Shown here piece after piece: positions 1 to 64,000 of a stretch of DNA of 64,000 bases. The translations under genes were made by a program, and so were the position numbers. Within the stretch, counting starts at the first letter, position 1. The number at the start of each line of letters is the position of its first letter. The stretch is from Diadema setosum (taxonomy: Eukaryota; Echinodermata; Echinoidea; Diadematoida; Diadematidae). Below the pieces are notes generated by a model. That model saw nothing but the letters and a program-made list of their open reading frames with translations, was not told the origin of the DNA and did not search any database. The stretch is taken from NCBI GenBank assembly GCA_033980235.1, contig CM067069.1, positions 34,273,041 through 34,337,040 of the forward strand, in the 5' to 3' direction.

Positions 1-2292
1 CGGTAATTGCCAGCAGTTGCGCCCGGTGGCACGCGCTCCACCCCCCCCCCCTTAATTTCCAAAGCGAAAAAATATGGCTAGGAACGGCAGTTTTTGGACT
101 GTAAAATGTAACATTTTCAAGCTCGCTCGCATTTAATCGTTATCCAATTCACCTGATGTTGCTGCCAGTAATTGCCAACACTTCCGCCCGGTGCGCCCCC
201 TCCCTTAATTTCCAAAGCGACAAAATATGGCTAAGAACGGCAGTTTTTGGACTGTAAAATGCAAAATTTTCAAGCTCGCTCTCTTCGCTCGCTCGCATTT
301 AATCCTTATGCAATTCCCCTGATGTTACTGCCCGTAATTGTCTGCAGTTGCGCCCGGTGCGCCCCCCCCCCCCCTCTTAATTTCCAAAGCTAAAAAATAT
401 AGCTACAAACGGCAGTTTTTCTACTGTTAAATGTCAAAATTTTCAAGCTCGCTCTCTTCGCTCGCTCGCATTGAATCGTTATACAATTCACCTGATGTTG
501 CTGCCAGTAATTGCCAGCAGTTGCGCCCGGTGGCATGCACTCCACCCTCCCCCCTTAATTTCCAAAGCGAAAAAAATATGGCTAGGCCGGGATTTTGGAG
601 AGTAAAACGTAAAATTTTCAAGCTCGCTAGCATTTAATCGTTATGCAATTCACCTAATGTTGCTGCCAGTAATTACCAGCAGTTCCGCCCGGTACGCCCC
701 CTCCCTTAATTTCCAAAGCGAAAATATATAGCTACAAACGGCAGTTTTTCTACCGTAAAAATTAAATGTCAAAATTTTCAAGCTCGCTCTCTTCGCTCGC
801 TCGCATTGAATCGTTATGCAATTCACCTGATGTTGCTGCCAGTAATTGCCAGCAGTTCCGCCCGGTGCGCCCCCTCCCTTAATTTCCAAAGCGAAAAAAT
901 ATGGCTAAGAACGGCAGTTTTTGGACTGTAAAATGCAAAATTTTCAAGCTCGCTCTCTTCGCTCGCTCGCATTGAATCGTTATGCAATTCACCTGATGTT
1001 GCTACCAGTGCCAGTAATTGCCAGCAGTTGCGCCCGGTGGAATGCGCTCCCCCCCCCCCCCCTTAATTTCCAAAGCGAAAAAATATGGCTAAGAACGGCA
1101 GTTTTTGGACTGTAAAATGTAAAATTTTCAAGCTCGCTCGCATTTAATCGTTATGCAATTCACCTGATGTTGCTGGCAGTAATTGCCAGCAGTTCCACCC
1201 GGTTCGCCCCCTCCCTTAATTTCCAAAGCGACAAAGTATGGCTAAGAACGGCAGTCTTTGGACTGTAAAATGCAAAATTTTCAAGCTCGCTCTCTTCGCT
1301 CGCTCGCATTTAATCGTTATGCAATTCCCCTGATGTTACTGCCAGTAATTGTCTGCAGTTGATCCCGGTGCGCCCCCCCCCCCTTAATTTCCAAAGCGAA
1401 AAAATATAGCTACAAACGGCAGTTTTTCTACTGTAAAATGTCAAAATTTTCAAGCTCGCTCTCTTCGCTTGCTCGCATTGAATCGTCAGGCAATTCACCT
1501 GATGTTGCTGCCAGTAATTGCCAGCAGTTGCGCCCGGTGGCATGCGCTCCACCCCCCCCCCTTGATTTCCAAAGCGAAAATTATGGCTAAGAACGGCAGT
1601 TTTTGGACTGTAAAATGTAAAATTTTCAAGCTCGCTCGCATTTCATCGTAATGCAATTCACCTGATGTTGCTGCCAGTAATTGCCAACAGTTCCGCCCGG
1701 TGCGCCCCCCTCCCTTAATTTCCAAAGCGAAAAAATATGGCTAAGAACGGCAGCTTTTGAACTGTAAAATGTAAAATTTTCAAGCTCGCTCTCTTCGCTC
1801 GCTCGCATTCAATCGTTATGCAATTCACCTGATGTTGCTGCCAGTAATTGCCAGCAGTTCTGCCCGGTGCGCCCCCTCCCTTGATTTCCAAAGCGAAAAA
1901 ATATGGCTACGAACGGCAGCTTTTGGACTGTAAAATGTAAAATTTTCAAGCTCGCTCGCATTTAATCGTTATGCAATTCACCTGATGTTACTGCCAGTAA
2001 TTGCCAGTATAGTTGCGCCCGGTGCGCCCCCTCCCTTTATTTCCAAAGCGAAAAAAATATAGCAACAAACGGCATGGGTTTTTTTTTTTTACTGTAAAAT
2101 GTCAATATATTCAAGCTCGCTCGCTCCGCTCGCTCGCATTTAGTTGTTATGCCTTTCTCCTGATGTTGCTGCCAGTAATTGCTGGCAGCTGCGCCCGGTG
2201 CGCCCTCCCCCCTTTATTTCCAAAGCGAAAAAATATAGCTCCAAATGGTAGTTCTTTTACTGTAAAAGATGAAATCCTAGCTACTCCGGTGC
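1..2292. repeat. Tandem array of about 150-190 bp units with C-runs (array A)
   Basis: About fourteen head-to-tail copies of one unit are visible. Each contains TTAATTTCCAAAGCGA, GGCAGTTTTTGGACTGTAAA, TTTTCAAGCTCGCTCGC, a segment around CACCTGATGTTGCTGCC, then GCGCCCGGTGCGCC and a run of C. Unit length varies because the CTCTTCGCTCG segment is sometimes present and the C-run changes length. The array begins before the window. It ends near 2268-2292 in a tail, AAATCCTAGCTACTCCGGTG, which recurs at 4497-4520. The short reading frames here are by-products of the repeat and no gene is seen. Confidence 0.9.
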
Positions 2293-2945
2293 CCTTTCCC
2301 CGCTTGGTTTCCCTCAACAACAGTAAAAGTCTAGGGATTGAGAGCTTCCTATATTCCAAATGTCTGTCAAAAAAAAAAAAAAAAATCTCGTTACATTAGG
2401 GTCAAAACGCACCCCCCTTGAAAAAAAGCTGGTGACGCCCCTGCATAATAATGGTAATATGGACCAGACGTTAACAACGTCACATAGCATAGGATTATAT
2501 GTAAACATGCTATGCAGCGAGTAACTTGGGACCATCTGCAAATTTTGTACGAAAACAAACAAACAATAACAAAAACTCTACCGCCATAATTGAACCCCCC
2601 CCCCCTCCAGTTCCTGAATCATTCCTGAAACGATGATGACTCTGATACATCTATGGGCATACCCAGGGATGATCAGGGGCGTCGAATCTATCGGGGCAAA
2701 GGGGCATTTGCCCCGCCCCAACGGAACTGTTGGGGGCAGACAAATAATTTGTCCCCCAAGCAATTCCCGAGATGAAGACAAATCTCGAACTTTCTTTATG
2801 GAAAATATATTGTACAAACACAAAGAATAAGGGGGTGCTCTATAGTGCAGATTTTCGACATCCTTCCCTCGCTTGGTCACTTCGACGCCACCTCGCTGGT
2901 CATACCTCCCCCAATCATGAACATAAACCGACACCCTTGACTACC
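2293..2945. other. Spacer between two tandem arrays, no gene seen
   Basis: This spacer holds an A-run near 2370, a C-run near 2597, and a GC-rich inverted motif near 2695-2720 (GGGGCAAAGGGGCATTTGCC). The predicted peptides are short, overlap on both strands and show no recognisable domain. Confidence 0.5.
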
Positions 2946-4520
2946 AGAGGCAGATCCAGGGGAGGGGGGGGGGGGTAGCGCACCGGGCTCCCCTTAATTT
3001 CCAAAGCAAAAAAAATGTAGCTACAAATGGCAGTTTTAGGACTGTAAAATTTTCAAGCTAGCTCGCTCTCCTGATGTTGCTGCCAGTGAGTGCCAGCAAT
3101 TGCGCCCGGTGCGAGAAAAGTATAGCTACAAACGGCAGTTTTTGGACTGTAAAATGTCAAAATTTTCAAGCTCGCTCGTTCCGCTCGCTCGCATTTAATC
3201 GTTATGTCATTCTCCTGATGTTGCTGGCGGGTAATTGCCAGCAGTTGCGCCCGGTGCACCCCCATCACTTAATTTTCAAACAGAAAAAAGTATAGCTACA
3301 AACGGCAGTTTTGGGACCGAAAAATGTCAAAATTTTCAAGCTTGTTCACTCCGCTCGCTCGCATTTAATCGTCATGCTATTCTCCTGATATTGCTGGTAA
3401 TTGCCAGCAGTTGCGCCCGGTGCGCCCCCCTTAATTTTCAAAGCGAAAAAATATAGCTACAAACGGCAGTTTTTGGACTGTAAAATGTCAAAATTTTCAA
3501 GCTCGCTCACTCCGCTCGCTGGCATTTAATTGTTATGTCATTCTCCTGATGTTGCTGCCTGGTAATTGCCAGCAGTTGCGCCATGTGCGCCCAACCCCTT
3601 AATTTCCTAAGCGAAAAAAATATAGCTATACAAACGGCCGTTTTGGGCAGACTGTACAATGTCAAAATTTTCAAGCTCACTCGCATTCAATCGCCATGAC
3701 ATTCTCCTGATGTTGTTGCCGGGTAATTGCCAGCAGTTGCGCCCGGTGCGCCTCCGCCCCCGCCCCCCCCCCCCCCCCATCCCTTTAATTTTCAAAGCGA
3801 AAAAAATATAGCTACGAACAGCAGTTTTGGGACTGTAAAATGTCAAAATTTTCAAGCTCGCCAGCTTCGCTCGCTCGCATTTAATCGTTATGTCATTCTC
3901 CTGATATTGCTGCAAGTAATTGCCAGCAGTTGCGCCCGGTGCTCCCCCCACCCCCCCCCCCCCCTCAATTTCCAAAGCAAAAAAAATGTAGCTATAAACA
4001 GCCGTTTTTGGACTGTAAAATGTCCAAATTTTCAAGCTCGCTTGCTTCGCTCATTCGCATTTAATCGTTATGTCATTCTCCTGATGTTACTGCCAGTAAT
4101 TGCCAGCAGTTGCGCCCGTTGCGCCCCTATCCCTTAATTTCCAGAGCGAAAAAAAGTATAGCTACAAACGGCAGTTATGGACTGTAAAATGTCAAAATTC
4201 ATGATCGCGTTCATGATTTTTAGTGTAAGAATTAATACAAGAAGTTCATATAAATGTTACCATTTTATAGGCAAAATTGTTCAATAATAATCTACATGAA
4301 ATGTACTGCTATATACTTTTAACATGTTGGACTGTTTCAAGTCGATAAAACACGCAAAACATGCATCAAATTCCACGATTTACAACATACATATGCAAAA
4401 AGTTCTCCCTGTGGGAGGGGAAACCACCCTCCCACACCCTCCCCCCCCCCCCCCCCTCGCTCGCATCGCTCCCTCGCATCTAACCGCTCCCCCTAAGATC
4501 AAATCCTGGCTACGCCGGTG
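2946..4520. mobile_element. Repeat element carrying array B of the same tandem unit
   Basis: The left end has GGCAGATCCAGGGG followed by a G-run. The right end has GATCAAATCCTGGCTACGCC preceded by a C-run. Read inwards the two ends resemble each other (GGCAGATCCAGG and GGCGTAGCCAGG), so they may be terminal inverted repeats. Between 2985 and 4200 lie about seven more copies of the unit seen at 1-2292. Similar end cassettes occur singly near 13949 and 29474. This suggests a dispersed element whose internal unit has amplified here. Boundaries are approximate. Confidence 0.6.
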
Positions 4521-4992
4521 ATAGGCCCCACTATTTTGTAGGCCTTAACAGTGATGTCGCACAGGCGGAGCAAGAGCTGAAATACCACGATGTAGTCATT
4601 CAATTATCTATGAACATTTATTTTTCTTACTTGTTCTTTGATAGAAAAAATCCCAAATTCCACCAAAAGTGTGCACCAGATCGCTGAATTTCAGGTCTGA
4701 AAATGCCAAATTTTCCTCGTGTGGGAGGGGGATACCCCTTTCCCACACCTTCCTCCGCTAGGCCGCTCCGCTCCCTCGCACAGATATTCAAACTGCAAGT
4801 CCTCCCCACCCCCCCCCCCCCACCCCATTATTAAAACAGAACGATGCCCCTGGGATGATTGCTTTATTGACTTAAATCAAGAAAACTGGAGAATACAATA
4901 CAAAGAAATGGATATCCATATAAGCATTTAATTTAAACATTATACTCTTGACTTCAATGAGCTTGGATCGAGGATTTTTTTTTTCAACCAGT
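4521..4992. other. Repeat-derived intergenic DNA, no gene seen
   Basis: A stretch near 4650-4830 resembles one near 33740-33860: both carry a GTGTGCACC...AATTTCAG...CTGAAAATGC... core next to C- or G-runs. No coding sequence is supported. Confidence 0.4.
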
Positions 4993-5156
4993 GGCCCGTT
5001 GCATAAAACTTACCGTTAAATTTCAATGGTAACTACCGTCAAAATTAGGCGTCACAGCCAATCACCATCAAGGATTATAAAATTTACCGCTAATTTGAAC
5101 GCTTACCGCTAGAAAGGAGCGGTAAGTCCAGCGCTAAGGGTTTTACGCAACAGGGC
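4993..5156. mobile_element. Short inverted-repeat element (MITE-like), CCAAT-core family copy 1
   Basis: The left end GGCCCGTTGCATAAAAC pairs with the right end GTTTTACGCAACAGGGC as an imperfect terminal inverted repeat. The interior carries CACAGCCAATCACC and a second inverted pair around ACCGCT/AGCGGT. The same end type and the AGCCAATCA core recur at 45495-45668 and 46711-46863. It is about 164 bp with no coding capacity. Confidence 0.7.
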
Positions 5157-5257
5157 TCAGATTTTATAACCATTTATGAAATATGTGAGCCTCCTACTCA
5201 CGCATTCCTATGTCGTATGTCGAAGCTGCTATGTCGTTATCCTTGTTAAGTGTAATT

Positions 5258-6755
5258 ATGCCTCCGCCACGAACTGGTGCCGGAGGCATTATGTTTTCGG
5301 GTTGTCCGTCCGTCCGTCCGTCCGTCCGCATTCGTTTACGCGATAACTTGAGTAATATTTACTGGAATTTTACCAAACTTGGTCCAAGTATGAAACATGA
5401 TAGGGCAATTACTTGATCAGATTTTGGATGAAATCGGACAAAGGCCAAAGGCCAAAGATCAAGGTCAAATCATGAAATTGTATCCGTTTACGCGATAACT
5501 CAAGACTGGATGGAGCAGATTTCACCAAACTTTGTCTGAGGATGATGCATGATAGGACAATTACTCGATTAGTTTTTTAGTGAAATTGGACAGAGGTCAA
5601 AGGTCAAAGATCAAGGTCAAATCCTAAAATTTATCTGTTTACGTGATAACTCAAGACTGGATTAAGCAGCTTTCGCCAAACTTGGTCCAAGGATGTTGTA
5701 TGATGGGGCAATTAGTTGAGTAAATTTTAGTGACATTGGCAGGAGGTGAAAGGTCAAAAGGTCAAGATCAAATGTTAAAAAATTGCTATTTCCCCCATAT
5801 CTATGCAATGCCCACAGGTATTTTCTTGAAACTTAGTGTAAACATGTTCTACTGCGTAAAGATTCTCAAGAGAGAGGTTCATGTCATAAGGTCAAAGGTC
5901 AAAAGGTCAAAGGTTAGGTGAAAATGTTGCAATATCACTTTTCTCGCAAATGATTCAGTGTATCTTCATGGAACTTGGTACATACGCATGCACTGACTGG
6001 CAGGGGTTATCTAGGAAATTTAGGGGTCATGGGTCAATAGTCAGGGGGTCAAAGGTCAAGGTCAACACCTCAAAATTTTGCTGTTTCCATACTAGTATAT
6101 GCAACGCTTGCATTATTAGTTTTAAAACTTAATGTATACATGCATTACCTAATGGAGATTCTCTGTGAAATTTCCAGCCAGAAGGTCAAAGGTCAAAGGT
6201 TAAGGGTCAGAGGCCAGGTTTAAATGCAAAAAAAAAAAATCTATTTTGGAACTGTAATTACACTCTTTCTTCATACCTTGAAACTTACTCAATGCATAAA
6301 CTTATAAAAGGGTCGGTCTGAAGTCACGTAAAAATTCTCAATTCCCCAAATATGTCAGAATGTGTACCTGCACTCTTAAGGTGCGATCACACATCGCCGG
6401 TTTCGATGGCGGTTCATGGCGGTTCGGCAAATCGCCATGCTCCGCCAAAGACCCTGTTCACACCGTACACAAACCCTGGTCATCCGTCACTCATCCGCCA
6501 TAAACCCCGAGAACCGCGGAGAACCGCGGAGAACCGCCAGAAAAATTAAACATGTTTAATTTTTCGTGGCGGTCTTGGCGGTTTGAAATGGACCGCGTTC
6601 AAAACGCCATCCACCGTGTACAGAACGGCTCCTCAGTGTTTGCACCGCAAAATGCGTGATAATGCCGTGTCAACACCGCCATAACTTTTCATGCCAAAGC
6701 AGATGTAGAAATTAAAAGAGAATAATGCCTCCGGCGACACTTCGTGGCGGAGCAA
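5258..6755. mobile_element. Non-autonomous element with hairpin ends and AGGTCA tandem array
   Basis: Both ends are hairpins with related stems: a GCCTCCGCCACGAACTGG-type hairpin at 5258-5290 and GCCTCCGGCGACACTTCG at 6726-6755. Just inside the left end is a short TCCG repeat (about 5309-5328). From about 5334 a unit of roughly 150 bp repeats, starting near GTTTACGCGATAACT at 5334, 5488 and 5639 and then decaying. Every unit ends in runs of AGGTCAAAGGTCA. There are no open reading frames of note. A second hairpin-type element appears nested in its right third. Confidence 0.65.
6378..6660. repeat. Nested palindromic repeat with GGCGGTT/AACCGCC motifs
   Basis: A perfect 24-bp palindrome at 6541-6564 (AAAAATTAAACATG and its complement) lies between GC-rich arms. 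The arms carry many inverted GGCGGTT and AACCGCC motifs plus CACCGTACAC / CCGTGTACAG. This looks like a MITE inserted into the surrounding AGGTCA element. Exact ends are not certain. Confidence 0.5.
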
Positions 6756-6797
6756 TAAAAAAAAATGGGGAAAAAGCAAAGATGAACCCATGATATA

Positions 6798-7060
6798 GGT
6801 TTTCCCATCCATTTTCGCACTTTTGTCATTCAGTTTCAAAGATGTATTATTCAATTTCGTCCCGAGAAGCTTGTGGAACGCAAATCCTATCTTCAATTTC
6901 GTCAATTGTCATTGTAATTCGTTTTTCGTCAAACATTTTCGAAGACATAGCATTCAGAATCGTCAATTGTCATTCAAATTCATCCCTCTCGCTGACGGAT
7001 CGCAGAATGTGAAGATCGAATTCGTTTTTTGCTCACACAATTTCATGAATTTTTCATTCA
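6798..7060. repeat. One arm related to the fold-back element at 24468
   Basis: The stretch starts GGTTTTCCCATCC, followed by ACTTTTGTCATTCAG, then repeats degenerate ATTCAAATTC / AATTTCGTC motifs. The arm starting at 24468 has the same order: GGTTTTCCCGG, then ACTTTTGTCACTG, then ATTCAAATTC repeats. No partner arm was found nearby, so this is a solo or truncated arm. The open frame across it is a by-product. Confidence 0.5.
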
Positions 7061-8477
7061 TATTAGTCAGATGTTGTCGATTCTTTATTTTGTCGGTGAA
7101 CCAACTTTAAGCCGACATATTTTTACTTTCTCTCGTAAATTGTATCGCTACACATTATTCCCTAACCATTTGCTTAGACAATACACACGAAAAACATGAC
7201 TGTCAACCAAAATTGATTGAAGGATAAACATAATAAACGAGAGTCAAAAGTCATAACCCAGTACAGTATGTCAGTGTCATATTTGAACTTTAACTCGTAA
7301 TGTTCAGGTTTTCGCATCATAATGCATGAAGCAAATTTTAATTTTTGTACCCTGAAAAGCAGTAAACATAATTATGCTATCCATTCTTTGACATTAAACA
7401 GGCTACAATTCTACACTTAAATTTTGTCTTTAATCATGTTTGTCAGTGTTTTCGTTTGCGAGACGGTACGTCTGTTTGTATCAGTGCGTACTTGGATTGC
7501 TTGTGTGTGTGGCTGTATCTGTGGTTCTGTGTGTGTGTGGGCCGTAATGACATAAAAAAGTAATGACATAAAGAAAAAAAAACTTGGGCTTAGAGGTAAC
7601 ACATATGCCTGCTAACAAGATGAATTTTTCGAGAAAAATTTGGGAGTCTAGAGGCAAATGTTCTTGTATTTTTTTCTAATTACGGGAGGATGAATTCTCT
7701 GGAAATGTTTGGTGGGCATGGTTTCTGTGAGTTACGTTCTTCAAGTAGTTGCTTGTTTCAACTTACTTGCCGTTGTACGTGTGGGACTGTGTTTCAGAGA
7801 GTCTCTGGCAAACTACGGACCTGAATGTGCCACGATTCTGGATCCCCGTCAAAGTTTGCGCAACATCGACATTTACGGCATACTAAAAGGGGGATGCTCC
7901 TCTTTTGTGGAACCCCATATTACTTGCAACTTGTGTTGTGCATTGTGTACAGTACATACACCGAAAAGGAATGTTTTAACTAGCCAAACTAGCGCTTGTG
8001 TCGTCTCTTAGTACAAATATATATAGGCGTACAGATAACACAAGCAGGATTACGTGCAATGTGCACTATCACATATGGTGAAATGTCCTGCAGCAAAGTA
8101 TGCGCCCTAATATCAGATTTTTTTTTTGAGATTTGAAACTAATCTCTTTTTCGTTGTACCCTATTTCAGGATTGTTTGGGAATGATTCGGAAACTACTCG
8201 TTATAGAATTGCTGCGGGGGAAAAAGGTAAAATACCCCATATTTCAAGAATTTTCTGGTATTTTTGCCGAGAACTGAGAACACAAAATATACAACTTTCC
8301 CGACAATTGGGAACTTGCACGCCGTACCAATGACCACTTGAGTAGGTGGCGACCTGGGTCATGTCAGTACACTGTCTTGCCTGCCAGTGTCGACTTTGTA
8401 GAATATAATGGAATTGATACAAAACGTAAGCGTTTATGCAATATTACGCTGTAACTAATGTAATGAAATTTATATAT
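7061..8477. other. Non-coding or unassigned stretch
   Basis: There is a GT-rich stretch near 7500-7545 and no convincing gene. An open frame at 7709-8011 (+) begins with a hydrophobic segment (VSYVLQVVACFNLLAVVRVG), but no neighbouring exon or domain supports it. Confidence 0.4.
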
Positions 8478-9166
8478 GTGACCCTGCACCTCAAAACAAA
8501 CAAAAAGTCGCCAGACATGAATTTTTAGTTAAGACCATATTGTGAAAGAACAGACTTTAAGCTTTAAAATGATGTATAACTCAAATCAAATAGACTCTCA
8601 TAACCTATCTAAATATTGGAAAGAAAGCACAAACTCAGGAAAAGTGTGAACTGAGAAAAGAGGCTCTGAAGTACAGTGTCTATTCAAGCGCTTAATCTTT
8701 AGCAAACCGTGCTGGCTGTGCGATGAATGGGACAAAAAACAGGAAGTAAACCACCAGAGTAACAACAATGAAAGGATTATCAGATTAAACTGAAATTAAG
8801 CATGCCTCATTAACACATTCTGTCCATAATTAATGCCAACTTTCAAAGCAGTAGCACTATCCTTTCAAAAGTTATTAGAGTTGAAAGTGAAGAGTGTGGA
8901 CAAGGTTTTTCAGAAATGAAAAAGGGATTCTAAAGACACACCTAATCACACTATTCTACCAAAAATGTTCGAGATAAACTTCTAAAAAAACACACTTTCC
9001 TGCCCGTTTTATGATCCCAAATTTTGGCATAGTGTAAAAGAAGACCCGTTCTTTCAGAAAATATGAAAAAGTCAAGTTCGGCTAGGTTGACCCATTTCAC
9101 TTATTTTCAGTCCTCACGCAAAATCAGTGTGTGCGACTTTATGTTCGTTTTGAGGTGCACGGTCAC
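8478..9166. mobile_element. DNA transposon copy 1 (non-autonomous, GTGACC ends)
   Basis: This 689-bp element has imperfect terminal inverted repeats, left GTGACCCTGCACCTCAAAAC and right GTTTTGAGGTGCACGGTCAC. It is flanked by ATAT at 8474-8477 and 9167-9170, read as a 4-bp target-site duplication. A second copy at 58140-58821 matches almost base for base along the whole length and is flanked by a different repeated tetramer, which confirms both boundaries. It has no open frame of transposase size. Confidence 0.9.
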
Positions 9167-9811
9167 ATATTATACTGTACGTAAAGAGACCCAATAACAG
9201 GCATTCCATCAACCTGTTTCTGATGACGAAAAACATTATACAGATCTATTGTACAATGAACTTTAAGAATATTGATGGTTGATAACAGTGAACCCCTCCC
9301 CGTTAGCAGGAGCACCACTTTCAAAACAGAGCTTACATTTCCCACATTTCCCAGAAATTTTAGTAGCAAAAAAAAAAAAAAAAAAAAAATGTTTCATTTC
9401 ACTCGCCAAATGTGTGAGCATAACATCAAGAGGGCTAAGTACTGACCTGAATAGGTCCAAATTCCGCTGACCATGACCCTCAAACTGATAACCCCATATT
9501 CTTGAAGTTGAGTGGAATTATTTCACATATGCTTGGTCATTGATGACTTTGAGTGACAGAAGGAACGGAAATGTTAGGCATGGACGAATTTGAATAACTA
9601 CTGACGAACACCGGGATCGATCTGATTTTAGTCGAGTGTAAAGCATACTCTTTCCTTATCTCCTCTTGAAATGTTGATATTTTCACACGTAACCAAAAAC
9701 AGCAAAAAAACTCTTGTCAATCTTTTTTTTTAATCCTCCTTATAAATCTTATACGCGATAGCAATGAAAACAACACATTGGATGACATCTTTGTATACAA
9801 CCACATTTCTC
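9167..9811. other. Region downstream of the receptor gene, no gene seen
   Basis: A 22-base A-run lies at 9368-9389. No leucine-rich-repeat or other domain exons were recognised on the minus strand here or further left, so the receptor gene probably ends near 10015 or 9812. Confidence 0.5.
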
Positions 9812-9823
9812 TTAGCCTTGCGA
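9812..9823 (-). CDS. Possible alternative last exon of the Ig-TM-NACHT gene
   Basis: On the minus strand TTTTCTCTCATTGTGCAG ends at 9824 and is a strong 3' splice site. If the NACHT exon is spliced at GTGAGT (10032), phase 0, this exon adds only Ser-Gln-Gly and a stop at 9812. The alternative is that the NACHT exon simply reads through to its own stop at 10015. The sequence alone cannot decide. Confidence 0.3.
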   Translation of the reverse strand, partial: SQG

Positions 9824-10014
9824 CTGCACAATGAGAGAAAATTATTAGTATCTTGACGAAATGATCTACAACTCGATAATTAAGTGAAATTTTCAGTTTG
9901 TTCATTAGAAAACACTAATGAAGAGTTGACGATGTGCACCTAATCAACAGTAAAAGACATGCAGACACAATCAGAATTACATTACCCTTTTAAAATTATT
10001 TGTGGCTATTGGAA

Positions 10015-11585
10015 TCAAGTTGTATCACTCACCACTTCGTCACAGTGCACCATGAACGCAACTCCTAAGTTTGTATGCTCTGACGAGTTAGGTGATAAAG
10101 TGTATTCTTGCCATCGTTCTCCCACTGCTTTGGTCACCTCCTTAGTATGACATTCAAACGCAACGTCAATGCATATATCCTGGTTACCTTTCTCTATCAA
10201 GCCGTGAATGATATCAAGGCCAAGTTTGTTTTCTAACGCTGAGGCGAAGTAGAGTAGGTTACAGAACTCCTGAGATCGAGGAAGAAGTTTGTACTTCAAA
10301 ATCAGTTCATACTTTGGACGATCATTGGAGAATAGATTCTTGATGTATACCCCTGCAGTATATTCCTGGAACAATTTGTGTGGAAACGACACCTTTGACT
10401 CAACAAAAGATGAAGTGTTGATATTTTGACGACGCTCCCTACCGATGACTTTTTCTTCTATTGTTAAAACTCCGACCATTAAACATGTTTTTATGGCATT
10501 CTCACACTCTGTGAATTGTTCTTCGGGAAATGAAAAAGCTCTGTCCAATAAACCGTTGAATGCTATCTCACTTATGTCTTGAATCGCCCTTTCAGCTTCC
10601 CTTACCTTTTCAGCAATGTCCGGCTTTTTCAAATGTTCACCCGATTTTGATGCGTAGTGTTCTTTCAGAAAAGAGATCATTGCTCCAAAAATCTCCGAGA
10701 AGGTTTGCATTTTCATTATTTTTTTTCGCTTGTCTTCTTTGAGTTCCTCCCACATGAGGCAAAGCATTGCGCAGTAAATTGGATACGGTGCCATGTTCGA
10801 CCGGATGACATCACTTTCCTCGATAAAGCCGATCAAACTTTCAGCAAGAGCGTCCTTCTTTCTAATTGAGAAGTACCTCCTAATATATGTTGATACGTTC
10901 TCCTTTTTAAATCCTTCGACGATAATAAAGGTGTAAGCGTCAGCAAGACTCTTGGTAAGTGTGAACTCATCTGTCCTCCATGGCCTTGAGGTCACAATTA
11001 CCTTGCATGACTCATATTTTTCCGATAGAAGAATGCGAATGACGTCACTGCTGCTTCCGTTTTTTAGGTTCCACTTGAATTCGTCAAACCCATCAAACAA
11101 AAGAAGAACGTTATGTAGATTTTTTGAAATGTAGTCGTCTATAAGGTCTGGTGTTGCTTCATTTGAATCAAAGAGATATCTTTCCACAATACTACCAATA
11201 CTTTTGTTGACATTAATAACATCTCGAAGAGGAACTAGAATCACCATATCCAAATCCTGGAGAATTCTTCCCTGGCACCAGTCCCAGGCAATTTTAGCAC
11301 AAAGCGTTGTCTTGCCAACACCTCCGTCTCCCTTTATTAGAAGGCGCTTTGAAAGGTTTGTATTGTCCTTGTTGGTCAAAAGGTCCTCGTACGATAATGG
11401 TGTTTTCTGATTGCTACTTAAGTTGATCAGACTCAAATTGGTATAAATATCATCCAGGTTTACACGTTCCATAAAATTGATTGGATCAACAGTAACCTTG
11501 CGTCGCGTCTTACGGTAATACGCCTTCAGCTCCCGTTTGCATTGTTCTACTTGTTTCTTTGTTAAAGCCGAATGTGAATGTGATC
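10015..11585 (-). CDS. Exon 6: NACHT NTPase domain
   Basis: The acceptor CTTTTGCATTCAAG ends at 11586. One G from the previous exon plus GA here completes a Gly codon. The exon encodes a pre-NACHT segment (CKRELKAYY, then VNLDDIYTNLSLI) typical of invertebrate NLRs, Walker A GDGGVGKTT, LVPLRD, Walker B LLLFDGFDE, the sensor-like VIVTSRPW, and a winged-helix/superhelical region ending around SFPHKLFQEYTAGVYI. The ATP-binding residues look intact. The stop is at 10015. A GTGAGT donor at 10032 would allow an extra 3' exon. Read alone, the frame could start at an ATG at 11613, but that ATG lies within the polypyrimidine tract of the acceptor, which favours splicing. Confidence 0.9.
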
Positions 11586-14500
11586 CTTGAATGCAAAAGA
11601 AAAGGACAGACAAAAGTACGTCATTTCAAAGAGAGTAGTTTCATCCACTATATGCTCTCATCACTTATACTGACAAGAAAACCATTTCATGATTTTGTAT
11701 GAAATACAAAATAAATGCTGTTAAAGCGTCATTGAATATCAAATGCTCTGCAAATATTTGAATTGAGCCATTTACCGCTTCGCGAAAACTCATAATGTTA
11801 TAACATTTGATTTCACATTCATTATCGCGAATTCAGAGGGATGTCGGAAAGAAAAGCTGAGTAGAATGGAAGTCAGGGTCAAAATATTCTTTTCATTAAA
11901 AAAAAAAATTAGTATTTTCTATTTGATGACACTGAGAAAATATAATATGCGTTATTTACAAGCTTCAGGTCGTTTTCAACGTCAAGCTTGATCCAAGCAA
12001 ATATATTATACCGATATTTTCATATAAGATGTCAATGACTTAGCATGACACGAAAGAACAGAAAGGGGGAAAAACCTATCATTATCAAACCCCTCTTTCC
12101 GAAGATTCGGAAGTCCTCGTTACAGACTTCAATAATTGATAATATTGATGGTAACAAATTTTGTGTGACTTTAGGAATACTTTGTTAATTATCAAGGTGG
12201 TTTGATCTGTAAAAATATACTAGGTGTTTCAAGAAACAGTTTCCAATTTTGATTCTAAATAATTCGAAAACTATATATCAGATATCAGATAACACTGTTA
12301 TTGATATGACTGAAAGCTGAATAGGGCATAATTTTGTTTAAGGTAGTTTAAATATGAAAATATAACAGTTAAATTCATAAAATCCATGATTAAGTTAAGT
12401 TATGTTCCAGATTTTGTTTTCAGTCTTCTGTACAAAACTTTCACCTTGCACAGGGGTCAATGGGTGTGTTTGAGAGTGGTCCTGAACAATGGTCCGGGTT
12501 TGAATGCTTCATTATTTATTCATGAGAAATTCCACTATCACAACTAGTCTTTATTCAGCCTCTGCCAGTATCTGTGTAAAGTCAAACGCCTGCCGATACC
12601 GTCGTTGAGTTGCGACAGTGCCCTCCCTACTTTTGAAAAACGAAATTATAATGAATGTCTTATGTTCTGTCGTAAACATGGTGACAGGAAGCAAAGAGAA
12701 TTGATTAGAGTATACAATTGTGTATGTTGAGCCTTAAATAAAGAAATCGCGCCAAAGAAAATGCTGCTGAACTCTTCACCAAAAGTGATCTCTTTTTTTT
12801 TCGAAAATGCAACAAATTTGTCAGACTATTAGAACACAATTGTATTCAATTGAATAATTTTAGATCATCTTTGCTTATTTATATCCCAAATCCAGTGATA
12901 CGTTAAGAATACCAGCTGGTGTGGTGTTTGCAAGCAAATGGCAACACGTGCTTACTTTTTCCATTATGCATATGCATTTTAACCTTTGCCGTAAATGAAT
13001 TCAGATTAGCAGCGCCAGGGCAAGCCTCGTGAATTATTGGTTAAGAATTCATGCGCCTTGTTTGGAGTGTGAGACTGACGCCTAGTCAATAGGTTCTTCA
13101 GACATGTCCATTGTTCAGGACCATTGTCAGCACACACTCATATACACATCATTGGTTCCTGTGCAAAGTTCAGTTTTTGTAGAGAGGTTTAAAATTTGAC
13201 CAAAATCTGAAACCTTTCTTCAAAATCAATCTTAGATTAAATGAAATTGACTTATGCTTTGACATTTAAATTACGTCCATCAAAATTGTACACTATTCAG
13301 CTATTACTCATATGAATAACAGTTTTATCGGATGAATAATTTTTGAACTATTAATGATTAAAAGAGGAAAATGTTTTTTGAAACACCTCATACATCTAAC
13401 TCGTAATACAGCTTTGCAAGAAACTTCGGAATATATCATACGATGGATTAATCAAGTATACTAAATTAAGAATGCTTCCATATTGTTTGCTAGTAAAAAA
13501 GAATTGAGTATAACGGAATACACTTCTACCTTTAAAAAAAGCAGCAGCAGCACACAAACAAACACACACACAGACAGAACTAATACACTTCTTCTCGACT
13601 TCTGTGCTTAACGATTGTAATTTATTCTTCTTTTTTTTACATATTGCAATCTAGAGATGATTATGAATGAGCTTCTTAACGAATGACAATTTGCTCTGGT
13701 TGTTACCTGAAATTCTAGAGCCAATGTCCCCCTTTTTTATTTTGCTTTTATTCAAAAACTTAGATTACAAAATTATCAATTAACAATCGTGTTGAAGTAT
13801 CTCATACCCATCACCAGTCCTTCCACGTCAGATCGCTGTGTTCTGGCTTGTCCCCAGCAGGAATTCCAGCTACATCCTGTGGGACACAACAACACAATCA
13901 ACGACGAGAGCATCAACAGAAATCCAAGCCCAGTGTGTATGGGTATAGGGGCGGATCCAGGAATTCGGAGTTGGGGGGGGGGGGGGCGCAAAGCAAGGTG
14001 CCACTTCATTTGCTGAAAACCTAACAAAATGGGCTTTAGCGCTATTCTCTGGTAAACACTTTTATTTAAAAAAATATATATTTGATAAACACATCAAAGG
14101 GGACGTGACAGGGCAGACAATATGTGTGAGGATATTAATCATGTGCATTCGTTCAAGCAAAGCCATAATATATGAGTCGATTGTTGTCTCCCGTAGTCAC
14201 ATACGTGATAGTATCTGTCGTGCGCCTCAAAATTCACCACCGTAATAAAAAGTAACAATTGCATTCTATTTTATGTTAAATTTCATGCTTTTTTTATTCA
14301 TAGTTAAATTTATTTCATGATGTGAATATACTATGATGGTACAGATGTTGATACAGAACTGACTGACTAGCGTTATTAGTACTGAAAAGGGGCGAATATC
14401 AGTAACGAAAGGGAGATGATACAGTGACTACAACCCACTTTTTCAATGGGTCTTGACGGCATCGTAAAGGTTTGATTGAGACTTAACTTCAGGTTTCTAA

Positions 14501-17500
14501 AATCCTTTATGAGATAATGAGAAACTTGCATGTAATGAAATATGATCAAGCATTTGATTCTAAAGATTCAACGTTTATTTGATGAAAACTGGTTTCTAAT
14601 GGCTAAATATCCAAAATAGAGCAATCCTATTGAAAGATTAGACCAAATTTTTATTGGGATCGTTTTTTTTTTACTTTGTTGTACTTTGTATTTGGACGTA
14701 TCAGTTATTTTAAAACTTATCTTTATCCAATCAACTTTGAATTCCTTTTAGAATGGTGAGCATTAGTGGTTTCTTGGTAAAGTTAAAAGTCCAATTTCCA
14801 TCTCCACTAATACTACACCGTCCCTTTAACCTAAGGCAGATCAAGTGTTATTCACTTCGATTTTATTAAATTGGTTACCAGGTCTGTCAATTTCCACACC
14901 TTTCCGCGGTAGGTATTCAGGATGATATCTTTGCAGAAAGATTCCACCAAGGAGAAATAGGATGGCTAGGGCAACAGGAACACCAATTGCTAGACCGAGG
15001 ACGAGAGCCGAATTACCGTGTTTTTCTGAAATTCGAAATAAGTATACTTGTTATTTTAAACACCTTTCTTCCATGACTAGAATTTGAAGGCAAAATTTCT
15101 CACCTTTTGTATTGCCAAAGAAGAATTCGATTGTATGGATCCAACCGTCATACGTATTTTGGCATTTTATTCAGAAAAATCACTATGAAAAGGAGTGAGT
15201 GAGCTCACTTTTTATCTCACTTTGAAAGTATTTTCAGCAATATTGAAAAAGATACTTCCATGATTGAGTGACTCAACAAATGTTTGCTCAAAATTATGTA
15301 ATCAGATTGATTTTCCCCACAACAATTTCTAATAAGAATGTTTGTTACAAGAAATATTTTGAGTGCTTTTATAGTCATTTTATGCCATGACTGTTCATCA
15401 GTACCAAACTCTATATTCATGATCATGATTTCATGACGAAACACAAAGTAGTATTGGTAAGTTTTCACCAAACCTGATAGAGACAGGACAGTGACTTCAG
15501 CTGTCGAGATTCCATTAAGGGGATCACCGGTAGCCACGCATATAAAGGTTTCTTCTGTTCCGTCATGCACAAACACAGTAATTGCCTCGAACCTCTCGTA
15601 TGTGTCGTCAGATAGTGTCGTCTGTTGCGAAACTGTCGAGTTAAGTATCACCCCTGTCTCCTTGGACCATGACATTGATATGTTAGGCTTGAATTCACTG
15701 ACGACACACGTTAGGTTAATGGAAGGATTGTTGGAGGAAGTTTGGAATGTGCACCGGCTTCTATTGGATTGCCTCTCATCGACGCATTCCTCAATAACAT
15801 GTTTTGACGCCATTGCTTTGAAAAGTATGAATAGTATTAAAACGATATAATTTTGCTATCTTACGAGGGAATCTACAAAAGACAATGAAGACACAAAATG
15901 TAACAAATGCAGGATGAAATAAAGCATAAATATATACATACATGACAGACATCCGCTTACACATAACAATGTGCACGCACAATGTATAGCGATCGCAATA
16001 GTTGCCAAGCTTAGATTGCCTTCAGTCTCCTCGTCATAATCATACTCTGCTGCACTTTCACAAGTCTTACAAAAGGCGAGAATGGAATTGAGGTTAAATG
16101 GGTGATGTAGTTCTTGTTGAGGTGGGGATTAAGATCTTGATTAGAAATGTGAAAGAATAAAGGGCATACAATTAAAAGAGGAATTAAAAAGTTCATCTCA
16201 TGAAAAATCGTTTTGTAAATGGCTGAGCCGAAAACAGAGCAAAATAAAGTCGTCTTCACAAGAGACGTGTCACAATAAATTTTCAATTTCTTTTAATTGT
16301 ATCCTCTTTAGCATTATCTCCCAAAAACTCAAAAACTGAATCCTGGTCTTACCAAAAACTATAGCATCCCTTTAACGAATTGACAAAATCATGTATTTTT
16401 TTTTCTTTACCAACACATTGTGTGCGATTGTTCTCTTCGATGTAACATAATATTATTATCGTGTGTGTGGCAGTCATCACAATGTTGTAGAATGGATTGC
16501 AGGCAAGAAAATATGTGCTTTGTATCATTTTTGGCGTATTGAATTTCGTTTCTGTTTTGAGGACTGCATCAGTCATTCATGCCCTTCTTCGTTGATGGAG
16601 AGGACAGAAAAACAAGACAGTAAACATAAAACACATTTGCATTTCACAAAACAACATCACCTACTCCGCATGAGACGAAAGTTCCATTGTTGGTTTATTG
16701 ATTACTTCTTTCTCTGACCTGCTCCCTTGCATCTTAATATGCCATAAGAGCGAATTTAGCAACTTTAATTACAAATAGAGAATTACAGTAAATCGTGCAT
16801 CATTGTTTTACACTTAAATCATTTCATTGCCCATATGTCTAAGCGGAATACTCATAAGTGATTGTCATGGTTGTTCAGATAGGCAAGAGTGAGATGGTTT
16901 GGTGGGGGGGGGAGGGGGTATCTTTGTTGCAATTTTATCGGCAACTATATTGGATGACCGTTCTCATTTCTGGCTTGAAACTTTCGTTCAACTCCTTCCC
17001 TTTAAAAATCCACGCCTCTGCAAAGAGTGCTATACTAACAATACATTTCTTACAATCAACCGTCAAGAAAGTAGAATTCGTAAAGTCATCGCGATTCGTC
17101 AGCACCACGTCACAATGGTAGAGACCCTCATCAGCAACCTCCAAGGTGGTAATGACGAGGCTGAAGTTTTTGTCGATGTCGAACCGTTCCTCCCTGCTCT
17201 CAAAGTTTCCATCAATGAAAGCAGCCTTGATCGTCGGCGGCTGCTGATCTGATTCACTCTCCTTGGACCAGAACACAGCGAGAGGCTCCTCCTGGATGTC
17301 GCATCTCAGTCGGATGTCCTCCCCTTTCCATCCCCGAACGTTGGGTGCAGTGCCTATCACTGATGCTAGACGATTGAAATGTGAGTAAAGAACACTCGTG
17401 TCATCGTTAATGAATGACAATGAACAGATGAATAAATACATATACCGTACAGAAATATGTGAAATAATAATACTACGTAATGAAAAATTGATTCAAAATC

Positions 17501-20500
17501 ATATAATGGATTTTTTTTTCAAAAAATATGAACAATCCTGAATCTTAAATGAAACGCTTTGTCGATGAAATGATTAATCAGTCTTTCATCACGTTTATCT
17601 AATCGTATACCTTGGGCGTCAACCTTGCATGTCTTGTTAATTTTGAGGTCACAATACACTGTAAAAAATTTGTTTAGTTTCTAAACACCTAACTAAACAC
17701 TTTTCTGTGACAGTTTAAAAACACTGCGACGCGTTTATATATTAAACATGTTTAGGAACTAAACACATGCTGTGTTTATTTTCAGCACACCCTAGGTGTT
17801 TATCACACACACATGTTTATGTTTTAAACGGTTCTGATGTTTAAAAACTAAACACCTGCTCTGTTTACAGCCTAAACACCAAACGTTTACACCATAATCA
17901 CTCACAGTGTTTAAATACTAAACACCGCACAGTCACATAATCACCCACAATGTTTAAGATCTAAACACTGTAAAACAAAATAAACATGACGCACTGTTTA
18001 CGATGTAAACACTGCGACATGTTTATTCGCTGTGACAGATTAAAAACACTGCGACATGTTTATTTGCCATTTTAGTGTTTATTCTCAGAACACATGTCTG
18101 ATTTTTAGATCGATCACAAAATTGCATACACTAAACATGTGACATGTTTACATACTAAACATCGCAATTTCTCAGTGTTTATATAATACATGTTTACACC
18201 TTATACATGCTGAGTGTTTATATGAGACATGTTTACACATCATACATGGTAATTTCCACGTGTTTATATGAGACATGTTTACACATCATACATTCATACA
18301 TGCTAATTTCTACGTGTTTAAATGAGACATATCACCATGCATGTTAATTCCCATGTATTTACTAATGTAAAGTGGATTGTTTCTACTTTTTTTTTTTTTT
18401 TTTGCATGGAATGAGATAAACGCATAACATTATAAGAATTTTCCCAGTATGTACCAAATCATCAGCACACTTACATCGCATAATACAAGGGAAGACCTGG
18501 GTTAGCTTTCACAAACATTTTGGCTACAAGAGTCAAAGGCAATTCTCTGAATGCAAGTTATCAAAACATCAGTCAAAGCTTGGGCAATATCTGATGAATA
18601 ATAAGTTAAAGTCCTTTAAAGGGAAAATAGAATCCAATTAATAAGATAGTCTGATAAAAAAGAGTAAAATCTTCAAGTTTAACGGTAAAAATTTGAATGA
18701 AATCGGATGAAAAATAAGGAAGTTATAAAATTTTGAAGTTTTGCTAATTTCTGCAAAGCAGTTAAAAATGGATATGAATATGCAAATAAGTGAGTTGACC
18801 ATGCCATAACCTCACAATTTTCCATTGATCGTGTACAAAAAAATGATGAAATTCAATGTCTATGTTAATGAAATGTGAAACATGGTATTGCTGGTCGAAT
18901 AACTTCAGAAAAGTGATCAGTTAGATATATCAGGACTTGAGCCTCGGGAATAATTGCGTTTGAATTAAAAACTTGAAATTAAGTAAGTTGTGAGGGAATG
19001 ACATGCCCACATTACTATTTGCATATTCATATCAACCATTCAAGAACTGTTTCCTCAAAAATTAGCGAAACTTCAAAATGTCATAACTTCTTTAAACATC
19101 CGATTTCGATCAAAATTTTACCGACGAACTCTTAATATTTTACTCTTTCTTATCAGACTAACTTGTATTTGGACTGGGTTTCCCCTTTAAATATTGCCAT
19201 GTTTTGCTATACGACACCATACTGAGTTAAATGCAAGATACCTGGGAGTCACTGGCCTGTACACGAAGACGTAAATGAAATTTTCTCCTATACACACAGT
19301 AAAGTTTGTATATGCAGGAAATGGTACACAACTCATTTTGGAGAAAAAAATGCATTCTACAATTAATTTTCAGTCACATGTAATTCTTGGCCTACTTTCA
19401 AGAATTGCCGTCTTTCTACTGTATTCAGAAATAATTCTTAGTATTGTAAAACAAACTAATAAACTTGTTGATTGTGAATTGCAACTCAACGTTTCGGAAG
19501 CTTGACACAATGTATGTACCAGAAACACCTCCAGGAACATAACTGCAGTCTGTGAACAAATCCATGCCGACCTTGAAGATTGCATCAATTATTGGCAAAG
19601 TCCTTTGGGGTGTACCCAAACCCTATTATACCATGCACAACACTATGGTCGTATTGGTACTGATCAGGGAGTGTAGATGATGCACTCCATCATAAAGAGA
19701 CAAAAAAAAGATGTTTTCACTGTATTTAGCCTGTGGTGAACATCTGCACTCCCTGATCAGTACCAATAATGGAACTTAAATACATACATGATGTTTCTTT
19801 TCACTGCGACGATCACTGAAAGTATGGCTAACAGTACTGTATGGATTTTTCACTTTTGCTATTTTGAGAGAAATATTAGAATGTTACTGGATTTCAAGGG
19901 GTGAGTGAGAAAAAACTTCTTCCTTGCTAGAACCTTGGAGAAAGAAGTCAAACTCAATGGGTATACATGAATAGTCTATTAAAGTCTAATCAGTCTCATC
20001 ATACTCCACATAATCATGGTATGGAGGGCTACTTTCAATCTCGACACAGTAGAATTTTTGGTAAAGACAAGAGGATATGAACAAAGAAAAATAATGCATT
20101 GCAACTGGAGGCGGGAGGGTATGCAAGGCTGTCATGAACACGCGATGTGATCAGCAAGACTCCTCCCTTGTCAATTTGTCAGTCAGTTGCAAGACTCCTC
20201 CCTATTCTCCATACATGTTGTACTACATTTCTAATACCTCTCTCCATGTGACCGATTTCAAGAATATCTCAGAAAATATTAACTACCGAATACTGCATTT
20301 CCTATCAGGTCTACAAGAAAATTGCAAATAATTCCAAACAGATGCAACTACACTGTGTACATGTACTGGCCTCTTATTTGCGTCCAATATCTGCTGATTG
20401 TATTGGAAGCACCTGAGGGGAAAAAAATGAAATGGCTGATATTTTCATTTAATTTTTTTTTTTATTTCTATATTCCTTTTTGCACAAGAATATAACAAAA

Positions 20501-21767
20501 AGCCAATCGAACAAAGTTCTTTGGTAATATCTTAACAGTGAATTACAAGGACATTGGTTGATGAATAAAATGAAGTGAATAAAACTGCTTTTCTTAATAG
20601 TGCAAAACGATTTCGAGCAAGTGTCTTTACATATTAGATAAAATTACAATTTTACGTACCAGCTGTTAAAAAAAGACAATTACACATATCTATGAGCAAT
20701 AAGAATGCAGGTGACCATTATCGTAAGCACAGAGGACAATAGAATCGCTTTGTTTTGGATATCCCTGCCATTTCAAAACCAATTTTTATCAAATAAGCGT
20801 TGAAATTCCTCTTCGAATTATATAGGCCCCCTACCTTCATATTTCTTTAGAGGTTCGTCATTATGTAATACACACATGCATTCACACACACGGAGACCTG
20901 AAGCCCCATCGCATACAAAACCCTATCATTCCCCATATGATTTACTTTATTCTAGTATACAGGTTTAGATGCACACTGTCAGTGAAGAAAAAAAAAACGA
21001 TAGAAAGGTTGCTCTAACAGGTGGGATGCCTCCTAATAGGTCTGTAGTGCAGCATGACGATGTGAGCCATCACATGGCTAGCGGGAAAAAGATTATTAAC
21101 ATTCAAAATTATTATCCATGGTTCATTTCCTTCATATGGCATGTAGGCCTATAGATATACTGTATATCAGTATATCTTGCGATGTCCTTGTAATCCTCAG
21201 ATGTTTGCACTTTTAGACGGGTTGTATAGAAGTAAGCGCATGCATCTTTCATTCTAATCCAGACAGGTTTGGCGTAATCCCTGATCAATTCTTCCATGAC
21301 GTACTGGTGCTGGTAAAAAGAAATGATTACACAAGGAAAACAAATCAGTTGGCTTTGCAATACAATGGACTTAACTGATCCCATAGATTCTGAAAATGAA
21401 TGGATAGCAAAGAAGTTGACTGAATCCATAAGCAAGTTCAAATTAAAAGGAATGACAGAATCCCTTCATCACATGAGCACTTAGTGTCTTGCGTCAGTTT
21501 TTACTTACTTTGCTGCATTTTCTGGAAATAATTCAAGTCTTTTTGTTGTTGTTGTTGCTTCTCTCTTAATCATCATCATTATCAAGGAGAGTTACGACCA
21601 TTACTGTATCCTTTGTCTCTTGGATGAAGATTTTCACATCTGTAATTTACACTTTCCACAATATTTGCAATAAATCAATTTTCCATATTTATTTTAGCTA
21701 ATGCCAATGGATTGGATTCGGGAGTAGGTAATCCCCCCCCCCAAAAAAAAAAACAAACAAACAAAAC

Positions 21768-21798
<31 letters not shown>

Positions 21799-24700
21799 TA
21801 AACAAACAAACAAACAGAAGAATTGAAAGCATCTAAAATCTGCATTTTATAGAACTCATTTACATGCCCTTTGAGTACATAATATTCATTGATTTGGCTC
21901 TGCAATTCTGAGTACTTACTTGATTTCCACTTTCCACATGGGTAGTATACAGTGATGCATTATCCCCAGTTGATTTACTCTGCTGACTGCACCATGCCTC
22001 GTTCTCTGCCAGCAGAGGTAATGTCTTGTAGAATTTATACAGTCGTCAGGACATCATCGTCACCCACTTTGGTGCCATCGGCATCCCTTTCCAAGACATC
22101 CTAATGCCACGGGCTTTACATTCAATTTTCACCACCTGTTGAGTTATGAAGAATTTACAGGGAATAAAACTGAATTTCACTCAAAATATAGTCACTATTA
22201 CCCATCGTCATTCACATGAAAGATACTTCATAACTTCGTAAAATTAAAGATACAGTGAGTTTACCCGCTAGACCGAGTTTGCCCATAACTACGGTACCGG
22301 TAATCTGTAGAGTGTAGGCCTATTGTAACGTTAACAACAGTAACACGTTACAGTTAACTGGTGTTAGAGCGTTCCCCGTTCCATTAAAACAAACGAGCAA
22401 AATCTTTAAGGGCGTAGCCTATTTCTACGCCTACTACGGTTTTACATGAAACGAGGGCAATTTTGCAATAAATCTTGTTATTCACCGACTTAGCAGACTT
22501 TAATAGCAGACTTACCGCTTTCAGGCAGGCCGGCCAGGCTAGAACTTTATCGCTTCGACGCCATCTTAGCTAGTGCTGTATATGCAGTACAACAGTCAGT
22601 CAGTGCAGTCGATCGATCGAGTCGTAAGTACAGTCCAGTGTAGTGGACGATACATTGACAAGCTTAGAACGAATGCGCACGTACTGTAGGCCTATACGCA
22701 CATCACGCTGCTAGGGCAGCACCAGCCAGCCAATCAGACAGATCCATCCGTAAAGGTACGTACGCGCACATCTCCTTTCCCGCCAATTGTGCATTGATTA
22801 TGGTCATAATAATTCGCATAGCACGAGTGTGCGCTAGAAGCGCACGCACAGCGCACCACTGCGTGCGTTGTGGCCGCGGCCGTACGAGTATCACAGTGTT
22901 TATGTTAAACATGTGCGGTGTTTAGAACGTGTTTACGAAGCGTTCTAAATGTAAACGCGTCTGTTTACCCTGACTGTAGAAGTGTTTAGGCCTAACCAAC
23001 AAACATTTGGACAATGCCCTAAACCATGAACGAAATCATTAACAAAGGCAACTCCCATTTTTTTTTCTAGCAGTTAAAATATAGGACTGTACATGCGAAA
23101 CCAAAATATAAATTTATTACAGTTGTATTACATATTTTTAGGTTATCCTTTTTCCTTATTGATTAGGCATTTCCATGAAAGGCCTGAAACATGAATTATT
23201 TCATAGTGCATCTTGATGTCGTAACAGTTTCCACTTTCTCGTGATAAAAGGAAACTAGAAATTGCAATTTACACACCATTTCCAACACTTCTCCATATAT
23301 ATATGGACATATTGAGGTTAACATAGCGTGACCAGAATAAACACTCCAACTAAACACTCCAAGCTAAACACTTTAACTCTCAATACTTTACACGTGCTAT
23401 ACACACCGGGTGTTTAGATGTTAAACAAAGTGTTTAGATTTTTAACACTGTGTTTAGTTCATAAACATGTCGCATGTCGCATTTTTTACAGTGTAGTCAA
23501 TGGCGATATTCACTTAATAGTCTCCTCCTTTTTATCAGTCACATGATAACAAAAGTTAACTTACAGCTTATCGTCATGAATGTAGAATTCGAGAAACTCT
23601 CAGAGTTCCTCAAAGTAACATCACAATGGTAAAGACCCATATCTGCCACCTCCAAGTCGGTGATCACGAGGCTGAAGTTCTTGTCGATGTGGAACCGGTC
23701 ATCCTTGCTCTCGGCCTTTCCTTCAAAGAATGTAGCCTTTGTTGTCCACAGCATTTGATCTGAGATGTCCTCCTTAACCCAGACCACAGCGAGAGGCTCA
23801 TCCTGGACGTCACATGACAGTCGGATATCTTTCCCTTTCCTTCCATGAACGAAGGGGGCAGTGTTTACATTTGAGGCTAGACAATTGGAATGTGGCAAAC
23901 GCAAGGTCTCGTCATTATACACACGCTTACAGGAAAATTACTGCGAGATAATCTCTTCGTATAGGAATGCTTTCTGGATCCCGTAATGTGACAAAACAGT
24001 TTTTAGCAGCAGATAGATCAGATAAGAATTTATAATATCATGGATACATGTATAATATTTGCATAAGTAGCGAACAATGTTTACTGAAGGTGTTTTTTTT
24101 TTCCTATAATGAGCAACGTTTTCCATGAACGTTTGATTAATGTAAGTTTTTCCAAAATTCTGTCATTGCTTGTATGATAGCTTGTAATCTGAGCAAATTT
24201 TATGGCAATGGCAGGATTCTTGCAATAACTTGACGCCGAGATTCTGTTACATGTAATAAACACCACATTAACTGCCTATCTGAAAACTTAAATCTGATCT
24301 CTATTCTCTTGACTACATTCATAGATCAATCAGTGATTGATTGATTGATCGATTGATGGATGGATGATGGACCCTGAGGTTGAGGAGACCTATAGCTAAT
24401 GAAAAAAAATATATATTTTTTTCATTTCACAGCTCAATGAATTCCAAAATCTACAACCGGTATACTAGGTTTTCCCGGTCAATTTCATACTTTTGTCACT
24501 GAAATTCATTAATGTGCATTCAAATTTACGCAGTGCATGCAGGCGAAAATATTCGGGCATTCAAATTCAGAATCCGAGCGATCAATTTCATTTATGGGCG
24601 TTCTACTTCGTTTTCGTGCAATCAAATTCACGATTGGGCATTCGATTTCAAAATGCGAGCACCGACTTTCCTACTCGTGCATTCAAATTCATGCGATTGT

Positions 24701-27700
24701 CACGTGATAGTCCCAAGGAGCTTGTTTGTAGCGTTCAAATTCATTTTTAGGCGATCAAGTCCCTACTTCGTGCAATCAATTTAACGAGGAAAATGGAGTA
24801 GACTTTTAAGAAAGGGAAAAGGGCCAACACAACCAATAAAGGCTTGCATATAGAGTAATTATGGTTGTTTACAGGTTCTACATTGTTCTCTGTTCTTGTA
24901 TTCTTTGTTTGTCATCTCAATAAATTTCAAATTGCAATGTCCAATCAGCAGTGCATCCAAACAACACAACGACTTGTAATCATATTTCTTGGTGATACTG
25001 CATGCTGACAACGCCCCAACACCGGCCACATTATCATGATAATGACAATTCATCAATTTAAAGACAAACTGACACACAATGATCTCACATAGTCCCGCAA
25101 GAGTAAATCAATAAGACAGCAATACATAACAAACAACACGTATGAAAAGTTAAAGTATCAGTTTCAATATAATCGAAATTGGGTTTTTTTTTTCCTCGTG
25201 AGTGTCAACCAACCCTCCGTATTATGCTCGTCTGTAGGCCTATACAGTGCCTAATTTTTGTTTGTTTGTTTCATTTTCCATCAAACAAGATGGCTGGATA
25301 ACCCATATTCAGCTGCAATAGCTGGTCTTCCATAATGGGGTCCAGTTGGATGTTCTGCTTTTTGCGATGAAGTGGGATCTTTTACGTGCATGAGTTGTGA
25401 CTCTCTTACACATGGGACCTCCATTATTTTTATGTCCAATCCGAGGGACATGTGCCTGTATATTCCTATTTGCTAAGCGCGAATTCAAAAATTGTCAATG
25501 AACAGGTGGACCTCTACTGCAAAATAAATAATCATCATAAATCCCAATATATTCAAAGCCAAATGAGAAACACATGCATACACGACCCCAAACTAACTAA
25601 ATTTAGGACTTCTTTTAAATTGAATGCAGTTATTTGGAACATGGTTGCCTATTCACGAATTTGAATGACCGACGAGATTCCGTCGCCAGCTTGACATGAA
25701 TTTGACTGCTCATTGATGAAATGCGTGCTCCTCCCTTAGATTTGAATGCTCCAATAGTGAATTTGAATGTTCCGATAGTGAATTTGAATGCTCCGATAGT
25801 GAATTTGAATGCTCCGACAATGAATTTGAATGCTCGGATAGTGAATTCGAATGACCGGATTTTGGTGATTGCTGATTCAGTGCTGCGAGCGTGGAATGCG
25901 TGAAATCGAATGCTCGGAATAGAAACTTGAATTACAAAAGTATGAAATTGACCGGGAAAACCTAATATATTCTAAGTCAATTAAGTACAATATCGGAGTA
26001 AATGAAAAACTCATTATATTGCCTAGTGGGATAATAATGAAAAAAATGGTTACGTGGGAACATTGAATTGAAAATACTGGAAGTGCATTTCCGCTGTAAT
26101 TAAACATAAACTGACCAAGTTGAAAAAATAATGCAAATGTTTGGTTTTCAAAATCTTAGTAAATGATGGATTTGCACGGGAACGTGATGAGACGCCACCA
26201 ATAATACCAAGTGCATGATTTATGATGTCATGATAACATGCCAGGCATATCACGAGAGATGATGATACCAGTTCAGGAGGGATGGAGTTCTAGTGCATTA
26301 TGTCAGAAGGTATTTGTATCTAGTATTAAATCAAATATCAGGAAGCGAAATACCTCTGTACCGTTATTTTTTTTGTTAATCTTCCCTTGATATTTGAATC
26401 CACACACAGTAAGACTAAAGTATACTCATTGTTCTGGTTGCCATTGATTAGTATTGTATCTGCTCTACAGTGATTATGTCCTAGCAGTGAGTCTCGTAGT
26501 ATTGATAAATTAAATGTGAATAACTGTATAAATTCATCTGTTCATATTTCCAGGCATCGTCAGGGGTGATTCATGAAAAGGCATGATGTAAAGGAAATGT
26601 AATCGATGTTAACCTTAGGATGCAAAGTAAATTGAGAACTTTTGAAATGTTACACAGGCGCGATGGGAATGGAACATGCAATTGGTGATCGTATATCATT
26701 TCCAACGAATTTGCACACGGCTTCAAAAAATGGTGTTATCAGTCGCAATAAAATTTGAGGTCTCCCGTTAACTCACTAACCAATCTTTTCAAATGAATAT
26801 TACTGGAACAAATTTAGATAGTTCCTTGAAATATCACTACGAGTGAGTGTGGATGATAAATTTACCCATCTGTTTCATAATTTCATGAAGATTATGATAA
26901 ATCTTTTTCATTATAATGTTTATAATATCCTGAAGCTGTTTGTATGATGTTGTGTATGTGCTTGGCTTGTTTATTTGTTTGTTGTTGTTATTGTTGTTGT
27001 TGCTCCTGTTTTTGGTGTTGTTATTTTGCTCTAGAGAACACCTGGCATTGGTGCTGAAAATAAATTCTTGGTGAAAATTCGCCGCTGATGAATTCCATTA
27101 CTGCGATGTGTTGCATGTTGCTCTCTTCATGCATAGGTATTACTGAAAAAAACTTTCCCTTTTATACTTTGTTCTGACTGCCATAATTTATTTTGTTTAA
27201 AAAAAACCAGTAACACTACCCGTCAGACAAACAAATTCCACCACCTTTGAAAAAGTGAAACATTCATCCACTTAAAATCGAGTGACTGTCTTGTTCCATT
27301 CATTTGGAATTCATTAATTCCCAGCATTTAAGGTGATTCGCCTTAAATGCTTTTCGCAGTTAAGATAGATGGGTACAAAAAGATTTTAAAACACCGAGGA
27401 GAGAGAGAGAGAGAGAGACGGTATCTGACTTCCGGAATTTTTAAGGCAAGAATGAATAAGGGATGTATATTTTTTCATGCATTTATTTCTCAACAACGAA
27501 TTTATATTTCAAATCAAGCCCTGAAAACCCGACTGAGGACATATTATTAATCCTATATAGCTTGGAACGTACTTCGGCTTCCCAGAATGGTCGGACGCTG
27601 TACATAAGCAAGACGGGAGAACCCTGCTCAAATTTCATCTATGCGTTTTTCTCTGGACACGATGATTGTTTTCTTCCAAAATTACTCAAAAAACACTGCT

Positions 27701-28231
27701 TGAAAGAAACAACAACAACAGCAACAATAACCTCGGAAAACATAATAAAGTTTCTAGTTGTATCATTAGTAGATTATCTAGTTATTTATACCGACATAGG
27801 TGAATGTACCAAAAATAAATTAGGCATATATAATGACATCAAAAAAAAATACACTAACCTACATTCGGTATGAAACAGGAGATTGATTTGAATAATTATT
27901 GCATTCAGCCTATTTTCATAGGGAAATATTACAAAAATGTGAGTTTGAAAAGGGATGTATCACTTATGGGTGCACACTCTTTTAGAATTTCCCTGTATGA
28001 ACAGCCATATTGGATAATGTCATGTCCACTTGGATTTACCGATTATTTTAAACATATTATTTAGTGATATCAATCAGCGGGACCATGACACCCTAGACTG
28101 ACAGGAGTGAAAGTTCAAGGAAATAATATTTTCATATAGTCACACTTACCAGTGGAGCCACAGACCACATAAGCTGTCAATGTTAGGAGCAGAACGAGAT
28201 TGTATACTCTATCCCAGCCTCTATCCATCAT
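10015..28231 (-). CDS. Candidate Ig-transmembrane-NACHT receptor gene (six exons)
   Basis: Exons are 28231-28150, 23876-23565, 17365-17054, 15815-15474, 15025-14879 and 11585-10015. All five introns are phase 1, begin GT and end AG, and the joined frame is open for about 921 codons. The predicted order is: signal peptide (1-27), V-like Ig (28-131), V-like Ig (132-235), C-like Ig (236-349), transmembrane helix (about 356-380), a short basic-containing linker, then NACHT with Walker A at 484-492 and Walker B at 558-567. No leucine-rich repeats and no death-fold domain are seen. NACHT proteins of the NLR type are normally cytosolic sensors that oligomerise on ATP binding. Here the sequence implies a type I membrane protein with that NTPase inside the cell and Ig domains outside. 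The weakest link is the join from transmembrane exon to NACHT exon (donor GGTAACC, 3.3-kb intron). The alternative is two adjacent genes. Confidence 0.7.
12222..13388. mobile_element. Long terminal-inverted-repeat element
   Basis: The left end AGGTGTTTCAAGAAACAG pairs with the right end TGTTTTTTGAAACACCT, and similarity continues inwards for roughly 250-300 bp. For example TTGCACAGG...GGTCCTGAACAATGG near 12450-12495 is mirrored near 13100-13180. The length of about 1.17 kb is in the mariner range, but no transposase frame is visible. No clear target duplication was seen. Confidence 0.6.
13949..13990. repeat. Solo end cassette with G-run
   Basis: GGGGCGGATCCAGG is followed by a G-run. It resembles the left end of the element at 2946, so it is probably a truncated copy of that family. 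Confidence 0.4.
14455..14828. mobile_element. MITE-like element, AAAGGGA-ended family (copy 1)
   Basis: It shares GAGATAATGAGAAAC, ATGAAATATGA and ATTCAACGTTTATT with the clearer copy at 33271-33661, and ends with ACACCGTCCCTTTAA. The two halves are imperfect inverted repeats. Shorter related ends occur near 16270-16375 and 20755-20840. Confidence 0.5.
14879..15025 (-). CDS. Exon 5: transmembrane segment and juxtamembrane linker
   Basis: The acceptor AATTTCAG ends at 15026 and the entry phase is 1. The peptide has a 25-residue hydrophobic helix starting ALVLGLAIGVPVALAIL and ending GGIFL. It is followed by QRYHPEYLPRKG, a positively charged stop-transfer flank, so the C-terminal side should be cytosolic. 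The donor is CCTG|GTAACC, phase 1, matching the NACHT exon. Without splicing the frame continues to a stop at 14841, with an AATAAA hexamer inside that extension. A short receptor lacking NACHT is therefore possible. Confidence 0.75.
15474..15815 (-). CDS. Exon 4: C-like immunoglobulin domain
   Basis: 342 nt, phase 1 at both ends. The acceptor is ATACTTTTCAAAG at 15816 and the donor CAG|GTTTGG at 15473. Key features are INLTCVVSEFKPNISMSW, with the first Ig cysteine and the core tryptophan, and ETFICVATGDPL with the partner cysteine. The pattern is C1/C2-like. Several N-glycosylation sequons (NLT, NIS, NST) support an extracellular location. An extra cysteine pair sits near the N-terminus (EECVDE, RCTF). 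Confidence 0.75.
15816..17053. other. Intron 3 of the receptor gene
   Basis: No coding features were recognised. A fragment with CATCCCTTTAAC near 16365 resembles the end of the AAAGGGA family. A G-run lies near 16905. Confidence 0.5.
17054..17365 (-). CDS. Exon 3: second V-like immunoglobulin domain
   Basis: 312 nt, phase 1 at both ends, exactly the same length as exon 2. It encodes DIRLRCDIQEEPLAVFWSKE (first cysteine and core tryptophan) and RFDIDKNFSLVITTLEVADE followed by GLYHCDV, the D-x-G-x-Y-x-C motif of V/I-set domains. The peptide is clearly homologous to exon 2 along its full length. The acceptor TTTCAATCGTCTAG ends at 17366 and the donor GATT|GTAAGA starts at 17053. Confidence 0.85.
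18615..19191. mobile_element. Nested element with long inverted repeats
   Basis: TTTAAAGGG...TAGTCTGATAA...AGAGTAAAAT on the left is mirrored on the right as ATTTTACTCTTTCTTATCAG...CCCTTTAAA. The inverted repeat extends well into the element, for example ATATGAATATGCAAATA (left) and TATTTGCATATTCATAT (right). It is about 577 bp and non-coding. Confidence 0.6.
19652..19769. repeat. Short hairpin element
   Basis: ATTGGTACTGATCAGGGAGT on the left is the complement of ACTCCCTGATCAGTACCAAT on the right. The arms are about 26 bp with one mismatch and about 65 bp of spacer. Confidence 0.65.
21190..22135 (-). pseudogene. Decayed transposon-borne gene (unassigned, CIDE-N/SAMD3-like resemblance)
   Basis: Two minus-strand exons can be seen. 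The first (22135-21920) has three homologous-looking pieces in three different frames: KIECKARGIRMSWKG, DADGTKVGDDDVLTT, then YKFYKTLPLLAENEAWC, so frameshifts have broken it. It ends at a good donor (CAA|GTAAGT). The second starts at 21309 after TTCTTTTTACCAG and reads YVMEELIRDYAKPVWIRMKD, then ACAYFYTTRLKVQTSEDYKD, then decays. From memory this resembles a repetitive family of uncharacterised proteins with a CIDE-N/PB1-like start found in echinoderm and fish genomes. That identity is tentative. Confidence 0.4.
23565..23876 (-). CDS. Exon 2: first V-like immunoglobulin domain
   Basis: 312 nt, phase 1 at both ends. It encodes KGKDIRLSCDVQDEPLAVVW (residues 41-60; Cys49, Trp60) and DKNFSLVITDLEVADMGLYH followed by CDV (Cys112), the canonical V/I-set disulfide frame with D-x-G-x-Y-x-C. 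The acceptor CCAATTGTCTAG ends at 23877 and the donor AGCT|GTAAGT starts at 23564. The entry phase matches the signal-peptide exon. Confidence 0.85.
24468..25962. mobile_element. Fold-back element with arms of degenerate ATTCAAATTC repeats
   Basis: The left end GGTTTTCCCGGTCAATTTCA and the right end TGAAATTGACCGGGAAAACC are perfect complements, flanked by TA on each side (24466-24467 and 25963-25964). Both arms consist of many short diverging repeats, ATTCAAATTCA on the left and GAATTTGAATGCTCCGATAG on the right. The peptides predicted here, such as the repeating LNAPIVN string at 25721-25903, are by-products of the repeat. Confidence 0.75.
25310..25450. repeat. Dispersed repeat, copy 1
   Basis: It contains GATGAAGTGGGATCTTTTA, GTTGTGACTCTCTTACA and GGGACCTCCATTA in order. 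A diverged copy lies at 35945-36200 (CGAAGCGGGATCTTTTT, GTTGTGACTATCCCACA, GGGATCTGTATT). The family is common in invertebrate genomes as I recall it; its nature is unknown to me. Confidence 0.45.
28150..28231 (-). CDS. Exon 1: start codon and signal peptide
   Basis: The ATG is at 28231, with a second in-frame ATG at 28228. The peptide has a charged N-region (MMDRGWDRVY), a hydrophobic core (NLVLLLTLTAYVV) and a plausible cleavage region CGST. The donor is ACTG|GTAAGT, phase 1, matching the first Ig exon. Upstream on the minus strand is an AT-rich stretch and no other coding exon. This exon was too short to stand out as an open frame and was found by its splice signal. Confidence 0.75.
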
Positions 28232-28972
28232 AGCTTATCTATAATAGATATATTTTAAACCGTAAAGTGAGTACACGTTTTGATTCCAGCATCCTGCAAT
28301 CCTGTCAAATAATCACAACTCTCACAGTTCAAGAAAATTGAGATAGTTGAGCATATCCCATGCCATGAACCTTCTAGAGGAGAAACGGAATTTCTTTAGG
28401 AAGAATAGTGTAAGAAAGTAAATGAGCCTCTCCGCAGCTTGCGTGCTATCTAATTGTCTAGAAGTCCCCGTGTCTCGAACATGACTTAGTACGTGGCATA
28501 GCACGTACTGTTGACATCTTGATAGTCATTATATTGCTGGAGACATAGTTCAAAATTTAATCAGGTTACTGGTAAATAGATTGTGTTTGGTACTGCTCTC
28601 GAGTGATACAGAGCAAGACAAAGTGATATAATATTCTAATGTTGTTTACTTTGTCCTCGACCAAAGGCCAATTTAATATGTGATTTGAGTTATGAACCTG
28701 GTGCATGGGTGCAGTTTAACACAGTGCGTGAAAAAGCAGACAACGCCTATTCTTTTTTTCTTTCTTTCTTTTTTTACTGTCGCGGTAGGGTGGTACCACT
28801 TCAACCTTTCACGATAATTTGACCTGGATAAATTACTCCGCGGATTATGTATGACTATGTACACGTTACTATTATTGATTTTGTACTATGTTCCAGGTGA
28901 AATTAAAGGCATAATTTACCACTTTCAGAGAAAAAAAACAGCTTTAGTGCTTCAAATAGTTCAAAAATGTGA

Positions 28973-29012
<40 letters not shown>

Positions 29013-30212
29013 GACAGAAACAACCAGTGTAACAGAAAATAAGCAGTATAACTAACGTTCAAAATGTGAACAATTGTTATTATAAAATTTTGTCCATAGA
29101 CCAAACCATGTACAGTTATTGATATCTGAGAAAAATAGTGTTGGGTATATAAAGATATCTCCTTGTATTTAAACTTTACTGGAAAATATCTATATGATAA
29201 TCATGACATTAGTGATACAACTGACTTACACGTATGCATCAGATGTTATAACACAAACATATATTAAATCACCGTCCCTAATGGTAAACAGTACCTTAAA
29301 ATGACGCTTTACAACACTAACCGCATGTCACCCACGTCGGTGAATACTGAATTTGCACGCAAAAATTTGCATGAAATTGCACCAATTACAACATAAAATT
29401 ACACAAAATTCTCACTGCGGGAAGGGGGCACCTCCTCCTACACCCCCCCCCCCCCTCCCCCCTCCCCTCCCCGATCAAATCCATGCAGCTACGCCGTGAG
29501 GCAAGTGTTTTGTCTGTGTTTGTGTGCGTGTGTAATGCTTTGTCTGGATTTTTATGTTTTTGTTTTTGTTTTTGTCTTTGCTTTTGTACTCCTTATTCAA
29601 AAACGCCAACGAAATGTCATATCGGGGACAAGATTGAGGCGTGAAGAGACAATCAGATTACGAAGGCCATTCATGGTCCTGGAGGAATATAGTATAGGCC
29701 TACATGCATGGAGTGGGGATTGCGATGTAGCAAGAAACGTGCCTCAACGTTGACTTTCTCAGCTAGGTTGCATTAAGATGAAACAGGATATAAGGAAGAT
29801 AATTTTAGGTCCTTCGGATGCATTTGTCTGTTCTACACATTTTAACATACACACCTACATGTATACCTGTAGATATGAAGAGTGGTTGAGATAAGCTGAT
29901 CCTAATGATTAATATTTCAAATGAGTTGTCCTTAATTCAGTCAGATAGCTTATCTTAGTTTGACATTATTTTAGTACCATGAAAAAAAAGCGTTTTGCCA
30001 ATTCTAAAGTCCCTCGCTGTCTTCCAGTAGACAGAAATGCACACACACACGCACACAATCACACACAACTTCTTCTTCATAATCATTTTGCTGCTTCATT
30101 ATGCTATCTCATCTACTTCCCCTGATTATATGTGTAAATCATTCACATAGTACAAACAACGCAAAATCTACAATGTCACGCATATGCAATGTATATGCAC
30201 TGTATGCACCAA
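28232..30212. other. Intergenic DNA upstream of the receptor gene
   Basis: An AT dinucleotide run lies at about 28973-29009, and a C-run cassette at about 29440-29495 ends ATGCAGCTACGCCG, resembling the end cassette at 4497-4520. The right part carries an FVFVFVF-type repeat from TTTTTG runs. Any promoter of the minus-strand gene should lie just right of 28231, but no clear core motif can be assigned. Confidence 0.5.
28973..29009. repeat. (AT)n microsatellite
   Basis: About 18 uninterrupted AT units. Confidence 0.9.
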
Positions 30213-30474
30213 CCTAGACTGGAAAGAATACAGTGTGTTCACATAGTCGGCTATGTGACAACGTTATTTTAACAGTGTGAAGATTATTTCACTCTGTGGT
30301 TTGGTTTTCAGAGAGTGTTCACAAAGTGATGCTTTCTTTCACGCTGTGAATTGTTGACTCACATTGTGTTCACGCTGCTAGAACGCTCAAATTTAATAGT
30401 GTAGAGAGATTTCACACTGTGTTGTGTGCACCTATTTTCTCACACAGTGAAACACTGTACTCTTTCCTGCAGGG
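30213..30474. mobile_element. MITE, GGAAAGAA-ended family (copy 1)
   Basis: The left end ACTGGAAAGAATACAGTGT and the right end ACACTGTACTCTTTCCTGCA form imperfect terminal inverted repeats. The interior is rich in CACAGTGTGA-type motifs in both orientations. The related copy is at 55089-55391. Confidence 0.65.
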
Positions 30475-31740
30475 AAAATTTAACACTCCTGTCGTAATCA
30501 TGCATTTATCTTTCTATCACAGGTCAAAAACTTCGAAACAATCGGCCCCAAGATACTTCGCCAGACTAATGTATATCAAAATTCATTACGAAGATACTTA
30601 TTGAACATTGAATTATTCATTATTTCTTGGGGTTTTTTTATTGCTTCTCTGTTCCTGTGTATCATGTCCTTTGAAGTTAATTACCTGCATCAAAAAGGCA
30701 TTAGTGTCGAAAGGTGGACCTTTTGGAGATAAAGTTAACCATCTTTGATATAGGTTTTCACCTTCCAATATTATTCCATCATATTTGCGTTCTTAGTCAA
30801 GAAAATAAAAGTTCAAGTTCAAACGATTTTCATCAACACCCTACTTAGGGTCTACATGGTTCGTTTTCAATTTTTGAGCATACAATTTCATTTCATGTCG
30901 ATGATTTTAATTATTTCGAGGGCTTGTTTATCGTAAAAGAAATAACTTTATATACATTTTTTTTTCCCATATTCGGATAAACGAATTTTCGGAATAACAA
31001 ACTTTCTATAAAAAAAAGAAAAAAAAAACTTGTTTCATAATCGGATTGACAAACCATGAGAATAACGAATTTTATTTTATTTTCGATTCCATGAAACAGT
31101 TCTTTGATAAATATGAGAATGAAGTCACATCAAACCAACAATCATCAAAGTCTATACTCTTTAAAGGCTCTGATATCCGAAACATCCACCTTTGATCTAT
31201 TTTGGTAGCAGAATGCCAGCACATTACATATTAGAAGGCTGTTTCCGAACGAGAAAATAATTCAAATCTTGGGCTACATCTGACGAAGCGACTTAAAAGA
31301 AAAAGAAATGCACGTCATTCTTGATATGTCATGCTTAACGTTGTTGCATTTTTTTCACCCTGCTTGAGAGAACTATTCGAGTTTACAGCAAGTCAACAAG
31401 GTTAATGTTTAATGATGATTGATTGTCAATTGTATGTATAGATAAAGACTGGACTTTAAAATTCAAACTTGGAGATAACAAGTATCATTATGTCAAATGT
31501 GTACTTTGTTACTTGCACAATGTTTGAGGAGACACAATCAGTCACCTCTCAGTAGATTGCACATCAGAGCCTTTGTTCTCTACAGCTATATTCTCAACAC
31601 AAATTTGAAAATTGTATTTGGCTTCTCGCAAACACAAGGCTTATGCTTTGTTTTCGGGACAGGCGGATTTCAATTTATGATGAAGTTAACTTATGCTCGT
31701 AGATATAAAATGTTATGTCGATTAAATCCTCAAAAGAGGA
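30475..31740. other. Intergenic DNA, no gene seen
   Basis: AT-rich DNA with short homopolymers. No supported coding sequence. Confidence 0.5.
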
Positions 31741-31921
31741 TGGTTCTAGGACTGCTCCCCCGGAGGACAACTCCCCCGGGGACTACTCCCACCTGACAAC
31801 TCCCCCGGAGGACGTCTCCCCCGGAGGACGTCTCCCCCGGAGGACTACTCCCCCGGAGGACGTCTCCCCCGGAGGACTACTCCCCCGGAGGATGTCTCCC
31901 CCGGAGCCTTTTTTTTTTTAA

Positions 31922-32143
31922 AGACGGCACAGATTGGGGCATGGCGCGTGTTAAACCTTTTGGAAAAACGTTGGGATAGGGTTTTTGGTTAGGTTTAGGG
32001 TAAGGGTTAGGGTTAGGGTTGGGGTTATGGTTATGGTTAGGGTTAGGGTTAGGGTTAGGGTTTGATGGTTAGGATTAGGATTAGGGTTAGGTTTAGGGAT
32101 AGCGTCCCCAATAGATTTTTAGGGTCCCCAATCTGCGCCGTCT
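31922..32143. mobile_element. 222-bp MITE with a TTAGGG (telomere-like) core
   Basis: The ends are AGACGGCACAGATTGGGG and CCCCAATCTGCGCCGTCT, an 18-bp inverted repeat with one mismatch, flanked by T- and A-runs. The interior from about 31974 to 32101 is made of GGTTAG / GGGTTA units with slight degeneration. It interrupts the left minisatellite arm of the surrounding element. Confidence 0.8.
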
Positions 32144-32640
32144 AAAAAAAACACGCCCCCCGGAGGACCACTCCCCCGAGGACAACTCCCCCCATACTTA
32201 TTACCCACCAGGCCTGAAAATGGGATGGGAGGGGGGATTGGTTACATGGATTTTTTATCTTGCAGCTGAAAGGGCTGATATCCTCTTTTGATCCTGCAAT
32301 AAAAAAAAGTGAGTGAAGTTGATTCTGTTGATACGTTCCAAGTGCTTTTTGAGACATCAAATGTGAAATGCGGGAATGTTATCCTGTAGCAAAGCAGGAA
32401 TTTTACGTAGCCCAGAACATTCCCTTCTAAAAAAAAACACAAACAAACAAACAAACGAACAAAAAACAAACAAACAAACAAACAAACAAACAAACAGTGC
32501 AGCAGCAAGGGATTCATGATGCGGCCTCTCCGAATCTGGTCCGTAGTCTCTTTCCACCTCCCTGCTCAGAGCTTGCTCAGTAGCGTAACAGCCGGGGGCA
32601 GACTGCCCTCCGGAAGTCCTCCCTAACTGTAACCCTAACC

Positions 32641-33215
32641 GGGAAAATGAAGGGTGAGGAATGAAGGAAAAAATGGAGAAGGGAGAGAGGGAGAAAGAAA
32701 GGAAAAGGAAAGAAAAAAGGGGAAAGAAAGAGAGAGGAAAAGAAAGAAAGGTAAACGGAAGAAAAAAAGGGGAAGAGGAAAGGAAGAAAGAAAGGAAAAA
32801 AAAGGGGAGGAAGGGAAAAGAAGAATAGGAAAAGGGAGAAAGAAAGGCAAAGAGTGGAGAAAGAGAGAGGAAAGGGAGAAAGAAAGAGAAAGGAGGAGGA
32901 AAAGGAAGAAAGAAAGGGAAAGGAAGAAGAGGGAAAGGAAAAAAAGAGGAGATAAAGAAAATGAAGATAAGAAATGGGAGAAGTAAAGAAGCAGACGGAA
33001 ATTGAAAGAAAAGAGGAGTTGAAGAGAAGGATTAGGGGAAAACAAATTATGTGAGAAATAAGGAGGAAACAATGAGCAAAAAGAAACGGGAAATCGGGAA
33101 GAACAAAACGGAGCGGAAAAGACGGAAAACATGAAAGAGGAAAGGAGGATGGAAAAAATAAGGAAAGGGAATAGAGACTGAACGTGGGAAGAAAGGGAAA
33201 AGGAAAGGGCACGGC
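32641..33215. repeat. Purine tract (about 570 bp, GGAAA-rich)
   Basis: The plus strand is almost only A and G over roughly 570 bp, with a handful of T and C interruptions. The large minus-strand open frames over it (SFPFFLS-type peptides) are by-products of the polypyrimidine complement and not proteins. Confidence 0.9.
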
Positions 33216-33270
33216 CAAGCGGCATATTGCATAAGCCTAGATTGGGAGACGCGAGGGGACACAGTTATTT

Positions 33271-33661
33271 AAAGGGACTATAGAGTACTGGTTAAGGTGG
33301 GGATTCGTGTTTTGAACATTCCAAAGTGAGATAATGAGAAACCTCTTATGAAATATGAAAGAGCATGTAATTTTAAGAAGGATTCAACGTTTATTATTTT
33401 GGTGAAAATTGGTTTTCAAATGGATGAGATATCAAAAAGAGTGATAATGATACAAAGCGACAGGCCACGCCTTTTATTAGGATCTCTTTGTTTCACCATA
33501 TTTTTGGATATCTCAGCCATTTCAAAACCAATTTTTACAAATAAACTCTTCATATCCCTCAGAACTGCATGCTCTTTGACATCTCATAGAGTGGTTTCTG
33601 AATGTCTCGAAAAACGTTAAAAGCTAAATCCTTACCTCAACCAGAACTGTACACACCTTTT
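33271..33661. mobile_element. MITE-like element, AAAGGGA-ended family (copy 2)
   Basis: The left end AAAGGGACTATAGAGTACTGG is mirrored by CCAGAACTGTACACACCTTTT on the right, and the arms continue inwards (GATATCAAAAA / GGATATCTC). It is nested in the composite at 31741-35897. Copy 1 is at 14455-14828. Confidence 0.6.
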
Positions 33662-33719
33662 AAAAGTGAAGAATGGCAGAAGTTTTATATTGTCGAAAGT
33701 GTTTGCTTAACGAGCAGCA

Positions 33720-34781
33720 AGGGGGGGGGGGGGAGGATTTCGCCCCCGAAATTCCCCCAAAATGTGCACCTAATCACTCAATTTCAGTTCTGAAAATGCA
33801 AAAATTTCGAACTCGGGCGCTTCGCACCCTCGCACCATTTAAGAAAATTGTGCCCCTCCATGCAGGAAAAACTGTGCGTATGTCCTTTTGTAAAGTATAT
33901 GGGCATGTCACTGTTAATTAAAAATCTTCAAGCCTTACTGTGCTTCAATATCGAAAGCTTCGGGGGGGGGGGGCGGTGGCTTCACTCCCGGACCCCCGGG
34001 ATGGGCTCTAAGTTTTACGGTGAAGCGATGTATTTGGTAAAGCCAACCATGCTATTTTTGTTTTTTAATAGCTGCCAATTTCAAGGTTTAAATGTCTAAA
34101 TCTCTAAAGCTCCCCAAGACCCCCGGCAGGGGCTCTGCTCCGCACGGTGCACCGAAAACCAGGGATTCTAAGGTGGGCCCCTGGATCCTACCCGCGTAGA
34201 ACTGGCGCAATTTATTTTGTAAAGCATATAGGCATTTCACATTTTTATTCAAGATAGCAGCCTTCTTCATGGTTTAAAATAATGTATATATCTCGAGAAT
34301 TTCAATGGGCTCCGCTCCCCCCCCCCCCCCAGCCTTTTTTCAAGGCCCTTTCGCTGTAATGGGCGAGCGAAGCGAGCCCAGCCCACTCAGCTGGGCTCTC
34401 TTCACCATACAGCGAGAGGGCCTTGACAAAAGGCTACTCCCCCATCCCCACGCAGGCTGGGGCTCTGTCCCTGCACCCCACTTACATTAAGTTTTACGCT
34501 GAAGCAATGTGTTCTGTCAAGCCACCCATGCTTAATTTCGATTGAAACAGCGCCCAATTCCAAGGCTTACAATGTCTAAAATCTCGGCAGCTTCCGGGGG
34601 CTCGGTTCCCGAACCACGACAGGGACAAGGGGCTCTGAAGCCTGAACCCTATGCACATACATCTTGATTGTGTTGTGTAAATAAAAACATACGCGCGTCA
34701 CATTAAAAAAAAAAAAACATAGTTGACATGTTCAATTTAACCCTATAAAGCCCAAGCTATTTTGACCCCTTCCAGGCCCAA

Positions 34782-34812
<31 letters not shown>

Positions 34813-34830
34813 TTGTGCCCCCCTATATAA
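33720..34830. repeat. G/C-run-rich repeat block
   Basis: G- or C-runs lie near 33721, 33961, 34319 and 34782-34808; the last is 27 consecutive G. An inverted repeat at about 34333-34432 pairs AGCCTTTTTTCAAGGCCCT with AGGGCCTTGACAAAAGGCT. No gene is supported. Confidence 0.6.
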
Positions 34831-35944
34831 CTTCTTTATTATATGATGTTCAATTCAATTCAATTCATTTTATTTTCATACTTCTCATTTATGAACATTA
34901 CAACAGAAACCAGACAAGTTCTTTTACCTTGTGAACAATGTGCAGAAAACAAACAATATACATGGTGATAACACAGTAATCACATGTAATGATAACTGGT
35001 CAAAATCGAAATCGAAATGGGGTTGATCAAAGAGAAGTATGACGGGACCTACATGAAAGCTAGCTTGTTTGGCTGTAAGCCCCGAATAATCAGTGTTTGT
35101 GAAAAAGAAACGGAGAACGGATAGAAGATAAGACCAGAATGATGATGTAAGGTTGCCAAGTTTTATGTAATAAAAAAGAAGAAGAAAAAGAAGAAGAAGA
35201 AAAACAAACAAACAAACTATACATTAATATGAACTTACTGTGACCGAGCCATCATTATTATACAGCCTACTTTGGTATATATACTATAAACTATTGTTGC
35301 ATTAAAACTTTCACCAGGATATGATCAGTAAGACACAAAAAGTAACATGTACAACTATTAAGCCATTTGGTGCCTGCCGTCAAGCTCTGCATAGAAGGTT
35401 AGAGAGGGGCAGAGGGAAAGCGGAAGAGAGGGAAACGAAGTAGAATGTGGAATTGCCAATGATGAATTCAGAGAGCCCGATGGCAAGGCCCTAAATGGAA
35501 TCTGCAACGTGTTGACAAAATGTTTGATTGGACAATAACATACCGGTGGGTAACATACCGGGGGAGTGGTCCTCCGGGGGAGTTGTCAGGTGGGAGTAGT
35601 CTCCGGGGGAGTAGTCCTCCGGGGGAGTTGTCCTGATACGAAAGAGGATATCAGCCCTTTCAGCTGCAAGATAAAAAGTGCATGTAACCAACTCCCCCCC
35701 CCCCCCATACCAAACGAGAGGGAAATTTTCAGGCCTGGTGGGTAATAAGTATGGGGGGAGTTGTCCTCGGGTGAGTGGTCCTCCGGGGGAGCAGTATTCC
35801 GGGGGAGTAGTCCTCCGGGGGAGACGTCCTCCGGGGAGTTGTCTGGTGGGAGTAGTCCCCGGGGGAGTTGTCCTCCGGGGGAGCAGTCCTAGAACCACCT
35901 GTGAGTGCTTAAGGTGGACCTGTTTAACGAGTTATGCACCTTGC

Positions 35945-36200
35945 TCTTTACAATTAATGAACGAAGCGGGATCTTTTTAATACATACGTTGTGACTATCC
36001 CACAGACGGGATCTGTATTCATCAAAGGTACTGACTGTTTAACATCTTATAGAGAGGACGGCATGACAACACGCAACATTGCTCGGTTAAACTGGGATTC
36101 GAATCCAAGCCCAAACTCGAGCCTTTTGATTCAAAGGCATGAAGAAACTCTGCCTACTGAGACTCCCCGCCGCCCATGTGACGATAAGAGGTAGCGCCCT
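35945..36200. repeat. Dispersed repeat, copy 2
   Basis: A diverged relative of 25310-25450 with the same order of short blocks. It also contains GGGATTCGAATCC, which looks like a tRNA B-box, but no tRNA fold can be completed around it. Confidence 0.4.
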
Positions 36201-37035
36201 CTTCCGAAACTTGCCAACAAGTCTGGACGTATTTAATATGCATCTGTTATATCTCTTTTCCCAAGACGTGACGTATATAATTATATTCGTAGCACCTAAC
36301 TCAACTTGTGCCAGAAAGAAACGATTTTGGTCACGAGGCCCTTAATACAGAAATCCAACTTGAGAGCAGAGGAGTCACCAGTAAACTAAAGACCTTCCAA
36401 CACTTTCAGATTCATCCCCTACAAGTCATCGATGACTGTATGATTGTATTAAAATTACAATAACAACCACAACAACAACAATGTGGATGAGATGCGAGTT
36501 TTCTTCGATTTGTCTCCCTCTACAGATGAGCTCTGTAAGATCGCGGCTGCTGCAGCTGATCATAGTTGGGCCACTCACTGCAGTCTAACTGATCATAGAC
36601 ATAATTAGCAATTATATATCAATGCATTATGTGCGCGAGTGAGGCATCACTTTGGAACAGCACACACAATGAGGTATAAGAAACATGAAATGCATTTCTT
36701 ACTGAATTCATATTTTTCAATAAAGTATTTTAAGCTAGTTTGCACTATCATGATAAATTTTGCATTAAAAAGAATGGAACTTCTGAGCACTCACGATTTA
36801 GTCCAGCCCTGTTGGGTGTAAAATTCTAAAAAAGACCGATGACGAGGTATAATGTTTATGGGTTTGGTGGTACATGGCCCTGTCATCCCTTGTTCTTATG
36901 AAAAGCGTGCGTGCCTTCGACTTGTTACCGGTATATTATGTTAAGGATAATTTGATTTCCCCTACTTTCAAAAAGGAATGCGAAGAAAAACTATTAATGG
37001 GCAGAGTTTGAGGTACGGATGCCATGCACGAAGCG

Positions 37036-37070
<35 letters not shown>

Positions 37071-38808
37071 AACTGACACGAGCACACTTAAGAAACACGT
37101 ACATAATATGAACATTCGCACATGTGCTCATATTATGAGAACACAATTTTATGTATGACACTCTTCACAATTTCATGTGCAGTTAAAATTGTGAATGTAT
37201 AATTGTATTGTATTAAAATTATAAAAGGAAATATTGTAAACAAACACATATTTGCAAAAACTGGCATCGTATGTGTTTGTGTAAGTGTTTAGTAGAGGAT
37301 TACATCGCTCATATGGATGTGTTGAGAGTATAATATAATAGGTCAGCGCTAAAACTTCCAAACATTTTTCTTATGTTTTTTTTACTGGTATTCAAATCGT
37401 TTTCAAGTCTAGATCATCATAAAAGACACCCTATTGGTTCATTCTAAATTATACCAAATTCATCTTTCCATCTTTGTTAGTTTTGTTCTGTCTGTTCTAC
37501 TCGTTTGTTTGATGAAGTAGCATATGTTTCATAGATTTCACTTATTTGTGTATTCCAGCTGTTACTTTCATTGGGTATTCTGAATTCGACTCTGAAATCA
37601 ATGTTCGTTTATATTGGACTCTACTCAGGGGATTGTCTCAAGCCTTTGCCTTTCTCTTTGATCTTCCCGTCAGATTTTACACAGTACTTGTTACTGCTGT
37701 TATGATTATCAATAAAAGTGAACTTAAAAAATCTCTTTCTTGCTGTATCAAATTAAACAATTTATTTACTAAGCTTTCTCTTTTCTTCGTTGTTCATATA
37801 CAAGATTGAGCTGTTTGTGAGAGTCATGTCCTTTCAGCCGATTTCGTTGTGAGAGTAACTTCATTCTTTAACCTGCGATGAAAAGTCAGAACAGTGGTAA
37901 CGTCTTCATGACATCCTATAATACGTTATAATCTGTCTTTGTTAGAAGTTTGCCGTGAATAGTAGTGTAGAGTCTAGAGTGAAATATATAGAGTAAAATA
38001 AATGTGTACACGTCGAACAACCGTCTTAGAAGGGCTTTATATAAAGGAGGCATTCCCCATACGCAACCACAGGTAATCATTTCCTACAGATGTTCATCTG
38101 TTTATACGAATGATCTTTCCTTCCGTATTACTTTGGTGACTTTGGTACGACGGAATAAGAAAACTCAAAAGGTACCCTTGAGAGTGCAACCAATAAGGTC
38201 CAACAGACCGTGGAGAGTGTAAGGCATGGTTGTCAATAGGACCTCTTTAAAGGTGAATCCAACATAGGGATTTCATTGACCAAATCATTGAACTGAAGGA
38301 TATCTAGCAATTGATCTGGAACGAACCAAGCATCGCTCATGCAACTATTTTGGGGTAGACTGCGTTGAAATGCTCTTAATGGGGGGATCGGAATAATGAA
38401 TGCACCACATCATTGAGTCCGCAGCTCCCTCTTGTCATGGCGCTACCAACAGCCTGTATGATTTTCCAGTTGCTTTTATAACCGAAGGGAGTGTAGATCT
38501 TGCGGCGTCCAGTGGCGATGACCCCAAGAAGTGGCGTTTACCTCGGACAATCTGATCCGAGAACCGCTCACACGTCCAGGACACATGATTCATTTACATG
38601 CTTTCAATCGCGCTTCACGAACGTAGGACTGAAGTAATGGATGATCATTAGTAAATCAGGAGGCAAATGAAAACTTTTGTAGATCACACTGATCCAGAAA
38701 CGATCCTTCGACCAGCTGAGCGTGGATCTCGGTACAATGGGTACTGGGTAAAGACACAAAAATCGCGGGCAGGTTGAAAAGTCAGCGTACTCGTGTGGTC
38801 TCGGGGTC
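36201..38808. other. Intergenic and upstream DNA of the protease gene
   Basis: A (CAA)n microsatellite lies at about 37036-37071. From about 38230 to 38808 the sequence is less repetitive and probably holds the 5' untranslated region and promoter, but no core promoter element can be named with confidence. Confidence 0.4.
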
Positions 38809-38913
38809 ATGCGAGCTGTTCTGTCGTTAACCCTCCTTCATCAATGCATGGGATTATCACATGAAGGCCTTCTTGAAGGGAAGTGTTTTACTCCGCCTGT
38901 AGATTATGACCAG
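38809..38913 (+). CDS. M8 protease exon 1: signal peptide
   Basis: It starts at ATG 38809 and encodes [17 protein letters not shown], a typical short signal sequence, then a '[11 protein letters not shown]' segment. The donor CAG|GTGAGT is strong, phase 0. It joins in frame to exon 2 if that exon begins at 43839. An unseen small exon in the 4.9-kb intron is possible. Confidence 0.6.
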
Positions 38914-40353
38914 GTGAGTGTATGGACTGTAACGGTGGTCCATGTGTGACAGTTTTCGTCGTCATCTTCTAGCTTTTCCCCCTCATTTTCCAAGACTCAA
39001 GACTGAATACTAACTCTCCTTTGTTTGTATACCATCGACAAAGCAAATATTTAGCAATTTAGAGCCGTTTAAATACAACAAAGTGATACTGCAATCGCTG
39101 TTATGTATGTATGTATGTATGTATGTATTATATATATATATATATATATATAAAATAGCATACATACTTATGATACAGGCCGGCAGTGCATGACAAAAGT
39201 TATAGTGCACGTAAAATATAACGATTGCAGACGATAACACACTATCGATTTGATACCGGTTTTTGCTCCCTCATTTTAATCATCGAGTACTGAATCCCGC
39301 ACCTCATCGACGCGATTGCGCCACAATCGCGATATGCTTTGCTCGATATTATCGTTATTCTCAATTCTCGCTGGCTATGCCAGCAACTTATCTGTGTGGG
39401 ACTAGACTTTCAGCGGTAGACTTAAACGTGGAAGCTGAAAACAACAGCAGGTTCACTACTTTTACAGAGACTGATCTATAGATAAGGACACAAAGAAAAC
39501 AAAGGATGTCATCAAATACGCCCTATAAATTTTAGACTCCTACTGTTGAGAAAAGGGAATCAATCCGACGGATAGTAAGCAAGTCAATCCAAGATTTGTG
39601 CTGCTTTCTCCGTACATTCTACGCGGAAGTGCCCCGTAGATGGGCAGCGTATGTACGGTATGTACGCTAAGCGCTCTTTGATCACGCTACGCTATGAACT
39701 TCTACAACACACTCTCGGCATCCACATTTTCAGCAATGGTGACTACAATGCCTGGCACGAGCCTTGTTTTTAAATCCAGTTGATCCCTAATCCTACAATA
39801 CATCATATAGTCCTGGTCCTGGACCCAGTGCAGTAAGTATATAGGGCGTCACTCTAACGTGTTACATCCATAACGTTAGACCTATTCGGTCTAACGTAAC
39901 AGTCACTTAGTGTTAACTAGCTCTGTCACTCGTAACGTTAGATCTAACGTTGGTCCTAACCTATCGTACTGTTACTTGCACTGTTAGATCTATGTTAGAT
40001 CTAGATATAGACCCTAGACTCGATAGTTGAATTTGGATTTTCAGGATTTTGTCTACACAGGTTCAAAGAAACTGGTATTGTCTAGACACGTCATGCACGT
40101 ACGTGTAGAATCTTAAGTGATCTAGGCTTTCGTATGGTTCGCCTGGGTATGTATGCTATTTTATATAACACATAGTGCATGACATCTTATTGCACTATAA
40201 CAAGTACCAAGCACCTCCAAATTCTGAATTTGCCCTCAGGCAGTTATATTCAATTCGGCCTGCGGCCTCATTGAATATAACTGACCTTCGGGGCAAATTC
40301 AGAATTTGTCGGTGCTTATATTGTTATAGTGCATTCAGCCTCATGCACTATAT

Positions 40354-40410
<57 letters not shown>

Positions 40411-41628
40411 GAGACAATGTAGATAACAGAAGATGTCGCATGAAACCGGCAGAGTTGTGAAGCTTTCGACCGTGATCTTCCTCAGCTTTAATATCTGTTT
40501 GTGAAACGAATTATATGTTTTTGAGTATAACAAATCTTGAGTCATAAACACAATACAATGTATATCAAATATAAGTTGAGCATGAGTTAATAGTTACATG
40601 GCATACCGTATGTATATATATAATGTATGCATGTGTATATCATCATAACATGGGTGCATGAGTATCATAATGATATAAGAAATGATGATTATAGATAGAG
40701 AGAGGTAGAGTTGTGCACCAGAGAAACAACATAATAATGATACTGCGCGACATAGTTTCGTTATATCACATGGGAATAGCATGAAGATTTTGTCAGCAAT
40801 AATTTTGGCATATATTTTATTTCTGTGATGTGTACCTAGGGATAAGTGGCCAAACACCATCCCCTCCTTATCTGTACCCGGGTTTTATGTAAAATGAGAC
40901 TATATTTGAAGAGATTGTTTGCAAAAACCGATAAGTCCATTTTTGAAGATTTTGAAGTACGGTCTCTGTCAGAAAGTACAAAATAATACCTTTTAAATGA
41001 TATATTGGTCACTACATATAAAGGTACATTTTTGAAGTTATGGTCAAAAGAAGCAAAAATTTTCTTATTATTCTCTGTATTTTTCTTGACCTTTAATCGG
41101 AAATATCTCCATTTGACAAATATGGACTTATCCGTTTTTGCAAACAAACTCTTCATTTACGAAAAAGATCTCTCTAAAAAAAATCGAGTGAAAATTTTCA
41201 CTCTAAAAAGAGTGAATACAAAAAAGAGTGAATTTCGAGTGAAATTGGAGTGAATTTTGAGTGAAAATGCTCATTTTCACTCATTTTGGAGTGACGTCAG
41301 GGATCACTCCAAAGATGGAGTGATCCCTGACGTCACTCCAAAATGAGTGAAAATGAGCATTTTCACTCAAAATTCACTCCAATTTCACTCTAAATTCACT
41401 CTTTTTTGTATTCACTCTTTTTAGAGTGAAAATTTTCACTCGATTTTTTTAAAGAGTAGAATGTTTGTAAAGGATTGAATTTTTTATGTTGTATTGGTTA
41501 ACTGATAGGTATTGTTATATACTCAGTTATTATATAATGTGGATAGAAGGAATTATATAATCATATATGTATGTGTATGTGTGTATATAGTATTTATGTG
41601 TATGTATGCATGCACATGTATTATGGAT

Positions 41629-41676
<48 letters not shown>

Positions 41677-42651
41677 ACATATATATATATATATATGTAT
41701 ATGTATATATATGTATTATGTGTACGATCTCAATATGAATATATATAAATATGAATTATGAATAGATTAATAGACAGATTGATAGAGGTGTACACAGAAA
41801 AATTATACTGTGCGACATAATTTTGTTATAATTTTCATGTGGCAAGGGCATGGAGATTGTTTTAGTATGGTATATAAAATAATGTGTATATTGTATATGT
41901 CTGTGTTATATACCTAGGAACAGTGGCAACACACTATCCACTCTCTATTATATCCACTCTTTATCTGTACCCGGGTTCCATGCCTGCTATTTTGATTGTT
42001 GGTAAATCAGCTATAGGGGTTAATGACCACGAGAATGTTCATTGTATCGTAATTGTTAACAATCCTTATCTGCACTGACACGACTGACACACTTGTAACA
42101 CTGAACCTAATTCTTTATACTACCCCACTCCTGCCTGACATGCACCACCGCACACAAACCTTCCCCCAATATCACATGATCACTCACATCCCGCCACAAG
42201 ACAGCCACAAGACATCCAGGCTACTCAAACGTCTGCTTAGCAGGTAACTATTTTATTTAGTTTATTTACGATATATGTTTGATGATTTTTATTGTATGAT
42301 ATGTTTGTATGCTACATATACTCACTATAATTATACTCATTTACAGTTATACATTGTTGAATGTGTTGCAAGGTGCCAAAAAATATTGCCAGGTATGCCA
42401 TGTAACTATTAACTCATGCTCAACTTATATTTGATATATTGTGTTTATGACTCCAGATTTGTTATACTGAAAACATATAATTCGTTTCACAAACAGATAT
42501 TAAAACTGAGGAAGACCACGGTCGAAAGCTTCACAACTCTACCGGTTTTTTATGCGACATCTTTTGTTATCTACATTGTCTCAACTATAATTTCATATAA
42601 GATGACAGATGCGTACGGTAGGAATATCAGCATCATCACACTATATATATA

Positions 42652-42691
<40 letters not shown>

Positions 42692-43270
42692 AAGGTATTA
42701 TTTTTTTTCTCAAATAACATGCGTTTCTATATCATTATCGTCAAGGGTTAACTTTGCATTATTTTCTTTATTTATATAGAATATTGATATTGTGTTGATG
42801 TTATGATGTAAAAAGGAATGTCCTTGATTTTTTTTATTTTGTGTTTGTTGAAATGTTCTATTTTGTCATTCTGTTGCAGCCCCCCCCCCCCCCCCAGGAT
42901 AACAGTGTTTAAACCACTGATGGGGCTACCCTGGGTAAAGAAAACTGAATAAATAAATAGATAAATATTTTCCTAGGCCATTCCTTATTACAATGATAAT
43001 ACCTTTATATACGAATATTCAAAAAAATCTAAACAAAATAATTCGTCCATCACTCGGTCAGGAGCTTATTACAAGTATTAGGAATATTGTTCAGTCATGA
43101 ACTCCCTTCTAAAGTGTAAAAGGAACAATTTAGAATCCAATACATATAAGAGATACTCCATTTTTAAAGCCACAATTGACAATGATTGATAAAGAGGATG
43201 CGGGTTGCTTAATAGTTCGTTTGTTTTGTTTTGCTTTGTCTTGTTGTTATCGTCGTCGTCGTCGTCGTCG

Positions 43271-43313
<43 letters not shown>

Positions 43314-46300
43314 CGTTGTTTTGGGGGTCTTCCTCCACTCGAGTGATGCCACAGTGTATTGCAAATATGATGGCTTTGTCTGGCACTTACTGCATGAACC
43401 CACGTGAGATGTCGTACTGACTGTTTCATGATTCGATGTTAATTGATCTCCTTCTATAGCCTGCAGTTTTTACAGCTGTACATTTACTTCGTTTCTCTGA
43501 GAACGATGTTTCCTCTTCAGAAATCGAAATTAGGTTTCTGTGTAACTAAGATACTCAAACAAGTTACCCAGGACAAATAAAGTTACTAGAATACGCTACG
43601 GTAACTGGGGAAATGGCATTTTTATCCACATCTCTGAGGAATATGCTCACAAAATGTACAATGTAAAGAATTGGGTGAATTCATACATCCCTTGGACCTA
43701 AAATAATAACATTTCGTAGTATATAACTTGTGCCTTTGACATTTCCATAATTTTGTTTCGCCTGCTCAGCTCATCGACCACGCACACACCCACCCCTCCG
43801 CCTCGCCTCGCGTGTCGTGTCGCAGCGTCAATGCCGAGAGGATGGCTATAGTAGAGTACCACCAGAGTGTACTGGAAAGCACATACAATGAAACCATACA
43901 GGTAAAGTCAAAGGGCCATGTCGCACCAGATAAGTTAGTTTAAAAACGAAAGAGTAAAAAGAGTAAAATATTTCAAAGAGGAAAATGTAATAAAATTCGA
44001 AAAGAAAATTTGTAATAGAAAGTTATGACACTGGAAGTTTCCCCTAATTCGGTCATACAGCTCTTTCATTTCTATATTCATATGATGAACTGTTTTGAGA
44101 AAATTTGCAGCACTTCACAATTGCAAATCTCCCAAATCTTATTGGTTTTTTTTTATTTCGCTCTTTCTTTTCATACTATTCCATTTAGCAAGCGATTCGC
44201 CAGTGCATGACACATAAATGTGTGGGTGTGTGTCTGCTCATACATGTTTTCTCAGGTGTGTATGAGTGTGAGTTTGTTATTTTGATGTGCCGTCTTTGGG
44301 AAACAGAGATATTGACAGCAACCCCATTAGACCAAAGTTGTACACGGGTTCGCAATTTGAAGACGCCATAACATCACCTAATGGAAATCTTTTGGACCTG
44401 AACACTTATCTGGCAACGGGTATTTCTTACATCTTCTTATAGTTGTTATGTAGGATTCCAATAAAGCATTCGACATTTTGTAAGTGTCATTTTCAAACTG
44501 TTTACTGAAGGGAAATTGAACATGAGGTGTGATGGCATTAGACGTGACATTTTGATTCTTGTTCTTGCTTTTGCATATTACACAGAGGATTACCACTGAA
44601 ACACTAAATCGGATAGCCAACCTTCTTCAAGTAAAGGGAGAGAGAGCAGATATTGCTGTCGACTGGTATGTCACACTCTAAATAATAATTCTGGTATCGA
44701 TATTCACATGATTCACATGAACAATCAACCTTGCCTCGCCAGCTATGGAACACTGTCATTCAATATCGAGCTTTGTCACACGTGTTAGTTGTTGTTGTTG
44801 TTGTTTTTTCAGTTGCAGCTCAAATTTTTACTGTCACAGTAGCTGAGCACAGATCAATTGCGTGCACTGACATTCGTTTCCGTCAAAATTTACTATAATT
44901 GTCTCCAGATGAACAATGCTGGAACTATTGCCCTGATCGAATGCTTTACTCATCATATTTACGGCGTTTAATCATAGGTAAAACATTTTCAGTTTCTATT
45001 CACAGGACTCACTTTAATATCATACCTACACGACCTAATCCCTTCAGTGACACAGAACACAATTTTTTATCAACTTGTTTCACCACACATACATTACATG
45101 ATGCAACGTGGTTAACCCTCAATATAATAAAGGCCCATAAATGTATAACATTAATTGATCAATTTGATCGACAGGAAAATGGATTTGTTTGACAATAAAA
45201 TGACGAATTTGATAATGACATTCCGAAGTCGTTAAACACGCTATGCAAACATGAAAAGATCTAGCAACTGTCTATAAGTTACCATCTCATTCATGATGTT
45301 ATACCAGAGTTCCAAATGAGATATCTTTCCAGGCATTGATCAGTAAATTCACTTCGGGTCCTGCAATCAACACATATATCGAACAATGTCAGAGAAATAG
45401 GATGGGGTGACGGTGTTGTTGTTGTTTTCTTATAAATCTGAACGTTAATTGAATTGAAGTGAATTTATTTCCACGTCACGGGGTAGAACATCCTGGGAGG
45501 CATTTCATGAAGGAACTTGTCGGATAAAATGTCCGACAAGTCAATTATATCCGACAAGTTCAGAGAAATCAGCCAATCAGACTAAAGAATTTCTCAAAAC
45601 TTGTCGGATAGAAGAGACTTGTCAAATACTAGTATTTTATCCGGTTATTCCTTCATGAAATGCCCCCCTGATCAGCAGAGCTACTTTTCAGAGGGGTCCA
45701 CATATTAATTAGCGTAACTTGTGTAAACTTGTATTGACGAATGTGTTTACTTGTGCGCGCATTGTAATGCTTTCGAAACCTTGACTCCGTCGGATCATGG
45801 AGCTACGTATTTGATAGAAGCTCCATGGTCGGATGGACCATAGTGAAGTCTGGTATTAATCGAGAACACAATCGAATCAATCTTTTCATGCATTAGCCTT
45901 GGATTCATATGAATGGCTTTTGAAATCAGATCAACCCATAAGAACGAGAGCGACACAACTCATGGGTGTTATCATTGCAACTCCATACGTTTTTCTTTTT
46001 TTTTTTCTTTTTTCAGGGAATCGACCTCCCTATAGCTCGTGAATTGCAAACTCTTTCTTGGTTTTCTTGACGAGAAACTCGATAACTTATTTTTGCAACA
46101 ACAAAAAAAAACGCAAAAAATAAAACATACACAAACACTCACGTTATTCAATGAATTCGTCGTGGTCGTAGGGCCCTAAGCACATAGCTGAAAAAAGTAT
46201 GATTTCCTTTGTTAGGTAAGTAAGGACAGATTGAATATTAGTTTAAAAATAAAGCGTCAAACTTTTTTAGCACAGCAGGGCAATCGTAATCTAATCGGAT

Positions 46301-46917
46301 AAGAATGAGGAAAGTTATAACCTGAATTTTTGTAGTTATTAAACATTAATTATGTTATGACCATACACAATTCAATGAGTGAGTCGATGATGTCATAATC
46401 TTCTCACCCCTCACAATTGTCCATTATCGTGTTTAAAAAAAAGAAAATTCAGATTTTCTGGTACTTAGTATGAAAGTACGATACTATTCCCCGGCTAATT
46501 TCGAAATAATGAGAAGTTAGATATAGATACTAGTATCTTAGGCTTAGGTACAATTGCGTTCTAGCAAATCAAAAATGGAAAGTTTAGGTTTTTTTGTGGA
46601 CATAATACAGACTGCAGTACAAGTATGTCAGTATAGATGCCTGTATGGGCAACTGCCTATTTCATGCTAGCCGGAATCGGTTTAGAAAGTTGTCATTCCT
46701 TACATAATCCTGGGTCCCGTTTTATACTTAAACTTGTTATTAGTAACAACTGCCACATTTCTTTGACAAATTTCGTCTCAGCCAATCAGATGCAAGGATT
46801 CCAATAGGTTATAACAACTATAGGAACTTGTTGATGATAAGAACTTTTATGAAAAGGGGCCCTGATCGCATCCTTATTCTGCTGTCGTTGATGGCGTTGT
46901 TGTTGTTGTTCTTCTTC

Positions 46918-46952
<35 letters not shown>

Positions 46953-49900
46953 ATCATTTTATCATCTTCGAAGTTCACGGGATCAAACATTATTGAAATA
47001 TCCATCGGGGAAAATCAAAAGTTACTCTTGGTGACAGGGCATTTTTGTACGCTGCACCAAAATAATGGAATAATCTCCCTTTGTTTGTAAGACAAGCAGT
47101 TATAATTAATGAGTTTAAGGCCAGGTTAAAAAGTCATCTTTTGAAGTAGTGTATTTTCTGTTTGAATTTCTTGTATGCATGTCATTTTGTAATGCGCAGT
47201 AGAGTATATCATTATAGTAGCTGCGCAATATAAATGTCCTTTTATTATTATTATTATTATTGTTGTGTAGGGAAATGGGGATTTTGTAACTCTACCCTCG
47301 TTAATTGTTAAACACAGTTTTGATGATTCCCACCATGCAGGGCTTGTCCCCAAGGCACTGCTAAGATCGAAAACGGAACTAGATACTGCATCCACGAATG
47401 CGCTCGTCCGTATTGTCTGATTGCACTGCCTGAAAGTCACCTTGAGGTGAGTTTGGTGACGCCGATCTCTCCTGAACTGTTTAGTTTGTTTAATTGCTAA
47501 TTATATCAAGAATTGTGTGTGTGACATTATCGAATGAGACAAATCAAAGAAAGAGGATCACTGTGAAATATTGGGAATCGACAACGACGCATTGCTTGCA
47601 TATGAAGATGAAGTACATGTAGCACCCATACAGAAGTTACTTAGATTCTGTACTAAAAAGAATCATAACACTGTTTGTAGATTCCGTCTATTAAAATTCA
47701 AGAAATGAATCGTTTTCATCCTCTCCTCAGCTATATCAATTTATAACAATATGAATGTAAAATTATATCTATATATCATGTATAACATTATATACCGTAA
47801 ATATCGTATATCAATAACCATAAAAAAAATTACATATCATTTACCAAAATTATAAATTTTGTCAGCCTTAATTTTATGAAGGGGCATCATAACTTTATAA
47901 TATCTAATCCACTGATATCATTGCTTCATGAAAACAGGTGAAAAAATACAATGTTTATAGTAACAATGAAGTGTAACACTCACCATTCATTGGGAGATTG
48001 ATTGAGGTTTTCAAAACCCGTTGAGGACGAGTCCCGAGTATACTCAGGCAGGAGTCTATGGAAAATGCGTATTATCAAAATTAGCCCGTCCTCAACGGGT
48101 TGAATTAATTACGCACGAGGTACTTTAGGCCATGAGGCCTATATACCCCGGAATTTACGGTAGTCGGTTATCTATTCAGTCTTGTATTTCTTTATCAACT
48201 TTGTTTTGTTACGCTGCCTATGTATTCATTTTACTTGTTTTTCATCATGTACACTACCCTTCTGTCCTGCCCTTCATAGCCATGTTACACTTGTGAAGTG
48301 GAGAATGGAACGGGGAGGCTGTACGACTGTCGGGGATCTCACGTAAATGACACAGCCACCTACGGGGTCCAAGACGTCCACTATGTGCTACACGTGGCTG
48401 CCTTGTCGGATTCCTGTGTTGGAGGCATTTTGGCTTTTGCTAGTCCGTGTTATTTGAGATCCGGTGATTACAGGTGTGTTGCAGTATTGTTCTGGTCACT
48501 TGAAGACTAGTCAAATAAAAGCAACAACCTACATCAACAACGTCTTATGTGTCACATCGTTATGGATAACGTCATTTTTACATGAATGTCAGGTTAAGAC
48601 CCTACCAATTACTGTATAATTATCATAATTTGAATAAATATCATTTTCTGAAAGATGTCCAGGATTTGTTCTCAATTTTTGCTATGTATAATCCTATCTA
48701 TATTTATCGTGTTGTTTTCTTCGTGTTTGCCTGCATTCATTTTATTCATTGATAGATTTCAAACAAAATTTTGAAACAAAATCCATGTATACTGGTAACA
48801 AATAAAAGTGCTGGATTTTTAAATGAGAGAAACATACTTCTTAAAATACATTTTACACATGTGTATATAATGGCATATATTACACATAATATTATGTCAG
48901 ATTCATCACTTCCATCAACTTTATTTCTTTTTTACTTTTTTAATCTATTTCCAACAATCTTTATTGACTTGTGTTCTTTTTTTTAGTAATGTCCTGTTGA
49001 TATTTTTTTGTATATGATTGTATTTTGTATATTATTAATTGTACTGTATATGATATATAAAGTAAGATGAATATCTATCTATTCTCATTCACATTCATGA
49101 AATTCTTCACTCGAGTTGTTTCCATTGCACCTGATTATTACTGTTCTCATCATCCAATCTCCAGACCATTGATTGGCTTCATTAATATGTGTCCTCGGTG
49201 GATAGACTTTTTTGCCCAGTTTGATGAGGGCATTTTCGACATCATCATTCAGCATGAAATATTCCATGCATTAGTAAGTATAGTCTCAAATCACCCCTTT
49301 CCCACTTTGTCTCACATGTCAGGTCTTGAACAAAATTAAACGTTGGAGAATTTTGTTGAGGTTTTATAGATTTTCTTCGGCATGTACTCCGTGGAGATTA
49401 TTTAATCACCTAATAATAGCACATAAAAAGATATACTTGGGCAATATGTCATTCATTTTGAGAAAGCAGTAGACCTTCATAATTATAATCACTTTCAAAA
49501 ACCATTATGAGGCTAAATTTTGAATCCGGGACGTTAGTTGTCAGACTATTAAAGTTACATTGAACTCGTTCCTTGTCGAGAAGTTACTACAAGAGAGGGT
49601 TACTACGGGTGATATGCATTTCACCAAAATCGTTTAACAACAATGACAGTGGGCGCCTCAAGTAAATTGTTAAAAAAAAACAATGGTTCGCTTACTTTCT
49701 ACACTCAAAAAATGCCGAGACAAAAAAAAAAAAATCAGCAAAATGGCTATTGATATGGCCACATATTTTAAAGCTTCATTTTCAAAAACCACAACAAGCT
49801 AGCCTTGGACTGGCTCCAAACAGTCTCTCGGTTCAACACCTTGACAGTGCCATAACGCTGTGAGCACACGAGTTGGGCTCAGAGACATCATATTATACAG

Positions 49901-51606
49901 AACCTCAGCCGTCGATAAATGTGCAAACTTTCAGTCAATTTCTTTGTAAGCTGTCAATATATATTATAATGGTACTGTACTTTTTACCATTACCTTCTTT
50001 CCCTTGTCAAGGGCTTTAGCCCCACACTGTATGCCTTCTTCAGAGATGAAAACGGTGATCCGAGGACTCCCGTCAACGAAACAACAGGTCTACCCGAAAT
50101 CAACTACGAGTAAGTTGCGTCCAGCTTGTGGGCATTCGTTCAGGTGTAAAAAAAGCATGAAATATTTGGAGAAAGTGATGCCTTAATTGACCCTCTTAAA
50201 CTGGAAACCTTACACGAATATCGCATCATAATTGAGAGTGTGTCTAATGAGCAATTTAGTAGAATTCAATGTGTGCTATGAAGATGACATGAGGTATTGC
50301 AATTTTCGCCTGAAGAAAATCACCTATATAGAACTGTAGGACGGTATAATAATTATTATAACGACAGATCCTAAGCTGCTCGAGGAAGATTAACATTTTT
50401 CATGAGCGTCAATCTATTCTCTGCCTCGTTTTTTTTTTTTTTTACAAAGTGCCTGTGAGAATTAGTCCACGACATATGACTTAAGGAATAGACAATAGAC
50501 ATTATAAAGGACTGTATGATTAAGACATTTACTTTTTTTAGACGTCTAGTTCTTGCAATAAGCATTAGACGGATTTTAGCAACGATTATTGCCAGAAGAG
50601 TCGAAGAGTGACAAAAGATGTGAATAAGGGGCTCGGCAAGTGGGAATATTACGGCGATGTTATAGTTTTCGGCACTTTGAGGTGGTTATAGAACTGGTTG
50701 GAGTGTATAAACAACATTTCTTATCTTCTGTGTCTTTTTTCATCATCAACATACTGTGTTCTACTATTATTCAAGGCTTGGTGTATACCAGTGGAGTGAT
50801 GCTGTTATTAAGGAAGTGACATTAGACTGGGATGTCAGAGACGGCGTGTTCAATCGTACCGTCCGACTCTTCGTCACTCCAAATCTAGTGGTGAGTTGAA
50901 TCAGAATAAACTACTTCTCCTACAACATAATATCAATGTAATTATCTCATGGAATTCATAAATGATTTCATTGCAAAATGTATTTGGACATGGGCTGCAT
51001 AAATATGTCATTATTTGGATGATTATTAACATCATTAATATCGTTGTCACATTTTACAACAAAATATCCGGCTCCAATTTCCTTTCCATAGATTTACATT
51101 ATCTTTAAACAAATTCAAAAAAGGAGAACGGAACCCCCCCCCCCCCCCGGAAAAAAAAATTATATATATATATATATAAAAATGATAGATCTGGAATTAA
51201 CATTTCGGACGATTCTTTGATTAAGTCTACTCGGTCAGTGGCGGTTATGTAAAACTTGGCTCAGCTTGAAGAGTTTTGTGGAAAAACGGAGGGCGTTTTA
51301 TTATCATAGTGCATTATATCTCTCATGTATATTCATATGTATGTATGTGATATATTATATGAGAGAGAAAGAGAGAGAGAGAGTTTTTCGAAAAAAGAGG
51401 GGCAGGTAGACACAAAATTCTGATAATTCTTCGCGTCTTTTTACAGAGGGAGGCGCGGGAACATTTCGGCTGTCCAACACTCGAAGGAGTGGAGATAGAA
51501 GATAACATGGGACAAACAGGAGGAACCGGTCTCGCGCACTTCGAGCAACGAATCATGGGAGTAAGTTTCCTATCCTCTCTTCTCATGTTGCTTGATTTCT
51601 TTTTTC

Positions 51607-51637
<31 letters not shown>

Positions 51638-53644
51638 TCGCGTACATGACCCATAGAAATAAAACAGTAAAATTGTTTGTTGTCTTTTTTTTTACAACAG
51701 GGAGAAGCCTTGTCAGTAGAATAGTATGTCTTTACTTTTTCGCCTCCACATTTTACACTTTATAGAAGGTCGTAACTTGCAGTCGAAGTGTGTATTTATA
51801 ACTCTTCTGCGTATTGTGAACTTGGAAGATGTCTCCTGAGGTTTTAATGGAAGTGTTATGAAGCAGACTGACACGAATATAGAAGTACATAAGACTACAC
51901 TAAGCAGATTGTTTAATGATTATCGATAGCTATAGAAAGCTTGCTTCTTGAGAATTCGACTTCTTTTTGTGTGTCTTTGAATGTATCACTGAATTTGTTT
52001 TAACAGGCCTGCCAGTACTGCTGATATTCCTGGTTAATTCCGTTGTCCTCATTCATTTTACAGTGAAATAGATGAATGGCGCAAAATACTAAGATGTCCA
52101 TCGGGCGTAAGAGATTAAAATATTTGTCAATATACGTTTCAGATAGGTATTAACCGTTTCTCCCTCAAATGGTTTGAAAATTGTTTATCTGACCGAAAAA
52201 TAGTAACTAGTATAGGTAATTGTACCTCTGAAGAACTGGATATTAAGCTCGGTGTTCCACGGGGATCGATATTGGGTCCATTGTTGTTTATTATCTTTAT
52301 AAACTACTTACCTTTCGTATTTAATTCATGTAAAGTGTATTTATATGCACATGACACCGTCAGTTTACTTTTCTCACAAAGACCCGTGCACAAACAGTAC
52401 AAACAACTTTGAATAAGGAATTATTTATCTTAGACTGTCGGATGTGTAAGGACAGACTGAGAGTTAATTATGACAAAACTGTGAGTATGTTTATTGGTAG
52501 TAGACATAATGTTGAAAAGATACAACAGATTGGATTTGAGTATAAAAGGTCACAAATTATTCAGGTGAAAAGCTTGACATACCTATAGGACTGTCCATCG
52601 ATGACGAACTCAGATGGAACGTGCATGTAAATCATCTGTGTGAAAACTTAGACCGCATGATTTCCTTCCTTTGTCGTTTGAGACATTAAGTAAACAGGAA
52701 TTCTTTGAAAATTGATATGCAGAAATTTTATTCTACCTCATTTCGATTATGCAGGTGTAATTTAGGAGTCCTCATGTGAAGAATCAACTGCAAAAACTGC
52801 AAAGTAGAGCAGGAAGAATTATTCTGAAGATTAATCCTAAATTACACTTGTCTGGTATGTCAATGCGTGGCATATTACAGTGGGAAACGTTGAAATCTTG
52901 TCAAAAATTTCATATCGGAGTGATGATTTTCGAAATTTGAATAATTTAACACCTACGGCCTACTTACCTACACGAAAATATATTCTATTCCCCCAACCCT
53001 ACCAATTTCGGCACCGTAGCCTCTGCCTTCCAAATCCTCGGACAAACTTTTGCAAACGTGCATTTTTCTATCCAGGGGAGCCAAATTATCGTATAACAGC
53101 CTTCCGCCTACTGTCCACTGCACGTCACTGAACGATTTTAAACGGCCCTTTCTGAATCAGTTTAATCTCAATTACATAAATCCACCTATTTGCTTAGAAA
53201 CAGAAGAAATGTATTTACACACCGACCGCAAGAAAGTTTATATTGCCTTGAGATCTTGTACAATATTGCAATATAAAACAATGTTTGATGAGAATATTAT
53301 AATTTTGCATTTTTATATGTTACCTTCTACTCTCTTTTTTCTTTCCTAACCCTTTATAAATAGGTCCCCATGGAAGACCAGCGCCACCAGAAAATTACAA
53401 TTGATTATGGGCTATCCAGCCGTTATCTTTATCTATTCCTACATTCTATTCTTTTTCGTATATCGATGACACCTCATACTATTCATTTGCTATGTATTAA
53501 TGTTTCATTTTATGCATGATGTATATTCATTTTCCTTGTACCTTATGATGTCTTTTATATCTGTATGTATGTTTACGACGGAACTGAAACAAACAAACAA
53601 ACAAACAGATCATTGCTGCCGTAATCTTTTCCCGTCTCCCCCCC

Positions 53645-53685
<41 letters not shown>

Positions 53686-56600
53686 CATCTCTTTTCCTCT
53701 CTCTTCCTCTCTTCCTCTGACTTACTGTAGGGAGAGAGTATGACGGGTTTTATCAGCTTCCTTCGGATTTTCTCTCGCTTCTCCCTCGCCTTCTTCGAAG
53801 ACACGGGCTGGTACAGCGCCAACTACGACCAGGCTGATCCTTTCAATTACGGCAAGAATCTTGGCTGTGATTTCGTCACAAAGAGCTGCAAATGGTGGAT
53901 GGATACTAAGAGATCCAGGTGAGGTTCTTTAAGTTCAACCTTCGGATTTTGATACTGACATTATAGGAAAGTGTATATACCTCACTATAGTGCACCAGAA
54001 AATACTGTACTTATGCTTAGACCAAGCTCATGTTTTTCTTCTAAAGAAATCCTTTCTAACCAAGCATTGTATGAAATTCAACAATGTGATAAAAAGAACA
54101 CAGTTACTATCAAGCCTACAACCAAGCATATGTAAATGATATCAATTATGAATTCAAGTGCTGACGAAATGTGTATAGTGTGTATGACACTGCATCTGAT
54201 AAAAGGGAATAAAATTGATCCCAGTACAGACAATAAACCCATTCACCAATTTTTCATACGAAATCTGAAGCGAGTGAAAATATTGACCATTTTACTTTTC
54301 AGATTAACTTCGAAGTCTGCTCCTTTGAATGCTCTTTAATCAGACGATGGGGCCATATTGCTGTGAACCTTCAGCATCATCAACAAAATTGAGTTTCTTT
54401 ATTTTTCCCTTGCAAAGAGAAGAGTCTATAGAGCCCTTCTGTGACCAAATCAACACTCCCCAGTGTGACGTAGAGAGAGGGTTCTCAGGCAGGTGTAACC
54501 TAATGCGATTTGATCAACCTCTTCCAAGTCTTTATCAGGTACTTCAAGAAAACTACCCAACCATCTCCAAATTACTCCTATCTACATAACGTATATAATG
54601 TATCACTTGCAGGGTATTCTAGCAAAATGTGATCGTACAAATTTTATTATGAAGTCTGGTAATCATCAACGAATGCCTATTTTCAATATTTGCAAAGTAT
54701 CAGCTCCTTTGCCATCCTCTCTAAGTTTATTCCACTATGGTCATTTTGGTATAGATAAGACGGAAGTCATTGAAAAGGATACAGTATACATGCAGTGGTA
54801 TATAAATGCCGTATTACAAATTATCCTTTGTCGTACTATTCTCGCAGCTACGGTTTGTCAATGAATTAACATACATAGAAATCAATAATTTTTCACTGTT
54901 TTTTTTTCAAAAATCAATCATAACATAATAGCATTTTTTTCATGTACAATTTGAATAATCAAATATATCTTCAAATTCACATCTCGAGTGTATCCCTTGT
55001 AATGTTAACAAATATCTTACCAGACTGCGTGCAAGTGGTTGTGCAAATATTGGTACAATCACTAAAGTAGCCATAGTACATGTCTTTTCCCTACTAGAAA
55101 GAACACAGTGTCCCACAGTGTGAAGCGCAATGTGAATGACAGTCTGAGCAAAATTTGAACACAGTATGAGATCTCTTCATGTTGTTGAATTCAAGCGTCT
55201 TAATATTATGAATACATTGTGAATCATCGAGTCATAGTGTGGAACAGAACGTTCAGAGTGTGAGTACTCTAAGAAAACCACACCACAATGTGAAATCACT
55301 TTTAACAAACTGAATTCGAGTGTTTTCACATAGCCGACAGGCAGAACACACTGTGAACACATTGCGGGACCCTGTGTTCTTTCCAGCAGGGATGTTTCTT
55401 CGGATTCGTCGGCAGAAATATTTAGCAGATATCAGATTAGATGATTATCATATCATATTTCAAGCGACTAACAATCTATTCCGAGATATTGGGGCGTTTT
55501 GTTTATTCATAAAATGAATTTTCTAAAATGCTTCTCATTACGGACCGCACCTCGACTCTGGAGAGGAAAGAACATTTGAAGTTTCTTTGTAAAATGTAAG
55601 AAACATGCAGTCGAGGATCTTTCGGATATGACTACTGCCGACAATGCGTAATGAGAGCCATTTCGCTTTCTCGGACATTATATTTGAAGAGACGCATGAC
55701 ATGGATGGATGATTAATGTTTAACGTGACCTATTTTTTGTTTTTTATTAAATGATATAATTTTTTTTCTTTCCTCCTTTTTCAAATTATATAATTTACTC
55801 AGCATTTCTCAAGGCATAAAACAATGTAACAATAGACGAATTAATACATGTACGAACTTACAACAAAGAGAAGAAAAGGGGCAAATCATCAATGAAAAGA
55901 AAAAAAGGGGGAAAACAGAAAAGAAGCAAAACTTCTCGTACCTTAAAACAATTGATGAATGAAATGAGCCAGGCCAGCTTAATTGAGCTAGAATTTAATC
56001 GAATCCAATAGCAACGAAACAGAGTTTACTTCACCCTATATTCATATATTATATGCTTTTTTTTTTCGTAAATAGTCCCACTGTATTGAGTTTCCCGACT
56101 GGTACAGAAAAACTACGTACACGCTTCCCACAGACCCGGCACAGAAAGGATGAGTGGAAAGTGACGAGAAATATCTGTTCAATCCAAAACAAAATTATAG
56201 ATATATACTGCTATGAACAGTGAACTATTATAAGGAACACGGTTTTATAAATCAGAAAGACGTTTCCTTTAAACGCATTTCCTCTCAAAACACATTTTGG
56301 GTTTTGTTTTTTTCCAGTACGTGTACTTTGACTCCTTGCCGGGCGTACAGAACGAGACGGAGCTTGCCTACTATGGCGGACTGTATGGAACGGCTGACCA
56401 CTGTCCGTATGTCACTGTAAGTTGAACTGAAATGAAGATAACTAAAACTCACGTTGGCTTAATTGGAATACAGATTTAACATTACTTTTTTGATCGCTAC
56501 CAAATTGTACTACAATGAAGTTTCAAGTTTACTTTTATTGCTTTCATTGTGTTTTCTTTCTTCAATTACCCTATACATGCTTTATTGAAATTCTGCCTGT

Positions 56601-57098
56601 GCAATCATACACATTTCACACTCAAAAGTTGTCAAGCAATGTATTAGATACTACATATAAACCGATGTAGTTGCCACTACACTTTGTAGTGAAGACATAA
56701 AGGTATACCACTGTCCTTGATTTCTGAGTTTAAACGTGTCAGTGCGGTATTTATTCTTTCGTTTTAAGATTAGATTTAGTCAGAGCAGCTGTAATTAACG
56801 ATGTAGATTTACTCCAAGCTGAAAAAACGAGTCTTGTTATATCTTTAGAAAATCAAAGATGTCAATCAGAACATTTTTCACTCATCTCAAAAGCAGTGAT
56901 AATTTGGATTCCAGAAAACTGCGACTTTTTAACGTCACTTTGCTGGATTTCGCCAACTTTAGAAACGATGAAATCAATTCCTTTGGCCTAAGAGTTGACA
57001 TGCTTTATTATGTTTGCGTACTAAGTATGTTTATATTTTTGTCCCCGCCGAACGAGTTCGAGCAGGGGACTATGAAACGGGCTCCGCACGTGTGTGTG

Positions 57099-57135
<37 letters not shown>

Positions 57136-60100
57136 ATGTGTGCGTCCGTGTGTGATTAAAATGTTCAATTTGCTACTTCTCTGTCATTTATAAGCCAATT
57201 TTGATTCTGTTTGCTTTATATGATAGCACTACATGGGAGCTTTGAAACTTCTACACAGAATTTCAGTTGTGACCTTTGACCTTGACCTTTGACCTATATT
57301 GTACATTTTGCTACAAAATGCTACTCCGCCATTTCTAGCCCGATTTCGATTCCGTTTGCTTTATGTGATGGCACTAGGTGAGGGCTTCAAAACTTCTACA
57401 CAGAATTTTGACCTTTGACTTCTTTGACCTTTGACCTTGATTTTTTGCCTATATTGTACATTTTGCTACAAAATGTTACTCCTTCGCCATTTCTAACCCG
57501 ATTTCGATTCCGTTTGCTTTATGTGATGGCACTAGGTGAGGGCTTCAAAAATTCTACACAGAATTTTGACCTTTGACTTCTTTGACCTTTGACCTTGATT
57601 TTTGACCTGTATTGTACATTTTGCTACAAAATGCTACTCCTTCGCCATTTCTAACCCGATTTCGATTCGTTTGCTTTATGTGATGGCACTAGGTGAGGGC
57701 TTCAAAACTTCTACACAGAATTTTGACCTTTGACTTCTTTGACCTTTGACCTTGAATTTTGACCCATATTGTACATTGGCTACAAAATGCTACTCCTTCG
57801 CCATTTTCTAACCCGATTTCGAGTCCGTTTGCTTTATGCAATGGCACTAGGTGAGGGCTTCAAAAGTTCTACACAGAATTTTGACCTTTGACTTCTTTGA
57901 CCTTTGACCTTGATTTTTGACCTATATTGTACATTTTGCTACAAAATGCTACTTCCGGCGGGGACATATATTACGCACCGCGTAATTTCTTCTTTTCCTT
58001 GTATGTGATTATGATTGTCGACTGGTACTGTGAGGGTTAATTTGGCATATTCTAGCAGGGACAGTTACCTTTCAAAGTTCTTTGTAGTATTTTTTTTCTG
58101 TCTTCATCAAGATTTTCACAAGTAGCAGAAGGAACATTTGTGACACTGCACCTCAAAACAAACAAAAAGACATGAATTTTTAGTTAAGACCATATCCTAA
58201 AAGAGCAGACTTTAAGCTTTAAAATGATGTATAACTCAAATCAAATGGACCATCCTAACCTATCTAAATATTAGAAAGAAAGCACAAACTCAGGAAAAGC
58301 GTGAACTGAGAAAAGAGGCTCTGAAGTACAGTGTCTATTCAAGCGCTTAATCTTTACCAAACCGTGCTGGCTGTGCGATGAATGGGACAAAAAACAGGAA
58401 GTAAACCACCAGAGTAACAACAATGAAGAGATTATCAGATTAAACTGAAATTAAGCATGCCTCATTAACACATTCTGTCCATAATCAATGCCAACTTTCA
58501 AAGCAGTAGCACTATCCATTCAAAAGTTATTAGAGTTGAAAGTGAAGAGTGTGGACAAGGTTTCTCAGAAATAAAAAAGGGATTCTAAAGACACACCTAA
58601 TCACACTATTCTACCAAAAATGTTAGAAATAAACTGCTAAAAAAACACACTTTCCTGCCCGTTTTGTGATACCAAATTTTGGTAAACTGTAAAAGAAGAC
58701 CCGCTCTTTCAAAAAATATGAAAAAGTCAAGTTCGTCTAGGTTGACCCATTTCACTTATTTTCAGTCCTCACGCAAAATCAGTGTGTGCGACTTTATGTT
58801 CGTTTTGAGGTGCACGGTCACATTTATTCTCAAGGTAGATCTGTTTACTTTCTTTTAATTTCTGCTATAGGTTGATGTGTTTGTTTGGATGTTTGTTTAT
58901 CAGTTTGTTTTTATACGTCTATTTTTGTATATGACTCGTTAACAGGGGAATGTATATGAGTTGGGAAACGACTACAGGAGGACAACGTGTGAAGCAGGTA
59001 AATAATAATTATGTGTTATATTCTTCCTTAATTGAAATTGGTTTGTGTGGTCCCTGATGACCAGAATGATAAGGAGCACGGCCGTGAAATTAAGGCAGAC
59101 ATAATGAAATGTGATTATTTTAGTAGTAGTGATTTGGAATCTAGTAATGAGATCGTGTGTCTAATGAACCTACCCATGTGTATTTTGTGCCACAATGAAC
59201 TGTGCACATTTGCTTTAGGATGCTTAATGCATGCTCGTGTGATACTCATGTCGAGTTGTTATGTCTTAATATATTGCGATATTATGCAGGTATATACATA
59301 CTTGCACGAAACTATGTTGATACAGTACACAGGAGAGAAATTGTTGATTGCTTTTTAGTAAAGATTGTTGAAATGCAAATTATAATAAGCCTATGCGTCT
59401 TCCATCAAATATTATACAAATATACTTGGCCTTGAGAGTTTCTTGTTAAAACTATGGGCAGAGGTGACTCCAAACTAGTACTATTCACTGAGGGGCGCAG
59501 CCCCGAAGTGAATAGTGCTAGTTTGGAGTCACCGAGGCCCATAGTTTTAACAAGAAACTCGAAACTAGGCAAAGTATATTTGTTTTATATTTTGGATCAA
59601 AAATTTGAATAAAAAGTGAAAATCATTATAGGCCTAAGCTTAGCCTAACCCCGGGACGCTCCGTGTACACAGTCACACTGCAACACTGCGTGTTGGGGCT
59701 GGTCGCAGTTTAGCCGCACTGCGGCGGCAGCGCAGCGCCTGCAATACGCAACAGTGCGAGAGACCGGAAATTGAAAAGCGTAGCAGCCGCGGCACCGCCA
59801 GAGTTGCCCGTCGCAGGTATCCAAGCGCTCGTATGGCCGCTGCAAACCTGAACACTAGAATTCGGGACCGGACGTGGACGGACCACGTACACTTGATTGT
59901 AAAGAAGGGTGATTGTGACATCATTTTGCAAATAGTATACTATTTGCAAAATGTCGTCATAAAAGTGACGTCATTTTGCAAATAGTACTTCATGGAGTGT
60001 CAAACACACCAACACTCTAAAATAGTTCAAAATACCTATAATCACGTGAAGCTCTTTTAACCAATCAATGGAAGACAAATTTTTGATCCAAAATATAAAT

Positions 60101-63100
60101 ATATATATATATTTTAATTCTTTTGTGTGTGTATGCTACAGATGTGAATGAATGCAGCAGTTCCCCCTGCCACAATGGAGGGACCTGTTATGATCTCATA
60201 ACCGGTTACTCGTGCCGCTGCTCTTCGGGTTACACCGGGACTTATTGTGAATACGGTACAAGGACCACAAGACCGAGAATATATGTTATGAAGAGTTTAC
60301 GTCATTGCTTAAAACTTACATGTATTTACTCCATCCTAATTTTTGTTGTTGCTGTTATACGTACATAATGGTGTATTTTGATTCAATATTTTTCCGTATC
60401 AATGCGCTTAGAAACCTCATTATTAAGCGTTTTTTTGTTATTATTGTTGTTGTTGTTGTGGTGGTGGTGGTGGTGGTTTTAAACATCACATTCAAATGTA
60501 GGATAGATCTTACTGATACATGCTATCTGTTTCCCGTCATGAGTAATTATTGTTGTTACCAATCACCCCCTGGATAACACAATGATGAACATTATCCTGG
60601 TCTTGTCATTTACCTCTGACTCTATTGATAACATCAGCTTTGTGAAGTCGTATTTCAACCACTAAAAAAAGGGAAGAACGTAATCTTTTTCAACAGGCAA
60701 GCAGTTCTGTATTTACAATGTCTGCTGTAATTAGCGTCTGTATCTCATTTGTTCGTAGCGGAGACAATGTGTGTCTCAGCAGAGAATTGCGGCGACTATG
60801 AGCAGTGTTTCGATGGTTATTGTGGATGCGCCCAAGGACGAGTTAGGATCAACGAAACGTGTCAAGGTACTGTACCCCGTGGAGGAAAAGCTGACTATAA
60901 CTTATCAGTGACCTCAACCATATCAGCGGATCTATAATTATAAAATCATGTAGGAAGACGAAAGTAACGTGAAATGGAGAGGGTAGCATATAGTACTTGA
61001 AGATTTGTAATCCTCCAGAAAATCAATGATATTTGTAAATAAATGTTCATTGATTTTAACGGAAATCAAAATCTTTTCATTGTTTTTGCAATATATAGTC
61101 CTAATTCAGATAATCTGTAGAAGCTGCTACTTGTACACTAAAGTGCGTAAGTGAGCTGCGACAAAATGTTTTTGAGAATTTTCTGTTGTGTTCAGATGAT
61201 CGTTTATCTGTTTATTATATAACCATTGCTCCTTGTGTGATATTGTAATATTGGGTCCACTTAGGTTTTTCAATGTAGAAATTTTTGGCACTTTCTTTCT
61301 CCAGTACCGAGAAGATTCACCATGTGGCTGACTGTTACCCAGATCAATGGATATCCTGCTGTTCTCTCGGAGCCATCGAGAAACGGGCAGCCGGGTGTTA
61401 ATGAGGACCTTGAAATCGCAGTACGTTCCAAATAAATATGAATGAGCGGACATTCTTTTGAGAAGGGTGCAAAGGGTTGGTGTAAGCATAATGTAGCTGA
61501 CGACCCAAATCACTGATATACAAATATATATGTATAATTATGTATAGATGTTTTTATAAAGAAAACTACAACAATTTGTAGATAAGGTGTCCATGAAATT
61601 ATAATATTTCAAAAGGATTTCTAATTTCAAAGGGCATGTACTTTTCTAAAAGACTTTACCTGATAATCATAATCTTTGTGATCTTTCAAATTTTGTCATA
61701 TTTTTAAAGTAAGCGGAGAAAGGAAATCAGTATTAAAAGAAAATCTTTATTTGTATCCAATATTAACTGGAATCGTATTCATGATTATTTAGACTGTTTG
61801 TAGCTGTCTGTGAAATTGTGGTAATTATACCATGTATAATGTAATGTTTCTGAACGCTTATATGTGAATAAAATTTCTTTGTGAAGACAGGAAATAATCA
61901 TTGTGATTAGTTACAGTTGCATTGTGGCATGGTTTTGACCTTTCATGGCACCTAAATAGAGCTAAAAAATTCCCTGGTTTACAATTTTGCAGATTTCGGA
62001 ATCAATGGCAGAAAATAGTATTTGCTTAAGCACATATTATTGTTTGAATCTATAGGTACTAAATCGATTGTCAAGAGTAGAAGAATTACTTACATCAGTG
62101 TTCGATGTCAGAATCGAGTCAGTCTACAACGAAAATCGTACGGTGGAACTGGCGCTGACGCTTTCGCCATCCAGCAATGCTGATGACGTCACTATTGTAG
62201 GTCCAATGACCGACGACCAAATCTACCCTGCTGAAGACCTGTCCTACGACAACTACACTTTCATCATCAATGTATCTGTTGTAGAAGTACAAGGTAAGAA
62301 TCCCTATCATACGTAGATTCCTACTTGCCCATTTACAGTTGATACATAGCATGGAAGATATATGCGTAATACATACATCAGATCAATTTATTTTTTTTTA
62401 TACATCAATATGTTATTTGGGGGTATTTCTTTTTCCAATGCAGTTACTAATCAGCAAGTTTCTAGTTTGAATTCCTTTTTATCACGTAGTTTACACTTCC
62501 AGAGATACCTTGACTTTTATTGTTTCCACTCGATGACAGATCGAACATTATTCCGCTTATTTTCAATGTAGTTTTGTAAGGAGCTTGTGTGTCGATAGAA
62601 AAAAATACTCCATTGAGATCATTAACTTGCATGAGTAATGGTCCGTATACTATAAGCTCCATTAAGTGATTGATGATGAATCGATGGCTCATTCAAATGA
62701 AAACGACCCAGAAAGATCAACTTATATCTTATCTCTCCTATCTAAATGAATTGTTTCAGGGAAAGAACTATAGAGTCATCGTCAAAGTCATCATGTTTAA
62801 CGTAGTTAACACATTTTCGGCCATTCATCTCTTTTTCCCTGTGTCCATCTTGCAGACGTTGACGAATGCAATCTGACTGAGTTTTCCGACTGTGCGTCTG
62901 CAGCAGTTTGCAATAACTTCATTGGTGGTTACGTGTGTTCTTGTTCCCATGGTTACAGCGACGAAGGAAACAGCCTCGATGGAGTCGGAAGGGTGTGCGT
63001 CGGTATGACTTCAGGATTAAACACATTTACAATCTAGTTAGCCAAAAACTCGTTCTTAAATGTATAGGGGGTTTATTTTAATTCATCGAAGCTCAGGGTA

Positions 63101-63837
63101 AAACGAATTTATTCATCCAGTCGTGTGAGAGTATTTTATATTACATGGTTCAACCGGCATGCTCAGGAATGAATCGTAAACGTACCTGTATCATTCATTA
63201 AGACTTTGTTGTAAACCTTTCATAAAATTTATCCATTTTGTATTAAGAGTATGTGGTGACACATTTTAAGTTCATTCGTAAGCTAATATACTAAATGGAA
63301 AACCAGAGCATAATGTAATTTCATTCAGAGTAGATACAGACAATCAAAATGTTATTCATACCATTCACAAGGACTCCTGGTTTGATCAATGATGTCAACA
63401 GTAAATATTGGTCACTGACATACCAAACGAAATTTCATTGTATTCCGTTAATTCTTCATTTTTTTTTTGTCCAGGATGCCCTCACCTTTCCATTCTACAT
63501 GTTTTCTTGAAAGGAACATTTGCTGTAATAATCACTTGATAATGTATATTGTAGTGTAAACTTTGAAATAGACCACTGGTCAACAGATGTAGCGATCTGT
63601 AAAGTCAGTCGAAGTTGGCAAGTAGTGCAGATACAAAGTTTCTCTAATTCATTCTCAGTGAGGCATGACCTTTTCTTGTATTTTGTTTAGATATTGATGA
63701 ATGCGCTAGCGAAGGCGGGAATGACTGCTCGCCTTTCGCTGAGTGTACTAACAGTATGGGCAGCTACCAGTGCGACTGCCTGTCTGGATATAATGACGTC
63801 AGCTCTTCAGTGGAACGATCAGGACGGACATGTGTCG
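38809..63837 (+). CDS. Leishmanolysin-like (M8) metalloprotease with EGF and SEA-like modules, partial
   Basis: Nineteen exons with GT/AG boundaries and compatible phases give at least 771 residues, and the gene continues past the window. The order is: signal peptide, short pro-region, M8 catalytic domain (about 84-465), EGF (about 482-519), a second cysteine-rich module (520-555), a SEA-like region (556-673), and two EGF domains (674-771). The zinc site is HEIFH (213-217) plus His321 in AHFEQR, and the Met-turn is in ESMTG (Met332), so the enzyme should be active. M8 enzymes are surface or secreted zinc endopeptidases. The modules after the protease suggest an extracellular matrix or cell-surface protein; whether it has a membrane anchor cannot be told because the 3' end is missing. 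The join of exon 1 to exon 2 is the least certain. Confidence 0.8.
39107..39151. repeat. (TATG)n and (TA)n microsatellites
   Basis: Tandem ATGT units followed directly by a TA run. Confidence 0.85.
39860..40025. repeat. Cluster of TAACGTTAGATCTAAC-type palindromes
   Basis: Short palindromic motifs such as ACGTTAGATCTAACGT, GTTAGATCTA and GGTCTAACGT recur several times within about 160 bp of intron 1. No coding sequence is present. Confidence 0.5.
40161..40356. repeat. Long imperfect palindrome
   Basis: The inner arms TGCACTATAACA...CAAATTCTGAATTTGCC...AGTTATATTCAAT are mirrored to 40332. The outer arms ATAGTGCATGA and TCATGCACTAT lie at the edges. The centre is GGCCTGCGGCC. An (AT)n run follows directly. 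Confidence 0.7.
40357..40407. repeat. (AT)n microsatellite
   Basis: Almost uninterrupted AT run between two inverted-repeat structures. Confidence 0.85.
41172..41456. repeat. Near-perfect 285-bp palindrome
   Basis: Two arms of about 140 bp pair with only about three differences and a 6-base centre (AAAGAT at 41311-41316). The arms are made of GAGTGAAAA / TTTTCACTC motifs with GACGTCA near the middle. It is nested in the element at 40405-42594 and could extrude a cruciform or give a long hairpin RNA. Confidence 0.9.
41636..41712. repeat. (AT)n / (ATGT)n microsatellite
   Basis: Long AT runs with interspersed ATGTAT. The predicted IYIYIY peptide is a by-product. Confidence 0.85.
42640..42689. 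repeat. (AT)n microsatellite
   Basis: Run of about 23 AT units. Confidence 0.85.
43248..43322. repeat. (GTC)n(GTT)n microsatellite
   Basis: CGT units grade into about 16 GTT units. The poly-Leu, poly-Thr and poly-Gln peptides predicted across it are by-products. Confidence 0.9.
43839..43901 (+). CDS. M8 protease exon 2: pro-region
   Basis: It encodes [20 protein letters not shown] plus Gln, phase 0 at both ends if it starts after CCGAG at 43838. A stronger-looking acceptor (TCGCAG) sits at 43825, but using it would need a phase-2 partner. The donor is CAG|GTAAAG. Confidence 0.6.
43902..44585. other. Protease intron 2
   Basis: No features beyond AT-rich sequence were recognised. Confidence 0.4.
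44586..44665 (+). CDS. M8 protease exon 3: pro-region
   Basis: The acceptor CATATTACACAG ends at 44585. It encodes [20 protein letters not shown], then ADIAVDW. The donor GACTG|GTATGT is phase 2, completing a Trp codon with exon 4. An internal GTAAAG at 44631 is not used because it would break the frame. Confidence 0.65.
45495..45668. mobile_element. MITE, CCAAT-core family copy 2
   Basis: The ends GGGAGGCATTTCATGAAGGA and TCCTTCATGAAATGCCCCCC form terminal inverted repeats, and the inner pair TTGTCGGATA / TCCGACAAG repeats in both orientations. The core is ATCAGCCAATCAGAC. CCTG is present at both edges and may be the target duplication. Confidence 0.75.
46711..46863. mobile_element. MITE, CCAAT-core family copy 3
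   Basis: The left end GGGTCCCGTTTTATACTTAA and the right end TTTTATGAAAAGGGGCCC form imperfect inverted repeats. The inner pair is AACTTGTTAT / GGAACTTGTTGATGATAAG, and the core is CTCAGCCAATCAGATGC. CCTG occurs at both edges, as in copy 2. Confidence 0.65.
46955..47265 (+). pseudogene. 3' end of a CR1/L2-like LINE, decayed
   Basis: The plus strand reads [18 protein letters not shown], then after a frameshift [11 protein letters not shown], a stop codon, [20 protein letters not shown], then LKSHLLK and a stop at 47146-47148. This is the conserved C-terminal end of CR1/L2-type LINE reverse-transcriptase proteins. It is followed by a GCGCAATATAAATG-type 3' untranslated region and a TTA-repeat tail (about 47242-47262). 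It is 5'-truncated and broken, and lies in sense orientation in the intron. Confidence 0.75.
47341..47446 (+). CDS. M8 protease exon 4
   Basis: It encodes [20 protein letters not shown] and continues [15 protein letters not shown], a cysteine-rich start of the M8 domain with one sequon. The acceptor CACCATGCAG ends at 47340 and the donor GAG|GTGAGT is phase 0. Confidence 0.8.
48015..48101. repeat. Small inverted repeat
   Basis: Perfect 15-bp arms AACCCGTTGAGGACG and CGTCCTCAACGGGTT separated by 57 bp. It is probably a degraded MITE in protease intron 4. Confidence 0.7.
48280..48473 (+). CDS. M8 protease exon 5
   Basis: It encodes [20 protein letters not shown] and later [17 protein letters not shown], then [10 protein letters not shown]. 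This is the hallmark region of leishmanolysins just before the active site (a DxDFVLYVxA-like strand, then A-x-PC). The acceptor CTTCATAG ends at 48279 and the donor is phase 2. Confidence 0.85.
49165..49273 (+). CDS. M8 protease exon 6: zinc-binding HEIFH
   Basis: It encodes [13 protein letters not shown], then [15 protein letters not shown] is the HExxH zinc motif with the catalytic Glu, and [11 protein letters not shown] is the conserved leishmanolysin block before it. The acceptor ATCTCCAG ends at 49164 and the donor TTA|GTAAGT is phase 0. Confidence 0.9.
50012..50109 (+). CDS. M8 protease exon 7
   Basis: It encodes [20 protein letters not shown], directly continuing HEIFHAL to the family signature HALGFS. 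The acceptor CTTGTCAAG ends at 50011 and the donor GA|GTAAGT is phase 2. Confidence 0.85.
50776..50890 (+). CDS. M8 protease exon 8
   Basis: It encodes [20 protein letters not shown], then TPNLV, a conserved strand before the ARxHFxCPTLEG block. The acceptor ATTATTCAAG ends at 50775 and the donor GTG|GTGAGT is phase 0. Confidence 0.85.
51447..51560 (+). CDS. M8 protease exon 9: third zinc ligand
   Basis: It encodes [19 protein letters not shown], then [11 protein letters not shown]. The ARxHFxCPTLEG block is diagnostic of M8, and the His in AHFEQR is the third zinc ligand. The acceptor CTTTTTACAG ends at 51446 and the donor GGA|GTAAGT is phase 0. Confidence 0.9.
51605..51638. repeat. (CT)n microsatellite
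   Basis: About 15 CT units just after exon 9. A GA run also precedes the exon near 51360-51382. Confidence 0.85.
52131..53607 (+). pseudogene. Decayed LINE reverse transcriptase fragment
   Basis: Plus-strand pieces in several frames include [20 protein letters not shown] (the RT G-x-P-x-G-S-x-L-GP-L-F block), YLYAHDTV (catalytic YADD changed to YAHD), a C-terminal [15 protein letters not shown], and [11 protein letters not shown]...[11 protein letters not shown]. Many stop codons and frameshifts are present. It ends in a CAAA-repeat tail at about 53588-53607. The element lies in sense in protease intron 9 and cannot be active. Confidence 0.8.
53638..53690. repeat. C-run and (CT)n tract
   Basis: A run of C then CT repeats, serving in part as the polypyrimidine region before protease exon 10. 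Confidence 0.8.
53731..53918 (+). CDS. M8 protease exon 10: Met-turn
   Basis: It encodes [20 protein letters not shown], then [12 protein letters not shown] and [17 protein letters not shown]. The Met-turn is in ESMTG. The EDTGWYxANY and LGCDFV blocks are conserved in M8. The acceptor CTTACTGTAG ends at 53730 and the donor AG|GTGAGG is phase 2. Confidence 0.9.
54418..54538 (+). CDS. M8 protease exon 11
   Basis: It encodes [20 protein letters not shown], then [16 protein letters not shown], a cysteine-paired C-terminal part of the M8 domain. The acceptor CCCTTGCAAAG ends at 54417 and the donor CAG|GTACTT is phase 0. Confidence 0.8.
54539..56317. other. Protease intron 11
   Basis: It holds the MITE at 55089-55391. 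Otherwise it is AT-rich with no coding features. Confidence 0.5.
55089..55391. mobile_element. MITE, GGAAAGAA-ended family (copy 2)
   Basis: The left end CCCTACTAGAAAGAACACAG and the right end CTGTGTTCTTTCCAGCAGGG are close complements, giving about 20-bp terminal inverted repeats. The interior has CACAGTGTGA motifs as in copy 1 at 30213-30474. Confidence 0.75.
56318..56416 (+). CDS. M8 protease exon 12
   Basis: It encodes [20 protein letters not shown], then [13 protein letters not shown]. The YGG...ADxCPY block closes the M8 domain. The acceptor TTTTTTTCCAG ends at 56317 and the donor ACT|GTAAGT is phase 0. Confidence 0.85.
57041..57965. mobile_element. AGGTCA-rich tandem element with hairpin ends (second type)
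   Basis: It is bounded by GTCCCCGCCGAACGAG...GGGGAC at the left and CCGGCGGGGAC at the right. It holds a (TG)n microsatellite (about 57089-57130) and five tandem units of about 157 bp, marked by GTACATTTTGCTACAAAATG near 57301, 57456, 57614, 57771 and 57929. Every unit has TTGACCTTTGACC motifs, the complement of AGGTCA repeats. It has the same overall plan as 5258-6755 but a different unit. Confidence 0.75.
58140..58821. mobile_element. DNA transposon copy 2 (non-autonomous, GTGACC ends)
   Basis: This 682-bp copy of the element at 8478-9166 lies in the same orientation and is flanked by ATTT at 58136-58139 and 58822-58825. It has only scattered differences from copy 1, so both inserted recently. 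It lies in protease intron 12. Confidence 0.9.
58946..58997 (+). CDS. M8 protease exon 13
   Basis: It encodes [17 protein letters not shown], the last turn of the M8 region. The acceptor CGTTAACAG ends at 58945. The donor GCAG|GTAAAT is phase 1, switching to the phase-1 exons of the EGF region. Confidence 0.75.
59419..59581. repeat. 163-bp palindrome
   Basis: The arms (AATATACTT.., GAGTTTCTTGTTAAAACTAT, GGTGACTCCAAACTAG, TATTCACT) pair across a GGGGCGCAGCCCC centre with few mismatches. It directly abuts the element at 59587. Confidence 0.8.
59587..60097. mobile_element. 511-bp element with perfect inverted ends and CpG-rich core
   Basis: The ends TATATTTTGGATCAAAAATT and AATTTTTGATCCAAAATATA are exact complements, extending to 22 bp. 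The core (about 59650-59900) is much richer in CG than the surroundings. A perfect 32-bp palindrome lies at 59922-59953 (CATTTTGCAAATAGTA and its complement). Minus-strand reading frames in the core show no known domain. Confidence 0.75.
60142..60255 (+). CDS. M8 protease gene exon 14: EGF domain
   Basis: It encodes [20 protein letters not shown], then [14 protein letters not shown]: six cysteines in EGF spacing with the calcium-binding DxNEC start. Phase 1 at both ends. The acceptor TATGCTACAG ends at 60141. Confidence 0.9.
60440..60480. repeat. (GTT)n(GTG)n microsatellite
   Basis: GTT units followed by GTG units. The poly-Val peptide across it is a by-product. Confidence 0.8.
60759..60866 (+). 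CDS. M8 protease gene exon 15: small cysteine-rich (EB/EGF-like) module
   Basis: It encodes [20 protein letters not shown], then [14 protein letters not shown], with six cysteines. The C-x-C spacing near the end resembles EB or EGF-like modules. Phase 1 at both ends. The acceptor GTTCGTAG ends at 60758. Confidence 0.75.
61305..61420 (+). CDS. M8 protease gene exon 16: first part of SEA-like module
   Basis: The acceptor TTTCTTTCTCCAG ends at 61304. In phase 1 it encodes [20 protein letters not shown], then VNEDLEIA, before the donor GCA|GTACGT, phase 0. It is the only exon found that bridges the phase-1 end of exon 15 and the phase-0 start of exon 17, which is strong support although it contains no long open frame of its own. 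Confidence 0.65.
62056..62293 (+). CDS. M8 protease gene exon 17: second part of SEA-like module
   Basis: It starts [20 protein letters not shown] and ends [13 protein letters not shown], with sequons NRT, NYT and NVS. With exon 16 it gives about 118 residues with SEA-like beta/helix alternation. The classical GSVVV autoproteolysis site is not seen, so the SEA call is tentative. The acceptor AATCTATAG ends at 62055 and the donor is phase 1. Confidence 0.75.
62856..63002 (+). CDS. M8 protease gene exon 18: calcium-binding-type EGF
   Basis: 147 nt, phase 1 at both ends. It encodes [20 protein letters not shown], then [15 protein letters not shown], ending RVCV. The DxDEC start and the GGYxCxCxxGY block define a cbEGF. 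The acceptor CCATCTTGCAG ends at 62855. Confidence 0.9.
63691..63837 (+). CDS. M8 protease gene exon 19: calcium-binding-type EGF
   Basis: 147 nt, the same length and phases as exon 18, so probably a duplicate. It encodes [20 protein letters not shown], then [14 protein letters not shown], ending RTCV. The donor GTCG|GTGAGA is phase 1, so the gene continues to the right of the window. Confidence 0.9.
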
Positions 63838-64000
63838 GTGAGAATATCAGACACGTCACACATTTACGTTTTTCTAGTGTACCCTTTCTCCTCTTGGTTG
63901 ATGTTACAAAGGTCATGAATTCAGATAGTGCACTTTTGAGCTGTTGCACACAAAAAGCAAACAAAAGGTCCAAATGAATGTCAATTAATACATACAAGAA

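Follow-up and report, generated by a model that had tools for sequence, protein, structure and literature searches.

A predicted Ig-transmembrane-NACHT receptor gene in the sea urchin Diadema setosum and its Diadema relatives

Exon layout and domain content of the locus

The window analysed here, a 64,000-nucleotide stretch of Diadema setosum contig CM067069.1, carries on its minus strand seven exons, all open and with ordinary splice sites, that join into a predicted protein of 944 aa (Table 1). The first-pass annotation had described six of them, in the order signal peptide, V-like, V-like and C-like Ig, transmembrane (TM) helix and NACHT, with phase-1 introns and an open frame throughout: order, strand and the phase of every intron are borne out, and the six-exon join is open over 922 codons, stop included. 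Its direct junction from 14879 to 11585 has to be revised, having overlooked a 69-nt juxtamembrane linker exon that the closest Diadema antillarum model includes; following that model, the joins become 14879 to 13876 and 13808 to 11585. When 214 fetched relatives were compared with the window by tblastn (E<=1e-3), every one of the 686 matches overlapped the six exons or the linker, and hence the exons lie far beyond chance.

Table 1. Exons and associated features of the locus, in minus-strand order; identities are to the predicted D. antillarum protein P0172
Feature	Position	Strand	Identity to P0172	Remarks
Signal-peptide exon MMDRGWDRVYNLVLLLTLTAYVVCGST	28231-28150	minus	15/24	donor CACTG/gtaagtgt, phase 1
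V-set Ig exon 1 (V1), 312 nt	23876-23565	minus		Pfam V-set 7.3e-11
V-set Ig exon 2 (V2), 312 nt	17365-17054	minus	96/103	Pfam V-set 2e-12
C-like Ig exon, 342 nt	15815-15474	minus	114/114	Pfam ig 1.1e-3, C1-set 1.7e-3, both below cut-off
Transmembrane exon	15025-14879	minus	47/49	Kyte-Doolittle 2.84
Juxtamembrane linker exon GCSWNSCWGQARTQRSDVEGLVM, 69 nt	13876-13808	minus	20/23	phase 1-1, frame without stop; tblastn with relatives
Linker exon in frame 0, DVAGIPAGDKPEHSDLTWKDW then stop	13876-13811	minus		tail type of six NACHT-less Ig-TM models
NACHT exon	11585-10015	minus	499/516	Pfam NACHT (PF05729) 1e-23; ends in read-through stop
Consensus splice donor GTGAGTGAT (GTGAGT from 10032)	10032-10024	minus		within the last NACHT-exon codons

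Pfam searches, run on the separate exon ORFs, recovered the NACHT domain and both V-set domains above the Pfam cut-offs and the C-like Ig just below them. The V1 and V2 exons are separated by a dN of 0.27 and a dS of 0.67 (NG86). The start of the protein is hydrophobic (2.27 over 10 residues) and the TM stretch has a mean of 2.84 over 19 residues on the Kyte-Doolittle scale: by hydropathy and Pfam, the protein combines a hydrophobic start, two V-set domains, a C-like Ig and one TM stretch, the features of an Ig-superfamily type I membrane receptor. The TM exon is further supported by a helix at 250-277 in the AF2 model of P0172. It has two alternative donors: one at 14900, in phase 1, which yields PRK/G, the common family junction, and one at 14856, in phase 0. 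The signal-peptide exon matches the start of the D. setosum model P0170 (96% over 52 aa, including translation 5' of the ATG) better than that of P0172, and the choice of signal exon, as well as the use of V1, is therefore less certain.

The NACHT exon has the motifs GDGGVGKTT and LLLFDGFDEF, which we take to be the P-loop and Walker B, along with FPHKLFQEY; a NACHT domain with both of the former intact marks it as a NACHT-type STAND NTPase. Its sequence matches in the PDB include NLRP3 (about 3e-10), NLRC4 and others, and the intracellular half of the AF2 model of P0172, a 96%-identical relative, matches NLRC4, NLRP3 and NOD2 in Foldseek (best E 1.3e-20), with a NACHT-winged helix-LRR fold. 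The label LRR-like comes only from this fold match; Pfam detected no LRR in the repeat region of P0172 at E 0.01. A read-through stop, lying just past the consensus donor, closes the exon at 10015, and P0172 goes on from about this donor into the LRR-like sequence. LRR exons further downstream within the window were considered and rejected: P0172, P0170 and P0067 have no match below 10015 even at E<=10, and the remaining tblastn matches there are at chance level (E 0.3 to 9.4).

In place of the N-terminal death-fold effector of an NLR, the protein has an Ig-TM head. That no death-fold exon lies upstream of NACHT, as the first-pass annotation had stated, is upheld by the 214 relatives, Death-NACHT proteins included, which match only the seven exons at E<=1e-3; the same search led us to reject an independent NLR gene carrying a Death exon. 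NLRs with other N-termini are known. The window protein is, as predicted from its sequence, an atypical and not a canonical NLR.

A Diadema gene family and its shared linker

The Diadema relatives are predicted gene models. The protein set consists of 190 proteins among the matches listed, 141 from Diadema and 49 from elsewhere; in the NACHT-exon search 7997 candidates were scored and the best 120 of 239 matches were used. Among the matches listed: Ig and NACHT occur together in 77 of the 141 Diadema proteins and in 0 of the 49 others; a TM segment lies between the two in 68 of these 77 models, from two species, and is missing in nine; a signal-like N-terminus is seen in only 37 of the 68; and Ig is absent from 40 of 117 Diadema NACHT models. 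P0172 is 96% identical across V2-C-TM-linker-NACHT (810 aa) and P0170 82% over 818. Distances of the C-like Ig and NACHT are correlated (Mantel r 0.74, 54 rows, 0/1000 permutations), as expected if both halves duplicate together; for V and NACHT the r is 0.52. Some family models appear to be run-on chimeras, because a V domain is placed after NACHT (P0063, P0134, P0137), or because they contain PF00078 (P0038) or PF14529 and PF03372 (P0177), presumably reverse transcriptase and endonuclease domains. By these models, the window gene is a predicted member of a sizeable Diadema gene family.

The linker exon, found by tblastn with P0021, P0172 and P0170, encodes a C-x-W-x-x-C-W motif that is present in 68 of the 214 fetched proteins. 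Diadema Ig-TM models with GTPase, rolling-stone-like or short tails belong to the same V-C-TM ectodomain family as the window gene, and the GTPase-tailed P0157 and P0168 keep the linker as CGWNPCW; a NACHT domain was found in none of the Diadema Ig-TM models with other tails. A search with Ig, TM and linker returned only Diadema among the matches listed (102/102) and no sea cucumber protein, its candidates having been preselected by shared 5-residue words. An ectodomain profile search likewise returned only Diadema (26/26) from the 7999 candidates sharing most words, of roughly 145-465 aa, a size range too short for the full-length sea cucumber protein AjNLRC4, and this Diadema-only result does not extend to sea cucumbers. 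The NACHT family is shared with Death-NACHT NLRs of Diadema (P0048 and P0057, 55 and 58% identity to the window exon) and of Strongylocentrotus and Lytechinus (P0104, P0110 and P0113, 38-39%). These sea urchin NLRs are presumed cytosolic and have a Death domain (PF00531) where the window gene has its Ig-TM head.

One receptor and the alternatives to it

With a probability of roughly 75%, we read the locus as a single type I Ig-TM-linker-NACHT surface receptor of a Diadema family, with a clustering-driven response. The domain content, order, intron phase, reading frame and family of the receptor are supported by computation, and the fusion of an Ig ectodomain and TM to an NLR-type NTPase that follows them, as first annotated, holds as one predicted polypeptide by exons, frame and the D. 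antillarum model. Such a receptor would consist of a signal peptide, one or two V-set Ig domains, a C-like Ig, a TM helix, the C-x-W-x-x-C-W linker and a NACHT/winged-helix core, to which LRR-like repeats may or may not be added at the C-terminus. In the simplest case the family would have originated once, in the Diadema lineage, by addition of an Ig-TM head to an NLR of the Death-NACHT type.

It is rather unlikely that a splice switch yields two products from the locus, the Ig-TM-NACHT protein and a tail-less Ig-TM receptor acting as a decoy or adhesion form. A phase-1 TM donor would place the linker in the NACHT frame and the phase-0 donor at 14856 would lead at once to DVAGIPAGDKPEHSDLTWKDW and a stop. 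Both this donor and the frame-0 tail exist within the window, and 6 of the 214 fetched proteins, all Diadema models, end in such a tail, including P0126 with the C-terminal end NKIEDVAGIPAGDKPEHIHLTGKDW. Against these six models, however, 55 Ig+NACHT models carry the linker motif read in frame with NACHT; moreover, the frame-0 peptide is mostly dictated by the codons of C-x-W-x-x-C-W, and its conservation is thus not independent evidence.

More doubtful still is a decayed or truncated member that has lost its LRR exons, so that NACHT runs through to the stop. The lack of any match to P0172, P0170 and P0067 below 10015 would fit this, but all seven exons keep an open frame and ordinary splice sites, the NACHT exon is nearly identical to that of P0172, the equivalent VVSDTT-type read-through stop is where 12 of the 214 fetched proteins terminate directly, and LRR exons may sit past the window edge.

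Least probable are two adjacent genes, a short-tailed Ig-TM receptor and a cytosolic NLR with an overlooked first exon, with the fused models as prediction artefacts: close relatives of each half do exist as separate models (P0126 of D. setosum, which ends in a short tail and whose V2 and C, at 93% and 94%, are closer than those of P0170 at 84 and 87%; and P0067, with a NACHT piece 86% identical, on a contig of equal length) and some family models appear run-on, but the Ig, TM and NACHT order recurs in the 68 models of two species among the matches listed, the linker exon is in frame at both ends, Ig and NACHT distances co-vary, no Death exon was detected with the 214 relatives against the window, and the NACHT exon needs an upstream exon, because its first in-frame ATG lies about 38 residues past the acceptor, within conserved sequence.

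Comparison with known receptors

The single-receptor reading has a precedent. An Ig-TM-NACHT receptor had been annotated here as not described, but a 2021 paper on the sea cucumber Apostichopus japonicus presents the same layout, Ig-like, Ig, TM and NACHT in order, in the protein AjNLRC4 (MN607598), and reports its membrane localisation, bacterial binding, dimerisation and phagocytosis (PMC8699970). Related follow-up papers appeared in 2025 (PMC11932488) and 2026 (PMC13133943). The AjNLRC4 papers report that the intracellular NACHT part binds actin, the ectodomain alone oligomerises, dimers form via the Ig domain, and caspase-1 is bound by the Ig part and not by NACHT (PMC8699970, PMC11932488).

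By analogy with AjNLRC4, whose ectodomain is reported to bind microbes, whose dimers form and whose NACHT part binds actin, we propose a mechanism in which the topology, ligand, oligomerisation and output of the window receptor are inferred: a ligand would be bound by the Ig domains, causing the receptor to cluster at the cell surface; NACHT domains would thereby meet at the membrane; and their engagement would make the cell itself respond, for instance by phagocytosis or by dying. The most likely role would be surface recognition, and this may be coupled directly to NACHT oligomerisation. The AjNLRC4 data as reported weigh against the NACHT step, since Ig-mediated dimers and caspase-1 binding need no NACHT oligomerisation.

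We also consider a wider reading, to which we give somewhat less than even odds: a modular diadematid system, independent of the sea cucumber Ig-NACHT receptors, in which one V-C-TM head is combined with alternative engines (NACHT-LRR, a P-loop GTPase, a multi-pass rolling-stone-like protein or the short frame-0 tail) and joined to them in several cases via the common C-x-W-x-x-C-W exon. If so, machines of the inflammasome or GTPase type would be under the direct control of a diversified surface head. An urchin family with these traits, a Diadema-only ectodomain, a common juxtamembrane exon and GTPase or other tails, was not found among the papers listed in searches of the open-licence PubMed Central literature. 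Diadema is a genus known for mass mortalities, and the family is a candidate surface repertoire in it, whose many natural variants offer a means to ask whether NACHT is triggered from outside the cell. Ig-headed membrane NLRs break the usual division between surface receptors and cytosolic NLRs.

In both the window gene model and AjNLRC4, a single chain runs from Ig through TM to NACHT, a likeness of domain order; as predicted for the one and reported for the other, they have in common outer N-terminal Ig domains, a TM, an inner NACHT, no CARD and an echinoderm host. They differ in that AjNLRC4 is described without LRRs and with two TM segments (483-503 and 776-795), whereas P0172, the closest relative of the window gene, has LRR-like repeats and the window protein has one predicted helix. 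A second A. japonicus protein, AjNLR-new (PIK48001.1), likewise unites Ig, TM and NACHT, but its report places NACHT outside the cell and Ig inside, the reverse of our prediction (PMC13133943). NLRs with TM domains are also mentioned in a sponge paper (PMC12909245). With two studied sea cucumber genes in the literature found, an expanded urchin family would show this design as a repertoire and not a curiosity.

Exon structure of the predicted Ig-TM-NACHT gene

The gene is encoded on the minus strand from 28231 to 10015 by seven exons, which join with phase 1 at every junction into an open frame of 944 residues; their splice acceptors and donors look ordinary by eye. The six exons, the phase and the open join of the first-pass annotation all stand, and its count does not: it overlooked the linker, a juxtamembrane exon between the transmembrane (TM) and NACHT exons with the motif C-x-W-x-x-C-W. 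The six-exon join is also open because the linker has a length that is a multiple of three and a symmetrical phase. LRR-like sequence was not found within the window.

Exons of the window gene (SP, signal peptide; V1 and V2, V-set Ig; C, C-like Ig)
Exon	Position	Strand	Domain evidence or product
SP	28231-28150	minus	
V1	23876-23565	minus	Pfam V-set
V2	17365-17054	minus	Pfam V-set
C	15815-15474	minus	Pfam Ig score just under cut-off
TM	15025-14879	minus	
Linker	13876-13808	minus	GCSWNSCWGQARTQRSDVEGLVM
NACHT	11585-10015	minus	Pfam NACHT

The V1 and V2 exons differ by dN 0.27 and dS 0.67 (NG86), and therefore neither looks abandoned. Short-motif clusters of TGTTTA/TAAACA, seen by eye at 17650-18290 and 22900-23500, adjoin the V2 and V1 exons; they fall partly within the tandem-repeat list and are possibly mobile-element remnants. 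Elsewhere, 121-2240 and 3111-4199 are taken up by a minisatellite, whose unit of about 166 bp is present in 12.7 copies, and by further arrays of 161-180-bp units, all open in several frames, and a 158-bp unit is repeated 4.4 times with 94% matches at 57270-57953.

Recurrence of the fusion and of its ectodomain in Diadema

We consider it about 90% probable that the Ig, TM and NACHT segments are carried on a single predicted chain. This case rests on recurrence across gene models, on the linker exon and on a NACHT exon without a start codon of its own. Among the best 120 of 239 matches of a NACHT search, Ig and NACHT co-occur in 31 of 71 Diadema proteins (24 of the 31 with a TM between) and in none of the 49 others, which include Strongylocentrotus, Lytechinus and ENA records. 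A search with Ig, TM and linker listed 102 matches, all from Diadema. Pooling the two gives 190 proteins, with Ig and NACHT in 77 of 141 from Diadema, a proportion among the matches listed rather than a genome census, the second search favouring Ig by design. Among these 77 listed models a TM lies between in 68, of which 37 have a signal-like start, and the linker motif is present in 55.

Two predicted relatives were compared from V2 through NACHT: P0172 of D. antillarum (96% identity, 810 aa) and P0170 of D. setosum (82% over 818 aa). P0172 is a single predicted protein that has one V domain, of V2 type, and the linker between TM and NACHT; by part its identities are V2 96/103, C 114/114, TM exon 47/49, linker 20/23 and NACHT 499/516. 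Such values point to Diadema, or to a near relative of it, as the probable source of the window. Against a single chain stand two split models, P0126 and P0067, which are close relatives of the Ig half and the NACHT half, respectively. A V1-like domain (76% identical) ahead of the V2-type domain in P0126 suggests that the V1 exon is used.

In the AlphaFold2 model of P0172 (mean pLDDT 75.5, pTM 0.66), the Ig regions are rich in strands and of low to moderate confidence, a single helix spans 250-277, the linker (278-318) has low confidence, and the body made up of NACHT and repeats is predicted confidently. The best Foldseek matches of this model are NLRC4, NLRP3 and NOD2. On its own, the NACHT exon of the window has sequence matches to NLRP3 chains in the PDB at about 3e-10.

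Single gene models are unreliable: the Diadema models P0063, P0134 and P0137 run on into a further V domain after NACHT, which suggests head-to-tail gene arrays, and P0038 and P0177 each have one or more domains that we take to be those of mobile-element enzymes. In a set of 54 rows, comprising 53 models plus the protein of the window, NACHT distances correlate with those of C (r 0.74) and V (r 0.52), neither value being reached in 1000 permutations; this fits fused units that would have duplicated together. Mean identity in the family is lowest for V (63%), followed by NACHT (69%) and C (74%).

The same V-C-TM ectodomain bears other tails in Diadema models; all 26 proteins listed by an ectodomain profile search are from this genus. 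A P-loop GTPase-like motif follows it in 12 of 214 fetched proteins (P0148, P0157, P0163-P0166, P0168, P0169, P0184, P0186, P0188, P0197), of which P0157 and P0168 keep the linker; Pfam MMR_HSR1 exceeds its cut-off in one of eight scanned, P0184. A rolling-stone-like multi-pass domain (PF21534) is joined to it in P0162, P0208, P0210, P0213 and P0214. The linker itself can be read without interruption in the NACHT frame and also in frame 0, which yields a short tail and a stop (13876-13811, minus); this type of tail is used by 6 of the 214, all Diadema Ig-TM models.

Origin of the fusion

For NACHT, a quick method with SH-aLRT support only gave a tree of 111 rows, from which segments below 430 residues were left out; 38 of the 48 rows from outside Diadema had been removed beforehand. 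A branch with a support of 100 sets the rows of Diadema and the window, 101 in all, apart from the remainder. Outside the group holding all 72 Ig rows are P0048 and P0057, with a Pfam Death domain, and P0044, with Death by eye only; P0029, likewise by eye only, is inside. The Ig-or-linker state requires two changes with the 20 NACHT-only rows excluded, and the Ig label against all other rows requires 20; in our judgement many NACHT-only models look truncated. The simplest reading of these sequences, though not a proof, is one gain of the Ig head on a Death-NACHT background.

Comparison with sea cucumber receptors

We found no description of an urchin Ig-TM-NACHT family with a common linker and alternative tails among the open-licence papers that the searches listed. 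The architecture had at first been thought undescribed, a claim that fails since two such proteins are published. AjNLRC4 of Apostichopus japonicus is reported to have Ig-like 31-132, Ig 251-353, TM 483-503 and NACHT 600-757 segments and to reside at the membrane of coelomocytes. Bacteria are bound and agglutinated by its ectodomain, and upon infection it dimerises and is internalised; the intracellular part interacts with actin and stimulates phagocytosis (PMC8699970). Caspase-1 and MLKL act downstream, according to a further report (PMC11932488). The second sea cucumber protein is reported with the opposite topology (PMC13133943).

The urchin protein would most likely be a type I receptor, with a probable surface topology, whose Ig head clusters on ligand. 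Such clustering could gather the NACHT tails beneath the membrane and lead to phagocytosis or cell death in coelomocytes. We hold NACHT assembly driven by clustering only tentatively, because the published AjNLRC4 data place dimerisation in the Ig part, to which caspase-1 also binds, rather than to NACHT (PMC11932488): a NACHT-oligomerisation trigger is thus not what the nearest studied case showed.
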